Assembly: GCA_016213015.1 (NCBI GenBank)
Contig: JACRCE010000023.1
Location: 1-50,479, forward strand
Reading direction: 5' to 3'
DNA from: Deltaproteobacteria bacterium
GTDB taxonomy: Bacteria > Desulfobacterota > GWC2-55-46
Length of the DNA: 50,479 bases
Within the stretch, counting starts at the first letter, position 1, and each line of letters begins with the position of its first letter. Positions 1-50,479 of this stretch are shown here, in pieces. The notes beneath the pieces are model-generated. The model was not told where the DNA came from, made no database searches, and saw only the letters and a list, made by a program, of their open reading frames with translations. The translations under genes were made by a program, and so were the position numbers.

Positions 1-65
1 ACCACTTTAGATTACGAAAGCATGTTGCTTAACAAATTTCCTCGTGCAACAAAGTGGTGCTGGGC
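1..65. repeat. 72-bp inverted-repeat element, copy 1, cut by window edge
   Basis: This is the right 65 bases of a 72-bp element found three more times in the window (5642-5713, 6891-6962, 27816-27887). Full copies begin with GCCCAGCACCACTTTG and end with its reverse complement, with a conserved interior of about 40 bases. Here the first seven bases lie left of the window. It is too short to encode a protein and resembles a miniature inverted-repeat element. Confidence 0.75.
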
Positions 66-120
66 GCAGTTCTGAGCGACGAGACAACAAAGCAGATGCG
101 CGGCTTGAGGCGGCCTGCTA
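66..120. repeat. Outer repeat B, right end
   Basis: The sequence running from the 72-bp element to GGCCTGCTA matches the ends of the repeats at 6838-7044 and 32080-32276 (GAGCGACGAGACAACAAAGCAGATGC in part, then the GCGGCCTGCTA end). Read on the minus strand the repeat end begins TAGCAGG, and its TAG is the stop codon of the neighbouring toxin gene. Confidence 0.6.
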
Positions 121-390
121 ATAATCATGCGGCGTTATCTCCAAGACAAAAACAGTAACAACATCGCGTTTTACCGTATATATTACCCTATATTGGATAT
201 TCAAACGCGACGAACGCTGTCCCTTGCGCGCTCCTTTTAATTTTTCGTCATGGAATCCGGGAAACTCTCGGAGTTTTTCCGGGCCATGCCTAAATACGAT
301 GTCTTTCCAAAGCTCATACTTTTTTATGACATCTAACGGCAGCTTACGGCAAATCTTCGCAATATCGCGGCGCTCTCTGATATGCCACAT
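118..390 (-). CDS. RelE/HigB-type toxin of a type II toxin-antitoxin system
   Basis: The 90-residue basic protein fits the RelE/ParE superfamily of ribosome-dependent mRNA interferases. It shows the family-typical core GFHDEKLKGARKGQRSSRL around residues 46-64 and then IQYRVIYTV and the end EITPHDY. Close relatives, as I recall them, carry one to three more basic residues after HDY, so the C-terminus may be slightly clipped, because the TAG stop codon is supplied by the end of repeat B. In this family the HigA-type antitoxin usually lies just downstream, but here that position (below 118) is taken by repeats. An antitoxin beyond the left edge cannot be excluded. The gene is richer in A+T than ruvB next to it, which suggests acquisition. 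The family is fairly sure; activity is not. Confidence 0.75.
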   Translation of the reverse strand: MWHIRERRDIAKICRKLPLDVIKKYELWKDIVFRHGPEKLREFPGFHDEKLKGARKGQRSSRLNIQYRVIYTVKRDVVTVFVLEITPHDY

Positions 391-484
391 ATTATTAAAA
401 ATAATAACTTATCATTATTGAGAAGTCAAGGGATTATCAAGAAATTGTCCGCAAAAAATATGGGGGGGCGCCCCGGTACCGCCT

Positions 485-1522
485 TCAAAACAACTTGTCA
501 TGCCGTCCGTTGTCATTGACATTGGCGGCGCGATACGGCCTTCCGACGTGCTCATAGGCTATGGCCGTGGCGACCCTGCCGCGAGGGGTTCTATTCAAGT
601 AGCCCTCCTGAATAAGGTACGGTTCGTACAGGTCTTCTATCGCGTCCTTCTCCTCCTGCAGAGCCGACGCGATCGCCTCGACGCCAACAGGGCCGCCGCC
701 GAACTTGTCTATGATTATAAGGAGGATGCGCCTGTCCATCTTGTCGAACCCCTTTGAATCTATCTCAAGCATGTCAAGGGAGGACGCGGCAACACTCTTT
801 GTAATAATCCCCTCGGCCTTTACCTGCGCGAAGTCGCGGACGCGCCTCAGTAGCCTGTTTGCAACCCTCGGCGTGCCTCTTGAGCGCATGGCAAGCTCTT
901 CGGCCCCGTCAGGGGTCATCTCTATGCCGAGTATGCGCGCCGAACGGGTTACGATCGTTTTCAGCTCGGCGGGCGTATACAGATCAAAGCGCAGTATCAC
1001 GCCGAAGCGGTCGCGGAGCGGCGCGGTCAAAAGCCCCGCGCGGGTGGTTGCGCCGACGAGCGTGAACCTCGGTATGTCGAGCTTGATGGAGCGCGCCGAA
1101 GGCCCCTGGCCTATGAGGATGTCTATGTGATAGTCCTCCATCGCCGGGTACAGTATTTCCTCGACCGTGTTCGGAAGCCTGTGTATCTCGTCAATGAAAA
1201 AAACGTCCTTCTGTTCGAGGTTCGTCAGCATGGCGGCAAGGTCCCCGGCCTTTTCAATGACAGGCCCGGACGTGGTCTTTATCTGCCCGCCAAGCTCGTT
1301 GGCTATGATATGCGCCATCGTGGTCTTGCCGAGTCCGGGCGGGCCGTAGAAAAGGACGTGGTCGAGCGCCTCTCCCCTGCCCTTTGCCGCCTCCACGAAG
1401 ACTTTGAGGTTTTCCTTCAACTTGTCCTGCCCCACGAAGTCATCAATGAGGCGCGGACGGAGCGACGTTTCGATTCTCTCATCCTCTTCAAGCCTCTCGC
1501 ATTGTATGTCGCGCTCCACCAT
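485..1522 (-). CDS. ruvB: Holliday junction branch migration helicase RuvB
   Basis: RuvB is the hexameric AAA+ motor that, with RuvA, drives branch migration of Holliday junctions in recombination repair. The 345-residue protein has the family's usual length. Walker A (GPPGLGKTT, about residues 60-68), Walker B (FFIDEIHRL, about 108-116), the sensor-1 region ATTRAG and the arginine-finger segment PLRDRFG are all present. The C-terminal winged-helix domain includes the segment [11 protein letters not shown]. The gene starts six bases after the ruvA stop, consistent with one ruvC-ruvA-ruvB transcript. Confidence 0.97.
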
Positions 1523-1528
1523 ATAACG

Positions 1529-2131
1529 TTACCTTTTTGCAAGAAATTTGAGCGACTCCTTGAACAACTCCTCAAAGCCGCAGCCCGCTCCAGCGGCCAT
1601 CCTTGCCTTTTTCACGGCCTCGTCGGAATATGGACTTTTATAGCCGAGGTTTGAAAGGGCGCTCATCACGTCGGTTGCAAGAGAGTCGGCATCCTGCATC
1701 TGAAACCGTGCCGAGGGATTAACCGCCATTGTCTTGACCTTGTCCCTGAGTTCCAATATCATCCGCTCCGCGCTCTTGACGCCTATGCCGGGTATCGCCG
1801 AAAGACGCGCCTTGTCGGAGGAGTTTATCGCCGAGACAAGCTCGCCAACCTCTATGCCGGAGAGTATGTTACGCGCAAGTTTGGGCCCGATGCCGGATAC
1901 GCAAAGGAGGAGTTTGAAGGCCTCCTTTTCCTCGCTCGTCAGAAAGCCGTATAACTGGATGGCGTCTTCCCTCAAATGCGTATAGATGCAAAGAGAGGCG
2001 GCGCAGTTGACGTCCGGGAGTTTATAAAAGGTGGAAAGCGGTATGAAACATTCGTAGCCGACCCCTGCAACGTCTATCACCACCGACTCCGCGGTCTTTT
2101 GAATGAGACGTCCGTTTATGTACGCGATCAT
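1529..2131 (-). CDS. ruvA: Holliday junction branch migration protein RuvA
   Basis: RuvA binds the four-way junction and docks RuvB. The 200-residue product starting MIAYINGRLI has the usual length: an N-terminal OB-fold domain, the central helix-hairpin-helix pair (CVSGIGPKLARNIL and SAIPGIGVKSAERM) and a C-terminal RuvB-binding domain. An ATG further upstream (2191) would add 20 residues unlike RuvA inside the ruvC gene. The start at 2131 is preferred because it fits the family and overlaps the ruvC stop as ATGA, a typical translational coupling arrangement. Confidence 0.96.
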   Translation of the reverse strand: MIAYINGRLIQKTAESVVIDVAGVGYECFIPLSTFYKLPDVNCAASLCIYTHLREDAIQLYGFLTSEEKEAFKLLLCVSGIGPKLARNILSGIEVGELVSAINSSDKARLSAIPGIGVKSAERMILELRDKVKTMAVNPSARFQMQDADSLATDVMSALSNLGYKSPYSDEAVKKARMAAGAGCGFEELFKESLKFLAKR

Positions 2132-2634
2132 CGTTGCCCGGCGGCATGGCCGCGCATGGCCGCACATGGCCGCCACGTGTTCAGATGACAAACGGCCACG
2201 GCCAAAGCGTCGGCGGCGTCTTGAATGCGCGGCTCCGGCATGTTGAGTATTCTGGAGACCATCACCCTCACCTGTTCCTTTGTCGCGTTGCCGTACCCCA
2301 CGGTTGCAAGCTTTACGCTTCGCGGCGAATACTCGTGCACGCCAAGAGAGGCAAGCGAGGAGGCAAGTAAAGCTACGCCTCTTGCGTGAGAGAGGGCAAC
2401 CGCGCTTTTGACGTTCTTTGCATAAAAAACGGCCTCTATGGCCGCCGTCTCAGGCGCGTGAGCCGATATGACCTCGTTTATACCGGCAAATATGGCGCAA
2501 AGACGGCTCTCAAGCGGGAGGGCCGTGTCCGTTTCTATCGCGCCCGAGGCGATGCAGACGAGGCGCGCGCCCGTCTTTTCAACCACGCCGTAGCCGGTTA
2601 TATGACTTCCCGGGTCTATGCCGATGACCTTCAA
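2128..2634 (-). CDS. ruvC: Crossover junction endodeoxyribonuclease RuvC
   Basis: RuvC is the dimeric, Mg-dependent resolvase that nicks Holliday junctions. The N-terminus MKVIGIDPGSHITGYG contains the first catalytic aspartate (D7), the segment AAIEAVFYAKNVKSA carries the catalytic glutamate, and IQDAADALAVAVCH carries the C-terminal acidic pair. At 168 residues it matches family length. The last 15 residues come from a short tandem repeat with a 10-base period (CATGGCCGC units at 2145-2174) and look variable. It is the first ruv gene; the intact resolvasome order ruvC-A-B follows. Confidence 0.96.
   Translation of the reverse strand: MKVIGIDPGSHITGYGVVEKTGARLVCIASGAIETDTALPLESRLCAIFAGINEVISAHAPETAAIEAVFYAKNVKSAVALSHARGVALLASSLASLGVHEYSPRSVKLATVGYGNATKEQVRVMVSRILNMPEPRIQDAADALAVAVCHLNTWRPCAAMRGHAAGQR
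2145..2174. repeat. 10-bp tandem repeat, three units
   Basis: Three consecutive units of CATGGCCGCN occur within the 3' end of ruvC. They encode part of a non-conserved C-terminal tail. Confidence 0.6.
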
Positions 2635-2698
2635 GTTTGCCTCTTATGGTTAGCGGTTATAGATTATCGGCAAGATAATCATCCATTACCGAACAGTC

Positions 2699-3835
2699 TT
2701 ATTCACCACTCTCGGCGGCCAGTCGTAGTGCAAGGAAAGCCTCTTTAAGGGTCTGACTGACAGCCGAATCCGGTTCGTTAAGTACAAGAGCCTGATAGTA
2801 ATTTAGATAGTCTACCCGCTCGCGATGGAATAGATGCAGGAAGTGCCTCAAGAATCCGATGCAGTCGAGAATAGCAATCTCGGTGCCGCCTGACTCTTCG
2901 TAGAATTTAGATGCGTACTCGGCAACGTCTTGATCAATCTTATCGGTGGTTATGAAAATGTAATTATGAATCCTGCCATGCGCTTTGGCTATCTTAGCAA
3001 CGGCGGCATCGATGTCGTCATTAATTACCCGCTTCATCTTCATTTCGTAAGCCGTTACAATGGAATCATCGCCGATAATGCAAATTTCAACATCACCAAC
3101 GGAACATGTTTGCAAGTCAGCGGCGTTATGTGAATGAAGCGGCATAACGCGCTCCCCCAAGCATTCGCCTACGGCTTTATAAGCTGAAGCTACAACCAGA
3201 ACCGGCAAACGGCTGGCATTCTTGCAAGCAAAATGTTGGCCGATCAGGGCAACAATAGCCTCAGACGATAGCGGTAACGCCCCCTCCTCGGTATGTTTCA
3301 AGTCATTCAAAATCGAAGTCATGCGCGCAAGTTTTTCATCACGCAAATTCGACAGTATACGCACCGTTTCAACAAAAAGCAGGTCGGCGGCAATCCGGTT
3401 CTTAGCCACGTCAGCCAAAAGTTCCAGCGTCTTTTTGTAAAGGTCGCGCGGCTTGCCTACAAGTTTCTTGTCAGTCGTCAGCGCATGGTCGATATTACGA
3501 AACGTTGGGGTTAGAAAAGCGGTCGTTGGATTGCATGGTAAACGATGCTTGGTTATGAAACCGGTTAGATACTGCTCATCGTAGGTTCTCCCTGAAAAGC
3601 AGTCAGACGTTCCGATCTCTGTATAGGGCTTACGCGGATCAATTTTAGGGTTATCCAGTTTCCCCAAAAGGCACGACATAAGCAGACGCGCGCCTGCGCG
3701 GTTACTCATGCAGCGGCAAACATACTCGACACGCTCACGAATGACTGTATCATGAACGACAGTTTTGCGAATTGTCGCAGAGGCTCTTTTATAAATACCA
3801 TGTAAAATCTGTTCGGGTTTTTTAGGCATTGTCAT
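2699..3835 (-). CDS. Type II restriction endonuclease, SacI-like
   Basis: The 378-residue protein follows a DNA adenine methylase by an ATGA overlap, the standard layout of a type II restriction-modification pair. Its second half has a PD-(D/E)xK-like nuclease signature: an acidic residue in NAADLQTCSVGDVEI (about 237-251) followed by YEMKMK (about 263-268), where E and K are two residues apart. The overall pattern, including the late segments YIFITT and ILDCIGFLRHFLHLF, resembles the SacI family as I remember it; that assignment is from memory and untested. The enzyme would cut unmodified foreign DNA. Base composition is poorer in G+C than the flanking ruv and yebC genes, which fits horizontal gain. 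Confidence 0.65.
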   Translation of the reverse strand: MTMPKKPEQILHGIYKRASATIRKTVVHDTVIRERVEYVCRCMSNRAGARLLMSCLLGKLDNPKIDPRKPYTEIGTSDCFSGRTYDEQYLTGFITKHRLPCNPTTAFLTPTFRNIDHALTTDKKLVGKPRDLYKKTLELLADVAKNRIAADLLFVETVRILSNLRDEKLARMTSILNDLKHTEEGALPLSSEAIVALIGQHFACKNASRLPVLVVASAYKAVGECLGERVMPLHSHNAADLQTCSVGDVEICIIGDDSIVTAYEMKMKRVINDDIDAAVAKIAKAHGRIHNYIFITTDKIDQDVAEYASKFYEESGGTEIAILDCIGFLRHFLHLFHRERVDYLNYYQALVLNEPDSAVSQTLKEAFLALRLAAESGE

Positions 3836-4743
3836 TCAAACAGGCTTTCTTGTTTTTTCGGGTTATAGTTCGTCCAAAGCGCTTCTTGGCGTATGCCTTT
3901 GGTGGAATGAATGGTCTTTTCATGTCCCAATGTCTTAGACCAACGAGGCGATGGAAAAAGCTTACCCATTAAGGGGTGGTCGTATCCTGACACGGCAACC
4001 TTGCCCCGGCATTGATTCACCGCCTCGGCAAATTCATGGTGTTGCCCCTCATCCATTTCAAAACCGTATGCCTTTGTATCGCCGCGCGTGACATGCAAAT
4101 AAGGCGGGTCGCAATAGAAGAGTGTGTTTGGGCTGTCATAGAGCCGTATCACATCAACGGCTGGGCGATTCTCTATCTGCACACGGATGAGACGCTGTGC
4201 AATATCGTCCAGCGCATCAACCCCGCCAAGCCAACGTGAGACAACGCCGGACATTCCAGCACGGCTTGTGTCCTTACAATTTGCCCAGCGGCCAAGAGAT
4301 GCCGTTTGAGCAAGCCCCGTGCGCGTCTGTCGCGCACGGATGTAAAAACGCCTTGCGTGCTCGACTTCGCTAATTCCCTGAGTAGCGGCATAAATCGCGC
4401 GATAATATTCCTCGCGAGAAAACGGCGTCAATGCAACTACACGAATAAGTTCTTCGTACCTATCGCGCAAAACACGGAAGAAATTCACCACGTCGCCGTC
4501 TATGTCATTGTAAGTCTCAACCGGCGCTGGTTTACGATTGAGCAACACAGCCCCTGAACCGGAGAACGGTTCGCAATAGTGATGGCACTTCGGCAACAAC
4601 GGAAGCAACCAATCTAAGTGCGAAAACTTGCCGCCATACCAACCAAAGACTATGCGCCTTTTTCCACGATGTCGAAGATAAACAACAGTGGATTCTTTTT
4701 CTTCGATTTCATCTAAATATATCGGAGAGAGATTTCGTTTCAT
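3832..4743 (-). CDS. D12-class N6-adenine DNA methyltransferase
   Basis: This is the protective partner of the restriction enzyme at 2699-3835 and transfers a methyl group from SAM to adenine N6. The 303-residue protein shows the D12/Dam-family order: FGWYGGK (33-39) and EPFSGSGAV (58-66) for SAM binding and the catalytic DPPY motif (212-215). The reading frame continues upstream to 4854, but those 37 residues lie inside yebC and do not resemble the family, so the start at 4743 (MKRNLSP) was chosen. It lies 25 bases beyond the yebC stop. Recognition sequence cannot be read from the protein. Confidence 0.88.
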   Translation of the reverse strand: MKRNLSPIYLDEIEEKESTVVYLRHRGKRRIVFGWYGGKFSHLDWLLPLLPKCHHYCEPFSGSGAVLLNRKPAPVETYNDIDGDVVNFFRVLRDRYEELIRVVALTPFSREEYYRAIYAATQGISEVEHARRFYIRARQTRTGLAQTASLGRWANCKDTSRAGMSGVVSRWLGGVDALDDIAQRLIRVQIENRPAVDVIRLYDSPNTLFYCDPPYLHVTRGDTKAYGFEMDEGQHHEFAEAVNQCRGKVAVSGYDHPLMGKLFPSPRWSKTLGHEKTIHSTKGIRQEALWTNYNPKKQESLFE

Positions 4744-4768
4744 GTCTTTACCGATAGCCGGCAATCCT

Positions 4769-5521
4769 TCAGTCCATCTCCCGCAGTTCATCCTCGGGGA
4801 TATCGAAGTTAGCGTAGACCTCCTGAATATCGTCAAGGTCTTCAAGCTCTTCAAGAAGGGTCAATACCTGTCTGGCCGTCTTTCCCCCGACCTTTACGGT
4901 GTTTTTCGGTATCATCGAAATCGAGGATGACGAATATTTGAGCTTTGATGAATCAAAAACGGATTTGACGTGTGCGAAGTCGTGCGGATCGGTGTAGACC
5001 TCAAAGACGTTATCGCCGCTATTGGCAATAACGTCCTGAGCGCCCGCCTCGAGCGCGGCCTCCATGAGTCTTTCTTCAACGATTGAACCCATAGAAAAGG
5101 TGAATACGCCCTTTTTCTCGAACATGTAGGCGACCGAGCCGCTTGAGGCAAGAGAGCCGCCAACCCTCGTAAAGGCATGACGCACCTCGGAGGCGGTCCT
5201 GTTTTTGTTGTCGGTCATAAAGGCCGCAAGCACTGCAACGCCGCCGGGCGCATAACCTTCGTACATGCCCTCCTCGTAGTTTACGCCCGCCAGCTCTCCA
5301 GCGCCCTTTTTTATGGCCCTTTCTATGTTGTCGGCGGGCAGGTTCTCTGCCTTGGCATTGTCAACAGCGGCGCGAAGCCGCGGGTTGCCGGATATGTCCG
5401 GCCCGCCGGTCTTTGCGGCTACCATTATTTCCCTGACGAGCTTTGTAAAGACCTTGCCCTTCTTGGCGTCTGTTTTGGCCTTTTTATGCTTGATATTAGC
5501 CCACTTGGAATGTCCCGACAT
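4769..5521 (-). CDS. yebC: YebC/PmpR (TACO1) family protein
   Basis: The 250-residue protein begins MSGHSKWANIKHKKAKTDAK, the hallmark of the family, followed by the conserved segments GGPDISGNPRLRAAVDNAK and PADNIERAIKKGAG, and has the usual length. Members were long annotated as transcription regulators; more recent work links them to relief of ribosome stalling. In many bacteria yebC precedes ruvC directly. Here a restriction-modification pair sits between them, on the same strand, so the original operon is interrupted rather than reordered. Confidence 0.95.
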   Translation of the reverse strand: MSGHSKWANIKHKKAKTDAKKGKVFTKLVREIMVAAKTGGPDISGNPRLRAAVDNAKAENLPADNIERAIKKGAGELAGVNYEEGMYEGYAPGGVAVLAAFMTDNKNRTASEVRHAFTRVGGSLASSGSVAYMFEKKGVFTFSMGSIVEERLMEAALEAGAQDVIANSGDNVFEVYTDPHDFAHVKSVFDSSKLKYSSSSISMIPKNTVKVGGKTARQVLTLLEELEDLDDIQEVYANFDIPEDELREMD

Positions 5522-5552
5522 TGAAAACCCCCGACCCCTGAGATTAAGATTT

Positions 5553-5750
5553 AAGGAAGCTCTGATTAATTCGCCGACCCGTCATTCTCGCGTAGCGTAG
5601 AATCTCGTCTTCAAGGAAATCAACAACTTAGAGATTGCCGCGCCCAGCACCACTTTGTTGCACGAAGGAATTTGCCAAGGAACACGCTTTCATAATCCAA
5701 AGTGGTGCTGGGCTCGCAATGACAAAATAAGAATAAATCAGAGGTTACTT
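5553..5750. repeat. Outer repeat A, copy 1, carrying a 72-bp element
   Basis: The roughly 200-bp element between yebC and the YhaM-like gene has terminal inverted repeats: AAGGAAGCTCTGATTAATTC at the left and a near copy reading inward from the right. It is the reverse complement of the element at 27778-27978, and a degenerate copy lies at 10725-10870. Inside are GTCATTGCGAG-type and CGCGGCAATCTC-type motifs and the 72-bp inner element. Confidence 0.75.
5642..5713. repeat. 72-bp inverted-repeat element, copy 2
   Basis: The element has perfect 16-bp terminal inverted repeats (GCCCAGCACCACTTTG and its complement) and is nested in outer repeat A. The interior agrees closely with that of the other three copies. 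Confidence 0.8.
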
Positions 5751-5765
5751 AGTTGGATACGGGTT

Positions 5766-6815
5766 TCATGCCTTCGTCTCCGACGGCTGCTTAAAGAGCG
5801 GCAGAGTGTCTTTTCGCGGAGAGACGTCCTCTACTGACGGCACAGCGGCGTCCAACGCCTCCTCCCGCGCTCCGAGGTACATGTACCTTTCAAATATCCT
5901 CTGATACCCGGTCCATCTGTTCTCGGCCTCATGTGCATCGCGCTTGAGGGACTCTATGGCATTGACCTTTGCGTCAAGGTCGTCGAGATAATAGAGTATC
6001 AACGCCTCCGTCGTCTTAGGGCGCTTGGGCGAGCCGAATTCAAGATGCCCGTGGTGGCTGAGTATCATGTGCTTTATGAGCACGAGGAGCGCTGGGTCGA
6101 ACTTCTCGATGCCCTTCACCTTGTCGTCGATGAGCGCTATGCCGAGCGTGATGTGCCCAAGCAGCCTGCCCTCGTCGGTATAATCGAACGATTTGGAGTA
6201 GGTCAACTCGTATATCTTGCCGATGTCATGGAGGATCGCCCCACAGATGAGCAGATCAACGTCAACGCCCTTGCCGTAGTGCGAACCTACCTTGCTTGCA
6301 AGACCGCAGATGGACAGGACGTGCTCCAGAAGGCCCCCGAGGTACGGATGGTGCATGACCTTTGCGGCCGGGGCGGTCTGAAAACGCGCGCGCACGTCCG
6401 CGTCCGTGAATATCGCCTCAAGGAGGGCGCGTATCTGAGGGTTTCCGACGCCCGCGATAACGGCGTCGAGGTCGGCCATCATCTCCTCCGGCGCCCTTGT
6501 TGATGCGGGTAAAAACTCCCTGACCGAATAAGAGCCTTCCGGCGCGGCGCTTATGGAGTTTACGTTAAGCTGGATGCCGCCCTGATAGGCCACGGCATAG
6601 CCCTTTATCGACACCACGTCGTCCTTTTGAAAGAGCGCGGCAAGCGCATCGGCGTTGTCCCATATCCGCGCCTCTACCGAGCCGGTCGAGTCCATGAGTC
6701 TCAAGTTCACGTAAGCCTTGCCGGTCTTGCTAAGACCCATGTCCTTACGCGCAACGAGGTACAACCCGGCCACCTGATCCCGTTCCTTGATCTCCTTTAT
6801 CATTGTCCTCTTCAT
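5766..6815 (-). CDS. OB-fold/HD-domain nuclease, YhaM-like
   Basis: The protein combines an N-terminal OB-fold nucleic-acid-binding domain (about residues 5-95, with the segments VNLRLMDSTGSVEARIWD and VVSIKGYAVAYQGGIQL) with a C-terminal HD metal-dependent phosphohydrolase domain (HHPYLGGLLEHVLSIC, then the HD pair in GAILHDIGKIYEL, and MILSHHG). This order is typical of 3'-5' exoribonuclease YhaM and relatives, which trim RNA or single-stranded DNA. The frame runs upstream to 6902, but that part lies in a repeat element; the ATG at 6815 follows a purine-rich GGCGAGGGG and fits the family start. The tail after about residue 320 is low in conservation. The exact substrate is not certain. Confidence 0.85.
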   Translation of the reverse strand: MKRTMIKEIKERDQVAGLYLVARKDMGLSKTGKAYVNLRLMDSTGSVEARIWDNADALAALFQKDDVVSIKGYAVAYQGGIQLNVNSISAAPEGSYSVREFLPASTRAPEEMMADLDAVIAGVGNPQIRALLEAIFTDADVRARFQTAPAAKVMHHPYLGGLLEHVLSICGLASKVGSHYGKGVDVDLLICGAILHDIGKIYELTYSKSFDYTDEGRLLGHITLGIALIDDKVKGIEKFDPALLVLIKHMILSHHGHLEFGSPKRPKTTEALILYYLDDLDAKVNAIESLKRDAHEAENRWTGYQRIFERYMYLGAREEALDAAVPSVEDVSPRKDTLPLFKQPSETKA

Positions 6816-6837
6816 CATCCCCTCGCCGCGTTGTCTA

Positions 6838-7044
6838 CCAGGCCGCTGAAAAAGGCGCATCTGCTTTGTTGTCTCGTCGCTCAGAACTGCGCCCAGCACC
6901 ACTTTGTTGCACGAGGAAATTTGTTAAGCAACATGCTTTCGTAATCTAAAGTGGCGCTGGGCTCGTTCTTCACTCCTCACCGCCTCGCATCTGCACCTTT
7001 TTGAGCGGCCTTCAGCATTTTTGGGTTTTTCAGCAACCTGCTAA
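6838..7044. repeat. Outer repeat B with nested 72-bp element
   Basis: The 207-bp element between the epimerase and the YhaM-like gene has imperfect inverted ends (AGGCCGCTGAAAAAGGCGC at the left, and GCACCTTTTTGAGCGGCCTT near the right), followed by CAGCAACCTGCTA. The right end overlaps the 3' end of the epimerase and supplies its last residues and stop codon. It matches 66-120 and 32080-32276. Confidence 0.7.
6891..6962. repeat. 72-bp inverted-repeat element, copy 3
   Basis: This copy is nested within outer repeat B. One base of the right terminal repeat differs (GTGGCGCTGGGC instead of GTGGTGCTGGGC). Otherwise it is close to copy 1 and also shares its flanking repeat B sequence. Confidence 0.8.
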
Positions 7045-7977
7045 AAACCATTGTATATAACGTTCAATCCCCTCTTCAATCCTCACCTTCGGCGCGAAAC
7101 CGAGGAGCTTCTTCGCCTTTGTAACGTCGGCAAAGGTTATCGGCACGTCCCCGGGCACAGCCTCCTTGTATCTTACGTCGGCCTTCCTGCCGAGGCATCG
7201 TTCGATTATCTTAATGACCTCTCTCAGTTCGACCGTATTGGCGCCGCCGAGGTTGACTATCTCAAAACGAGACGGCATATTAATGGCGTTGACAAGGCCG
7301 CTTACGATGTCCGAGACGTAGGTGAAATCCCTTTGCGCGCTCCCGTCGCCGTAGACCTCTATCGGTCTTCCTTCATGGATGAGGCGCGTAAACTTGGCGA
7401 TGGCCATATCCGGCCTGCCGCGCTCTCCGTAGACGGTAAAGAATCTGAGGCACTTAACCGGAAGCGAATAAAGGTGCGAATAGGAGAAACAGTACAACTC
7501 CCCTGCCCTCTTGGTCGCGGCATAAGGAGATATGGTGGAGGTGATGGGGTCGTCCTCTGAAAAAGGGACCTTGCTGTTTATCCCGTAGACCGAGGAAGAT
7601 GACGCGAAGACGAAGTTTTTAAGCCTCCGAGCCTTCACGGCCTCGAGGAGATTGAGCGTACCAGCGCAGTTGACCGACTCGTAAAGGAGCGGATCGTCGA
7701 TCGACGGCCTGACCCCCGCCCTCGCGGCAAGGTGGCACACGACATCCGGGGACTCCTTTTTTACAACCCGGTCAAGCGCGGCCTTGTCGCGTATGTCCAT
7801 CTCATGAAGAGTGAAATTCGGGTTGTCGAGATGCGGCCTTACGTTCTCCCTCTTTATCCTCGGATCGTAAAAGTCGTTGAACTCGTCTATTACCGCCACC
7901 CTCTCGCCGGAGGCAAGGAGCGTTGAAACGAGATGAGAGCCGATAAACCCGGCGCCGCCGGTTACGAGTATCTTCAT
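7030..7977 (-). CDS. NAD-dependent sugar epimerase, UDP-glucuronate 4-epimerase type
   Basis: This extended short-chain dehydrogenase/reductase likely interconverts a UDP-sugar such as UDP-glucuronate and UDP-galacturonate. The start MKILVTGGAGFIGSH gives the NAD-binding GxxGxxG motif. The catalytic serine/tyrosine/lysine set is seen in FASSSSVYG and SPYAATKRAGE, and RFFTVYGERGRPDMA is typical of the glucuronate epimerase branch. Frame sequence upstream of 7977 does not fit the family. The last residues (LAGC) and the stop come from the repeat at 6838-7044, so the original C-terminus may have been replaced; most of the fold is unaffected. It may feed precursors to the EPS locus on the other strand. 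Confidence 0.88.
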   Translation of the reverse strand: MKILVTGGAGFIGSHLVSTLLASGERVAVIDEFNDFYDPRIKRENVRPHLDNPNFTLHEMDIRDKAALDRVVKKESPDVVCHLAARAGVRPSIDDPLLYESVNCAGTLNLLEAVKARRLKNFVFASSSSVYGINSKVPFSEDDPITSTISPYAATKRAGELYCFSYSHLYSLPVKCLRFFTVYGERGRPDMAIAKFTRLIHEGRPIEVYGDGSAQRDFTYVSDIVSGLVNAINMPSRFEIVNLGGANTVELREVIKIIERCLGRKADVRYKEAVPGDVPITFADVTKAKKLLGFAPKVRIEEGIERYIQWFLAGC

Positions 7978-8082
7978 GTTATGCCGTGCCTCATGCCGTG
8001 TTTTCAACCGACCGCTAAATCTACCACAGATACATCCTTGAATCAATCGTAGATGCGCATGATTTTTTTTGAATAAACATCT

Positions 8083-8102
8083 CCGCGGGCTAAAGCCCTC
8101 GG
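8083..8102. repeat. REP-like palindrome
   Basis: CCGCGGGCTAAAGCCCTCGG forms a hairpin (GGGC paired with GCCC around TAAA, with near-complementary flanks). It lies between the epimerase and the MshEN-like gene with no adjacent T-run, so it looks like a repetitive extragenic palindrome rather than a clear terminator. Confidence 0.4.
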
Positions 8103-8154
8103 GGCTTGGCCGTTTTGCTGGAAATGATCGAGAGACGCCTGACAGGCATTGGCT

Positions 8155-9258
8155 TTACAACGGATGAACGCTTATTGAAATAGGCCACGCATAGGTGCCG
8201 GGACGAACGTCGCTGGAAAGCACGAATCTATAGCTCAACTCCCTTGTCTCCGGTCTTGTGCCGGTATACTGCTGGGCCGCCCACCCGTTGTCCATGCTTA
8301 TCTGTACCTCGTTTTGCAGCCCGGTAACGATGACCTCCCTGAACGGACCGTTCAAACCGTTGAACGATACGACGTAACCGGAACGAGAGTTGTTCTTTAC
8401 TTCAAGGAGCGTGGCGGCCTTGACCTCGACCCAGCCGCGCTTGGCGTCCGCGTTCGTTATCAAAATCTCTTGATTCTGATGGAGCAGTTTTAGCTCTGCC
8501 CTTGCCTTTATTACGGCTGAGACGAATACCTTTGCGCCGCGCATCCGCGCGTCGGCTTGTGCCGCATAGCCGGGCGCGGCAATGCCTGCGGAGGAAAGGG
8601 CAAGAGAGGCCGTGAGAGCGGCAATGACCAGCTTGCGCTGAATCTTGAGGGCGTGTTCGACATGATGCGGCTTGACATACCCGGCCTCGACGAGCACCTC
8701 GCCGATGCGCTTGCCGGTTCCTGATTGAGCCTCAAGGGATTCATCAAGCTGCGCTCTTGTAATATAGCCCGCGGCAACGAGTATCTCCCCGAGCCTCAGC
8801 TTGGTAACGGTATCCGCATCGGCCTGATACCTCTGAAAGGCAAGCGCGGCGTTTATCTCATCCTCGGTAAACAGGCCGCGCCTTACGAGGATGCCGCCTA
8901 TCTTCTCCCGCGTTTTTTCCTGCTCGGCCAATGCGCTCTCAACGTCGGCGCGGGTTATACGTCCGGTCTGAATAAGTATCTCGCCGAGCCGCTCAGGCTC
9001 GCCCGCCGCCGTCTTGAGCGCGCCTTCAAGCTGGGCAAGGTCGTTTTGTATGGCAAGAACCGCGTTCAGTACTGTCCGGTCTATGGCCCCGTTGTTTACG
9101 AGTATCTCTCCGAGCTGAACGCCGCTGTGAGCCTGCTCGACGAGCGCCTTGTTAAGGTCGTCCTGTGTGATAAAACCGGCGTCAAGCAATATCCGGCCGA
9201 TAGGACGCTTGGTGAGCATCTTCAGATGATCTATCGCATAGTTGCCTTGATGTCTCAT
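8155..9258 (-). CDS. MshEN-like repeat protein fused to an exported domain
   Basis: The 367-residue protein has two very different halves. Residues 19-207 hold six 24-residue motifs (19-42, 48-71, 90-113, 119-142, 155-178, 184-207) of the form (R/K)(L/I)G.(I/V)L...G.(I/V)(T/x)...(L/V)..AL..Q. They form three pairs with 29-residue periods and resemble the c-di-GMP-binding MshEN/GspE N-terminal motif. A stretch from about 208 to 233 (KLVIAALTASLALSS, ending in small residues) looks like a signal peptide or membrane anchor placed inside the protein. The remaining 130 residues look like a beta-rich exported domain ending GTYAWPISISVHPL, similar in style to pilin-type sandwich ends. It follows two spore coat U genes on the same strand. 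Function unknown; a c-di-GMP-sensing surface component is an inference. Confidence 0.7.
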   Translation of the reverse strand: MRHQGNYAIDHLKMLTKRPIGRILLDAGFITQDDLNKALVEQAHSGVQLGEILVNNGAIDRTVLNAVLAIQNDLAQLEGALKTAAGEPERLGEILIQTGRITRADVESALAEQEKTREKIGGILVRRGLFTEDEINAALAFQRYQADADTVTKLRLGEILVAAGYITRAQLDESLEAQSGTGKRIGEVLVEAGYVKPHHVEHALKIQRKLVIAALTASLALSSAGIAAPGYAAQADARMRGAKVFVSAVIKARAELKLLHQNQEILITNADAKRGWVEVKAATLLEVKNNSRSGYVVSFNGLNGPFREVIVTGLQNEVQISMDNGWAAQQYTGTRPETRELSYRFVLSSDVRPGTYAWPISISVHPL

Positions 9259-9302
9259 AACCTTCCCTATCCATTATACCGCCAAACGAGCATAGTCGCA
9301 AC

Positions 9303-9758
9303 TCAAGGCAAAATCGTTATAACCACGGTATCCGAGTAAAGACCTGCCGACAGGTCCTGATAATCAATGCCCTTCACCGTGCCGATTACGGTTAGATTAT
9401 ATAACACGTTCTTATTTGCAAAGCCGCCCGTCGGATTAAGGGCAAGTGTATACGGCAGATACTCGACCGGCGCCACGGCCCCGTTCATCATCCTGTTGAA
9501 GCCCGGGCCGGTTTCGTACATCCCTGAGTCATGGGTTATCGTATAGGCGGCAGGATAGTCCGCTGGCGGGCCGCCCTTGCAGACAAAGGTCATGATAGCG
9601 CTGACGTTGACGTCAACCGGGTTGGCCTGATTAAGCGTGCCGAAGCTCAACGCCGTCGGGCCTGCTCCTACGCTGAACTTGCACGCGACCGCAAAGGCGT
9701 TGGACGCGCTCAGAAGGAAGACAACGGAGAGGATTAAACATAGCGGACTTTTTTTCAT
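9303..9758 (-). CDS. Spore coat U domain secreted protein (pilin-like), second copy
   Basis: The 151-residue protein begins MKKSPLCLILSVVFLLSA, a signal peptide cleaved after about AFA. The mature part has the spore coat U/Csu pilin features: an early cysteine (AVACKFSVG), a conserved ALSFGTLNQ strand, a second cysteine (FVCKGG) and the terminal strand GLYSDTVVITILP. The frame extends upstream to 9839, but only the start at 9758 gives a signal peptide. Such proteins build chaperone-usher-type surface fibres, yet no chaperone or usher gene is in the window. It is co-directional with the related gene at 9901-10371, 142 bases away. Confidence 0.85.
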   Translation of the reverse strand: MKKSPLCLILSVVFLLSASNAFAVACKFSVGAGPTALSFGTLNQANPVDVNVSAIMTFVCKGGPPADYPAAYTITHDSGMYETGPGFNRMMNGAVAPVEYLPYTLALNPTGGFANKNVLYNLTVIGTVKGIDYQDLSAGLYSDTVVITILP

Positions 9759-9900
9759 TCGGCTATTACCCGCGTTGACGTCAAACGGAAGACATACCCA
9801 TACCCAACGATATTTTACCATAAGTTGAAAAAGGGACAACCTTCTTTATGAAAGCTATCCCTTTTCAAACGCAACCCGATATTCTTGAGCGGACTTCCCG

Positions 9901-10371
9901 TTATGGCGTGAGCGTGAACGTAACGATGTCGGCGTACGCGCCTGCTGGCGCGTTGACGTAGACCGCGTTTGTTATCGTGCCGGTCAGCGCCGACGTAATG
10001 GTGCTCGTCTTGCCGAGACCTGAACCTGACGAATTCGTATAGGCAATCGTATAAGCCATGGTATCCGCGCCGCTTACGAGCGTGCCGGAAAATGAGCCGT
10101 CCGCGACCGCCGGGTTGGTTTCATCGCCAAGGACATAGGCCGCGTTCTTGGTGCACCAGAAGACAAGGTTGCCGGTGGCAACCGCGTCCGTTGCCAGCGT
10201 CTGATCAAGCGCGCCGAATGCGAGCGCCGGGGTCGCGCTGAATTGACATGTGCCGGCTATCGAGGCGCTGACGTTGACGTTGGTGGTTGCCGCCATGGCG
10301 CTTGCGGAGCCGAATAACAAAATGGCTGCGGCCATTGCAAGAAGTTTCTTCATCCCTTTTTTCTTTTTCAT
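9901..10371 (-). CDS. Spore coat U domain secreted protein (pilin-like), first copy
   Basis: The 156-residue product starts MKKKKGMKKLLAMAAAIL, a signal peptide ending near AMAA. The pilin-like domain has GTCQFSATPALAFGALDQ, a second cysteine in FWCTKNA and the end GAYADIVTFTLTP. The start at 10371 is supported by GGAGGG five bases upstream; the frame continues to 10434 without a second signal. It is the first gene of the leftward surface operon, behind a strong promoter and a leader hairpin. The downstream neighbour is a diverged paralogue. Assembly partners are not in the window. Confidence 0.87.
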   Translation of the reverse strand: MKKKKGMKKLLAMAAAILLFGSASAMAATTNVNVSASIAGTCQFSATPALAFGALDQTLATDAVATGNLVFWCTKNAAYVLGDETNPAVADGSFSGTLVSGADTMAYTIAYTNSSGSGLGKTSTITSALTGTITNAVYVNAPAGAYADIVTFTLTP

Positions 10372-10472
10372 AGTACCCTCCTCTTTTTTGTGATGGCGTT
10401 CCGGTTGTTTATGTTGCGCGCCCTTGCTTGACACATAAGATAGTTATCGGCTGGATTGAATGGAACTTGAAT

Positions 10473-10508
10473 AAAAAAAGCCTGTATCAGGACTCCCTGA
10501 CTCAGGCT
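10473..10508 (-). terminator. Terminator-like hairpin in the leader of the spore coat U operon
   Basis: On the minus strand AGCCTG-AG-TCAGG pairs with CCTGA-TA-CAGGCT around the loop GAGT and is followed by seven T. It lies about 55-90 bases after the predicted transcription start and about 100 bases before the gene. It could be an attenuator, or the end of a small RNA of about 95 nucleotides. No known riboswitch was recognised upstream of it. Confidence 0.65.
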
Positions 10509-10568
10509 GTCATCGCCGGATAGGCGCCGTCGTCAGCGCGCAGAGCTTCAAATTACTTAGTTTAGACT

Positions 10569-10596
10569 ACTATATCATGCTTTATATTATTGTCAA
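10569..10596 (-). promoter_or_regulatory. Sigma-70-type promoter of the leftward surface operon
   Basis: On the minus strand TTGACA (10596-10591) and TATAGT (10574-10569) are separated by 16 bases in an A+T-rich stretch. Transcription would begin near 10562, giving a leader of about 190 bases before the gene at 10371. Confidence 0.65.
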
Positions 10597-10724
10597 GCAT
10601 TTTGTTGATTGACATAGTGCGCGGCCACGGGCTGGACACAGGCATGGACACGCCTGAACACAGGCCGGCCATCGATCAAACCAAACAAAAGACTTTCAAC
10701 TTGCGGCCGCCTCGCATTCCTGTC

Positions 10725-10870
10725 AGGGAAACTCTGATTAATTCTTATTTTGTCATTGCGAATTGCCCTCCTTACCAAGGAGGGGGGACAGGGGGAGGTC
10801 GGAAAAGGTACGACGACCCCTCCATGCCTCCCCTTGAAAAAAGGGGAGGAGCTTGAAGACGAGATTCTGC
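10725..10870. repeat. Degenerate copy of outer repeat A
   Basis: AGGGAAACTCTGATTAATTC followed by TTATTTTGTCATTGCGA matches the end of the repeats at 5553-5750 and 27778-27978, and CTTGAAGACGAGATTCT matches the other half. The 72-bp element is absent. In its place are two G+C-rich hairpins (10766-10784 CCCTCCTT/AAGGAGGG and 10827-10849 CCTCCCCTT/AAGGGGAGG). The remainder of the gap between the divergent operons (10597-10724) shows nothing recognisable. Confidence 0.6.
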
Positions 10871-10882
10871 AACATTTAAGGC

Positions 10883-10911
10883 TTGAGCTTCTTACGGCGA
10901 TGCGCTATGAT
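10883..10911 (+). promoter_or_regulatory. Sigma-70-type promoter before the LuxR-type regulator
   Basis: TTGAGC (10883-10888) and TATGAT (10906-10911) are separated by 17 bases and lie about 40 bases before the ATG at 10953. It is the likely promoter of the regulator gene. Confidence 0.6.
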
Positions 10912-10952
10912 ACAGTAGTGATGATATTTACATCCGGTTCAAGGGCCTCGGC

Positions 10953-11585
10953 ATGAAGACACGATTGATACTTGCTTTCAGCAACATGATCTTCTCGGAA
11001 GGCATAGAGGCGCTTGTGCGCGGCGACAAGGACATCTCCATCATCCGCACCCTCAAATCAGGACAAGAATATCCTGTATCCACGCTTGAATCCTCGAAGC
11101 CCGATGTGATACTTACCGATCTGCAGACCTTGTACAACTCCTTCCCCGACCTTGACAAGTCCGCATGGAGACCGCGCTTCCTGCTCGTTGACACATGTTG
11201 CGGCATGGAAAACCTCGTCTCGGCCCTGCTCAAGAAGAACGTAAGCGGCGTGCTTATGCCCGACGCGGACGTTCAAATGCTCAGAAAGGCGGTAAAGGCC
11301 GTGGCGCGAGAAGAGGTCTGGGTGGACAAACAGACGATCAAGAACCTGCTCTTCGGAGTCAACGCCGTCAACAGGAGCAAGACTGCGGCCCTTGCGGACA
11401 GGGAAAAAGAGATAGTCGCCCTCATAGGCGAGGGTTTGAGAAACAAGGAGATCGCCCAGAGGCTGCACATAAGCGAACCGACGGTCAAGACGCACCTGAA
11501 CAGAATCTTCCAAAAACTGAATCTCAAGGCGCGCACCGAGCTTATGAGCTATGCCCTGAAGAACGCCGCGCCGAATAGGCTGTAG
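10953..11585 (+). CDS. LuxR/NarL-type regulator with degenerate receiver domain
   Basis: The 210-residue protein has an N-terminal receiver-like domain and a C-terminal GerE/LuxR helix-turn-helix (about 142-205: LADREKEIVALIGEGLRNKE, AQRLHISEPTVKTHLNRIF). The position of the phosphorylated aspartate is kept (D56 in VILTDLQ), but the acidic pair normally found near residue 9 is missing (LILAFSNM). Conventional Mg-dependent phosphorylation is therefore doubtful. A strong intrinsic terminator follows, so it is probably transcribed alone. Placed at the head of the EPS locus, it is a candidate activator or repressor of that locus or of the divergent surface operon. Confidence 0.85.
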   Translation: MKTRLILAFSNMIFSEGIEALVRGDKDISIIRTLKSGQEYPVSTLESSKPDVILTDLQTLYNSFPDLDKSAWRPRFLLVDTCCGMENLVSALLKKNVSGVLMPDADVQMLRKAVKAVAREEVWVDKQTIKNLLFGVNAVNRSKTAALADREKEIVALIGEGLRNKEIAQRLHISEPTVKTHLNRIFQKLNLKARTELMSYALKNAAPNRL

Positions 11586-11634
11586 ACTGTAGACTGTTAG
11601 GTAGACCTCTTTTAATCCTAACATCCTACAGCCT
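11577..11634. repeat. Inverted repeat at the 3' end of the regulator gene
   Basis: AGGCTGTAGACTGTAGACTG and the following TTAGG pair with CCTAACATCCTACAGCCT, apart from one extra 7-base unit. It lies directly before the intrinsic terminator. A related inverted repeat built on the same words occurs at 17572-17650. Confidence 0.5.
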
Positions 11635-11680
11635 AAAGGATTACAACCATCCGGCTGATTTGGTTGTAATCCTTTTTTTA
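11635..11680 (+). terminator. Intrinsic terminator
   Basis: AAAGGATTACAACC pairs perfectly with GGTTGTAATCCTTT around a 13-base loop and runs into a T-tract. It separates the regulator gene from the EPS operon proper. Confidence 0.9.
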
Positions 11681-11730
11681 TCTTTTTCATACCATAAGTA
11701 GTATTGCAATCAAGGACGAATTAAGGTAAA

Positions 11731-12162
11731 TTGTGCCACGTTGAACGGAACGACGAGTTACCTGAGGAAAACGGCCTTGTGGAGATAAGAATCTGTCCGA
11801 AATGCGGCAAGGTGTTTTACGCGCTCATCAATGCCGAATGCCTGATCTGCCACCACTGCAACCATCTGCTGTATGACCAGCGCGCGGCTGAAAGGATACC
11901 GGTGTCCGTTGACTTTATCTTTCATCGGAAAAGCGCGCAGGTATCCGCAACACTTGAAGACTACTCGGCAACCGGCGTGAGGATTGCCTACTCCGGCAAG
12001 GCCCTTGAGATAGACGCCGTTATCGGGCTGGACATAGTGGACATCGAGCAACTGGCCATAGACATGACTGCAAAGACGGTCTGGACGAAGCGCCTTGCAA
12101 TCGACACAAAGACGAAAAACGCGGCCTTTGAGAGCGGCTTGAGGCTTATAAAAGAATGCTGA
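11731..12162 (+). CDS. PilZ-domain protein with N-terminal zinc-ribbon-like segment
   Basis: The 143-residue protein has a Cys4-type segment at about 22-43 (CPKCGKVF, then CLICHHC), likely binding zinc. A PilZ-like domain follows (QRAAERIPVSVDF, then LEDYSATGVRI), the c-di-GMP-binding fold. The arginines and the SxxG element are recognisable but not a perfect match to the canonical RxxxR...(D/N)xSxxG. Start is TTG at 11731 after TTAAGG; GTG at 11779 is an alternative. It overlaps the next gene's reading frame slightly, suggesting it is first in the EPS operon, where it could link c-di-GMP to polysaccharide export. Confidence 0.75.
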   Translation: MCHVERNDELPEENGLVEIRICPKCGKVFYALINAECLICHHCNHLLYDQRAAERIPVSVDFIFHRKSAQVSATLEDYSATGVRIAYSGKALEIDAVIGLDIVDIEQLAIDMTAKTVWTKRLAIDTKTKNAAFESGLRLIKEC

Positions 12163-12176
12163 TAAAGGAGACGCCG

Positions 12177-12959
12177 GTGGCTATCGCTTCAGGACATGTC
12201 AACATGTATGCGTTGCTCGGTCGCGCGCGTGTGCCCGCGCTTTGTTTATTTCTCGCAACGGCCTTCACAGGCGCGGCTTATGGTCTGGATAAGGCGCAGG
12301 CAAAACCAGAGCTTCAGCCCAAGCAGGAATTAAAGTCTTCTCAAGCCGCTGACGTTAAGGCAAAGGAAGGCGCAAAAACAGGGCAAACGAAACCGGAGCC
12401 GAAGACCGCGCCCGCGGCTGATGACAAGGCAAAGGACGCGCCGGGCCGGAGCGAATCGAGGACAGTTGCGCCGGACTACGTAATAGGCTCGGAAGACGTG
12501 CTTGAGATAGCGGTCTGGAAGAACGCGGAACTTACAAAGGTCGTAAACGTGAGACCGGACGGAAGGATATCTCTCCCGCTGATCGGGGACGTGGCCGCCG
12601 CCGGGCTTACCCCTGTCGAGCTGCATGACGCGATCGTCGCAAGGCTCAAGGAGTATCAGGACACGGCGATAGTATCGGTCATCGTGAACTCCGTGAACTC
12701 ATACAGGATATTCATGCTCGGAGAGGTCAAGACCCCGGGCGCGCATCAATTGAAGACGAAAACAACCGTGATACAGGCCATAGCCATTGCCGGAGGCTTC
12801 ACCCAATACGCCTCCCGGAACAAGATGGTCATAATAAGGAAATCGCCGGACGGCAAAGGCGTCAGGATTCCGGTGCCGTTCGACGACATAGTGCAATCGG
12901 ACGAGTCCACCAACAAAAACTTATACCTGTTGCCGGGAGACACGATATTTGTTCCTTGA
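12177..12959 (+). CDS. Polysaccharide export protein (Wza/EpsA-like), XrtA-type EPS locus
   Basis: This is an outer-membrane/periplasmic polysaccharide export protein. A signal-like hydrophobic stretch (ARVPALCLFLATAFTGAA) precedes a lysine/proline/alanine-rich linker. The Poly_export domain follows (DYVIGSEDVLEIAVWKN, NVRPDGRISLPLIGDV), then one SLBB-type domain (RIFMLGEVKTPGAHQL) and the end YLLPGDTIFVP. GTG at 12177 is preferred because AAAGGAG lies six bases upstream; an ATG at 12156 in the same frame overlaps the previous gene. No lipobox cysteine is evident, unlike Wza. It is followed by barrel, chain-length and kinase genes, the standard order in exosortase-linked EPS loci. Confidence 0.9.
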   Translation: MAIASGHVNMYALLGRARVPALCLFLATAFTGAAYGLDKAQAKPELQPKQELKSSQAADVKAKEGAKTGQTKPEPKTAPAADDKAKDAPGRSESRTVAPDYVIGSEDVLEIAVWKNAELTKVVNVRPDGRISLPLIGDVAAAGLTPVELHDAIVARLKEYQDTAIVSVIVNSVNSYRIFMLGEVKTPGAHQLKTKTTVIQAIAIAGGFTQYASRNKMVIIRKSPDGKGVRIPVPFDDIVQSDESTNKNLYLLPGDTIFVP

Positions 12960-14130
12960 TTATCTTCATCCATCCGCCGGAAAAACGGCAGTCGGCCTGC
13001 TGGCGCTCGTTGCGCTCTTGCCGGCATGGCGCGTTGCCGAGTGCGGCGAACTCAAGGCAACGCCTTCGATATCGATTGACGAACGATACGACACCAACCC
13101 GTACGGAAGGTCAAGAACCGAGGCGGTCGACCCGGACTTCGTAACCAAGCTTGCGCCCTCGCTCAGCGCCGCTTATGACGCAAGGGACGCCAAGATCAAC
13201 GCCGCGTACAGACTCAACGCCGCGTTTTACAGCCAAAGGTCTCCTTACAGCAGCATCGGGCACAACTTAAACCTCGGTCTGAACACGGAGATTTCAAACA
13301 AGACTACTATGAGCCTGAATAACGTATATAACCACGCCAAGACGTCCGTGTACGACGCCGACGAGATACACACCGGTTTCGATACGGTCTCGACCGACGC
13401 GCTCACGGCCTCGGCTGAACACAAGATAGACGCCCGCTTAACCGCCACAATCGCGCTTTCGGAAAACTTTTACGTATACAAGGCCTCCGACAAAATAGAC
13501 TCTAGGAGGGACGGCGCCGCCTTCGGCGGACGATACGACGCGGGCAATGACAGACTGCTTAGCGCGTCCTACGGATACGGCAATACCGTATTTGAAACGC
13601 CGGGGGGCGCCAATACCACCGAGACGCACACAATACGCGCCGGTCTTGCCGACAACTCGAGCCGGACCATGAACTTCAACCTCGGCGCCGGCGCGGTCTA
13701 CAACCCGGATAGAGAGTCCGGAAGATACGACTGGAACGGCGACGCCGGCGTTGCCGGAACGTTTGAAAGGTCGAGCGCGACATTGTCGTATAAGCGCGGC
13801 ATAGCGCACGGCGCGGGACTGGTCTCTGAACAGACCACGAGCGAGACCGTATCGGCCGGATGGAAAACGGAGATGAGCAACGACCTGGGGCTGGATATCA
13901 CAGGTTCGACGAACAGGAATCGCTCCAAACCCGAACACACGATAGACGCCAAATCTTATAACGCCGGGGCATCGGTGCGCTGGAAGGCGTACTCGTGGCT
14001 CAACGCGGCCATCGGCTATTCGCGCATGAGGCAATGGGGCGACGGAGCGGTCGAGACAAGGGACGTCGAACAGGACGCGGTTTTCATCACGCTTACCGCA
14101 ACTGGAGCCGAATGGAGGGGTTCGCTATAA
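12949..14130 (+). CDS. Outer-membrane beta-barrel protein of the EPS locus
   Basis: The 393-residue protein has an N-terminal signal-like segment (VGLLALVALLPAWRVAECG). Alternating polar/aromatic strands follow throughout, such as ATPSISIDERYDTNPYG, INAAYRLNAAFYS and LSASYGYGNTVFETP, which is the look of a beta-barrel. It corresponds in position and style to the PEP-CTERM/XrtA system-associated barrel protein and probably forms the outer-membrane exit for the polysaccharide. The start is TTG at 12949, overlapping the export gene by 11 bases; no ATG is available near the signal sequence. Composition is rich in Asp, Asn, Tyr and Thr. Confidence 0.8.
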   Translation: MFLDYLHPSAGKTAVGLLALVALLPAWRVAECGELKATPSISIDERYDTNPYGRSRTEAVDPDFVTKLAPSLSAAYDARDAKINAAYRLNAAFYSQRSPYSSIGHNLNLGLNTEISNKTTMSLNNVYNHAKTSVYDADEIHTGFDTVSTDALTASAEHKIDARLTATIALSENFYVYKASDKIDSRRDGAAFGGRYDAGNDRLLSASYGYGNTVFETPGGANTTETHTIRAGLADNSSRTMNFNLGAGAVYNPDRESGRYDWNGDAGVAGTFERSSATLSYKRGIAHGAGLVSEQTTSETVSAGWKTEMSNDLGLDITGSTNRNRSKPEHTIDAKSYNAGASVRWKAYSWLNAAIGYSRMRQWGDGAVETRDVEQDAVFITLTATGAEWRGSL

Positions 14131-15560
14131 TGACTCAGGCCGGGAAAAACATCTTCGATTATCTTGAGATAGTAAAAAGGCGCAAATGGCTCATCGCCGT
14201 TCCTCTCCTCGCCGGCGCGGGCGCGGGCGCGGTCATAGGCTACGCAATGCCCGCCTACTACCGTTCCACGACGCTCATAATGGTGGACGAGCAACAGGTG
14301 CCGCAGAGCTACGTTACCCCGACGGACACCACGCCGATTGAAAAGAGGCTCAGCGCCATAAACCAGCAGATAATGAGCAGGACACAGCTTGAAAAGATAG
14401 TGGACGACTTCAAGCTGTACGAAACCGGACAGGCTGCGCAACCGGCCGGCCTCAAAGCGCGCTTGAAGGCAACGTTGGGCATGACCGCGAGCAAACCTCT
14501 TACCAAGGAGGACGCCGTGGAGATGCTGCGCTCCGACATCGGCATAAACGTGGTTGACGTCGGGGGCGGCAAGAAACTCGGCAACGCCTTCAAGATCAGC
14601 TACTCCGGGAGCGATCCGTACCTGACCATGCAGGTTACGAACACCATCGCCTCGCTGTTCATAGACGAAAATCTCAAACAGCGCGAAAGATACGCGGAAG
14701 GCACCTCGGACTTTCTCGCCAACGAGCTTGACAAGGCAAAGCACGAGCTTGAGCAACAGGAACAGACGCTAAGGAGATTCAAGGAGTCCCGCATGGGGAG
14801 CCTCCCTGAGCAACTCGACGCCAATCTCAGGACGCTCGACAGGCTCCAGACCGAACTTCAATCCGTTACCGGTTCATTGAAGACCACTTACGTGAGCGAA
14901 TTGGACAGGCTCAAATCCGAGCTGGCGGCGCTGACCGCGACATACAAGGAAAACTACCCGGACGTGGTAACGCTGAAAAACCGCATCAAGGAGCTTGAGG
15001 AGCAGATGACCTCGAACGTCGCCGCTCAACCCGACGCAACGGGCAAGCCCGTTACAGATGCGCCGGCCGACATAATGTCGCTCAAGACGCGGGAGGCGAA
15101 ACTGCGGCAACAGATAAAGGCTTACGAGGCGCGCGTCGAGACCGCGCCGGCCAACGAGCAGAGGCTTGCCGACATAAAGCGCGACTACAGCATATCTCTC
15201 CAGAACTATCAGTCGCTCCTTGAAAAAAAACTCGGCGCCAGACTTGCCGAAAATCTGGAAAAAAGACAGAAGGGCGAAAAGTTCAGGGTCATAGACCCGG
15301 CCAACCTGCCGCAAAGGCCGTATAAGCCGGATAGAGTGAGCATCACGTTCACGGGACTGGCCGCGGGCGGTGTAGTTGGAGCCGGTTTGGCGCTTTTGTT
15401 TGAGTTCCTCAACCCGGCCTTCAGAAAACCGGAGGAGCTTGCCGGCCTTTTCGACAAGGAAGTGCTGGCCGTCATACCGCACTTTACCGGCTGGGCCGGC
15501 GAGCCGGCTGGAAAAAAATCCGGTCTTTTCAGAACCGTAAAGGACAGACAAGCGTCATGA
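14130..15560 (+). CDS. Wzz-type polysaccharide chain-length determinant, XrtA-associated
   Basis: The protein of 476 residues begins MTQAGKNIFDYLEIVKRRKW with a first membrane helix (WLIAVPLLAGAGAGAVIGYA). A long periplasmic coiled-coil region follows (DFLANELDKAKHELEQQEQ onwards), and a second helix near 410-430 is preceded by the proline-rich DPANLPQRPYKPD. This is the Wzz/GumC-like layout without a fused kinase. The frame extends upstream to 13995 inside the barrel gene, but the ATG at 14130 overlaps the barrel's TAA by one base and matches the family start. It would set glycan chain length with the BY-kinase at 16582. Confidence 0.92.
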   Translation: MTQAGKNIFDYLEIVKRRKWLIAVPLLAGAGAGAVIGYAMPAYYRSTTLIMVDEQQVPQSYVTPTDTTPIEKRLSAINQQIMSRTQLEKIVDDFKLYETGQAAQPAGLKARLKATLGMTASKPLTKEDAVEMLRSDIGINVVDVGGGKKLGNAFKISYSGSDPYLTMQVTNTIASLFIDENLKQRERYAEGTSDFLANELDKAKHELEQQEQTLRRFKESRMGSLPEQLDANLRTLDRLQTELQSVTGSLKTTYVSELDRLKSELAALTATYKENYPDVVTLKNRIKELEEQMTSNVAAQPDATGKPVTDAPADIMSLKTREAKLRQQIKAYEARVETAPANEQRLADIKRDYSISLQNYQSLLEKKLGARLAENLEKRQKGEKFRVIDPANLPQRPYKPDRVSITFTGLAAGGVVGAGLALLFEFLNPAFRKPEELAGLFDKEVLAVIPHFTGWAGEPAGKKSGLFRTVKDRQAS

Positions 15561-16573
15561 GCTTTTTTAACCGCGTATTTTACAGGCAGGATACCGCTAT
15601 CGACGCGGATCAACGCGAACGACCATCCGGCGCGGGCGGCCTTGTCATGGCCGGCAGAGTCTTCAGACCGAGCATCTGGGCCGTAGGCGGCGGCAAGGGC
15701 GGCGTGGGGAAAAGCCTTGTCGCGGCCAATCTCGCCATCATGCTTACGCGGACGGGCAGGCGCGTGCTCCTCGTGGACGCGGACCTCGGCGCCTCGAACC
15801 TGCATACCTTCCTTGGAATCGAAGGCGCGTCAAAGACGCTTACGGACCTCCTTGCGGGGAAAGCGGCCGACCTCAAGAGCGTGGCCAACAGGACGCTCGT
15901 GCCCAATCTCGATCTCGTAAGCGGCGCGCAGGACTCTCTCGACGCCGCGGAATACGCGGCTGGCCGGCTTTGCGCGGCGCTCAGGGGCAGCTCCGGCTAT
16001 GACGTGGCGCTCCTCGACATGGGGCCTGGAACTTCGCCGAGCATCCTCGACCTCTTTTTGACGGCGGACAACGGGATACTGCTTACGACGCCGGAGCCTA
16101 CCTCCGTGGAAAACACCTACAGGTTCTTGAAATCCCTGTTCCTCAGAAGGATGAAAAATATCCTGAACGGACAGGAAGCCGGGCCGTCGAGAGCGTTGCT
16201 CGAAAAGGCGCTTCAGGGCAGGTCTCTCGGCGAGGTCAAGACCATCTCAGACATACTGGCGAAGATGAAGACGCCGGGCTCGGACCGCCAAAACTTCCTA
16301 GGAGACGCGCAGTTGTCCATAATAGTCAACCAGACGCGCTCCATCGAGGACAAACGCATCGGCCCGTCCATGATGAAGGCCGGAAGCGATTACTTCGGCG
16401 TCGAGATAAATCATCTCGGGGACATCCTGTTTGAAGACAGCGTACCGGAGTCCGTTCGCAAAAGGAGGCCGTTGGCGCTGCACTACGGCTCCTCCGGCGC
16501 CGCAATGGCCATGGAAGTATGCCTCAAGAATCTTTTGAGCCGCGACGGACGCTCAAGGCGCGGACGCGCCTGA
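15557..16573 (+). CDS. MinD/ParA-family P-loop ATPase
   Basis: The 338-residue protein has a deviant Walker A (GGGKGGVGKS, 44-53), the segment VLLVDADLGASNLHTFLG (about 70-87) and a Walker-B-like LLDMGPG. This places it with the MinD/FlhG-like ATPases rather than with tyrosine kinases: no C-terminal tyrosine cluster is present. The first 40 residues are a variable tail. It overlaps the chain-length gene by ATGA and precedes a true BY-kinase, so two related ATPases sit in tandem. A role in placing or assembling the EPS machinery at a cell site is possible but inferred. Confidence 0.82.
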   Translation: MSFFNRVFYRQDTAIDADQRERPSGAGGLVMAGRVFRPSIWAVGGGKGGVGKSLVAANLAIMLTRTGRRVLLVDADLGASNLHTFLGIEGASKTLTDLLAGKAADLKSVANRTLVPNLDLVSGAQDSLDAAEYAAGRLCAALRGSSGYDVALLDMGPGTSPSILDLFLTADNGILLTTPEPTSVENTYRFLKSLFLRRMKNILNGQEAGPSRALLEKALQGRSLGEVKTISDILAKMKTPGSDRQNFLGDAQLSIIVNQTRSIEDKRIGPSMMKAGSDYFGVEINHLGDILFEDSVPESVRKRRPLALHYGSSGAAMAMEVCLKNLLSRDGRSRRGRA

Positions 16574-16581
16574 CGATAAGG

Positions 16582-17571
16582 ATGAACGACGCAATGATAA
16601 AAAACTACTACGCCCTGCTCAACGTCGAGCAAGGGGCAAGCATAAACGATATAGAACGCGCATACAAACAGATCGCGGGGCGGCTTGAGGGGGAGGAGGC
16701 CGGCCTCTACTCGCTTTATACGAGGGACGAGAAGCAAACTCTCCTCGCCGATCTGGCCGAGGCGCACCGGACCCTTTCCGACGGCGAAAGGAAAAAGGCT
16801 TATGACGCGGCGCTGGCCTCGGCCTCTGCCGTCTCCGGCGTCGAGGAGCTTCATGGAGGCATGGAGGTCAAACCCTTCCTGCCGGAAGAGTCGAGCGCGC
16901 CCGGCCACGACACGTTCGGATTCCGCCGCCCCCTTGCCGTGCTTGGCAGCACGGACCCGATGGTGGCGGAACAGTACAGGATACTCTACACCAAGATCGA
17001 CAAGATTGCCCTGAGGGACTCGGCCAAGGTGTTCGCTATAACGAGCGCGGTAAAGGGCGAGGGTAAATCGCAGACGGCCCTTAACCTGTCCTATCTCATC
17101 GCCAAGGAGCTTAAGAAAAAAACGATCCTCGTGGAATGCGACATGCGAAAGCCTTCCACCGTAATCAAGTTCATGGACTCGGCGGTAAGATACGGCCTGT
17201 CGGACGTTCTCAAGGACGGACTCGACCCAATGAGCGTTGCGATGAAACTCCGCGACGCGAACCTGTATGTGCTCCCGGCCGGGGTTCACGACGACGCCAC
17301 GACGGGCATACTCGGCTCCACTGCCATGAAAAGGCTCATCAATACCCTCAAGACGGAGTTCGACTATGTAATAGTGGACTCCCCGCCAGTGCTGCCTCTG
17401 GTGGACATGAACATCATCTCCGGTTTTGTGGACGCGCTGCTGGTGGTCGTAAGGGCCGGAAAGACCCCCAAGGACATCGTCATAAAGGCCGTCCATTCCC
17501 TGCCCGCGGAAAAGATAGCCGGCATTATCTTCAACGGCGCGGAGACCAAGCTCGGCAAGTATTATTACTGA
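16582..17571 (+). CDS. Bacterial tyrosine kinase (BY-kinase) with J-like N-terminal domain
   Basis: The 329-residue protein ends in a CpsD/Wzc-type kinase domain: Walker A SAVKGEGKSQ (155-164), Walker A' ILVECDMRKP (182-191), Walker B VIVDSPP (263-269), and the tail GKYYY whose three tyrosines are candidate autophosphorylation sites. Residues 9-76 read like a DnaJ J-domain (YYALLNVEQGASINDIERAY, then EAHRTLSDGERKKAYDAAL), but the HPD motif is missing and the loop is long. This J-like/BY-kinase fusion is unusual. The start at 16582 is chosen; an earlier ATG (16519) lies inside the previous gene, and 16594 is an alternative. It would control the Wzz-like protein by phosphorylation. Confidence 0.85.
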   Translation: MNDAMIKNYYALLNVEQGASINDIERAYKQIAGRLEGEEAGLYSLYTRDEKQTLLADLAEAHRTLSDGERKKAYDAALASASAVSGVEELHGGMEVKPFLPEESSAPGHDTFGFRRPLAVLGSTDPMVAEQYRILYTKIDKIALRDSAKVFAITSAVKGEGKSQTALNLSYLIAKELKKKTILVECDMRKPSTVIKFMDSAVRYGLSDVLKDGLDPMSVAMKLRDANLYVLPAGVHDDATTGILGSTAMKRLINTLKTEFDYVIVDSPPVLPLVDMNIISGFVDALLVVVRAGKTPKDIVIKAVHSLPAEKIAGIIFNGAETKLGKYYY

Positions 17572-17650
17572 TAGGCCGATAGGCCGATAGGCTGTTAGAC
17601 GGCAGGCTGTTATGACTACAGTCTATCATGCCGACGGCCTATCGGCCTAA
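17572..17650. repeat. Long inverted repeat between kinase and sugar transferase genes
   Basis: TAGGCCGATAGGC repeats directly after the kinase stop and pairs with GCCTATCGGCCTA at 17637-17649. Further imperfect pairing (GTTAGACGGCAGG with the middle section) extends the stem. Only a short A-run follows, so termination on this strand is unlikely; it may be an RNA-stability or attenuation structure. Confidence 0.5.
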
Positions 17651-17663
17651 AAAGGCGAGATCG

Positions 17664-19058
17664 ATGTCGAACCAGTCGGGAAAAAAACAGACCCATACGG
17701 TCATGATTGTATGGACGTCCGAAGCGCTGGTCATCTTCCTCGCGGCGCTTCTGGCCGCATACCTGCGCTTTTACTTCACCAAGATCAGCATCGTGGTCTA
17801 CGACCCGTTCCTTGTCAAGACGCTCGTGCTGACAATCATCTATATCATCGTCCTGCACGCCATGCGCCTGTATATGCCGGACATGTACCGGCCCGACCGC
17901 ACAATGCTCATTCGTCTTGTGCAGGCCACCGCGATATCCACCATCGCGCTGCTCATCGTGTTCTACGTCGTGCCGTCGCTTAAGGCATGGCGCGGCATTT
18001 TGCTGTTTCATACCATACTGCTGCCATGCGCCATCCTGCTGTGGAGGCTTGTCGTAACCCGCGTATTCAAGATTGAGCTGCCTAGGAAAAACGTTCTCAT
18101 AATAGGCTCAGGGAGGCTCGCCAAAAAAATCGGCGAGGAGATATGCGGAGACTCATCCCTCGGCCTGCGTCTTGCCGGCTTCATAGACGACAACCCTGAC
18201 AAGCTCGGACTGTCGCTCGTAAATCCCGGCGTCATAGGCGGATACGGCGATATAAACAGGCTCTCCAACGCCGAACACATAGACACCATCATAGTGGCCC
18301 TTCCCGACAAGCGCGCAAAACTGCCCATGAGCGCCCTTCTCGACTGCAAGCTGCAAGGCATCCACGTGGAAGAAGGCGAGACCTTCAATGAGCGCGTTAC
18401 GGGCAAGATACCTCTGGATCATCTCAAGCCGAGCTGGATGGTCTTTTCGGACGGCTTCAAGTCGTTGAGGTCAAGGAAGATATTGAAGCGCGTGCTCGAT
18501 CTTTTCATGGCCTTCCTGATGCTGACGGCCGCGTTGCCGCTCATGGTCGTTACGGCCATAATTATAAAACTCACGTCGAAAGGGCCGATCATATTCAAGC
18601 AGGTGCGGGTCGGCGAGAACGGAGGGAACTTCGACATATACAAGTTCCGTTCCATGCGCCAAGACGCCGAGGCCGGAACGGGCCCGGTCTGGGCCGGCGC
18701 AAGCGACGCGAGGACAACGCTCATCGGCCGCCTCATACGGCTCACCCGCATAGACGAACTGCCTCAGATAGTCAACGTCATAAAGGGCGACATGAGCTTT
18801 GTCGGCCCAAGACCGGAGAGACCGTTCTTCGTATTGAAGCTTCGGGAGGTCATCCCGTACTACGAGATGCGCACCGTCGTAAAGCCGGGCATCACCGGCT
18901 GGGCGCAGATAAAATATCCCTACGGCGCCAACGTACAGGACGCGCTGGAAAAACTCCAGTACGACATATACTACATAAAGAACATGTCCCCTCTCCTCGA
19001 CTTCATGATATTCGTCATGACGGTAAGGGTCGTGCTGACCGGAAAAGGGGCGCGCTGA
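17664..19058 (+). CDS. Undecaprenyl-phosphate sugar phosphotransferase (EpsB-type), XrtA-associated
   Basis: This enzyme starts the repeat unit by moving a sugar-1-phosphate from a UDP-sugar onto undecaprenyl phosphate. Four hydrophobic helices lie in the N-terminal region (about 12-135). A Rossmann-like CoA-binding domain comes next (NVLIIGSGRLAKKIGEEI), then another helix and the bacterial sugar transferase domain with KFRSMRQDAE, GDMSFVGPRPERP and PGITGWAQIKYPYG. Start at 17664 follows AAAGGCGAG; an upstream ATG at 17628 lies in the inverted repeat. At 464 residues it matches the family known from exosortase-linked EPS loci. Confidence 0.94.
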   Translation: MSNQSGKKQTHTVMIVWTSEALVIFLAALLAAYLRFYFTKISIVVYDPFLVKTLVLTIIYIIVLHAMRLYMPDMYRPDRTMLIRLVQATAISTIALLIVFYVVPSLKAWRGILLFHTILLPCAILLWRLVVTRVFKIELPRKNVLIIGSGRLAKKIGEEICGDSSLGLRLAGFIDDNPDKLGLSLVNPGVIGGYGDINRLSNAEHIDTIIVALPDKRAKLPMSALLDCKLQGIHVEEGETFNERVTGKIPLDHLKPSWMVFSDGFKSLRSRKILKRVLDLFMAFLMLTAALPLMVVTAIIIKLTSKGPIIFKQVRVGENGGNFDIYKFRSMRQDAEAGTGPVWAGASDARTTLIGRLIRLTRIDELPQIVNVIKGDMSFVGPRPERPFFVLKLREVIPYYEMRTVVKPGITGWAQIKYPYGANVQDALEKLQYDIYYIKNMSPLLDFMIFVMTVRVVLTGKGAR

Positions 19059-19069
19059 GGCGCGGTGGG

Positions 19070-19570
19070 ATGCTCAACTGGTACCTGCTTTACACCAAGC
19101 CCAAGCACGAAGACGCGGTATCGATACTGCTCGCGGGCGCGGGCTTCAAGGTCTTGAATCCCAAACTCCGTGAGAGAAGATACGTCAGAAGGAAGCTCAT
19201 GGACGTCGTGGCGCCCCTGTTCCCGTGTTATCTGTTCGTCAGATTCGACGACCCTCTGGATAATCCCAGCGACTATCGCCTCATAAGATACACCAGAGGC
19301 GTCAAAAAGGTGGTGGGCGTGGAAGGCATCCCGACCGCGGCGCCGGACGCGATGATACGGGAGATAGAGGAACGGATGTCGGGCGGACTAATTACGATAA
19401 GTCAACATGCCTTCAACGAGGGAGACGCCGTGCATATAAAGGGCGGACACCTTGAAGGCCTTAGCGCGGTCTTTGAAAGGCCGCTCAAAGGAACGGAGCG
19501 GGTCAGCATACTCCTCAAGACCCTGAACGCGCGCGTGGTCGTTGATATGGCCTTGCTTGAAAAAGATTAG
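19070..19570 (+). CDS. NusG-family specialised antiterminator (RfaH/UpxY-like)
   Basis: The 166-residue protein has a NusG N-terminal domain (MLNWYLLYTKPKHEDAVSIL, FPCYLFVRFD) and a C-terminal KOW-like domain (FNEGDAVHIKGGHLEGLSA). It lacks the extended features of housekeeping NusG and lies inside the EPS locus, which is typical of RfaH/LoaP/UpxY paralogues that suppress termination in long polysaccharide operons. It starts 12 bases after the sugar transferase. Just downstream is GGCGGTAGC (19730-19738), identical to the core of the RfaH-recruiting ops element. The long set of rightward genes that follows is the probable target. Confidence 0.9.
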   Translation: MLNWYLLYTKPKHEDAVSILLAGAGFKVLNPKLRERRYVRRKLMDVVAPLFPCYLFVRFDDPLDNPSDYRLIRYTRGVKKVVGVEGIPTAAPDAMIREIEERMSGGLITISQHAFNEGDAVHIKGGHLEGLSAVFERPLKGTERVSILLKTLNARVVVDMALLEKD

Positions 19571-19620
19571 AGGCCGCGTAGTGATTTGACGAAGGAAAGA
19601 TGGTAAGGCAGTACGAAGGA

Positions 19621-19652
19621 CGCCGCCCTTGTGCAAGGGCGTGGATTGAAAC
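19621..19652 (+). repeat. Single CRISPR-repeat-like sequence (type I-C style)
   Basis: The 32-base stretch contains the hairpin GCCCTTG-TG-CAAGGGC and ends GTGGATTGAAAC, the ending typical of type I-C (and some other type I) CRISPR repeats. No second copy, spacer pattern or cas gene was found here, so it is not an array. Confidence 0.55.
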
Positions 19653-19729
19653 AACGAAGCAAGACGCAAGTGTTCAACTCTCCAAATAGCCGTAAAACAA
19701 CGGGCGCAAACGCGGCTTTGCACCTGAAT

Positions 19730-19738
19730 GGCGGTAGC
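19730..19738 (+). promoter_or_regulatory. ops-like element for RfaH-type antitermination
   Basis: GGCGGTAGC matches the first nine bases of the Escherichia coli ops element (GGCGGTAGCGT). It lies in the untranslated gap between the NusG-like gene and the deacetylase-exosortase operon and is followed at once by a strong hairpin. Nine-base matches are expected by chance at a low but not negligible rate in 50 kb, so placement is the main support. Confidence 0.45.
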
Positions 19739-19742
19739 CCGC

Positions 19743-19766
19743 CCGCCTTTCTTAAAAGAAAGGCGG
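19743..19766. repeat. Strong hairpin following the ops-like sequence
   Basis: CCGCCTTTCTT and AAGAAAGGCGG are perfectly complementary around AA. A second set (CCCCCGA...TCGGGGG, about 19768-19792) and a third (CCTCTACCCCAAGGGGAGAGG, 19825-19845) follow. The 311-base gap 19571-19881 thus holds a CRISPR-like repeat, an ops-like site and three hairpins but no gene. Confidence 0.6.
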
Positions 19767-19881
19767 CCCCCCCGATAGAGACATTCGGGGGCAGGCCCCG
19801 AACTTTATATCCCCCTCACCCTGCCCTCTACCCCAAGGGGAGAGGAGAAATGGAATTGCTCATCACTGCGAGGCAAGCGCC

Positions 19882-20742
19882 ATGCTGAACGCGCTTACCA
19901 TAGACGTCGAAGACTACTACATGGTCTCGGCCTTCACGGACGTAGTGAAGTTCGAGGACTGGCCTAACTTTGAAAGCAGGGTCGAGATGAACACGTTAAG
20001 GCTTCTTGACCTGCTCGCAAGGACGAACGTCAAGGCGACCTTCTTCGTACTCGGCTGGGTTGCCGAGCGGCACCCCGGCCTTATAAAAGAGATACACAAG
20101 GCCGGACACGAACTTGCAAGCCACGGCTACAGACACCAACTCGTATACGACCAGAACGAGGCGGAGTTCGGCGCCAACGTCGGGAGGTCGAAAAAAACGA
20201 TTGAAGACATAAGCGGAGAGGCCGTAACCGGATTTCGCGCGGCAAGCTACTCCATAACCAAGCGCTCGCTATGGGCGCTCGACGTGCTTGCCGCTGAAGG
20301 CTTCAGATACGATTCAAGCATCTTCCCCATATATCACGACAGATACGGCTACCCTGAATTCTCACGATTTCCGGTCAACGTCGGCTCGAACGGCGCCCGC
20401 ATATTGGAGATACCGCCCTCGACGATCAAACTGCTCGGCAGGAACGTCCCGATCGCCGGCGGCGGGTATCTGAGGATGTTCCCGCTCCAATTTCTCGAAT
20501 GGGGCATCAAGTCGCTCAACAAGAAGGAACGACAGAGCGCGGTCATATACCTTCACCCGTGGGAGATAGACCCTGATCAGCCGAGGATAAACGGCGGACG
20601 GCTGTCGGTCATACGCCACAACATGAACACGCATAAGACGTTAGCCAGACTTACCCGGCTTTTGAAAAACTTCCGGTTCGCGCCGATGCGCGACGTCTTC
20701 GCCGACGCCCTATCGTCCGAATCGCCGAATCCGCTGAAATAA
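19882..20742 (+). CDS. Polysaccharide deacetylase, XrtA/PEP-CTERM locus type
   Basis: The 286-residue NodB-like enzyme probably removes N-acetyl groups from the exported glycan or a precursor. The metal-binding and catalytic residues are in TIDVEDYY (D8, D11) and SHGYRH (H81, H85). ATFFVLGWVAERHP, GFRAASYSI and YLHPWEID are the further family motifs and match the subfamily found with exosortase A. No signal peptide is seen, so it may act in the cytoplasm, as is usual for this subfamily. It starts 12 bases before the exosortase gene region and leads the post-antiterminator operon. Confidence 0.93.
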   Translation: MLNALTIDVEDYYMVSAFTDVVKFEDWPNFESRVEMNTLRLLDLLARTNVKATFFVLGWVAERHPGLIKEIHKAGHELASHGYRHQLVYDQNEAEFGANVGRSKKTIEDISGEAVTGFRAASYSITKRSLWALDVLAAEGFRYDSSIFPIYHDRYGYPEFSRFPVNVGSNGARILEIPPSTIKLLGRNVPIAGGGYLRMFPLQFLEWGIKSLNKKERQSAVIYLHPWEIDPDQPRINGGRLSVIRHNMNTHKTLARLTRLLKNFRFAPMRDVFADALSSESPNPLK

Positions 20743-20753
20743 AAGATCAACCG

Positions 20754-22259
20754 ATGACAACGACAACTACAACGCAACGGCGCGTCCAATGGACGCTTGC
20801 GGCCATGATAACCGCGGCCTTCTTCTTCGCTTACGCAAAGGCGTTCGGAACGCTCGCATGGGCATGGTGGGACAACACGGTTTACTCGCACGGCTTTCTC
20901 GTCCCGCTCATAAGCGCCTATCTCGTCTATGCCGGAAAAAACTCGCTCAAGGGCATTACGGCATCTCCCTCGTATCTTTCCGGTTTGGGCGTCTTCCTGT
21001 CCGGGATCGCGATGCTCATCGCGGGAGAGGCCGCCGGGGTCATGGTCGTGCAGGAGTTGTCCATCGTCGTTACGCTTGCCGGCGCGATTGCCCTCGTATT
21101 CGGCATGAATCTTCTAAGGCTCATGTGGCTGCCCGTCGCGTATCTCCTCTTCATGCTCAGGTTCTGGGAGTTGATCACCGCGCATCTGCACTACCCGTTC
21201 CAGAACCTTTCGGCCTCGCTCGGCGCGAAGATATTGAGCCTCGTCGGGATTCCGGCATACCGTAATGGAATATTCATCGAACTGCCGAATATAACGCTTG
21301 AGGTGGCCGAGGTCTGCAGCGGGGTAAACTACCTCATCTCCGTGCTCGCCATAGGCATTCCGCTTGCCTGCCTTACGTTGAAGAGTATGCCGAAAAGATT
21401 GCTTCTCGTGTTCGGCGGCCTCATCATAGCCGGACTGGCGAACGCATTGAGGGTGGCGCTCATAGGCGTTCTCGCCCGATACAACGTGTCGGAGGCCCTC
21501 CACGGCCCCGGACACGTCCTGCAGGCCATGTTCGTGGCCGTGATAGGATTCATCGCGCTCTTCATCGGCGCATGGGCGCTCTCGTCATGGGAGAAAAAAG
21601 GCGCAAAGAGAGACGCCGAAAAAGACGACGCAAGGGCGCCGCTCGATGCAGGCGCGCCGTTGCCGCGCCTTCTTATATTGCCGTCAATCATAACCGTATC
21701 CATGCTCATCCTCGCCGGCGCGCAGGTCAACCTCCACCAGCCTTCGCCGAGACCGTTGGAGCGCGGGCTTCAGACGCTTCCCTACGCGATCGGCCAATGG
21801 TCCGGCTTTGACGATACGGCGCGGCCTACGGAGGCAGAGGGCATCGGCGCCGACGCGGAGCTTTCGAGGACATACCGGAACGGTCCCTACGCCGTGAACG
21901 TCTACGTCGCCTACCTTGCCTCCCAGACGCAGGGCAAGGAGATTGTTAATTACAAGACCGCCTCGCTCGAAAGAGGCTCCCGGCCGGTAACGCTCGGCAT
22001 AACCGGCAACGACGCGGTAGAGGCAAGACTCAAGGTATCGCCCGAAAAAACCGGCCTCAAGACCGTTCTCTACTGGTACGATCTGAACGGCCGCGCCGTG
22101 TCCCAAAGGCACTTTGCAAAGGCGTATACCGCTTATGACGCGATATTCAACGACCGGACAAACGGCGCCGTCATAATAATTACAACGGATGACGTGGACG
22201 CGAGGGTAGAGACTTTCGCCGCTTCCCTCATCCCGGAGTTACGCCGGATACTCAGGTAG
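20754..22259 (+). CDS. xrtA: Exosortase A fused to EpsI domain
   Basis: Exosortase is an integral membrane transpeptidase that cuts and anchors proteins with a C-terminal PEP-CTERM signal. Residues 1-280 are multi-helix, with catalytic Cys188 (EVAEVCSGVNYL), Arg233 (ANALRVALIG) and His254 (GPGHVLQA). After a charged linker (281-300) and another helix comes a periplasmic EpsI-type domain (about 330-500; segments YAIGQWSG, NVYVAYLASQTQGKEI, VLYWYDLNG). The 501-residue XrtA-EpsI fusion is common in EPS-linked systems. No protein with a PEP-CTERM tail was found in this window, so substrates must be encoded elsewhere. Confidence 0.95.
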   Translation: MTTTTTTQRRVQWTLAAMITAAFFFAYAKAFGTLAWAWWDNTVYSHGFLVPLISAYLVYAGKNSLKGITASPSYLSGLGVFLSGIAMLIAGEAAGVMVVQELSIVVTLAGAIALVFGMNLLRLMWLPVAYLLFMLRFWELITAHLHYPFQNLSASLGAKILSLVGIPAYRNGIFIELPNITLEVAEVCSGVNYLISVLAIGIPLACLTLKSMPKRLLLVFGGLIIAGLANALRVALIGVLARYNVSEALHGPGHVLQAMFVAVIGFIALFIGAWALSSWEKKGAKRDAEKDDARAPLDAGAPLPRLLILPSIITVSMLILAGAQVNLHQPSPRPLERGLQTLPYAIGQWSGFDDTARPTEAEGIGADAELSRTYRNGPYAVNVYVAYLASQTQGKEIVNYKTASLERGSRPVTLGITGNDAVEARLKVSPEKTGLKTVLYWYDLNGRAVSQRHFAKAYTAYDAIFNDRTNGAVIIITTDDVDARVETFAASLIPELRRILR

Positions 22260-22274
22260 TCTCCAACTAAACCA

Positions 22275-23393
22275 ATGACTCAGGGCATCAGCGTGGAGAG
22301 GCTTACGACCATAGAGGGATTTTCCGCGATGCGCGGGGAATGGAACGGCCTCCTTGCCGCCTCGCCCGCGAATACCGTATTCCTGCGCTGGGAATGGCTC
22401 TTCGAGTGGTGGAAGGCATACGTCAACCCCGGACTTTCCCTGTCGATCATGCTTGTCAAAAAGAGCGGCGCGCTCATCGGCATAGGGCCGTTTTACCTGA
22501 CCAACGCCCGCATGATGTTCCTCGGCACAAAACATGGCTGTGTTATCTCGGAATACATGGACATCATATACAGGGAGGACGATTGCGACGAGGTAATCAG
22601 CGCGATAATCGCCTATACGGTCGAGAGCGGCCTATCTGAAATGCTGTTGGAAAATATTCCGTCCGACTCAACGTCTCTCCGGGCGCTTGAAAAATACGCG
22701 CAGACGAACAAACTCTCTTATCTGACCGCGGCGGAAAAGACAAGTCCTTATATAAAACTGCAGACGCCCTACTCCTTTGAGGAGTTCCTTGAGGAACGGG
22801 GCGCTTCCATCAGGCGCAAGATAAAAACGGAACAAAGAAAACTGTCGCGTTTGAGCGGCGTAGTAGTCAGAAGAACAAGCGGCGCGCATGAGCTTGACCG
22901 GGACTATGCCGAGCTTGTCAGACTTCACGGCGAACGCTGGAGCGGCAAAGGAACGAGCGGCGCCTTTTCAGACCCGCTCTTCTCGGCCTTTCATCGCGGG
23001 GTTTGCGGCTGGATGCTCGATTGCGGCTTTCTCGAACTGGGTTTCATATCCGTTTCAGGCAGGAATATCGCCGCCATCTACAACCTGAACTACAACGGCA
23101 AGGTCTACTTCTACCAGTCGGGAATGGACAAGGACTTCAACAGGAGCATGTCCCCGGGCCTCCTGTTGCACAGCTTAAGCATACGGGACGCGATAGACGC
23201 GGGGGCAACGGAGTACGACTTCATGATCGCCGGCCCCGGCGACGCATACAAGAAGACGTGGACCGACGATTACCATTGCCTCTGCGACGTATACATCGCA
23301 ACCCCCTGTATAATGAGAATCTACATGCTTACCAAGGGCGCCAAGGCAAGGATCAAGCGGCTGATAGAACGCCTTGGCGGAGCCCGGCATTGA
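22275..23393 (+). CDS. GNAT/FemAB-like acyltransferase (Acetyltransf_6 type)
   Basis: The 372-residue protein has the BcsL/CelD-like double-GNAT fold pattern: the N-terminal LRWEWLFEWWKAY, the central basic SIRRKIKTEQRKL and the C-terminal YNGKVYFYQSGMDKDF and TEYDFMIAGPGDAYKK. Such proteins transfer acyl or aminoacyl groups onto sugars or related acceptors. It lies 15 bases after the exosortase and overlaps the FemAB-like gene that follows. A more distant relative is at 42270-43376. Substrate unknown; decoration of the EPS is the natural guess. Confidence 0.82.
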   Translation: MTQGISVERLTTIEGFSAMRGEWNGLLAASPANTVFLRWEWLFEWWKAYVNPGLSLSIMLVKKSGALIGIGPFYLTNARMMFLGTKHGCVISEYMDIIYREDDCDEVISAIIAYTVESGLSEMLLENIPSDSTSLRALEKYAQTNKLSYLTAAEKTSPYIKLQTPYSFEEFLEERGASIRRKIKTEQRKLSRLSGVVVRRTSGAHELDRDYAELVRLHGERWSGKGTSGAFSDPLFSAFHRGVCGWMLDCGFLELGFISVSGRNIAAIYNLNYNGKVYFYQSGMDKDFNRSMSPGLLLHSLSIRDAIDAGATEYDFMIAGPGDAYKKTWTDDYHCLCDVYIATPCIMRIYMLTKGAKARIKRLIERLGGARH

Positions 23394-24427
23394 ATGTCCG
23401 CCTGTATAATCATGAAGACCAGGGCGCATGGGAGGCTTATGTCGAGGACGCAGGCGACTCCAACCTTTATCATCTCATCGGCTGGAAGGATGTAATAGAG
23501 AAGACCTTCGGACACAAGACATACTACCTTCTTGCCGAGGACAATGACGGAAAGATCACCGGCATACTGCCGCTCGTTCATTTGAGAAGCCTGCTGTTCG
23601 GCAGTTTCATAGTATCAATGCCGTATTTCAACTACGGCGGCATAAGCGCAAAAGACGCTAAGGCGCGCATGGCGTTGCTTGAGGAGGCCATAAAGATAAC
23701 AAGGGCAACGGGCGCGTCCCACGCCGAATTGAGGCACGACGCCGCTCTTGATCTCGGCCTTAAGGTGAAGACGGCCAAGGTGTCCATGCTCCTTGATCTG
23801 CCGCCGCTGGCCCAGAGCCTCTTGAAAGGCTTCCCTTCAAAACTCCGCAGCCAGATAAAAAAGGCCGAATCGGGGATAACACGCTTTAATTCAGGCGGCA
23901 TAGATGAATTGGACTCCTTCTACGACGTATTTTCCACGAACATGAGAGAGCTTGGCACCCCAGTCTACTCAAAAGCGTTTTTCAGGAACATACTCGAACG
24001 CTTCCCCAAACGCGCGCATATATGCACCGTGTACGTCGGCTCGGCTCCAGCGGCCTCGGGTTTTCTAATCGGCTTCAGGGATACTCTGGAGATACCGTGG
24101 GCGTCCTCAATAAGGGCGTTCAACGGCTTAAGCCCGAACATGGCCCTTTACTGGAACTGCCTGAGGCTGGCGATTGAAAAAGGCTTTTCCCGGTTCGATT
24201 TCGGCAGGTCCACGCCCGGCGAAGGCACGTACAGGTTCAAGGAGCAGTGGGGCGCAAAGCCGCGCCCGTTGTATTGGCACTACTGGATGAAGGATGGCGG
24301 CCGGATGCCCCTGCCAGAGTTAAACCCGAAAAATCCGAAGTACCGCGCCATGATAAACATCTGGAAGAGACTGCCGCTCGGATTGACAAGGCTCATCGGG
24401 CCCGGGATAGTCAAAAACCTTCCATGA
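23390..24427 (+). CDS. FemAB-like protein of the XrtA/PEP-CTERM system
   Basis: The protein reads MNVRLYNHEDQGAWEAYVED from a TTG start that overlaps the previous stop as TTGA. The frame is open far upstream, to 23003, but that region is a shadow of the previous gene. The 345-residue product contains SNLYHLIGWKDVIEKTFG, a substrate-loop region LRSQIKKAESG and the late motif GFSRFDFGRSTPGEGTYRFK, in line with the FemAB family tied to exosortase A loci. FemAB proteins form peptide bonds using aminoacyl donors; here the acceptor may be an amino sugar. It overlaps the aminotransferase by ATGA. Confidence 0.87.
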   Translation: MNVRLYNHEDQGAWEAYVEDAGDSNLYHLIGWKDVIEKTFGHKTYYLLAEDNDGKITGILPLVHLRSLLFGSFIVSMPYFNYGGISAKDAKARMALLEEAIKITRATGASHAELRHDAALDLGLKVKTAKVSMLLDLPPLAQSLLKGFPSKLRSQIKKAESGITRFNSGGIDELDSFYDVFSTNMRELGTPVYSKAFFRNILERFPKRAHICTVYVGSAPAASGFLIGFRDTLEIPWASSIRAFNGLSPNMALYWNCLRLAIEKGFSRFDFGRSTPGEGTYRFKEQWGAKPRPLYWHYWMKDGGRMPLPELNPKNPKYRAMINIWKRLPLGLTRLIGPGIVKNLP

Positions 24428-25614
24428 AGATACAGCGCACAATGCCTCCCGCGGCAAACCCTGTCTCGCCGTTTGACCTGATACGCGGCCTGCGCGGCAT
24501 CTTCTTTAAGGCTGGCCCGCTCAAACGCGCCGAGGAGGAGATAAAAAACGGGTTCGGAACGCGCCACGTATTTTTCGTCTCGTCAGGCAAGGCCGCGCTT
24601 GCGCTGATCCTGATGGCCATGAAGAGGTTGAGACCCGGCAAAAGGCGGGTCATCATACCGGCCTATACCTGCTTTTCCGTGCCCTCGGCGATCATCAAGG
24701 CAAAGCTCGAGGTCGTGCCGTGCGACATTGACCCTGAGACACTCGACCTCGACTATTCAAGACTTCTCGACGTCGTCAACGACGACACGCTTTGCGTAAT
24801 ACCGACTCATCTGTTCGGCGCGCCGTCCGACGTCGTTGCTATTAAAAAAATATGCGCCGGAAAAGACGTATTCACCATCGAGGACGCGGCGCAGGCAATG
24901 GGGACGCTTATCAACGGCTCTTACGCGGGCACAATGGGGGAGGCCGGTTTTTTCAGCTTCGGGCGCGGCAAGAACATAAGCTGCGGCTCAGGCGGGGCAA
25001 TCATAACGAACTCCGACGAATTGGCCGCTGAACTTGCCGCTCTTTACGCCGCGCTCCCCTCCCCCTGTGTAAAGGAAACGATAAAGGATTATCTGACCGT
25101 CCTTGCAACGGGCATACTCTTAAACCCTTGGCTTTACTGGCTGCCCTCAGGCATCAAGTCATTGGAGCTTGGCAAGACAATATTTTACAAAGACTTTCCC
25201 GTCAAGAAACTCTCAGGCATGAAGGCGGGGCTCCTTATGAATCTAACGGCAAGGCTGATGCTGCAAAACGCCGTAAGAAGACAAAACGCGGACTTCTTCA
25301 TAAAAGAGATGAGGCTCGACAACCGGCAAGGCGTTGCGTACCTCAGGCTTCCGGTAATGGCGGAAAGCATGGCTGAAAGGGACGCACTGTATCACGCATC
25401 GAGCGGCTTGGGTCTCGGCTTGAGTCTCATGTATCCGACGCCGATCGCCGGGATAGAAGAGTTGGCCGGATATTTTGCGGGAACATACTTTCCGGGCGCG
25501 GAGGCGGTCTCTCAAAGGCTCATCGCCGTACCCACTCATTCGCTTCTAACGCTCAAAGACACTCTGGGCATCATCGCCCTTTTCGGGACAAAGGGACTTT
25601 CATCATCGCAATGA
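24424..25614 (+). CDS. DegT/DnrJ/EryC1-family PLP-dependent sugar aminotransferase
   Basis: The 396-residue fold-type I enzyme likely makes an amino sugar nucleotide from a keto sugar. Family segments are VSSGKAALALIL, IPAYTCFSVPSAI, EDAAQAMGT and GFFSFGRGKNISCGSGGAI, in which the lysine of RGKNIS is the expected PLP anchor. A helix-like insertion (DYLTVLATGILLNPWLYWL, about 220-240) is less usual in the family. The start ATG at 24424 overlaps the previous TGA; sequence open upstream of it is a frame shadow. The gene after it is a deacetylase, again by ATGA overlap. Confidence 0.88.
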   Translation: MKIQRTMPPAANPVSPFDLIRGLRGIFFKAGPLKRAEEEIKNGFGTRHVFFVSSGKAALALILMAMKRLRPGKRRVIIPAYTCFSVPSAIIKAKLEVVPCDIDPETLDLDYSRLLDVVNDDTLCVIPTHLFGAPSDVVAIKKICAGKDVFTIEDAAQAMGTLINGSYAGTMGEAGFFSFGRGKNISCGSGGAIITNSDELAAELAALYAALPSPCVKETIKDYLTVLATGILLNPWLYWLPSGIKSLELGKTIFYKDFPVKKLSGMKAGLLMNLTARLMLQNAVRRQNADFFIKEMRLDNRQGVAYLRLPVMAESMAERDALYHASSGLGLGLSLMYPTPIAGIEELAGYFAGTYFPGAEAVSQRLIAVPTHSLLTLKDTLGIIALFGTKGLSSSQ

Positions 25615-26567
25615 AACTCGTCATCACCATTGACACTGAAGAGGATGACTGGGGGAAATACTCGGTTGCCGGACATTCCGCGGAGAACATCAAGGAGATC
25701 CCGGCGTTGCAACGGGTCTTTGACGAATTCAACGTCAAGCCGACCTATCTTGTCGCGCATACCGTCTGCGAGGACGAGGGCGCGGCAGGTATACTCAAAG
25801 GCATAATGGACAAGGGCAACTGCGAGATCGGCGCGCACTGCCACCCGTGGAACACGCCGCCGTTTGAAGATGAGACGAACGCCTTCAACAGCATGCTCTG
25901 CAATCTGACGGAGAGGCTCCAATTCCAAAAGATGCAATCCTTGGACGAGACGATCAAAAAGAGGTTCGGCGTAAAGCCGACGTCGTTCAGATGCGGCAGG
26001 TGGGGCTTTAACTTCGGCGTGGCGAAGAATCTCGTAAAACTCGGTTATATGGTGGACACGTCGATCGCCTCATATACCGACTGGAGCGAATATCACGGCC
26101 CTGATTTTTCAAAAACCTCTCCGGCGGCCTACAGGTTCGACGCCGGGGACATAACGACCCATGCGGCCAAGGGCGCGCTCGTCGAGGTGCCCGCCACCGT
26201 GGGCTTTCTTCAAAGACGCTTCTCGCTCGCAAACTCGATAATCAAGGCTCTCTCCAAGCCGCCTCTGAGCGCCTTGAGGCTCAAGGGCCTGCTTTGGAGG
26301 GCTAACCTTGTCAACAAGGTCTGGCTTTCGCCGGAGTACAACGACGCGGCAACCATGATACGGCTTGTGAGGCGCATGAAGGAAAACAACTTCGCCTGTA
26401 TCAATATGACCTTTCATTCGCCGTGTCTCACGCCGGGTCTCACGCCCTTCGTGCGGACAGCGGAGGATAAAAAGGCGTTCATCTCAAACATACGCGAATT
26501 TCTGAGATTCACAAAGGCCCAAGGCATTGAATCCATAAGGTTGTCTGAAATAACGAGGTTCGTCTGA
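25611..26567 (+). CDS. Polysaccharide deacetylase-like protein (WalW type)
   Basis: The 318-residue protein starts MKLVITIDTEEDDWG and has the NodB-like segments NVKPTYLVAHTV and EIGAHCHPWNTPPF, where the histidines and early aspartates form the metal site. FRCGRWGFNFG and NMTFHSPCLTPG complete the fold. It resembles WalW-type deacetylases of polysaccharide loci more than the enzyme at 19882. Two deacetylases in one locus suggest two different acetamido sugars or two stages. It overlaps the aminotransferase by ATGA. Confidence 0.85.
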   Translation: MKLVITIDTEEDDWGKYSVAGHSAENIKEIPALQRVFDEFNVKPTYLVAHTVCEDEGAAGILKGIMDKGNCEIGAHCHPWNTPPFEDETNAFNSMLCNLTERLQFQKMQSLDETIKKRFGVKPTSFRCGRWGFNFGVAKNLVKLGYMVDTSIASYTDWSEYHGPDFSKTSPAAYRFDAGDITTHAAKGALVEVPATVGFLQRRFSLANSIIKALSKPPLSALRLKGLLWRANLVNKVWLSPEYNDAATMIRLVRRMKENNFACINMTFHSPCLTPGLTPFVRTAEDKKAFISNIREFLRFTKAQGIESIRLSEITRFV

Positions 26568-26568
26568 G

Positions 26569-26625
26569 ATGCGCGTGATGACCGGCATATACGGCTCGAC
26601 CAGCCTTGACGGGAAACGGCCATGA
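26569..26625 (+). CDS. Possible 18-residue coupled leader ORF
   Basis: A short frame (MRVMTGIYGSTSLDGKRP) fills the gap between the deacetylase and the glycosyltransferase and ends in an ATGA overlap with the latter. It could be a translational coupling leader, a remnant of a lost gene, or chance. The sequence is not recognised. Confidence 0.25.
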   Translation: MRVMTGIYGSTSLDGKRP

Positions 26626-27767
26626 ACGCCTTAAAGTCCGTCTTCTGGTTCTCAGGCTTTCTGGTCGTATATCCGTACTTAGGCTATCTTGCCGTGTTGT
26701 GGGTCTGCTCGCAATTCGCCGGTGGAAGACAACGGGACGCGGGGACAGGCAAGACGTTTGAACCAAAGATAACGCTCATCGTATCCGCGCACAATGAGGA
26801 GAAGGTGATCGAGGCAAAGATCATCAACTCCATTGCATTGGACTATCCCAAGTCTAAGTTGGAGATAATGGTCGTCTCGGACGGCTCAACCGACTTAACC
26901 GACGAGATAGTAAAAAGATACGCGGCAAACGGCGTTATACTGAGGCGCTTTGAGGGCAGGCTCGGCAAAACCGCGTGCCTGAACCGCGCCGTTCCAATGG
27001 CCGTCGGAGAGATAATAATCTTCTCCGACGCCAATTCAACTTACGACCCGGCCGCCGCGCGGAAACTGACGGCGCATTTCGACGACGAAAAATGCGGCTT
27101 TGTTACCGGCGGGACGAGGTACGCCGGCAACGGCGCGATAAGCGAGGCCGTCGGCTTTTATTCGCGCATCGAAAAGATGACGAAGACGCTTGAAAGCCGG
27201 ACAGGCTCGTGCGTGGGCGCGGACGGCGCGATATTCGCAATCAGAAAAAAACTGTTCAAACGGCTCAAAGACTCGGACATAAACGATCTCGTGATACCGC
27301 TTGGGGTCGTAAGGCAGGGCTGCTCAGGCGTTCTTGAACCTGACGCCTTCTGCGTGGAAGATACGGCCGGCAACGCCAAGGGAGAGTTCAACCGGCAGAT
27401 GCGTATCACCGCAAGGACTCTAAGGGCGATATTCTCAAACGCCGATCTCTTAAACCCCGTTCGATTCGGATTCTTCTCGTTCAAGATACTGTCGCACAAG
27501 ATATTGAGGCTCATGGCCCCGTTTTTCATGCTCGCGCTTCTTATATCAAGCGCCTTCCTTACGCCGGAGAGCTGGTTTTACGCTGCGGTATTCGCCGGTC
27601 AACTCCTGTTCTATTCTTTAGCGCTTATCGGACGGGCAATGCCCGACGAGACAGGGCTTCTTTCCGTGCCTTATGCCTTTTCATCGGTCAACGCGGCCAT
27701 CCTGATGGGCTGGGTCAAATACTTCAAGGGCGAGACCTTTGTAACGTGGGCGCCTACAAAAAGATAA
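26622..27767 (+). CDS. Membrane-bound GT2-family glycosyltransferase
   Basis: The 381-residue protein begins with a membrane helix (VFWFSGFLVVYPYLGYLAVL). The GT-A catalytic domain follows: ITLIVSAHNEEKVIEAKI, MVVSDGSTDLTDEI, IIIFSDANSTYDP for the DxD-like metal site, and GADGAIFAIRKKLF. Two or three C-terminal helices lie from about 295. It probably polymerises or extends the glycan on the inner membrane face. An inverted-repeat element follows within 11 bases of the stop, marking a break before wecB. Confidence 0.9.
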   Translation: MNALKSVFWFSGFLVVYPYLGYLAVLWVCSQFAGGRQRDAGTGKTFEPKITLIVSAHNEEKVIEAKIINSIALDYPKSKLEIMVVSDGSTDLTDEIVKRYAANGVILRRFEGRLGKTACLNRAVPMAVGEIIIFSDANSTYDPAAARKLTAHFDDEKCGFVTGGTRYAGNGAISEAVGFYSRIEKMTKTLESRTGSCVGADGAIFAIRKKLFKRLKDSDINDLVIPLGVVRQGCSGVLEPDAFCVEDTAGNAKGEFNRQMRITARTLRAIFSNADLLNPVRFGFFSFKILSHKILRLMAPFFMLALLISSAFLTPESWFYAAVFAGQLLFYSLALIGRAMPDETGLLSVPYAFSSVNAAILMGWVKYFKGETFVTWAPTKR

Positions 27768-27777
27768 GGGGCATACT

Positions 27778-27978
27778 AAGGAAGCTCTGATTAATTTTCT
27801 TTTCTGTCATTGCGAGCCCAGCACCACTTTGGATTATGAAAGCGTGTTCCTTGGCAAATTCCTTCGTGCAACAAAGTGGTGCTGGGCGCGGCAATCTCTA
27901 AGTTGTTGATTTCCTTGAAGACGGGATTGCTTCGCGGAGCGAGAATGACGGCTTAGACGAATTAATCAGAGCTTCCCT
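27778..27978. repeat. Outer repeat A, copy 2, carrying a 72-bp element
   Basis: The 201-bp element has near-perfect terminal inverted repeats (AAGGAAGCTCTGATTAATT against AATTAATCAGAGCTTCCCT). It is the reverse complement of the copy at 5553-5750 and fills almost the whole gap between the GT2 gene and wecB. Its interior holds GTCATTGCGAG, the 72-bp element, CGGCAATCTC and GCGAGAATGAC. Confidence 0.85.
27816..27887. repeat. 72-bp inverted-repeat element, copy 4
   Basis: This copy has perfect 16-bp terminal inverted repeats and is in the opposite orientation to the copy at 5642-5713, as expected because its host repeat is inverted. Confidence 0.8.
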
Positions 27979-27992
27979 AACATGAGGCAGCC

Positions 27993-29135
27993 ATGAAACT
28001 GATAATCGTAGTCGGAGCAAGACCGAACTTCATGAAGGCCGCGCCGATCCTTGACGCGATAAGCGAGCATAACCTTCATGCCGCCCGGCGCATCGAACGA
28101 CTGCTCGTTCACACCGGACAGCATTACGACGAAAAGCTCTCAAGGCTCTTCTTCGACGACCTCGGCATTCAAAAGCCGGACATAGACTTGGGCGTAGGCT
28201 CCGGCTCGCACGCCGAACAGACGGCGGAGGTAATGAAAAAATTCGAGAAGGTCTGCCTTGACGAGTCCCCGACGCACATACTCGTGGTCGGCGACGTGAA
28301 CTCCACGATAGCATGCGCCCTCGTGGCGGCCAAGCTCGGCATAAAGGTCATCCACGTGGAGGCGGGCCTGAGGAGTTTTGACAGGACAATGCCTGAAGAG
28401 ATAAACCGCGTGCTTACCGACGCCATATCCGACTATCTGTTCATCACGGAGAGAAGCGCCGAGGAGAATCTGATAAAAGAAGGCGTTGACAAGGGCAGGA
28501 TTTTTTTCGTCGGCAACGTGATGATAGACACGCTGATCAAGCACCGGCAAAAGGCGATGCGCTCGACCATACTCGACGTGCTCGGCCTCTCGACAACGGA
28601 GCCTGGCTACGGACTTTTGACGCTCCACAGACCGTCCAACGTGGACGACAAGGACGCGCTTGCAAACCTCCTCGGAGCGCTTGAAGCGATATCATCGAGA
28701 CTGCCCATCGTCTTTCCGGTTCATCCGCGCACAAGAAAGAGGATCGAGGAGTTCGGCTTAGGGGACAGGTTTGCAACGCCTCCCGCTGACAAACCAAAAC
28801 GCGGTCTCTACACGATTGACCCCCTTGGGTATCTTGATTTCCTGAGACTTATGAGCGAGGCGCGGGTCGTGCTCACCGATTCGGGCGGCATACAAGAGGA
28901 GACGACCGTGCTCGGCGTGCCATGCATAACGATGCGCGAAAACACGGAGCGGCCGGTAACCATAACGCACGGCACTAACTGCCTTGCGGGCACCGATAAG
29001 GATGCCATAATCAGAGCGGCGCTCGAAGCGCTGGACGGAAAAAATAACGCGCCCAAACCCGCGCCGCCGAAATGGGACGGGAACGCCGCTTTGAGGATCG
29101 TCGAGGTATTAACCTCGCTGACCAATAACCGATAG
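27993..29135 (+). CDS. wecB: UDP-N-acetylglucosamine 2-epimerase (non-hydrolysing)
   Basis: The enzyme converts UDP-GlcNAc to UDP-ManNAc for surface glycans. The 380-residue protein begins MKLIIVVGARPNFMKAAPIL and has HTGQHYDEKLS, VVGDVNSTIACALVA, HVEAGLRSFDRTMPEEINR and LTDSGGIQEETTVLGVP, all signature segments. Length is standard. It is the first gene after a repeat element and is followed at 12 bases by a ComA-like gene, suggesting that ManNAc or a derivative is part of the glycan treated by this subcluster. Confidence 0.95.
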   Translation: MKLIIVVGARPNFMKAAPILDAISEHNLHAARRIERLLVHTGQHYDEKLSRLFFDDLGIQKPDIDLGVGSGSHAEQTAEVMKKFEKVCLDESPTHILVVGDVNSTIACALVAAKLGIKVIHVEAGLRSFDRTMPEEINRVLTDAISDYLFITERSAEENLIKEGVDKGRIFFVGNVMIDTLIKHRQKAMRSTILDVLGLSTTEPGYGLLTLHRPSNVDDKDALANLLGALEAISSRLPIVFPVHPRTRKRIEEFGLGDRFATPPADKPKRGLYTIDPLGYLDFLRLMSEARVVLTDSGGIQEETTVLGVPCITMRENTERPVTITHGTNCLAGTDKDAIIRAALEALDGKNNAPKPAPPKWDGNAALRIVEVLTSLTNNR

Positions 29136-29147
29136 GAGGCTCCTTCC

Positions 29148-29960
29148 ATGAAAAAAACAAAGACCAAACGCATCCACACTTATGACTACCTGAAACTCAT
29201 CGGGGTGCCTGATATGCCGGCGCGTCTCTCCCCTTTCGACCCGGGATACGACCCTGTTACGCTCATAAGCCATCTTGAGCAGAGCGCTCACCTCATATCG
29301 TGCCTGAAGATCTCGATGGCCTGCTGGCAGGTGGCGAACGAACGCTCAACTATCGCAAAGATAAAGGCGGCGCGACGTCTGAAGATACCGGTATGCACCG
29401 GCGGAGGGCCGTTCGAGATAGCCGTGCAGTTCGGCAAACTGCCGGAGTTTCTTGACCTCGCCGCCGGTCTCGGCGTAACGCGGATAGAGGCCGGAGAGGG
29501 CTTTACCGACATGCCGCTCAAGCCCGAACAGGTAATCAAACTCGCGCGCTCGCGCGGTCTTGAAGTCCAGTTCGAGATAGGCAAGAAGCACGAAGGCGCG
29601 TTCAAAAAAGACGTGGTTGAAGAGCTTATCGATCAAGGCAAGAGATGGCTCGGCGCCGGGGCCGCGCAGATAGTGGTGGAGGCAAGGGAGAGCGCGCAGG
29701 GGATCGGCGCGTTCGACGACAAGGGAAGGTTGAATGCAAAGGTGGCCGATAGATTCGCTGAAGGCTTCGGCATGGCTACGGCCGTATTCGAGGCCCCTAA
29801 CAAGGCAAGCCAGTTCGCCCTGCTCAATCACTTCGGGCCTCAGGTCTATTTAAGCAACGTCAGGATAGAGGAGATACTCCGCGTGGAGATATACAGACGC
29901 GGCCTTCACTCGGACGCGTTCCAGCATGACAACCTTAGGCCGAAGGGGCCGGGCAGATGA
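29148..29960 (+). CDS. ComA-like phosphosulfolactate synthase
   Basis: ComA adds sulfite to phosphoenolpyruvate to make (R)-phosphosulfolactate, known from coenzyme M synthesis and from sulfolactate-making bacteria. The 270-residue protein shows the family segments GGGPFE (85-90), EIGKK (143-147), VEARES (177-182), FEAPNKASQ (214-222), GPQVYLSN (230-237) and LRVEIYRRGLHSD (244-256). The N-terminal third is divergent: the usual KPR...G and DKG elements are replaced by PARLSPFDPGYDP. The substrate could therefore differ. The start follows AGGAGG. It overlaps a radical SAM gene by ATGA, and a ComB-like gene comes next but one, which supports a shared pathway. Confidence 0.82.
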   Translation: MKKTKTKRIHTYDYLKLIGVPDMPARLSPFDPGYDPVTLISHLEQSAHLISCLKISMACWQVANERSTIAKIKAARRLKIPVCTGGGPFEIAVQFGKLPEFLDLAAGLGVTRIEAGEGFTDMPLKPEQVIKLARSRGLEVQFEIGKKHEGAFKKDVVEELIDQGKRWLGAGAAQIVVEARESAQGIGAFDDKGRLNAKVADRFAEGFGMATAVFEAPNKASQFALLNHFGPQVYLSNVRIEEILRVEIYRRGLHSDAFQHDNLRPKGPGR

Positions 29961-31342
29961 ACATCACGCTCATACAGCCTTTCACCGGAGGAACCGACGT
30001 AGAGCCTCCGCACAGCCTTGCGTGCATATTCGCCGCTCTGGACAAGGCCGGGCATAGATGCACCCTTATAGACCTCCAGCAGTGCAAGGTGCGCGAGCGC
30101 TGGGAGGAGATATTCAAAAACACCCCGGTTGATCTCGTGGGCCTGACCGGCATGACGCCGCAGGTACAGGACGCGCACGAAATAGCGGCCAGAGTAAAGG
30201 CATCGAGGCCGGACGTACGGATAATCCTCGGGGGCGTTCACGCCACGCTTCTCCCCGAACAGACGCTCAAGGAGTTTCCATTTTTCGACATACTCGTAAT
30301 CGGCGAGGGAGAGGACACGGTCGTCGAGTTGTCTTCAAGGCTTGAAGACCGCCTTCCGTATGACGACGTGGCCGGGATCGCGTACCGCAAGGACGGCTCG
30401 ATCGTAATAACGCCGCCGAGGCCGCGCATAACAAACCTCGATTCCCTGCCGGATCACCACGCCTATTACGACTTCGACTTCTACCTGAAAAACAACAGCT
30501 TCGAGACAAGCGACAAGGCCATTTCTCTTATAGTCTCAAGGGGCTGCCCGTACAACTGCCAGTTCTGCGCCACGAGAAATTTCTGGACGCTCAAATACAA
30601 CAACAAATCGGTTGACAAGGCGTTGGGCGAAATACGCGGCGTCATGAGGCGCGGGGCCGAGTATATAAAGTTCCGCGACTCGACCTTCGTCATAAATAAA
30701 AAATGGGTGCGCGAATTCTGCGAGCGGATAATAAAGGAAAAACTTCGCTTCAGGTGGGCGGCTAACGCAAGGGTCGATCTCGTTGACTACGACCTTTTCA
30801 AGCTCATGAAAAAGGCCGGTCTCGACACGATCTGCTTCGGCGTGGAGAGTGGCAGCCAGCGGATGCTCGACTTCTACGGAAAAGGCGTAACCATAGAGCA
30901 GATTGAGAAGGCCTTCGCCGTTTGCAAAAGACTGAGGCTCCGCACCGGCGCATACTACATGCTCGGCGCCCTGACCGAGACCAGAGAGGAAATGGACGCG
31001 ACATTCCGGCTTGCCAAGAGACTGAACGCCGCGTGGAGCTGGTGCTTCCTGTTCATGCCGCTGCCCGGGTCGGAGTTATACCAGTATTATATAGACCAAG
31101 GCTGCACATTCGACTACAGCAGGATCAGGAGCGACAAGGCGGCCTTTTCAAGCGCCGGATACTCCATCGCCGAGCTTGAGGAGAAGCGCGCCGGATGGTA
31201 TCAGGAACTCAACAAGAGGCCGAACAGGCTATCAAGCGGCATCAACGCCCTCCTCGACGTCCGCTCGATCTACGACCTCAGGCGTGTAACGCGAAAGGTG
31301 AGGCGTTTTTGCGGCCGCATGCTGAGGCGCTTGCCGGTCTAA
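29957..31342 (+). CDS. B12-binding-type radical SAM protein
   Basis: The 461-residue protein has an N-terminal B12-binding-like Rossmann domain (MNITLIQPFTGG, VDLVGLTGMTPQ, VRIILGGVHATLLPE, about 1-140). The radical SAM core follows, with the CxxxCxxC cluster in SRGCPYNCQFCATRNFW and downstream FGVESGSQRMLDFYGKG. This is the layout of class B methylases and related C-C or C-P bond enzymes. The classical DxHxxG cobalamin ligand motif is not evident. It lies between the ComA-like and ComB-like genes and overlaps the former, so it likely acts on the same metabolite or on the group derived from it. Reaction unknown. Confidence 0.87.
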   Translation: MNITLIQPFTGGTDVEPPHSLACIFAALDKAGHRCTLIDLQQCKVRERWEEIFKNTPVDLVGLTGMTPQVQDAHEIAARVKASRPDVRIILGGVHATLLPEQTLKEFPFFDILVIGEGEDTVVELSSRLEDRLPYDDVAGIAYRKDGSIVITPPRPRITNLDSLPDHHAYYDFDFYLKNNSFETSDKAISLIVSRGCPYNCQFCATRNFWTLKYNNKSVDKALGEIRGVMRRGAEYIKFRDSTFVINKKWVREFCERIIKEKLRFRWAANARVDLVDYDLFKLMKKAGLDTICFGVESGSQRMLDFYGKGVTIEQIEKAFAVCKRLRLRTGAYYMLGALTETREEMDATFRLAKRLNAAWSWCFLFMPLPGSELYQYYIDQGCTFDYSRIRSDKAAFSSAGYSIAELEEKRAGWYQELNKRPNRLSSGINALLDVRSIYDLRRVTRKVRRFCGRMLRRLPV

Positions 31343-31366
31343 AAAATATTAGATTCGAGAGGTACA

Positions 31367-32074
31367 ATGCCAAGAACCGTAATAATCGACTGTTTCCCTG
31401 AGAGCGCCGAGCGATACCGTTCGGGATACGCCGTGGTGGCGATAGACGTCATACGCGCCTCGACTACCATTGCGACAGCCCTCTCGCTCGGCAGGCGCGT
31501 ATTTCCGGTGAAGACGACGGACGAGGCGTTCATACTCGCGGACAAGCTCCATGAGCCGCTTCTTGTGGGCGAGATCGGCGGCAACGTGCCTTACGGCTTC
31601 GAGATGACCAACTCTCCGGCGGATATAGCCGAACGCGCGGACATCGCAAGACCCATGATCTTCATATCCTCCTCCGGGACGCAGTTGATGCTCAACGCGG
31701 CCGGGAGCGAGGCCGTTTACGCGGGATGTTTCAGAAACTTCAGCGCCGTTGCGGAGCGCGTCGCGCTCAGACATGAGACGGTCGCCGTAATCGGGGCGGG
31801 CACGCGGGGACAGTTCAGGCGCGAGGATCAGATGGGATGCGCCCTCGTCGCTGAAAGGCTTGTCGAGCTGGGTTATACGCCGGGTTCGCGGCAGACCGAA
31901 GAGGCGATACTGAGGTGGAAGGGGCGCGACTTCAGTCTGATACGCTCAGGCAAAAGCGCCGAATATTTGAAGCGCACCGGGCAGGAGAGGGATCTCGAAT
32001 TCGTGCTCTCCCATATAGACGACCTGCAAACGACGCCACAACTCATAAAAAACGAATTCATAGGAGCCGTATGA
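31367..32074 (+). CDS. ComB-like 2-phosphosulfolactate phosphatase
   Basis: ComB removes phosphate from 2-phosphosulfolactate to give sulfolactate. The 235-residue protein has the family landmarks: AIDVIRASTTIATAL (25-39), GEIGG and GFEMTNSP (68-84), NFSAVAE (124-130) and GAGTRGQFRREDQMGCALV (143-161). The nucleotide/phosphate loop usually written TTNGT reads SSSGT here (101-105). Length fits. With the ComA-like gene two positions upstream it gives the first two steps from PEP plus sulfite. A repeat element begins five bases after the stop. Confidence 0.85.
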   Translation: MPRTVIIDCFPESAERYRSGYAVVAIDVIRASTTIATALSLGRRVFPVKTTDEAFILADKLHEPLLVGEIGGNVPYGFEMTNSPADIAERADIARPMIFISSSGTQLMLNAAGSEAVYAGCFRNFSAVAERVALRHETVAVIGAGTRGQFRREDQMGCALVAERLVELGYTPGSRQTEEAILRWKGRDFSLIRSGKSAEYLKRTGQERDLEFVLSHIDDLQTTPQLIKNEFIGAV

Positions 32075-32079
32075 CGATC

Positions 32080-32276
32080 AGGCTGCTGAAAACCCAAAGT
32101 TGACGAAGGCCGCTCAAATCTTCCCATTGCAGAAAAGAAAAGGCGCAATGGGAGCCCAGCCAGATGCAAGGCCCCCATGTAATAGGGGAGCGACGACTGC
32201 GGCGCACTTTGCTGTGCGCCGCAGTGAGGAGCGACGCAGACAACGCCGCAGATGGGCGTTTTTGAGCGGCCTGCTA
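32080..32276. repeat. Outer repeat B, copy without the 72-bp element
   Basis: Ends match the repeat at 6838-7044: AGGCTGCTGAAAACCCAAAG at the left and GGGCGTTTTTGAGCGGCCTGCTA at the right. The right end finishes on the A of the ATG that starts the ATP-grasp gene. In the middle, where the other copies carry the 72-bp element, a different hairpin occurs (32196-32225: ACTGCGGCGCAC paired with GTGCGCCGCAGT). Confidence 0.7.
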
Positions 32277-33487
32277 TGAAGATACACGACAGCTCAACGC
32301 CGGTAGTGCTGGTAAACTGCAAGCTCGCCTCTCTCGGCGTAATGCGAAGCCTAGGCAGCCTCGGTGTAACCACCTATGGGGTAGATGCGGACCTACGCTC
32401 TCCCGCCATGCTCTCAAGGTACTGCGCAGGCAGATTCCAGATGAGCCTCACCGCTGAAAACAGCACAGCCTTCCTTGAATACCTCCTGAAGATAGGCGCC
32501 GGCATCGGCAGGAAGGCCATCTTAATCCCCACGTCGGACGAGACGAGCGTGTTCGTGGCCGAACACAGCGAGGCCCTCGGCGCTCGCTACATCTTCCCAA
32601 GGAACAAGCCGGAGCTTATCTCGGCCCTGATGCACAAAAAGGACATGTACTATCTTGCCAAACACTACGATGTGCCCACCGCTTACACGGAATTTCCCAA
32701 GGGCCTCGCGGACGTCGAGACCTACGTCAAGAAGGCGGTCTTCCCGGTGATGGTCAAGGGCATACTCGGCAACCTCCTCGCGCTTCGCACGGGCGTCAAG
32801 ATGGCGATAGTTCACACCCCTGAAGAGCTTATCGAAACATACAAACTCCTTGAAGACCCAGACTCGCCCAATCTGATGTTTCAGGAGTACATACCCGGCG
32901 ACGACGATCAGATATACATCTTCAACGGCTACTTCGACGAAAATTCGGACTGCCTTGCCGCCTTCACCGGGCATAAGATACGCCAGTTCCCGGTGCACGT
33001 CGGATGCTCCTCCCTCGGGATATGCAAATGGAACAAGGAGGTCGCCGACATCACCACGAGATTCATGAAGGCCGTGGGATACAAGGGCATACTCGACATA
33101 GGCTACCGCTTCGACGCGAGGGACGGCCGATACAAGATGCTCGACATAAACCCGCGCATCGGCCAGGCGTTCAGGCTGTTCCTGTCAGACAACGGCATGG
33201 ACGTCGCGCGCGCGCTTTATCAGGACCTCACAGGACAGAAGACCCTGCCGATAAAACCGAGGGAAGGCCGGAAGTGGATAATCGAGGACTTCGACATCGT
33301 CTCATCCTACCATTATTATAAAGAGGGCGCGCTTACGTTCGGCTCGTGGTGTAAGTCCTTTCGCGGGCTGGAGGAAGGCGCGTGGTTTTCATTAAAAGAC
33401 CCGTGGCCGTTCACGGTAATGGCGGGCGGCCTCACAAAGAAATCTTTCGTGTACATGGCCAAGAGACTCGGCCTGTTCAAGCGGTAA
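32276..33487 (+). CDS. ATP-grasp carboxylate-amine ligase
   Basis: The 403-residue protein has the three-domain ATP-grasp layout: a pre-domain (PVVLVNCKLASLGVMRSLG, ILIPTSDETSVFV), the ATP-binding domain (FPVMVKGILGNLLALRTGVK, NLMFQEYIPGDDDQIYIFN) and the metal-binding end (GRYKMLDINPRIGQAFRL). It resembles the predicted carboligases related to D-aspartate ligase. Such enzymes join a carboxylate to an amine with ATP. The frame is open eight residues upstream, but that part is repeat sequence, so ATG 32276 is used. A second ATP-grasp gene follows, and the upstream ComA/ComB-like pair could supply a carboxylate. The acceptor is unknown. Confidence 0.87.
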   Translation: MKIHDSSTPVVLVNCKLASLGVMRSLGSLGVTTYGVDADLRSPAMLSRYCAGRFQMSLTAENSTAFLEYLLKIGAGIGRKAILIPTSDETSVFVAEHSEALGARYIFPRNKPELISALMHKKDMYYLAKHYDVPTAYTEFPKGLADVETYVKKAVFPVMVKGILGNLLALRTGVKMAIVHTPEELIETYKLLEDPDSPNLMFQEYIPGDDDQIYIFNGYFDENSDCLAAFTGHKIRQFPVHVGCSSLGICKWNKEVADITTRFMKAVGYKGILDIGYRFDARDGRYKMLDINPRIGQAFRLFLSDNGMDVARALYQDLTGQKTLPIKPREGRKWIIEDFDIVSSYHYYKEGALTFGSWCKSFRGLEEGAWFSLKDPWPFTVMAGGLTKKSFVYMAKRLGLFKR

Positions 33488-33494
33488 GGCATAC

Positions 33495-34598
33495 ATGCTT
33501 CTTTTGAAGATGGAACGCATGGCCATGCGCCTGAAAAAGACATGGGTTGATTGGCGAGGCGCATCGGGGCAGGTATATTTCGAGCACCGCGTCGCCCAGT
33601 ACCATGAGATGTGGGGCAAGGTGGCTCATGCGCTCGGCGGAGAGCTGAAGGCATTGAACGACGGCATCTGGGAGTTGACGGCGCGAGGCTCTAAGACGCG
33701 GATCAACAACTATCAATTGGAATTCGACAACCCGGTGGTCCTTGCCATGGCAGGGGACAAACCCTTGATGCACGAGCTTCTTTCATCAGCCGGATTGTGT
33801 GTGCCCGAGCATAAGGTCTTTAACCTTTATGCTCTCGACGTTGCCTACGACTTTCTTGAGAAGCACCCGAAGGGCTCAGTCATAAAGCCCGGCAACGGCT
33901 ACGGCGGCAAGGGCGTAACCACGCACGTCCTGTCGCGCAAAGAGGCTCGAAGGGCCGCTATCCTCGCCTCTCTATACGGTTCAACTCTAATGATAGAGGC
34001 GCAGATACCGGGCGAGTCATACAGACTTCTCGTGCTCGGCGGCCGCATGGTTCACGCGGTATGCAGGAGGGGACCGCGCCTGACCGGAGACGGCTCATCA
34101 AGGGTCTCTGAGCTTATCAGGACGGAAAACGAGAGACGCAAAAACGCGAGACAAGCCATTCTCGACAAGGATAGAGACATGGTTTTCACGCTTGATTATC
34201 AGGGGCTTGACATGGGATCAATCCCTGCAAAAGGCCGGACATTTCCGATAAAAAGCGTCAACGACCCCGAACGCAAACAAGCCGAGGTAAGAACGGTGTA
34301 CAACGAAGACTCTACGACGCTTGTTTGCGAATCCATCAAGAAAGACGCCGAAATGGCCGCCGCCGTGCTCGGCTCCGAGTTCGTGGGCGTGGACGTTATT
34401 ACCACAGACCCGTCAAGGCCGCTCAAGGAGACCGGCGGCATCATCAACGAAGTGAACACCACGCCCGCGCTTCACCACCACTACTTCCCGGGCGATGACG
34501 AATACCCGCAAACCGCGCTCCTTGCCGTTGAAATGTTACTGAATAAAAAAAAGGATGAAAGCGCTGGAGCAAGCGCCCGCTCCTCCTCCAAGCGATGA
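33495..34598 (+). CDS. ATP-grasp ligase, cyanophycin-synthetase-like
   Basis: The 367-residue protein has an ATP-grasp core: VIKPGNGYGGKGVTTHV (about 135-151), MIEAQIPGESYRLLVLGGRM, RRGPRLTGDGSSRVSELIRT and the metal-binding end GGIINEVNTTPALHHHYF. The GDGSSR segment is like that of cyanophycin synthetase and glutathione-type ligases, so it probably forms an amide from a carboxylate. The pre-domain (1-120) is not recognised. ATG 33495 is seven bases after the previous stop; 33510 and 33519 are possible alternatives. It overlaps the CapA-like gene by ATGA, suggesting related jobs. Confidence 0.85.
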   Translation: MLLLKMERMAMRLKKTWVDWRGASGQVYFEHRVAQYHEMWGKVAHALGGELKALNDGIWELTARGSKTRINNYQLEFDNPVVLAMAGDKPLMHELLSSAGLCVPEHKVFNLYALDVAYDFLEKHPKGSVIKPGNGYGGKGVTTHVLSRKEARRAAILASLYGSTLMIEAQIPGESYRLLVLGGRMVHAVCRRGPRLTGDGSSRVSELIRTENERRKNARQAILDKDRDMVFTLDYQGLDMGSIPAKGRTFPIKSVNDPERKQAEVRTVYNEDSTTLVCESIKKDAEMAAAVLGSEFVGVDVITTDPSRPLKETGGIINEVNTTPALHHHYFPGDDEYPQTALLAVEMLLNKKKDESAGASARSSSKR

Positions 34599-36547
34599 AA
34601 AGCGACGGTTCATTCACGATTGCGGCGGTAGGCGACTGCATGCTCAGCCGCGAGGTCGAGAAACACTTCAGGGCCGCGCCTCAGGATTTCCTTTTCAATG
34701 ATATAAAGCCTATCCTTGCCGGGCATGACCTGATTATCGCAAACCTTGAAAACCCGGTGGGCACAAAAGGGACGCCGGACGAGGTTCAAGACCCGCACGT
34801 TACATTCAGAAGCCACCCCGACACGCTCAGGTTATTGAAGGAGCTCGGTGTCAACGCGGTATCGCTCGGCAACAACCACATGCTCGACTACGGCGAGGCC
34901 GCCCTCATAGAGACCCTTGAGGCCCTTGACGCTTACGGCATTCGCCACGCCGGGGCCGGACGCAACTATGAGGAGGCCAACAGGCCGCTTGTCCTTGAAC
35001 TATCAGGCCGGAACATCGCCATCCTCTCTCACGTCTTCATATACTCCGCAAGCACAAGGATGGCGACGCCATCAAGCCCGGGGGTAGCGGACCACCGCAT
35101 CGGCAGAATACTCGCCAACATAAGGGAGATGAAAAGGAACGGCTGCCTTGTCATCGTAACCCTGCACTGGGGAATGGAGTATTCATTCTACCCCCTGCCC
35201 TACCAGATGAAGCAGGCGCGCATGATGATAGACAACGGGGCATCCCTTATACTCGGGCACGGCCCGCATTATCCTCAAGGCATGGAGCGTTACAAGGACG
35301 GACATATCGTCTACAGCATGGGCAACTTCATCTTCGACGAGCCGCATATCTTCTCCAACAGGTCGTTCATATACGGCGCAAAGATGAAAAAAAACGGCAT
35401 CGTCAGCGACTCGTGCCTGCATCCGGTGCGAATAAAAGACCATCTGCCTCACCCGCTTCAAGGCGCGGACAAGGCCGGGTTCGTAGGATTCATAGAACAC
35501 TTGAGCGGCCTTTATCCGAAGAAATCGAAGACCTTCTGGAAGAACGTCAACAACAGGTATTTAAACGACGTCATGGGGCGCGTCATCAGGATGCGCTCAT
35601 TGAAATTTCTTATGCTGCCTCCGGCCTCATTTTACGCGAGCATAGGGTTTGGAAACTTTATCAGGAAGTTAAAGCTCTCCAACCTCTCGGATATCGCCAA
35701 ATACCCGGTCAAACAGGCATCCAGCACGGGGAAAGCGCTCGTTCGACGCGCCCTGCCGCTTGAAATGAGAAAGCGCGTTGCCATCAAGATAAACAAACGG
35801 AAGTGGCTCGGAGGGAGAGGTCATCTTGCGCTCGGACTCGTGCGCGACCTGAGCGAGGTCGATCCTAAGGCATTTCACAAGTTTCTGTGGGAGAACCATA
35901 TCGCCGGATACGCCCAGTGGTACGACGATTCGCGCTCGCTCTTCGACTTCTCGAAGATGGAACCGTCGAGGGTCGAGTTTTTCAATGATTTGAAGTCCGT
36001 AATCAGAGACATGAAGCTCAGCCTTGCCGATTTTCGTTCAGCCCTTGACGTGGGTTGCTCGCAGGGGTATCTCCTCAGATACATCGAGACCGAGCTATTC
36101 CCCGGCGCTCAAGAGATCGTCGGCATAGACATAGACGCAAAGGCCGTTGAGAAGGGCGCGACGCATCTTAAAAACCTCGCCTCAAAGGTGCGCCTTGTGG
36201 CCGGAGACATGGAGTCCATCGGGAAACTCTTAGGAGGCAGGAAGTTCGACCTTGTCTTTGCCGCGGGCGTCCTCAGCTACTTGAACGAAGCCGACGCCCA
36301 GAAAGTGGTAAACGAGATGATGCAACGCACCGGAAGACTCATTGCGCTCGTCGGCATCGCGAACAAGGACGTGGACAACAATACCCTCTCGTCGTCAATA
36401 CCGTCGCCTTGCCATGCCAAGCAGTGGATCCACAACTTCGAGGCCTTGATTGAAAGGGCGGGCGGCTCCGTCGTATTCAGCCGATGGGAGGGCGCGCGCA
36501 ACTTCAACAATCAGACGCTCGACATGGTCTTTGCAACCCCGAAATGA
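34595..36547 (+). CDS. CapA-like domain fused to SAM-dependent methyltransferase
   Basis: Residues 1 to about 270 are a CapA/PgsA-type calcineurin-like phosphoesterase domain (AAVGDCMLSREVEKHF, ANLENPVGT, NAVSLGNNHMLDYG, VTLHWGMEYSFYPLP, GHGPHYPQGME). CapA takes part in poly-gamma-glutamate capsule formation and export. After a basic linker comes a class I methyltransferase domain (about 440-650) with SALDVGCSQGYLLRYIE, VGIDIDAKAV and FDLVFAAGVLSYL. There is no signal peptide or clear anchor, so the CapA part would be cytoplasmic, unlike PgsA. No CapB or CapC gene is present. The fusion is unusual; linked to two ATP-grasp ligases, it may handle an amide-linked group. Confidence 0.85.
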   Translation: MKSDGSFTIAAVGDCMLSREVEKHFRAAPQDFLFNDIKPILAGHDLIIANLENPVGTKGTPDEVQDPHVTFRSHPDTLRLLKELGVNAVSLGNNHMLDYGEAALIETLEALDAYGIRHAGAGRNYEEANRPLVLELSGRNIAILSHVFIYSASTRMATPSSPGVADHRIGRILANIREMKRNGCLVIVTLHWGMEYSFYPLPYQMKQARMMIDNGASLILGHGPHYPQGMERYKDGHIVYSMGNFIFDEPHIFSNRSFIYGAKMKKNGIVSDSCLHPVRIKDHLPHPLQGADKAGFVGFIEHLSGLYPKKSKTFWKNVNNRYLNDVMGRVIRMRSLKFLMLPPASFYASIGFGNFIRKLKLSNLSDIAKYPVKQASSTGKALVRRALPLEMRKRVAIKINKRKWLGGRGHLALGLVRDLSEVDPKAFHKFLWENHIAGYAQWYDDSRSLFDFSKMEPSRVEFFNDLKSVIRDMKLSLADFRSALDVGCSQGYLLRYIETELFPGAQEIVGIDIDAKAVEKGATHLKNLASKVRLVAGDMESIGKLLGGRKFDLVFAAGVLSYLNEADAQKVVNEMMQRTGRLIALVGIANKDVDNNTLSSSIPSPCHAKQWIHNFEALIERAGGSVVFSRWEGARNFNNQTLDMVFATPK

Positions 36548-37926
36548 ACGAACAGAGTAAAAATAGCGCGCTTTTCATAGCATACCACTTTCCTCCGAGC
36601 AGCGCCGTCGGCGGCCAGCGCATCGTGAACTTTGCGCGTCATCTGCCGGATTTCGGCATCGAACCGGTTGTGCTGACGATCAAGGAACAGCACATAGAAA
36701 GGCTCGACAACTTAAGACTCAAGGAGATCGAAGGTGTCCGCGTAATAAGGACAGGCAAGCTGCGGGGAATTACGAACCTGTATCTTCTCCTGAAGAAACT
36801 GTTTGCCAAGGGCATGAAGGATATCCCTGCCGCAGCCGGCGCTGGCGCGCCGGTCCCATCAAGGTCGAACTCATGGAACCCGGACGAGACCTTCGGCGAA
36901 CGCGCAAGACGGCGCATGAAGTCATACCTCATCGTGCCTGACGCGGAGAGAGACTGGATAATCCCGGCGATAATCGAGGCGCGGCGCGAGATAAAAAAAG
37001 GCGGCGTCAACTGTATCGTAACGACGTGCCCGCCTTACTCGGCGCATCTTGTCGGACTCATCATCAAGCGGCTGACCGGCATCAGGTGGCTGGCCGACTT
37101 CAGGGACCCTTGGATGCTTCACGGCACAAAAAAGCTTTATCCGACAAGCGGACTATCCCTGAAGCTGGAAAAGCGCCTTGAACAAGAGGTCCTCGAATCG
37201 GCCGACCTCCTCATCTTCAATACCGAACGGATGAGGGACGCCTATCGAAAAAAATACGAACATCTCCAGCCGGAAAAGTTCACATACCTGCCGAACGGCT
37301 TTGAGCCGGAGAAATTTTCGAGATTCCGCGGCATCGCCAAGTACGAGCGGTTCACTCTTGTCTACACCGGCTCCTTGTATGTGGGCAGGACGCCTGAACC
37401 TGTATTCGCGGCCGTAAAAAAACTGATTGACAACGGTTCGCTGGATGAGCGCAACGTCTCAATCAAGCTCGTCGGCGAATGCATGGACATGAACGGACGT
37501 CCAACGGCCGAGGTTGCCGCCTCTTACGGACTTTCCTCGGTCGTCGAGGTATGCGCCCCTGTGCCCTACTCCGCGGCGCTTGAGATGGCGGCCAAAAGCC
37601 ACGTCGCGCTCCTTTTCGCGCCGAACCTGCCGTTACAGATCCCGGCAAAGATATATGACTATCTCGGCGTGGGCGCGAGGATATTGGCGCTGGCCGAGGA
37701 CGGGGCAACGGCCGACGTTATACGTTCCACGGGATCAGGGGAGAGCTTCAACGCCTCCGACGTCGAAGGCATAGCCGGATTTATCAGGCGCTCATACAAT
37801 GAACGGGGGCAAGAAGCAAGCCGTTGCGGCGCTCAAACAAACATGGATGTAAAACTGATTACGGGCAAGCTCGCGGGGTATATCATCGGAAACGGAGATA
37901 ACGAAAGCGCCTGCGACAAGACATGA
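36544..37926 (+). CDS. GT4-family glycosyltransferase
   Basis: The 460-residue GT-B enzyme begins MNEQSKNSALFIAYHFPPSS and has an N-terminal acceptor domain (GGQRIVNFARHLPDFG, CPPYSAHLVGL, RWLADFRDPWM). The C-terminal nucleotide-sugar domain includes FTLVYTGSLYVGRTPEPVF and LPLQIPAKIYDYLGVGARIL. It retains the base FRDP and a P.K.YDYLG donor loop and would transfer a sugar from a nucleotide donor in the cytoplasm. It overlaps both neighbours by ATGA. The sequence open upstream to 36484 is the shadow of the previous gene. Confidence 0.9.
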   Translation: MNEQSKNSALFIAYHFPPSSAVGGQRIVNFARHLPDFGIEPVVLTIKEQHIERLDNLRLKEIEGVRVIRTGKLRGITNLYLLLKKLFAKGMKDIPAAAGAGAPVPSRSNSWNPDETFGERARRRMKSYLIVPDAERDWIIPAIIEARREIKKGGVNCIVTTCPPYSAHLVGLIIKRLTGIRWLADFRDPWMLHGTKKLYPTSGLSLKLEKRLEQEVLESADLLIFNTERMRDAYRKKYEHLQPEKFTYLPNGFEPEKFSRFRGIAKYERFTLVYTGSLYVGRTPEPVFAAVKKLIDNGSLDERNVSIKLVGECMDMNGRPTAEVAASYGLSSVVEVCAPVPYSAALEMAAKSHVALLFAPNLPLQIPAKIYDYLGVGARILALAEDGATADVIRSTGSGESFNASDVEGIAGFIRRSYNERGQEASRCGAQTNMDVKLITGKLAGYIIGNGDNESACDKT

Positions 37927-39416
37927 CTGACACAAACGACGCATCACCCGCAATAACGGCGGGGCATCACGCCGCGCCGCCGGCCGGCTTGAGGCGCAAG
38001 GTCGTGAGCGCGGTGTTCTGGGTCGGCGCGACGAAGCTCTTAGGGCAGATCATCTCATGGGTCATAACGGTCTGGGTGGCGAGGCTCTTATCGCCTGACG
38101 ACTACGGGCTGATGGGCATGTGCTTCATCGTAATCGGCTTTGTTACGCTATTCAACGAATTCGGCCTCGGCTCGGCCATCATCCATAACAAGAGTCTCGG
38201 CAAGGAAGACCTTTCTTCCATATACTGGCTCGTAATCCTTATAAACGCCGCGCTGTACGCCGCGGCATGGCTTGCCGCCCCGTTGATGGCGGTCTGGTTC
38301 AATGAACCCGGCCTTACCGCGCTCCTTCGCCTCATCGCGCTGAGTCTCATTATAAACGCGCTGGGGTTGGCGCATGTCAACATGCTTGCCAAGGAGCTTC
38401 AATTCAAGCGAACCTCTATTGCCGAGTTTGCGGGAAACCTTGCCGGAGGGATTGCGACGCTCGCCTTTGCGCTTTACGGATACGGGGTATGGAGCCTCGT
38501 ATACGGGAATCTCGCCCTCGCAACGGTCAAGAACGTCGCGTTTTTCATCTGCCTTCCGTGGCTGCCGGGCCTGCACATGAACGTCTTCAGGATAAAGGCG
38601 ATGTTGAACTTCGGATCCAAGGTCGCGGCGGCCCGCCTGCTGTGGTACATATACTCGAACGCGGACTTTCTGATAGCCGGCAAACTCCTCGGCAAGACGC
38701 TCCTCGGGTTTTATTCCATCGCCTTTCAGTTCGCGTCGATACCGCTGGACAAGATCGTCTCCATGCTGACGCAGATCGCATATCCGGGCTTTTGCGAGGT
38801 TCAACACGACAACGTGCTGATGAGGAGATACTTCCTCAAGACCATAAGGCTCGTGGCCTTTGTAACCTTCCCGCTTTTCCTCGGGATCTTCGTCGTGGCC
38901 GACGACGCGGTGAGGGTCTTCCTGACGGAAAAGTGGGCGCCGGTGATACTGCCGCTTCAGATACTATGCGTCGTCTCGACGCTTCGCGCCATAAACGCCA
39001 TGAACGCGCCCCTTGTCGTGGCAAAGGGACGACCGGGGCTGTCCATGCTCAACAACCTGATATTCGCGCTCGTGCTTCCGATTGCGTTTTATATCGGCTC
39101 TTTTTACGGGCTTGAGGGTTTTTCATACTCATGGCTCATAGTCTTCCCAATAATCTTCCTGATATCGGCGTCAATATCGATAGCAACCATAGAGCTGAGC
39201 ATGATAGAATATCTGAAGACGCTTAACCACCCGTTATTCGCAACCGTGTTCATGGTAACAACGGTCATGGTCGTTAAATACGCGGCCCACGATATGAATA
39301 AACTGCCGAGGCTCGCCCTGTCATGCCTTGCCGGCGCCATTGCCTACGGCCTTTACTATCTCATCGTCAACAGGGCCATGCTCGACGAGGCAAGGGCGAT
39401 GTTTCGCAGAGACTGA
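37923..39416 (+). CDS. Wzx-type lipid-linked oligosaccharide flippase
   Basis: The 497-residue protein has about 12-14 hydrophobic segments and belongs to the MOP exporter superfamily: VVSAVFWVGATKLLGQIISW, LLSPDDYGLMGMCFIVIGF, FGLGSAIIHNKSLG and the later VFLTEKWAPVILPLQIL. It probably flips the finished undecaprenyl-linked unit across the inner membrane. Overlap with the GT4 gene by ATGA indicates coupled translation. No O-antigen-type polymerase is seen in the window to partner it. Confidence 0.92.
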   Translation: MTDTNDASPAITAGHHAAPPAGLRRKVVSAVFWVGATKLLGQIISWVITVWVARLLSPDDYGLMGMCFIVIGFVTLFNEFGLGSAIIHNKSLGKEDLSSIYWLVILINAALYAAAWLAAPLMAVWFNEPGLTALLRLIALSLIINALGLAHVNMLAKELQFKRTSIAEFAGNLAGGIATLAFALYGYGVWSLVYGNLALATVKNVAFFICLPWLPGLHMNVFRIKAMLNFGSKVAAARLLWYIYSNADFLIAGKLLGKTLLGFYSIAFQFASIPLDKIVSMLTQIAYPGFCEVQHDNVLMRRYFLKTIRLVAFVTFPLFLGIFVVADDAVRVFLTEKWAPVILPLQILCVVSTLRAINAMNAPLVVAKGRPGLSMLNNLIFALVLPIAFYIGSFYGLEGFSYSWLIVFPIIFLISASISIATIELSMIEYLKTLNHPLFATVFMVTTVMVVKYAAHDMNKLPRLALSCLAGAIAYGLYYLIVNRAMLDEARAMFRRD

Positions 39417-39426
39417 GCCGACACCC

Positions 39427-41121
39427 ATGAAGAACGCACATCCAATGCAAACGTTGCCGGACGCATTAAGGCCGGGCGGCACGTCCGTGATAAGGCTTCG
39501 CGTTACCGACGACATGGTCCGTAAATTCTCGGAACTCACGGGAGATAGAAGCCCGCTCCACGTCGAATCCGAGTTCGCCAGAAGGTCGATCTACCGCGGC
39601 GAGGTCGTGCACGGCATGCTTACGGTCGCCTTCATCGGAGCGCTCGACATGCTTGACGCGGCCAATCGTAATTGCCGCCTGACCTCTCTCAACGCTCAGT
39701 TCACCTCTCCGGTTTACGCGGGCGATACATTCGTCCTTACCGGCGTTGTCATTACCGTTGACCATGCGGCATCAAGCGCGTCAATCGAGTATACAGTAGA
39801 AAACACGCGAACGCGCATCGTCGTATGCAAGGGAGAGGCCGTTGTCAACTACCGCGGCGGCGCAAACGACGCCGCAACGCAAACGGCGGGCCGACCGTTC
39901 AGCTTGCCTGACGAGCCGCTTGAACCGATGGACGTCCGCTTTGAGAGAATAAGCAAAGGAGACCCGGACTCGATCCTCTTCTCGATAAAGGACGGCTCCA
40001 TCGCCGCGCTGAAATCAATACTATCCGAAGGCATTGAAGGCGCGCTTGAGTCGTCAACGGGGTTTCTCTCAGACCTGCTGTGCGTCCTGCTTTTTTCAAC
40101 GTCGGCAGGGATGCGCATCCCGGGCAGGCGCGCAACCTTCCTTGAATTCACCGCCTCGGTACGGGGAGAGATACGGCTTGATACGGCATACAAACTCAAC
40201 GGCATGGTCAGCCACGTCTCACGCGCCGGACGCATCATTAAAAAGACCGTCTCGATTACAGTAGGCGGTACGGACGCTTCTTTACTCGACGGCAAGGTCG
40301 CCGTGATCGTCAACCCGGATCATGCAAAGATGCCGGACATGAGACAGTTGAAGGACGATGCAATGGATCTTGGGATAAAAGGCAAGGTTGTCGTCGTAAC
40401 CGGCGCAAGTCGGGGCATAGGCGAGACGACGGCAAGGCTCTTTGCGCTCCACGGGGCAAAGGTGGCAGTGAACTACTTCAGAGGAGAAACCGACGCCAAA
40501 CGGATTGTGGACGACATAACTTCAAGCGGCGGCGAGGCGCTCGCCATTGGCGCCGACGTTTCAGACGCCGGGCAGGTACGGGAGATGATAAGAAAGACCG
40601 TTGAGCGGTTTTCCCGCGTTGACATACTGGTCAACAACGCGGTGCGGGACTTCAAGCCGACGCCGTTTCTGAAACTCGACTGGGACGACCTTCAAAAGGA
40701 CATGGACGTTACGCTCAAAGGCGCATTCAACTGCTGCAAGGAGGTCATACCGCTGATGCTCTCGTCCGGCGGCGGCAGGATAATCAACGTCTCCACCATT
40801 GCCGTGGAAACGCCTCCGCCCAACCAGTCAAAGTACGTCTGCTCGAAATCCGCGCTTGTCGGGCTGACAAGGAGCCTCGCCGTGGAGTTCGCCTCCAACA
40901 ACATACAGGTCAATTGCGTGGTTCCAAACTTCGTGGAGACCGATCTCGTCGGCCACATACCCGAAGTCTACAGGAAAAAGATCGCGGACGACACCCCCCT
41001 GCGAAGAAACTCCACGGCAACGGACGTGGCCAAGGCCGTCATCTTCCTTGCCTCGTCCTATTCGTCGTTCACGACCGGACAGAAGGTGATGGTTACGGGC
41101 GGGGCGCCGCCTTATCTCTAA
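39427..41121 (+). CDS. MaoC-like hydratase/SDR reductase fusion
   Basis: The 564-residue protein has three parts. Residues about 15-140 are a MaoC-like hot-dog domain (FSELTGDRSPLHVESEFA, GEVVHGMLTVAFIGAL). Residues about 155-305 look like a second hot-dog-type or related domain without a clear motif. Residues 318-564 are a FabG-like SDR (VVVTGASRGIGETTARLF, DILVNNAV, INVSTIAVE, YVCSK, with Tyr and Lys spaced as usual). Enoyl-hydratase and ketoacyl-reductase activities in one chain suggest tailoring of a short acyl group on a carrier protein, and acyl carrier proteins are nearby. ATG 39427 is used; open sequence upstream is the flippase shadow. Confidence 0.85.
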   Translation: MKNAHPMQTLPDALRPGGTSVIRLRVTDDMVRKFSELTGDRSPLHVESEFARRSIYRGEVVHGMLTVAFIGALDMLDAANRNCRLTSLNAQFTSPVYAGDTFVLTGVVITVDHAASSASIEYTVENTRTRIVVCKGEAVVNYRGGANDAATQTAGRPFSLPDEPLEPMDVRFERISKGDPDSILFSIKDGSIAALKSILSEGIEGALESSTGFLSDLLCVLLFSTSAGMRIPGRRATFLEFTASVRGEIRLDTAYKLNGMVSHVSRAGRIIKKTVSITVGGTDASLLDGKVAVIVNPDHAKMPDMRQLKDDAMDLGIKGKVVVVTGASRGIGETTARLFALHGAKVAVNYFRGETDAKRIVDDITSSGGEALAIGADVSDAGQVREMIRKTVERFSRVDILVNNAVRDFKPTPFLKLDWDDLQKDMDVTLKGAFNCCKEVIPLMLSSGGGRIINVSTIAVETPPPNQSKYVCSKSALVGLTRSLAVEFASNNIQVNCVVPNFVETDLVGHIPEVYRKKIADDTPLRRNSTATDVAKAVIFLASSYSSFTTGQKVMVTGGAPPYL

Positions 41122-41130
41122 AAGGTTGCT

Positions 41131-42036
41131 ATGATCAAAAAACTCCTTAAAAAAACATTGAACGAAAAACAGAAGCGCTGCGTCAAATCGAAGTACAACG
41201 CGATGCGCGGTTTTGTGATCAACTCTCTCCTGAGCTATAACGCCGACGACCTGAAGGCGGCCATTAAGGAGCTTGGCATACGAGAGACGGACACGGCGCT
41301 TGTCCACTCCAACTCCAACCCTGACAGCGGATTCAAGGGCGCGCCGTCGGACGTCGTCGAGTGTCTGGCCAAGCTGCTCGGCGAAAACGGAAATCTTCTC
41401 ATGGTCTCCATTCCGTTCAGGGGAACGACGTTCGACCATCTGTCCAAAGGGAAGCCCTTTCACAGAGACAGGACGATCTCCATGATGGGACTCATTACCG
41501 AGATATTCAGGAGAAGGCCCGGCGTGCTCAGGAGCCTTCACCCTACCCACCCGGTGCTTGCGTTGGGAAAAGACGGCGTGTGGCTGACGACCGGACATGA
41601 AAGCTGCGCTGCGCCGTGCGGAGCAGGAACGCCGTTTGAAAAATTCCTCCAGCTTGACGGAAAGATACTGTTCTACGACGTGCCGTTCGGCGCGATCACC
41701 TTCTTCCATTACGTCGAGGATGCTGTAAAGGAACTGCTTCCGTTCAACGTCTATCACGACAAGCCGTTCACCGTTAAGGCGTTCGACGAGCGCAAACAGG
41801 AACACGTGGTTACGGTCTATGCCTTCAACCCCGTTGTAACGAGAAACGCTTACGCGGTCGAGGAGGAGATGAAGCAACGGGGGCTTGTCAAATACGGCAA
41901 GGTCGGCAACTCAAGGCTGATACTGGTGAACGCGAAGGACGTGCTGAGGTGCCAGACCGAGATGATAAAGGCCGGGCGCCTCCCTTACGGGGAGACATCG
42001 TCAAGCGCAGGCAAGGGGATAACACAAAATGGATGA
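41131..42036 (+). CDS. AAC(3)-family N-acyltransferase
   Basis: The 301-residue protein fits the aminoglycoside 3-N-acetyltransferase fold: DTALVHSNSNPDSGF, NLLMVSIPFRGTTFD, SLHPTHPVLALGKDG and HESCAAPCGAGTPFEKF. Members in sugar and flagellin glycosylation loci acylate amino sugars, so antibiotic resistance is not the expected role here. It is followed, with an 8-base overlap, by an acyl carrier protein gene, which suggests that an acyl-ACP rather than acetyl-CoA may be its donor. That is an inference. Confidence 0.87.
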   Translation: MIKKLLKKTLNEKQKRCVKSKYNAMRGFVINSLLSYNADDLKAAIKELGIRETDTALVHSNSNPDSGFKGAPSDVVECLAKLLGENGNLLMVSIPFRGTTFDHLSKGKPFHRDRTISMMGLITEIFRRRPGVLRSLHPTHPVLALGKDGVWLTTGHESCAAPCGAGTPFEKFLQLDGKILFYDVPFGAITFFHYVEDAVKELLPFNVYHDKPFTVKAFDERKQEHVVTVYAFNPVVTRNAYAVEEEMKQRGLVKYGKVGNSRLILVNAKDVLRCQTEMIKAGRLPYGETSSSAGKGITQNG

Positions 42037-42280
42037 CAACGAAAAACTGCGCCGATTCATCTTGAGCGAGGTCTGCCCTGAGGCCGGACTAAACGATCTT
42101 TCCGACGACGAGCCGCTTATCAGCTCAGGGCTTGTCGATTCGCTCGGCATCCTCAAGATACTCTCCTTTCTCGACGACGAGTTCAACATAAACATCGCCT
42201 CGGACGAGATAAAGCACGACAACTTCTCCACCGTCGGCACGATCTGCACCCTCATCGAAAAGAACAGAAATGCAGGTTAG
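42029..42280 (+). CDS. Acyl carrier protein
   Basis: The 83-residue acidic protein has the phosphopantetheine site in SGLVDSLGILKIL (Ser of DSL) and the usual four-helix pattern (SFLDDEFNINIASDEI). It overlaps the AAC(3)-like gene upstream and the FemAB-like gene downstream, so the three are probably co-translated and work together in moving an acyl or aminoacyl group. Confidence 0.92.
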   Translation: MDDNEKLRRFILSEVCPEAGLNDLSDDEPLISSGLVDSLGILKILSFLDDEFNINIASDEIKHDNFSTVGTICTLIEKNRNAG

Positions 42281-43376
42281 CGTAATAAGCGACAGGGACG
42301 GCCTTCTATCCGCAGCCGGAGAATGGACGAGCCTTCTTGAAAAAAGCTCCGGCTGCGCCGTATCTCTGACGCCGGAATGGACAGCGGCATGGTGGGACAA
42401 CTTCGGCGCTGATAACAGGATGCATCTGGTGGTTGTCCGCCACGGCGGCGCTCTGGTGGGGGTCGCCCCCATGATGGAGGCCGCGGCGAGTTACCGCGGC
42501 GTCCATATAAGAAAGATCACCATGATGGCAAACGGCCACTCCCCGGTCGTCGAATTTGTCACGGACAGGGCTATGGATGCGGAGGTGCAAAACGCCATCC
42601 TGAGCCACCTTGAAGCCCTGCCCGGGATTGATATGATAGAGTTGCCGCACCTCAACGACAACGGGAGCGCCTGCGCGCCTGTCCTCGACTACATCAAGGA
42701 AAGGGGGCTGCGCTACGGGATAAAGCGCGGACTCGAATCTCCCTATATACCGATAGACACAGATTGGGAGACTTTTTTCAGGAGCAAGCATCAGAAGTTC
42801 AGGAAGGCTATCAGGCACAAGCTCAACAGGGCCGCCAAATGCGGCGGCGTCAGCGTGGCAAAGGCGACGATCATGGGCGCGGCGGACCATGCCGTGGAGG
42901 AGATGTTCAGTATCTCCGGCAAAAGCTGGAAAAAGAAGGCCGGCACAGACCTCTTAAGCGACGGCAACGCGAGCGGGTTCTACAGATCTCTGTGCGACGC
43001 GCTCGGACCAAAGGGCCTCATATCCATATGGCTGCTGAGAAAAGACTCCGTCCCGATAGCGTTCGAGTTCCATATCACGCACAACGGGGTCGTCTATCCG
43101 CTGCGCGCCGACTACGACGAGTCCTATGCGGACATCTCGCCCGGCTCCGTGCTTGAGTACAGTATAGCAAAGAGCCTGTTCGAGGAGGCCCGTGCGCGGG
43201 AATATTACTCATGCGGCCATACCTACATGTACCTGCTCAACTGGTCAAAGCTTACAAGGAAACACGTAACCATCGAGATATTCAGCGGGAATATACGTTC
43301 AACAACGCTCCATATCATCGAATACAAGATCATCCCATGCCTTCGCAGGCTCGGCATGAATAAGGTACTATCATGA
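42270..43376 (+). CDS. GNAT/FemAB-like acyltransferase (Acetyltransf_6 type)
   Basis: The 368-residue protein shares its layout with the gene at 22275: N-terminal LTPEWTAAWWDNFG, central basic stretch HQKFRKAIRHKLNRA and C-terminal IAFEFHITHNGVVYPLRADYD and REYYSCGHTYMYLLNW. It overlaps the acyl carrier protein gene by 11 bases and the radical SAM gene by ATGA. An N-acyl transfer onto an amino sugar is likely, with an acyl-ACP donor possible. Confidence 0.82.
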   Translation: MQVSVISDRDGLLSAAGEWTSLLEKSSGCAVSLTPEWTAAWWDNFGADNRMHLVVVRHGGALVGVAPMMEAAASYRGVHIRKITMMANGHSPVVEFVTDRAMDAEVQNAILSHLEALPGIDMIELPHLNDNGSACAPVLDYIKERGLRYGIKRGLESPYIPIDTDWETFFRSKHQKFRKAIRHKLNRAAKCGGVSVAKATIMGAADHAVEEMFSISGKSWKKKAGTDLLSDGNASGFYRSLCDALGPKGLISIWLLRKDSVPIAFEFHITHNGVVYPLRADYDESYADISPGSVLEYSIAKSLFEEARAREYYSCGHTYMYLLNWSKLTRKHVTIEIFSGNIRSTTLHIIEYKIIPCLRRLGMNKVLS

Positions 43377-44530
43377 TTTTGAAGAGCCCTCGGAGGCTTT
43401 TAAGAGGCCTCCGCGTTATCTCCAAGGACGTCATGGAGATACTCAAGCGCCAGAGCGACTTCCGCTCCGCTACGCCGTCCACATCCACGCTCTTCCTGAC
43501 ATACCGTTGCAACTCAAGGTGTCTTACGTGCGAGATGTGGAAGAGGACGGAGGAAGAGAACAAAAGGGAGATCGGCTTCGATGGGTGGAAGGCTGTGATA
43601 GACAAGCTGGCCGCCGCCGGCATAGCAAACACCGAGATATTCGGCGGCAACGTGCTTCTACGCAAGGACCTTCTTATAAGCGTGCTCCGGTATCTGAAGG
43701 AAAAGGGCTTCTGCATCCATCTGCCTACCAACCAGATAGGCGTTGATGAGCCGGTCGCCAGGGCCATCGTCGATACCGTGCACCGTGTGTATATCTCCAC
43801 TGACGGGACAGGCGAAGACCAGAACAGGATAAGGGGCGTTGAGTCCGCGTTCAAGGCGTCGGGAAGTACTACTTCCATGCTTTTGAAGCTCAGGGGAAAC
43901 AGGCCTGAGCCGCGCCTCATATGCAACACCACCGTCTCAAGCTTTAACGTCGGGATTCTCGAAAACATCTGCGAATACGCCAGGGCGTCGGGTTTTGACG
44001 AGATACATTACGAGTATGCGGGCGAATTCACGCGGGAGCATGTTGACAACTCTATCATTGACGGGCTTAGGCCGACCCCCTACTATATGCGCCAGGGCGA
44101 ATCCATCCTAATAGACCGCTCAACGGCAGCCGGACTCAAAGAGAAACTCAAAAGGATACGCGACAGGTACGGGAGCAAGCATTTCAGGGTGATCACAATA
44201 AATATCGATTCGCTGTCGCCGGAGGACTTGAGCGAGGGGACGATACCGCACAAGGAATGCCGCGTCGAGAGGACGGAGGTCACCGTGGACCCATGCGGCA
44301 ACGTCGTCATCTGCCCGTTCATAAACAATTACATGATGGGAAACCTCGTAAAAGAACAGCTTCAGGCCATCTGGAACAACCCGGCGCACCTCCGGTTCAG
44401 GCAGCTTCAGAACAGCGGCTCACTCATGATGTGCGAGCACTGCATCCTCGGGGTGCAGAGGAACCAGGGGCTGATTGGCTCGTGCCGGAGGCTTTACCTC
44501 AACAGGATTCAACCGGCGCTGGGCCATTAA
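43373..44530 (+). CDS. Radical SAM/SPASM protein, first of two
   Basis: The 385-residue protein has the CxxxCxxC cluster in TYRCNSRCLTCEMWK (about 42-56), a TIM-barrel region with TEIFGGNVLLRKDLL and VYISTDGTGEDQN, and a C-terminal SPASM-type cysteine region (VDPCGNVVICPFINNYMMGN, then CEHCILGVQ). SPASM domains hold auxiliary iron-sulfur clusters and often occur in enzymes that modify peptides or sugars. The second relative at 49089 shares this layout. No precursor peptide gene is seen. The substrate is unknown; a sugar or carrier-bound acyl group fits the context. Confidence 0.88.
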   Translation: MILKSPRRLLRGLRVISKDVMEILKRQSDFRSATPSTSTLFLTYRCNSRCLTCEMWKRTEEENKREIGFDGWKAVIDKLAAAGIANTEIFGGNVLLRKDLLISVLRYLKEKGFCIHLPTNQIGVDEPVARAIVDTVHRVYISTDGTGEDQNRIRGVESAFKASGSTTSMLLKLRGNRPEPRLICNTTVSSFNVGILENICEYARASGFDEIHYEYAGEFTREHVDNSIIDGLRPTPYYMRQGESILIDRSTAAGLKEKLKRIRDRYGSKHFRVITINIDSLSPEDLSEGTIPHKECRVERTEVTVDPCGNVVICPFINNYMMGNLVKEQLQAIWNNPAHLRFRQLQNSGSLMMCEHCILGVQRNQGLIGSCRRLYLNRIQPALGH

Positions 44531-44540
44531 GAAATATCCG

Positions 44541-45257
44541 GTGATAGATAAACTGATGCATATAGCCGCAAGCGCCATCGCCGGGAGAGACGCCCTTGGG
44601 TTCCTGACAAAGGCGGCGAGGAAGGCCCAGCGTCTTGTCGTTTGCCGATCAGCGCGGTCCATCTGGTTTTACAGGACCCTGAAAGACCCCATCAAGCCGG
44701 TTCAGCCGGGGATGGATGTTGAGATGGTCTTTCTTGCGGAGGACAAGAGCGGGCTTATAGCCTGGCTCAAGGAGAACAGCCGGTCGTTCCCATGGATATA
44801 CATTGAAAAGGAAGTGGAATCGGCGTTGGCTAACGGGCACATATTCGGGTGCGTCCGCCGCAACGATGAAATAGCCGGGTATGTGAAAATAGGCATCGGG
44901 CCGACCTACATACACGACTTCGGCAGGACGATACGGTTCCCGGACGGCGTGGCGTTCATATACGATACCTTCGTGGCGCCTGAATACCGGGGCAAGCGTA
45001 TAGGCCTGTATGCGGTCAGCGGGGCGTTGAATCACCTCAAACGGGCCGGGTTCAAAGGGGTATGGTGCCACATCGAGGAGTGGAACTGCGCATCGCTCAA
45101 GACCTTCATGCGCGCCGGGTTTACCGAGGCGTCGAGGATAAGGTTTATGAGGGTGCTGGGCATGCCTTTGTACATAAGAGGCGACGGAAGGCCCATGATG
45201 AAGCTCGAACCTCTCCTTGAAGCACGCGGCAGGGCATCATACAATAGAGGACAGTGA
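44541..45257 (+). CDS. GNAT-family N-acetyltransferase
   Basis: The protein of about 238 residues has a GNAT fold in its second half: HIFGCVRRNDEIAGYVKIG, VAFIYDTFVAPEYRGKRIGL with the acetyl-CoA pyrophosphate loop (Y-R-G-K-R-I-G), and WNCASLKTFMRAGF. The first 80 residues are not recognised. GTG at 44541 is preferred because it lies just after the previous stop; ATG 44556 and an overlapping ATG at 44475 are alternatives. The stop overlaps the next acyl carrier protein region. Confidence 0.82.
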   Translation: MIDKLMHIAASAIAGRDALGFLTKAARKAQRLVVCRSARSIWFYRTLKDPIKPVQPGMDVEMVFLAEDKSGLIAWLKENSRSFPWIYIEKEVESALANGHIFGCVRRNDEIAGYVKIGIGPTYIHDFGRTIRFPDGVAFIYDTFVAPEYRGKRIGLYAVSGALNHLKRAGFKGVWCHIEEWNCASLKTFMRAGFTEASRIRFMRVLGMPLYIRGDGRPMMKLEPLLEARGRASYNRGQ

Positions 45258-45259
45258 AG

Positions 45260-45499
45260 ATGGAAGACAAGATAAAAGACCTTTTCGCAACAATCTTGAA
45301 GATAAAGCCGTCCGAGATTCACGACGATGCAACGCCGGGCGCCCTCTTGAATTGGGACTCGCTGCAACACCTGTTCCTCGTCTCAGGGTTTGAGGAGGAG
45401 TTCGGCATCGAAATAGAACCTGAGGAGGCGGTAGATATGTACAAGGACTTCGGCACATTCAAAAGAACCGTACTCAGCAAATTACAGGGAGGTAACTAG
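45260..45499 (+). CDS. Acyl carrier protein
   Basis: The 79-residue protein contains the phosphopantetheine attachment serine in NWDSLQHLFLV and the acidic helix-II/III residues EEEFGIEIEPEEA. ATG 45260 is chosen; GTG 45254, overlapping the preceding stop as GTGA, is also possible. It is directly followed by KAS III and FkbH genes, the set known from tetronate-type and glycosylation loci. Confidence 0.9.
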   Translation: MEDKIKDLFATILKIKPSEIHDDATPGALLNWDSLQHLFLVSGFEEEFGIEIEPEEAVDMYKDFGTFKRTVLSKLQGGN

Positions 45500-45501
45500 G
45501 C

Positions 45502-46563
45502 ATGGCAAAATCCACGTTCCGGTCAATCAGGATTGCCGGTATAGCCGCCTCTGTTCCTCGCGGACGCATCAACGTCCTGATCGACAATGAATTCGTCCCG
45601 GCTGAGGACAGGGCAAAGATAGCGTCCCTGACCGGCGTCAAGGAATACAGGAAGTCCACGCCCGAGGTCTGCTCATCCGACCTTTGCAAAAAGGCCGCGG
45701 CCTCCCTTATGCGCGAGGCGGACATCGACCCCAAGACCATCGACGCCGTGGTATTCGCCACCATGACGCCGGACTATCGCGTTCCGTCCACGGCCTGCAT
45801 CATCGCCCAGAAGCTCAGTCTTGGCGTGGAGGCCGTTGCTTATGACGTAAACATGGGCTGTTCCGGTTACGTCGTGGGCATGTACAACGCCTGCTCGCTC
45901 ATACGCGGAGCGGGTTTGAAGCGCGTACTGCTCCTTGCCGGCGACACGCAAACCAAGCTGTGCCATCCTAAGGACAAGAACGTCGTGTTCCTGCTCGGCG
46001 ACGGCGGCACGGCAACGCTGCTTGAGGCGGATGACGATGAGGGAGACGCAATCAGGATGGAGCTTAAAACCGACGGCTCAAGGTTTGCGAGCCTGTACGT
46101 CCCGGCCGGGGGCTTTCGCGCGCCGTCAACGGATGCGACCCGCGAATTGAGACAGAGACCGGACGGAGGAGTGCGCTCCGACGAGAACCTGTACATGGAC
46201 GGCATGGAGATATTCAAATTTTCCTCAACCGACGTGGTCAGCACCATACAGGGTTTCATGGACGCCGAGGGCATCAAGCCTGAAGGTACGGACTACCTTA
46301 TACTGCATCAGGCAAACAAATTCATGAACGACAAGATCGCAAGGAAGCTCAAGTTCCCGGCTGAAAAGGTCTTATACAGCATAGGCGTATACGGCAACAC
46401 CGGTTCGGCCTCCATACCGCTCACCATTGTTCATAACAGGGCGCTGTTTGCCGGCAGGAAAGGCGTGAGCGCCGTCATATCCGGGTTCGGCGTGGGCCTT
46501 TCATGGGGAGTCGGGCATATCGTGCTGGATAATATAGTCTGCCCTGCGATAGAAGAATGCTGA
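45502..46563 (+). CDS. 3-oxoacyl-ACP synthase III (KAS III/FabH-like)
   Basis: The 353-residue enzyme carries the KAS III triad: Cys120 (DVNMGCSGYVVG), His269 (YLILHQANKFMND) and Asn299 (VYGNTGSASIPL). It would join an acyl starter to an ACP-bound extender or move an acyl group. It differs from housekeeping FabH by long inserts (PAGGFRAPSTDATRELRQ). The start is preceded by CAGGGAGG. It sits between an acyl carrier protein and an FkbH-like gene and overlaps the latter by 7 bases, so its likely work is in a dedicated acyl-transfer path rather than in fatty acid synthesis. Confidence 0.92.
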   Translation: MAKSTFRSIRIAGIAASVPRGRINVLIDNEFVPAEDRAKIASLTGVKEYRKSTPEVCSSDLCKKAAASLMREADIDPKTIDAVVFATMTPDYRVPSTACIIAQKLSLGVEAVAYDVNMGCSGYVVGMYNACSLIRGAGLKRVLLLAGDTQTKLCHPKDKNVVFLLGDGGTATLLEADDDEGDAIRMELKTDGSRFASLYVPAGGFRAPSTDATRELRQRPDGGVRSDENLYMDGMEIFKFSSTDVVSTIQGFMDAEGIKPEGTDYLILHQANKFMNDKIARKLKFPAEKVLYSIGVYGNTGSASIPLTIVHNRALFAGRKGVSAVISGFGVGLSWGVGHIVLDNIVCPAIEEC

Positions 46564-48350
46564 AAACGCTGGAAGAAATAGCCGCTGAGATTGATACCTA
46601 CCAGTTCAACGACTACCTGCGCCATCTCAATATCGTTGATGAGGCCGCGCTCACCGGTCTGGCCCCGCTTCGCATCGCTGTCTTGAGGAGCTATACCGCC
46701 GAGCTTTTGGAGCCTGTCTTAAAACTCAGGCTCATGGCCGCCGGATACAAGCCTGAAATGTCCTTCGGCGGCTTCGGAGGGTACGCTCAAGAGATACTCG
46801 ACGAACAAAGCGCGTTGTACGCCTTCAAGCCAAACGTCGTGCTCCTCCTCACAAGGCTTGAAGAGCTTATGCCTGATTTTATTGACGGCTTCGGGGATAA
46901 GACCTCAAAGGAATGGGAAGAGGCCGTTGACACAGCGGCAAATACCCTCGCGCAACTCGTGGATACGGCCGGAAAAAGGATGCCGTGCCGGATGATAGTC
47001 CAGAACATGAGCCTTACCGATCCGTACTTCGGCATCCATGACGCTCAACAAGAGAGCGGCCAGAGGTATCTCGTGGACAGATTCAACAAGGCGCTGGCCT
47101 CAAGGCTCGGCTCCATGAAAAACGCCTTTATCTGGGAGTTCGACGGACTCATCAGACGCAAGGGATGGGAGACCTTCCTTGACGCCAAACTGTGGTACAC
47201 GTCGCGAAGCCCGTACAAGCAATCGGCTTATCTCCATATAGGCGCGGACATCGCAACTCATATCCTGAGCGCCTCGGGCCGCGTCAAAAAGTGCATCGTT
47301 CTCGACCTCGACAACACGCTCTGGGGCGGCATCGCCGGAGAGGACGGCATTGACGGCGTAAAGCTCGGACACGACTATCCGGGATCGTGTTACCGCGACT
47401 TTCAGAAGGGGCTTTTGAGGCTTGTAAACCGCGGCCTGATACTTGCCGTGAACAGCAAGAACAACGAACAGGACGCCTTGGAGATCATAGAAAAACATCC
47501 GTACATGACGCTTAGAAAACATCACTTCGCGGCAATGAGGATAAACTGGAACGACAAGGTCTCCAACATGAGAGAGCTGGCATCAGAGATCAACATCGGG
47601 CTTGAGAGCATGATATTCATCGACGACAGCGAGCCTGAATGCGCCCTTGTCGCCGAGAGATGCCCTGAGGTGAGCGTCGTGCATCTGCCGAACAAGCCGT
47701 ACCTCATCCCCGGCGCGCTTAACGCCCTCCCCTACGTCGAAAACATCACCCTGACGGACGAGGACAGAAAAAAGAGCGGGATGTACAAGGCGCAGATCGA
47801 AAGGAAGGAGTTTGAAAGATCCGTCGCAAACCTCGATGATTTTCTTGCCGGGCTTTGCATCGAGGCGACGATAGAGCCTGCAAACGGCTTTTCGATCTCC
47901 CGTATAGCTCAACTTACGCAAAAGACCAACCAGTTAAACCTTACCACGAGAAGATACGCCGAGGCTCAAGTGCAATCCTTCATGGACTCGGCCGACTCAT
48001 GCGTATATTCCGTTGCCTCGAAAGACCGCTTCGGCGACAACGGCATAGTCGGCGTCTTCATACTCAGATTCGCGGGTGACGACTGCCTGATAGACTCTTT
48101 TCTGTTAAGCTGCCGCGTCATCGGACGAAACATCGAATCGGCCATGATGGCGATAATCGCGGCAGAGGCAAGGGCGCGCAAGGCAGAGACTATCACGGGC
48201 GAATACCTGCCGACGCCGAAAAACAAACCCGCGTCCGACATGTACGCCAAACTCGGGTTCAGCAAGATAAACGACACCCATTTCAAGGCGTCCCTCGACG
48301 CTCTGCCCTTTGACTGCCCGCCTTATATAAAACTGACTTGCCGCGCCTAA
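46557..48350 (+). CDS. FkbH-like HAD-IIIC family protein
   Basis: FkbH proteins take the D-3-phosphoglyceryl group of 1,3-bisphosphoglycerate and place a glyceryl group on an acyl carrier protein. The 597-residue protein has an SGNH-like N-terminal part (about 35-235), the HAD motif VLDLDNTLWGGIAGEDG (about 248-264) with LAVNSKNNEQDAL and IFIDDSEPECALV, and a GNAT-like C-terminal part (about 430-597). This three-domain order is the usual one. Together with the preceding ACP and KAS III it forms the set known from tetronate synthesis and from some surface-glycan loci. Whether the loaded group is glycerate or another hydroxy acid is unknown. Confidence 0.92.
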   Translation: MLKTLEEIAAEIDTYQFNDYLRHLNIVDEAALTGLAPLRIAVLRSYTAELLEPVLKLRLMAAGYKPEMSFGGFGGYAQEILDEQSALYAFKPNVVLLLTRLEELMPDFIDGFGDKTSKEWEEAVDTAANTLAQLVDTAGKRMPCRMIVQNMSLTDPYFGIHDAQQESGQRYLVDRFNKALASRLGSMKNAFIWEFDGLIRRKGWETFLDAKLWYTSRSPYKQSAYLHIGADIATHILSASGRVKKCIVLDLDNTLWGGIAGEDGIDGVKLGHDYPGSCYRDFQKGLLRLVNRGLILAVNSKNNEQDALEIIEKHPYMTLRKHHFAAMRINWNDKVSNMRELASEINIGLESMIFIDDSEPECALVAERCPEVSVVHLPNKPYLIPGALNALPYVENITLTDEDRKKSGMYKAQIERKEFERSVANLDDFLAGLCIEATIEPANGFSISRIAQLTQKTNQLNLTTRRYAEAQVQSFMDSADSCVYSVASKDRFGDNGIVGVFILRFAGDDCLIDSFLLSCRVIGRNIESAMMAIIAAEARARKAETITGEYLPTPKNKPASDMYAKLGFSKINDTHFKASLDALPFDCPPYIKLTCRA

Positions 48351-48384
48351 ACATCCTCAACAAACAATCACGGAGGACATACAA

Positions 48385-49089
48385 ATGGCTTCAACCAGCG
48401 TAAACGGCCTCAAATTGTCAAAGGGCGTAACCGCCGTAATACCGGCGAGGAACGAGGAGCCGTCGATCGGCGGCATAATAGAGCGCGCGAAGCCTCACTG
48501 CGACGAGATAGTCGTGGTGGACGGACACTCGAAGGACAAGACGATCGAAGCAGCCAAACAGCACGGCGCGCGGGTGGTATCGGACAATAAAAAGGGCAAG
48601 GGAGACGCCATAAGGGTAGGCGCTCTGGCCGCAAACTACGACATCGTGGTCTTTCTCGACGCGGACGGTTCGCACGATCCGGCCGATATACCGCGCCTTG
48701 TCGAGCCGATAAAACGAGGGACTGCCGACCTTGTCATAGGCTCTCGCGGCAGGGGCGGAAGCGACGAGCTTCACGGCGACATCGAAAAGCTCATGCGCCT
48801 CGTGGGGAGCGACCTGATCCTCATCGGCATAAACATGCGCTGGAAGCAGACCCTCACCGACTCACAGAACGGCTTCAGGGCCATACGCACGGACGTTATA
48901 CGCTCATTGGGTCTGACGGAAAACATCACTACCATAGAGCAGGAGATGACCATGAAGTGTCTAAAGCAAGGGCATCGCGTGGACGAGGTGCCTACGCATG
49001 AATACGCCCGCACCCACGGCACGTCCACGATAAAGCTGAGAAGGGTGTGGTTCAGGTACATATACAGCTTCCTTAAAAACCTCGTCTGA
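48385..49089 (+). CDS. GT2-family glycosyltransferase, dolichol-phosphate-mannose-synthase-like
   Basis: The 234-residue GT-A protein has VTAVIPARNEEPSIGGII, EIVVVDGHSKDKTIE, VVFLDADGSHDPADIP (DxD metal site) and TDSQNGFRAIRTDVI, as in polyprenyl-phosphate sugar synthases. It may make a polyprenyl-phosphate sugar that the GT39-type membrane enzyme beginning at 50210 would use as donor. GGAGG lies 8 bases before the ATG. No membrane helices are seen, as in the soluble type of the family. Confidence 0.92.
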   Translation: MASTSVNGLKLSKGVTAVIPARNEEPSIGGIIERAKPHCDEIVVVDGHSKDKTIEAAKQHGARVVSDNKKGKGDAIRVGALAANYDIVVFLDADGSHDPADIPRLVEPIKRGTADLVIGSRGRGGSDELHGDIEKLMRLVGSDLILIGINMRWKQTLTDSQNGFRAIRTDVIRSLGLTENITTIEQEMTMKCLKQGHRVDEVPTHEYARTHGTSTIKLRRVWFRYIYSFLKNLV

Positions 49090-50213
49090 TGCGGCCATTC
49101 ATTATGAACGCATACATCAACCTTCTCAAAAACATAATATCGTCGAACTTCGGAAGAGCTGCGTTTCCATATAAGCTCACCTTTGCCGTCACCTATCGTT
49201 GCAACTACAGATGCAAGACGTGCAACATCTGGCAAAAGGATACAAAGGATGAGCTTACCCTTGACGAGATAAAGGAGTTCTTCCGCAAATCGAACAAATT
49301 CAACTGGATCGACTTCACCGGCGGCGAGGTGTGGCTGAGAAAGGACTTTACCGAGATAGTCCGCGCCGCCATTCAAAACTGCTCGAACCTTGTCCTCCTT
49401 CACTTCCCCACCAACGGCTACATGACCGATAAGATCGTAAGCGGCGTCAGGGAGATAATGAGGATGCGGCCTCCGAGGCTCGTCATAAGCTGTTCCACGG
49501 ACGGAAACGAGGCGGTAAACGACTTCGTGCGCGGACAAAAGGGCGGATGGTTAAGGCAGATCGAGACATACAAACAACTTCGCGCAATACCCGGGGTCAA
49601 CGTATTCCTCGGCATGACGCTCTCGTCCTACAACGCTGGCGAGTACGCAAAGGCGTATGAGGCCGCGAAAAAGGAGTGCCCGTGGCTCAAACCCACGGAC
49701 TTTCATATAAACATAGCGCACGAGTCCGCGCACTACTACGGCAACGCCGGTGCGGGCATCGTTGACAAGGATATTGCGCGGGTCATCACCGAGGTGGATG
49801 GGTATCGAAAGGCGCGAGGGGCGCCTCTCAATCCATTCGAGATAACGGAGAGGCGCTACCTGAAACACGTCAAAAAATATCTGACGACGGGCGTAACGCC
49901 CATGCGCTGTCAGGCCCTTAGGGCGTCCTGCTTTCTCGACCCTTGCGGCAACGTCTACCCGTGCGCCATGTACAACGCAAAGGCCGGGAATATCAGGGAG
50001 ACCGGCTTGGACCTGTCGGCCATATGGAGCCGCGAGCGCGCCGTAAAACTCCAAAAGGCCATCTGGGAGTACAACTGCCCGCAGTGCTGGACGCCATGCG
50101 AGGCATACCAGAGCATCTTCGCAAACATCCTCGGCAACAGGAACACCACGCTTAAGATGGTCGAGGCGACAAAATCAAAAAAGGACGATAGTCTGGAAAG
50201 GCCAAACCAGTGA
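49089..50213 (+). CDS. Radical SAM/SPASM protein, second of two
   Basis: The 374-residue protein has the CxxxCxxC cluster in TYRCNYRCKTCNIWQK (about 35-50), then WIDFTGGEVWLRKDF, VISCSTDGNEAVNDF and a SPASM-like C-terminus (LDPCGNVYPCAMYNAKAGN, then CPQCWTPCEAY). Layout and motifs mirror the gene at 43373, so the two are likely paralogues with different substrates. The ATG overlaps the previous stop (TGATG); an alternative ATG is at 49104. It overlaps the next gene by GTGA. Confidence 0.88.
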   Translation: MRPFIMNAYINLLKNIISSNFGRAAFPYKLTFAVTYRCNYRCKTCNIWQKDTKDELTLDEIKEFFRKSNKFNWIDFTGGEVWLRKDFTEIVRAAIQNCSNLVLLHFPTNGYMTDKIVSGVREIMRMRPPRLVISCSTDGNEAVNDFVRGQKGGWLRQIETYKQLRAIPGVNVFLGMTLSSYNAGEYAKAYEAAKKECPWLKPTDFHINIAHESAHYYGNAGAGIVDKDIARVITEVDGYRKARGAPLNPFEITERRYLKHVKKYLTTGVTPMRCQALRASCFLDPCGNVYPCAMYNAKAGNIRETGLDLSAIWSRERAVKLQKAIWEYNCPQCWTPCEAYQSIFANILGNRNTTLKMVEATKSKKDDSLERPNQ

Positions 50214-50479
50214 ACTTCAAACCCAGTACGAACAGAGACGGCTCATGGCTTCAATGGGTTGTCCTCGGCGCGATAATCGCTCTCGGCGCGATCATCCGCC
50301 TCTACTGCATGCACGGCTTGTGGGGGGCCGACGACGCTGAATATGCGCGTCTGGCCAACGCGCTGGCCAACGGCAACTTCACCTCCTTCGTTCAGGAGAA
50401 TTACATAACGAGCTTCAACGCGCCGGCGCATCTGCCGTACAGGATGGCGCTCATAGCGCCGCTCGCCGTAATATTCCGG
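50210..50479 (+). CDS. GT39-type membrane glycosyltransferase, N-terminal part (cut by window edge)
   Basis: A GTG start overlapping the previous stop opens a frame that runs to the window end (90 codons): a short polar tail, a membrane helix (WVVLGAIIALGAIIRLY), then WGADDAEYARLANALANG. The acidic pair after the first helix is typical of the PMT/ArnT-like GT39/GT83 enzymes that use polyprenyl-phosphate sugars in the periplasm. The rest lies outside the window. Confidence 0.7.
   Translation, partial: MNFKPSTNRDGSWLQWVVLGAIIALGAIIRLYCMHGLWGADDAEYARLANALANGNFTSFVQENYITSFNAPAHLPYRMALIAPLAVIFR

Follow-up and report, generated by a model that had tools for sequence, protein, structure and literature searches.

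The exopolysaccharide locus

The window, by which we mean the whole stretch of 50,479 nucleotides of deltaproteobacterial DNA analysed here, carries an exopolysaccharide (EPS) locus. As read from the sequences, this locus includes genes like those for Wza and Wzc as well as genes for a polyprenyl-glycosyltransferase and polysaccharide deacetylases; glycosyltransferases are also present. An earlier note had called it an EPS/XrtA locus. This label is right in kind, because an XrtW-type exosortase (NF038142) and a FemAB XrtA-associated protein (TIGR03019, 370.5 bits) were found in it. WecB, a ComA-like protein, a B12-radical SAM protein, a ComB-like protein and two ATP-grasp proteins, all named in that note, are encoded by open frames where it had placed them (Table 1). 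The host draft genome comprises 2.27 Mb and is 98.7% complete; a genome search found ComA and ComB in one copy each.

Table 1 Features of the locus discussed in the text
Feature	Position	Strand	Evidence
XrtW-type exosortase/EpsI	20754..22259	+	NF038142, 533 bits (cut-off 425)
WecB, non-hydrolysing UDP-GlcNAc 2-epimerase	27993..29135	+	TIGR00236, 325.9 bits (cut-off 210)
ComA-like (phosphosulfolactate synthase family), module core	29148..29960	+	PF02679, E 7.9e-45, 153.6 bits (cut-off 25.2)
B12-binding-domain radical SAM protein, window-specific accessory	29957..31342	+	PF02310, E 1.3e-20; PF04055, E 4.9e-20
ComB-like (2-phosphosulfolactate phosphatase family), module core	31367..32074	+	PF04029, E 1.3e-37, 129.5 bits (cut-off 26.4)
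ATPg1, ATP-grasp ligase, module core	32252..33487	+	full-length fold match; 25/26 related loci
ATPg2, second ATP-grasp protein, frequent partner	33495..34598	+	PRK14016, E 5.8e-44; 7lgm, E 2.8e-23; 10/26 loci
CapA/PGA_cap-like domain fused to SAM-dependent methyltransferase domain	34595..36547	+	PF09587, E 3.6e-70; Methyltransf_25

The true start of ATPg1 is probably at 32276, where its relatives begin (MKIHDSSTP). WecB adjoins ComA in the window and in the related locus L101, which has the order WecB-ComA-ComB-ATPg1-ATPg2; it is a neighbour and not a universal one. Homologues of the methyltransferase part of the fusion protein lie near the module in L049, L050, L051, L055, L062 and L104.

A conserved ComA–ComB–ATP-grasp unit

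Scanning the ComA of the window against 84,980 species genomes yielded 15 loci at 60-76% identity. The MAGs that contain them carry the labels Deltaproteobacteria, Zixibacteria, Nitrospira, Gammaproteobacteria, Chloroflexi, Thermomicrobiales, Polyangium and Bathyarchaeota. The Bathyarchaeota record and one of the Chloroflexi records, both short contigs, are possible cases of misbinning. A further five loci came from profile searches of the Nitrospira and Zixibacteria samples and six from those of the sample around L063, for a total of 26 related loci. ComB is present in every one of them. ATPg1 is present in all except L115, which lies on a contig of 9.5 kb, so that ComA, ComB and ATPg1 occur together in 25 of the 26, across several phyla. 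ATPg2 and a LarA-type gene are found less often (10 and eight loci, respectively). ATPg1 is absent from all 17 control loci, which have ComA proteins of other kinds, were drawn mostly from the phylum of the window and are not taxonomy-matched to the related loci (Fisher p 4e-11). The earlier note had raised the co-occurrence of ATP-grasp genes with ComA and ComB as a test, and such co-occurrence is what we see; it had placed ATPg1 outside the unit, where in fact it belongs to the core.

In methanogens, coenzyme M synthesis begins with the two reactions catalysed by ComA and ComB. The genes could in principle serve that pathway, or the breakdown of sulfolactate, and stand beside EPS genes by chance. 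The constant third gene, however, codes for neither a sulfolactate dehydrogenase nor a sulfopyruvate decarboxylase but for an ATP-grasp ligase, and no ComC or ComDE was recognised among the module genes examined. We regard this explanation as extremely improbable.

Homologues of at least two glycan genes accompany the module in 17 of the 26 related loci and in none of the 17 control loci (p 1e-5). This count is an undercount, since only genes homologous to those of the window and the related loci were considered; by Pfam, L119 and L114 have further glycosyltransferases beyond it. Of the related loci that remain, most have a short contig or a Chloroflexota/Myxococcota context, and in L059, L060, L061, L117 and L118 the homologue count recognised no glycan gene nearby. 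The link between ComA/ComB and glycan genes proposed in the earlier note is seen in the majority of loci and was not recognised in several members.

High-scoring members of the ComA group (>380 bits) are separated by a clear gap from the next scores, at about 160. The genomes with such members number two out of 63 for the window's class, five out of 296 for the Nitrospira-side phylum sample, three out of 132 for the Zixibacteria sample, one out of 296 for the Desulfobacteraceae-side phylum sample, two out of 57 for the Acidiferrobacteraceae order and seven out of 301 for the sample around L063. The single other module member in the window's class belongs to the same family as the window genome. 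The Desulfobacteraceae genome of L052 shares the window's phylum, since a phylum-wide sample taken around it contains identical contigs and places to the one taken around the window. Such patchy occurrence suggests horizontal transfer. In plasmid records, the ComA matches listed reach only about 26-33% identity, and there was no match to the radical SAM protein.

The distances of ComA, ComB and ATPg1 correlate across 21 loci (r 0.82, 0.80 and 0.85), with none of 2000 permutations giving values as high. This is expected of a unit that is inherited or transferred together, with a contribution from shared host ancestry. The core unit is ComA–ComB–ATPg1, spread across several phyla and usually located near glycan genes.

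If the product of the unit is sulfolactate, it might end in a soluble conjugate (an osmolyte, a cofactor or a secreted small molecule), with the proximity to glycan genes reflecting island co-transfer. The mobility that the patchy spread suggests and the five loci without recognised glycan genes are consistent with this possibility. The enrichment of glycan homologues over the control loci, which recurs in unrelated phyla and gene orders, argues against it, and we find a soluble conjugate somewhat unlikely.

The radical SAM gene

The most eye-catching gene of the locus is a trap, as it is outside the conserved unit. Its product has a B12-binding domain, a radical SAM domain and the CxxxCxxC motif (CPYNCQFC at residue 197). 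As the earlier note had observed, the gene overlaps that of ComA; its start and the stop of ComA have four bases (ATGA) in common. Because of this overlap, and because its GC3 and base composition are like those of its neighbours, the gene is a genuine operon member here, with no obvious chimera. The protein reached no equivalog cut-off, which leaves its specific reaction unassignable.

The translational overlap, the neighbour-like GC3 and the distance of only 24 bases to ComB would fit the reading in the earlier note of ComA, radical SAM and ComB as a trio acting in a single pathway, with the radical SAM enzyme modifying sulfolactate before it is attached. This did not hold up outside the window. 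The gene is missing from all 26 related loci, which rules it out as a core member, and its nearest relatives in the window's class share 32-35% identity. Unrelated genes also separate ComA from ComB elsewhere, namely ATPg2 in L049 and L051 and, in our own reading, a transposase-like frame in L104. We consider the trio improbable as a single pathway; the radical SAM gene may instead be a local tailoring gene for the product of the ComA–ComB–ATPg1 unit.

The ComA-like protein

By sequence, the match of the ComA-like protein to PF02679 is far beyond chance (E 8e-45). It stays below the equivalog cut-off of TIGR03849, which represents the archaeal enzyme (150.9 versus 280 bits). In the ComA tree, the 27 proteins group as a single clade (support 100/99), set apart by a stem of about 3 changes per site; the deeper placement of the clade is unsure because of long branches elsewhere in the tree. 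The predicted structure (pLDDT 88), with the TIM-barrel fold of ComA, has by far its best match in the phosphosulfolactate (PSL) synthase of M. jannaschii (1qwg), with a Z-score of 29.1, an rmsd of 2.5 over 249 residues and TM-scores of 0.82/0.88. The B. subtilis protein (1u83) gives a Z-score of 23.8 and the next unrelated barrel 15.5.

The polar residues that are invariant in the ComA family are kept (D31, K54, K71, E90, E114, E143, K147, E178, R180, E181, E215, K219, Q222, N237, E247, R250, R251 and D256). Invariant K147 corresponds to K137 of M. jannaschii, which we take to be the proposed general acid. Replacements relative to M. jannaschii that extend through the whole clade are T76 to G87, S105 to G116, D142 to F152, D157 to W167, Q211 to S221 and R244 to H254; the positions of T76, D142, D157, Q211 and R244 are nearly constant in other ComA proteins. 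With the invariant residues kept and clade-wide replacements elsewhere, the chemistry at PEP is probably retained and part of the pocket altered.

The long stem and the clade-wide differences at near-constant positions make a change of substrate possible, including a different nucleophile. The module would then produce another C3-substituted 2-hydroxy acid by addition of that nucleophile to PEP, for subsequent dephosphorylation by ComB and ligation by ATPg1, and the missed equivalog cut-offs of ComA and ComB would be in line with this. Conversely, none of the family's invariant acidic and basic residues has been lost, a ComB of the sulfolactate family is present in every related locus, and a malate-racemase-like partner (see below) implies an anionic group at C3, as in sulfolactate. 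On balance, a different acid seems unlikely to us, and we retain sulfolactate as the favoured product.

The ComB-like and ATP-grasp proteins

An alignment with 1vr0 and 2yyv shows that the ComB-like protein keeps the motifs IDVIRAS, GE, GF..TNSP and GTRGQFRRED. Like the ComA-like protein, it scores below its equivalog cut-off (TIGR00298, 103 versus 175 bits).

ATP-grasp ligases work through an acyl phosphate, which they transfer to a nucleophile, in most cases an amine. The ATPg1 model (pLDDT 90) matches several of these enzymes over its full length, including 2pn1 (Z-score 27.3, 295 residues), PurK, PurT, the L-amino acid ligase 3vot and PylC. Residues D282, D298, N300 and R302, towards the C-terminal end of the grasp, are invariant in 24 sequences and, in our own reading of their position and pattern, appear to be the usual metal and ATP residues. 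Z-scores against 2pn1, PurK, 3vot and PylC are 23-27 at only 8-17% identity, so that the acceptor cannot be read from homology. We found no characterised member of the ATPg1 subfamily. ATPg2 resembles the ATP-grasp part of cyanophycin synthetase.

A predicted LarA-type racemase in part of the family

A LarA-type gene lies near ATPg1 in L052, L053, L054, L058, L102, L103, L105 and L118. Representatives of these proteins match malate racemase (6d6z, E 3.2e-33) better than lactate racemase (E 3e-23) in the PDB, and their best NCBIfam matches are the malate racemases LarAH5 and LarAH6 (NF052593 and NF052595), always below cut-off. They have the Lar_N domain (PF09861, E 1.3e-39) and keep the equivalents of R75, H108, K184 and H200, with Q or N at the position of His174. 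Malate and sulfolactate differ only in the group at C3, a carboxylate in one and a sulfonate in the other. Since malate is the carboxylate analogue of sulfolactate, the malate-racemase-like partner favours a sulfolactate-like product, a 2-hydroxy acid that carries an anionic group at C3, and provides indirect but independent support for it.

The LarA-like protein is a predicted racemase. Its activity is unsure, because LarC gave no match in three LarA-bearing genomes, all from Zixibacteria. LarC proved non-discriminating as an indicator of a working LarA-like gene, as it was found in five of eight genomes with a module LarA and in 12 of 19 without. The genome of the window is without LarA, and a LarA homologue is also found near two control ComA loci (L041 and L044). 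A gene of the MR_MLE family following ATPg1 in L059 and L061 was considered as a second racemase and rejected, as the profile of the L059 gene points to sugar-acid dehydratases. A LarA branch with Asn at the position of His174 has been described, for which the substrate is not known (PMC12611868). The texts of PMC11770544, PMC7583248 and PMC12611868 do not contain a word beginning with sulfo-.

Proposed pathway

Computation has established the gene content, conservation, fold and clade of the module, from which a reaction sequence can be proposed. In the first step, which we consider fairly probable, the ComA-like protein would join C3 of PEP to an anionic nucleophile, most likely sulfite, with 2-phospho-3-sulfolactate as the product. 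Dephosphorylation of this compound by the ComB-like phosphatase, in which our confidence is slightly greater, would then release 3-sulfolactate. Given a carboxylate product, there is a reasonable likelihood that ATPg1 would activate it as an acyl phosphate and ligate it to an acceptor; the most likely candidate would be an amine group of a sugar or of an amino acid, though our confidence in this choice is only middling. Taken as a whole, the synthesis of sulfolactate from PEP and sulfite via phosphosulfolactate, followed by its ligation through ATPg1, strikes us as a proposal with about equal chances of being right or wrong.

Where the LarA-type racemase is present, it would invert C2 before ligation, and in some members methyltransferases or the second ATP-grasp enzyme may act further. 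In the window genome, the B12-radical SAM enzyme inserted between ComA and ComB may, speculatively, modify the product. For most members, a surface glycan would be the probable destination of the conjugate. That the product is part of the EPS in this organism is a tentative suggestion, and an amino-sugar acceptor with attachment to the EPS is speculative. In its broadest form, the proposal is that several phyla share a module making sulfolactate, of either stereochemistry and with a LarA-type sulfolactate racemase in some, which an ATP-grasp ligase would join by an amide to amino sugars of surface glycans. This would result in a sulfonated EPS by a route unrelated to sulfotransferases; we put it forward as possible but rather doubtful.

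Sulfolactate is known as a precursor of coenzyme M, a spore metabolite and an environmental sulfonate. If our proposal is correct, bacteria would also use it as a building block for ligation to other molecules, probably glycans of the cell surface, which would provide a way to anionic, sulfonated polysaccharides without sulfotransferases and a biological source of organosulfonates in sediments and groundwater. It would further assign a function to a subfamily of ATP-grasp enzymes that is so far uncharacterised, and offer sulfolactate as a testable substrate for an unassigned branch of LarA.

Comparison with known systems

The enzymes of the module belong to known families, and their combination is apparently undescribed, in that we found no published description of ComA–ComB–ATP-grasp in the open-access literature searched. 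In these open-access full texts, a scope that most subscription papers are outside of, we found neither the module nor its link to glycan loci nor the LarA association. In the same literature, we found nothing joining sulfolactate with ATP-grasp or with lactate racemase, nothing on exosortase, ATP-grasp and exopolysaccharide together, and only unrelated work on phosphosulfolactate synthase with exopolysaccharide or on sulfolactic acid with polysaccharide. Judged by title and abstract, the open-access papers on phosphosulfolactate phosphatase and gene clusters offer nothing relevant, and sulfolactate did not appear among the papers listed by a broader search.

The module shares with ComA/ComB of methanogen coenzyme M synthesis the ComA fold, the invariant residues and the phosphatase partner. 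In contrast to the methanogen system, its ComA forms a distinct clade on a long stem, its third gene encodes an ATP-grasp ligase and it is found in bacterial glycan loci rather than in a methanogen context. YitD/ComA of Bacillus subtilis is likewise a bacterial member of the ComA family. In Bacillus spores, sulfolactate is a known end product and is free, whereas the module ComA is accompanied by a gene for a ligase.

For the racemase-like gene, the closest known relatives are the malate racemases of the LarA superfamily (LarAH5/LarAH6 and Mar2), from which the module proteins differ in scoring below the family cut-offs and in the residue at the His174 position. ATPg1 has its full-length fold in common with ATP-grasp carboxylate-amine ligases (2pn1/PRK12767, PurK, 3vot and PylC).

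In the O antigen of V. cholerae O1, tetronate is attached to an amino sugar by means of an AMP ligase and a carrier protein. The idea of a small hydroxy acid on an amino sugar is the same as that proposed here, but the module has ComA, ComB and an ATP-grasp enzyme in place of the AMP ligase and carrier protein.

Accessory genes at module loci

A LarA/malate-racemase-like protein is encoded near ATPg1, the core ATP-grasp ligase of the ComA–ComB–ATP-grasp module, at the ComA-bearing loci L052, L053, L054, L058, L102, L103, L105 and L118. In these proteins the position of His174 (LarA, lactate racemase, numbering) is occupied by Q or N, and the proteins are candidate sulfolactate racemases. LarA homologues also lie within a few kilobases of ComA genes outside the module clade, at the two loci listed in the table. 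Recognised glycan genes are absent from both L059 and L061, the loci that carry an MR_MLE-type gene.

Positions of accessory and neighbouring genes
Feature	Locus	Position	Placement
MR_MLE-type (sugar-acid dehydratase-like)	L059	12957-14117	directly after ATPg1
MR_MLE-type (sugar-acid dehydratase-like)	L061	about 12606-13928	directly after ATPg1
D-2-hydroxyacid dehydrogenase-like	L114	7340-8377	two genes before ComA
LarA homologue	L041	10046-11398	
LarA homologue	L044	12467-13735	
CapA/PGA_cap domain fused to methyltransferase	window	34595-36547	
MaoC/SDR-like, AAC(3)-like N-acyltransferase-like, FabH-like and FkbH-domain genes	window	39328-48350	

The ComA family outside the module

ComA-family matches occur at eight places in G198, a genome from the window's phylum, which suggests that the family has expanded beyond sulfolactate. 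Eight ComA–ComB pairs of the same phylum (L033-L040) have neither an ATP-grasp partner nor recognised glycan genes; here the same two enzymes may be put to a different use.

Further genes of the window

The acyl-type gene group, in which the MaoC/SDR-like and FabH-like labels were read from sequence, possibly represents a second acyl-substituent pathway of the same EPS locus. In loci related to the window the methyltransferase is unfused, lacking the CapA/PGA_cap domain. This domain of the window fusion weakly resembles MslH, an epimerase of lasso peptides (NF038314, 73 bits).
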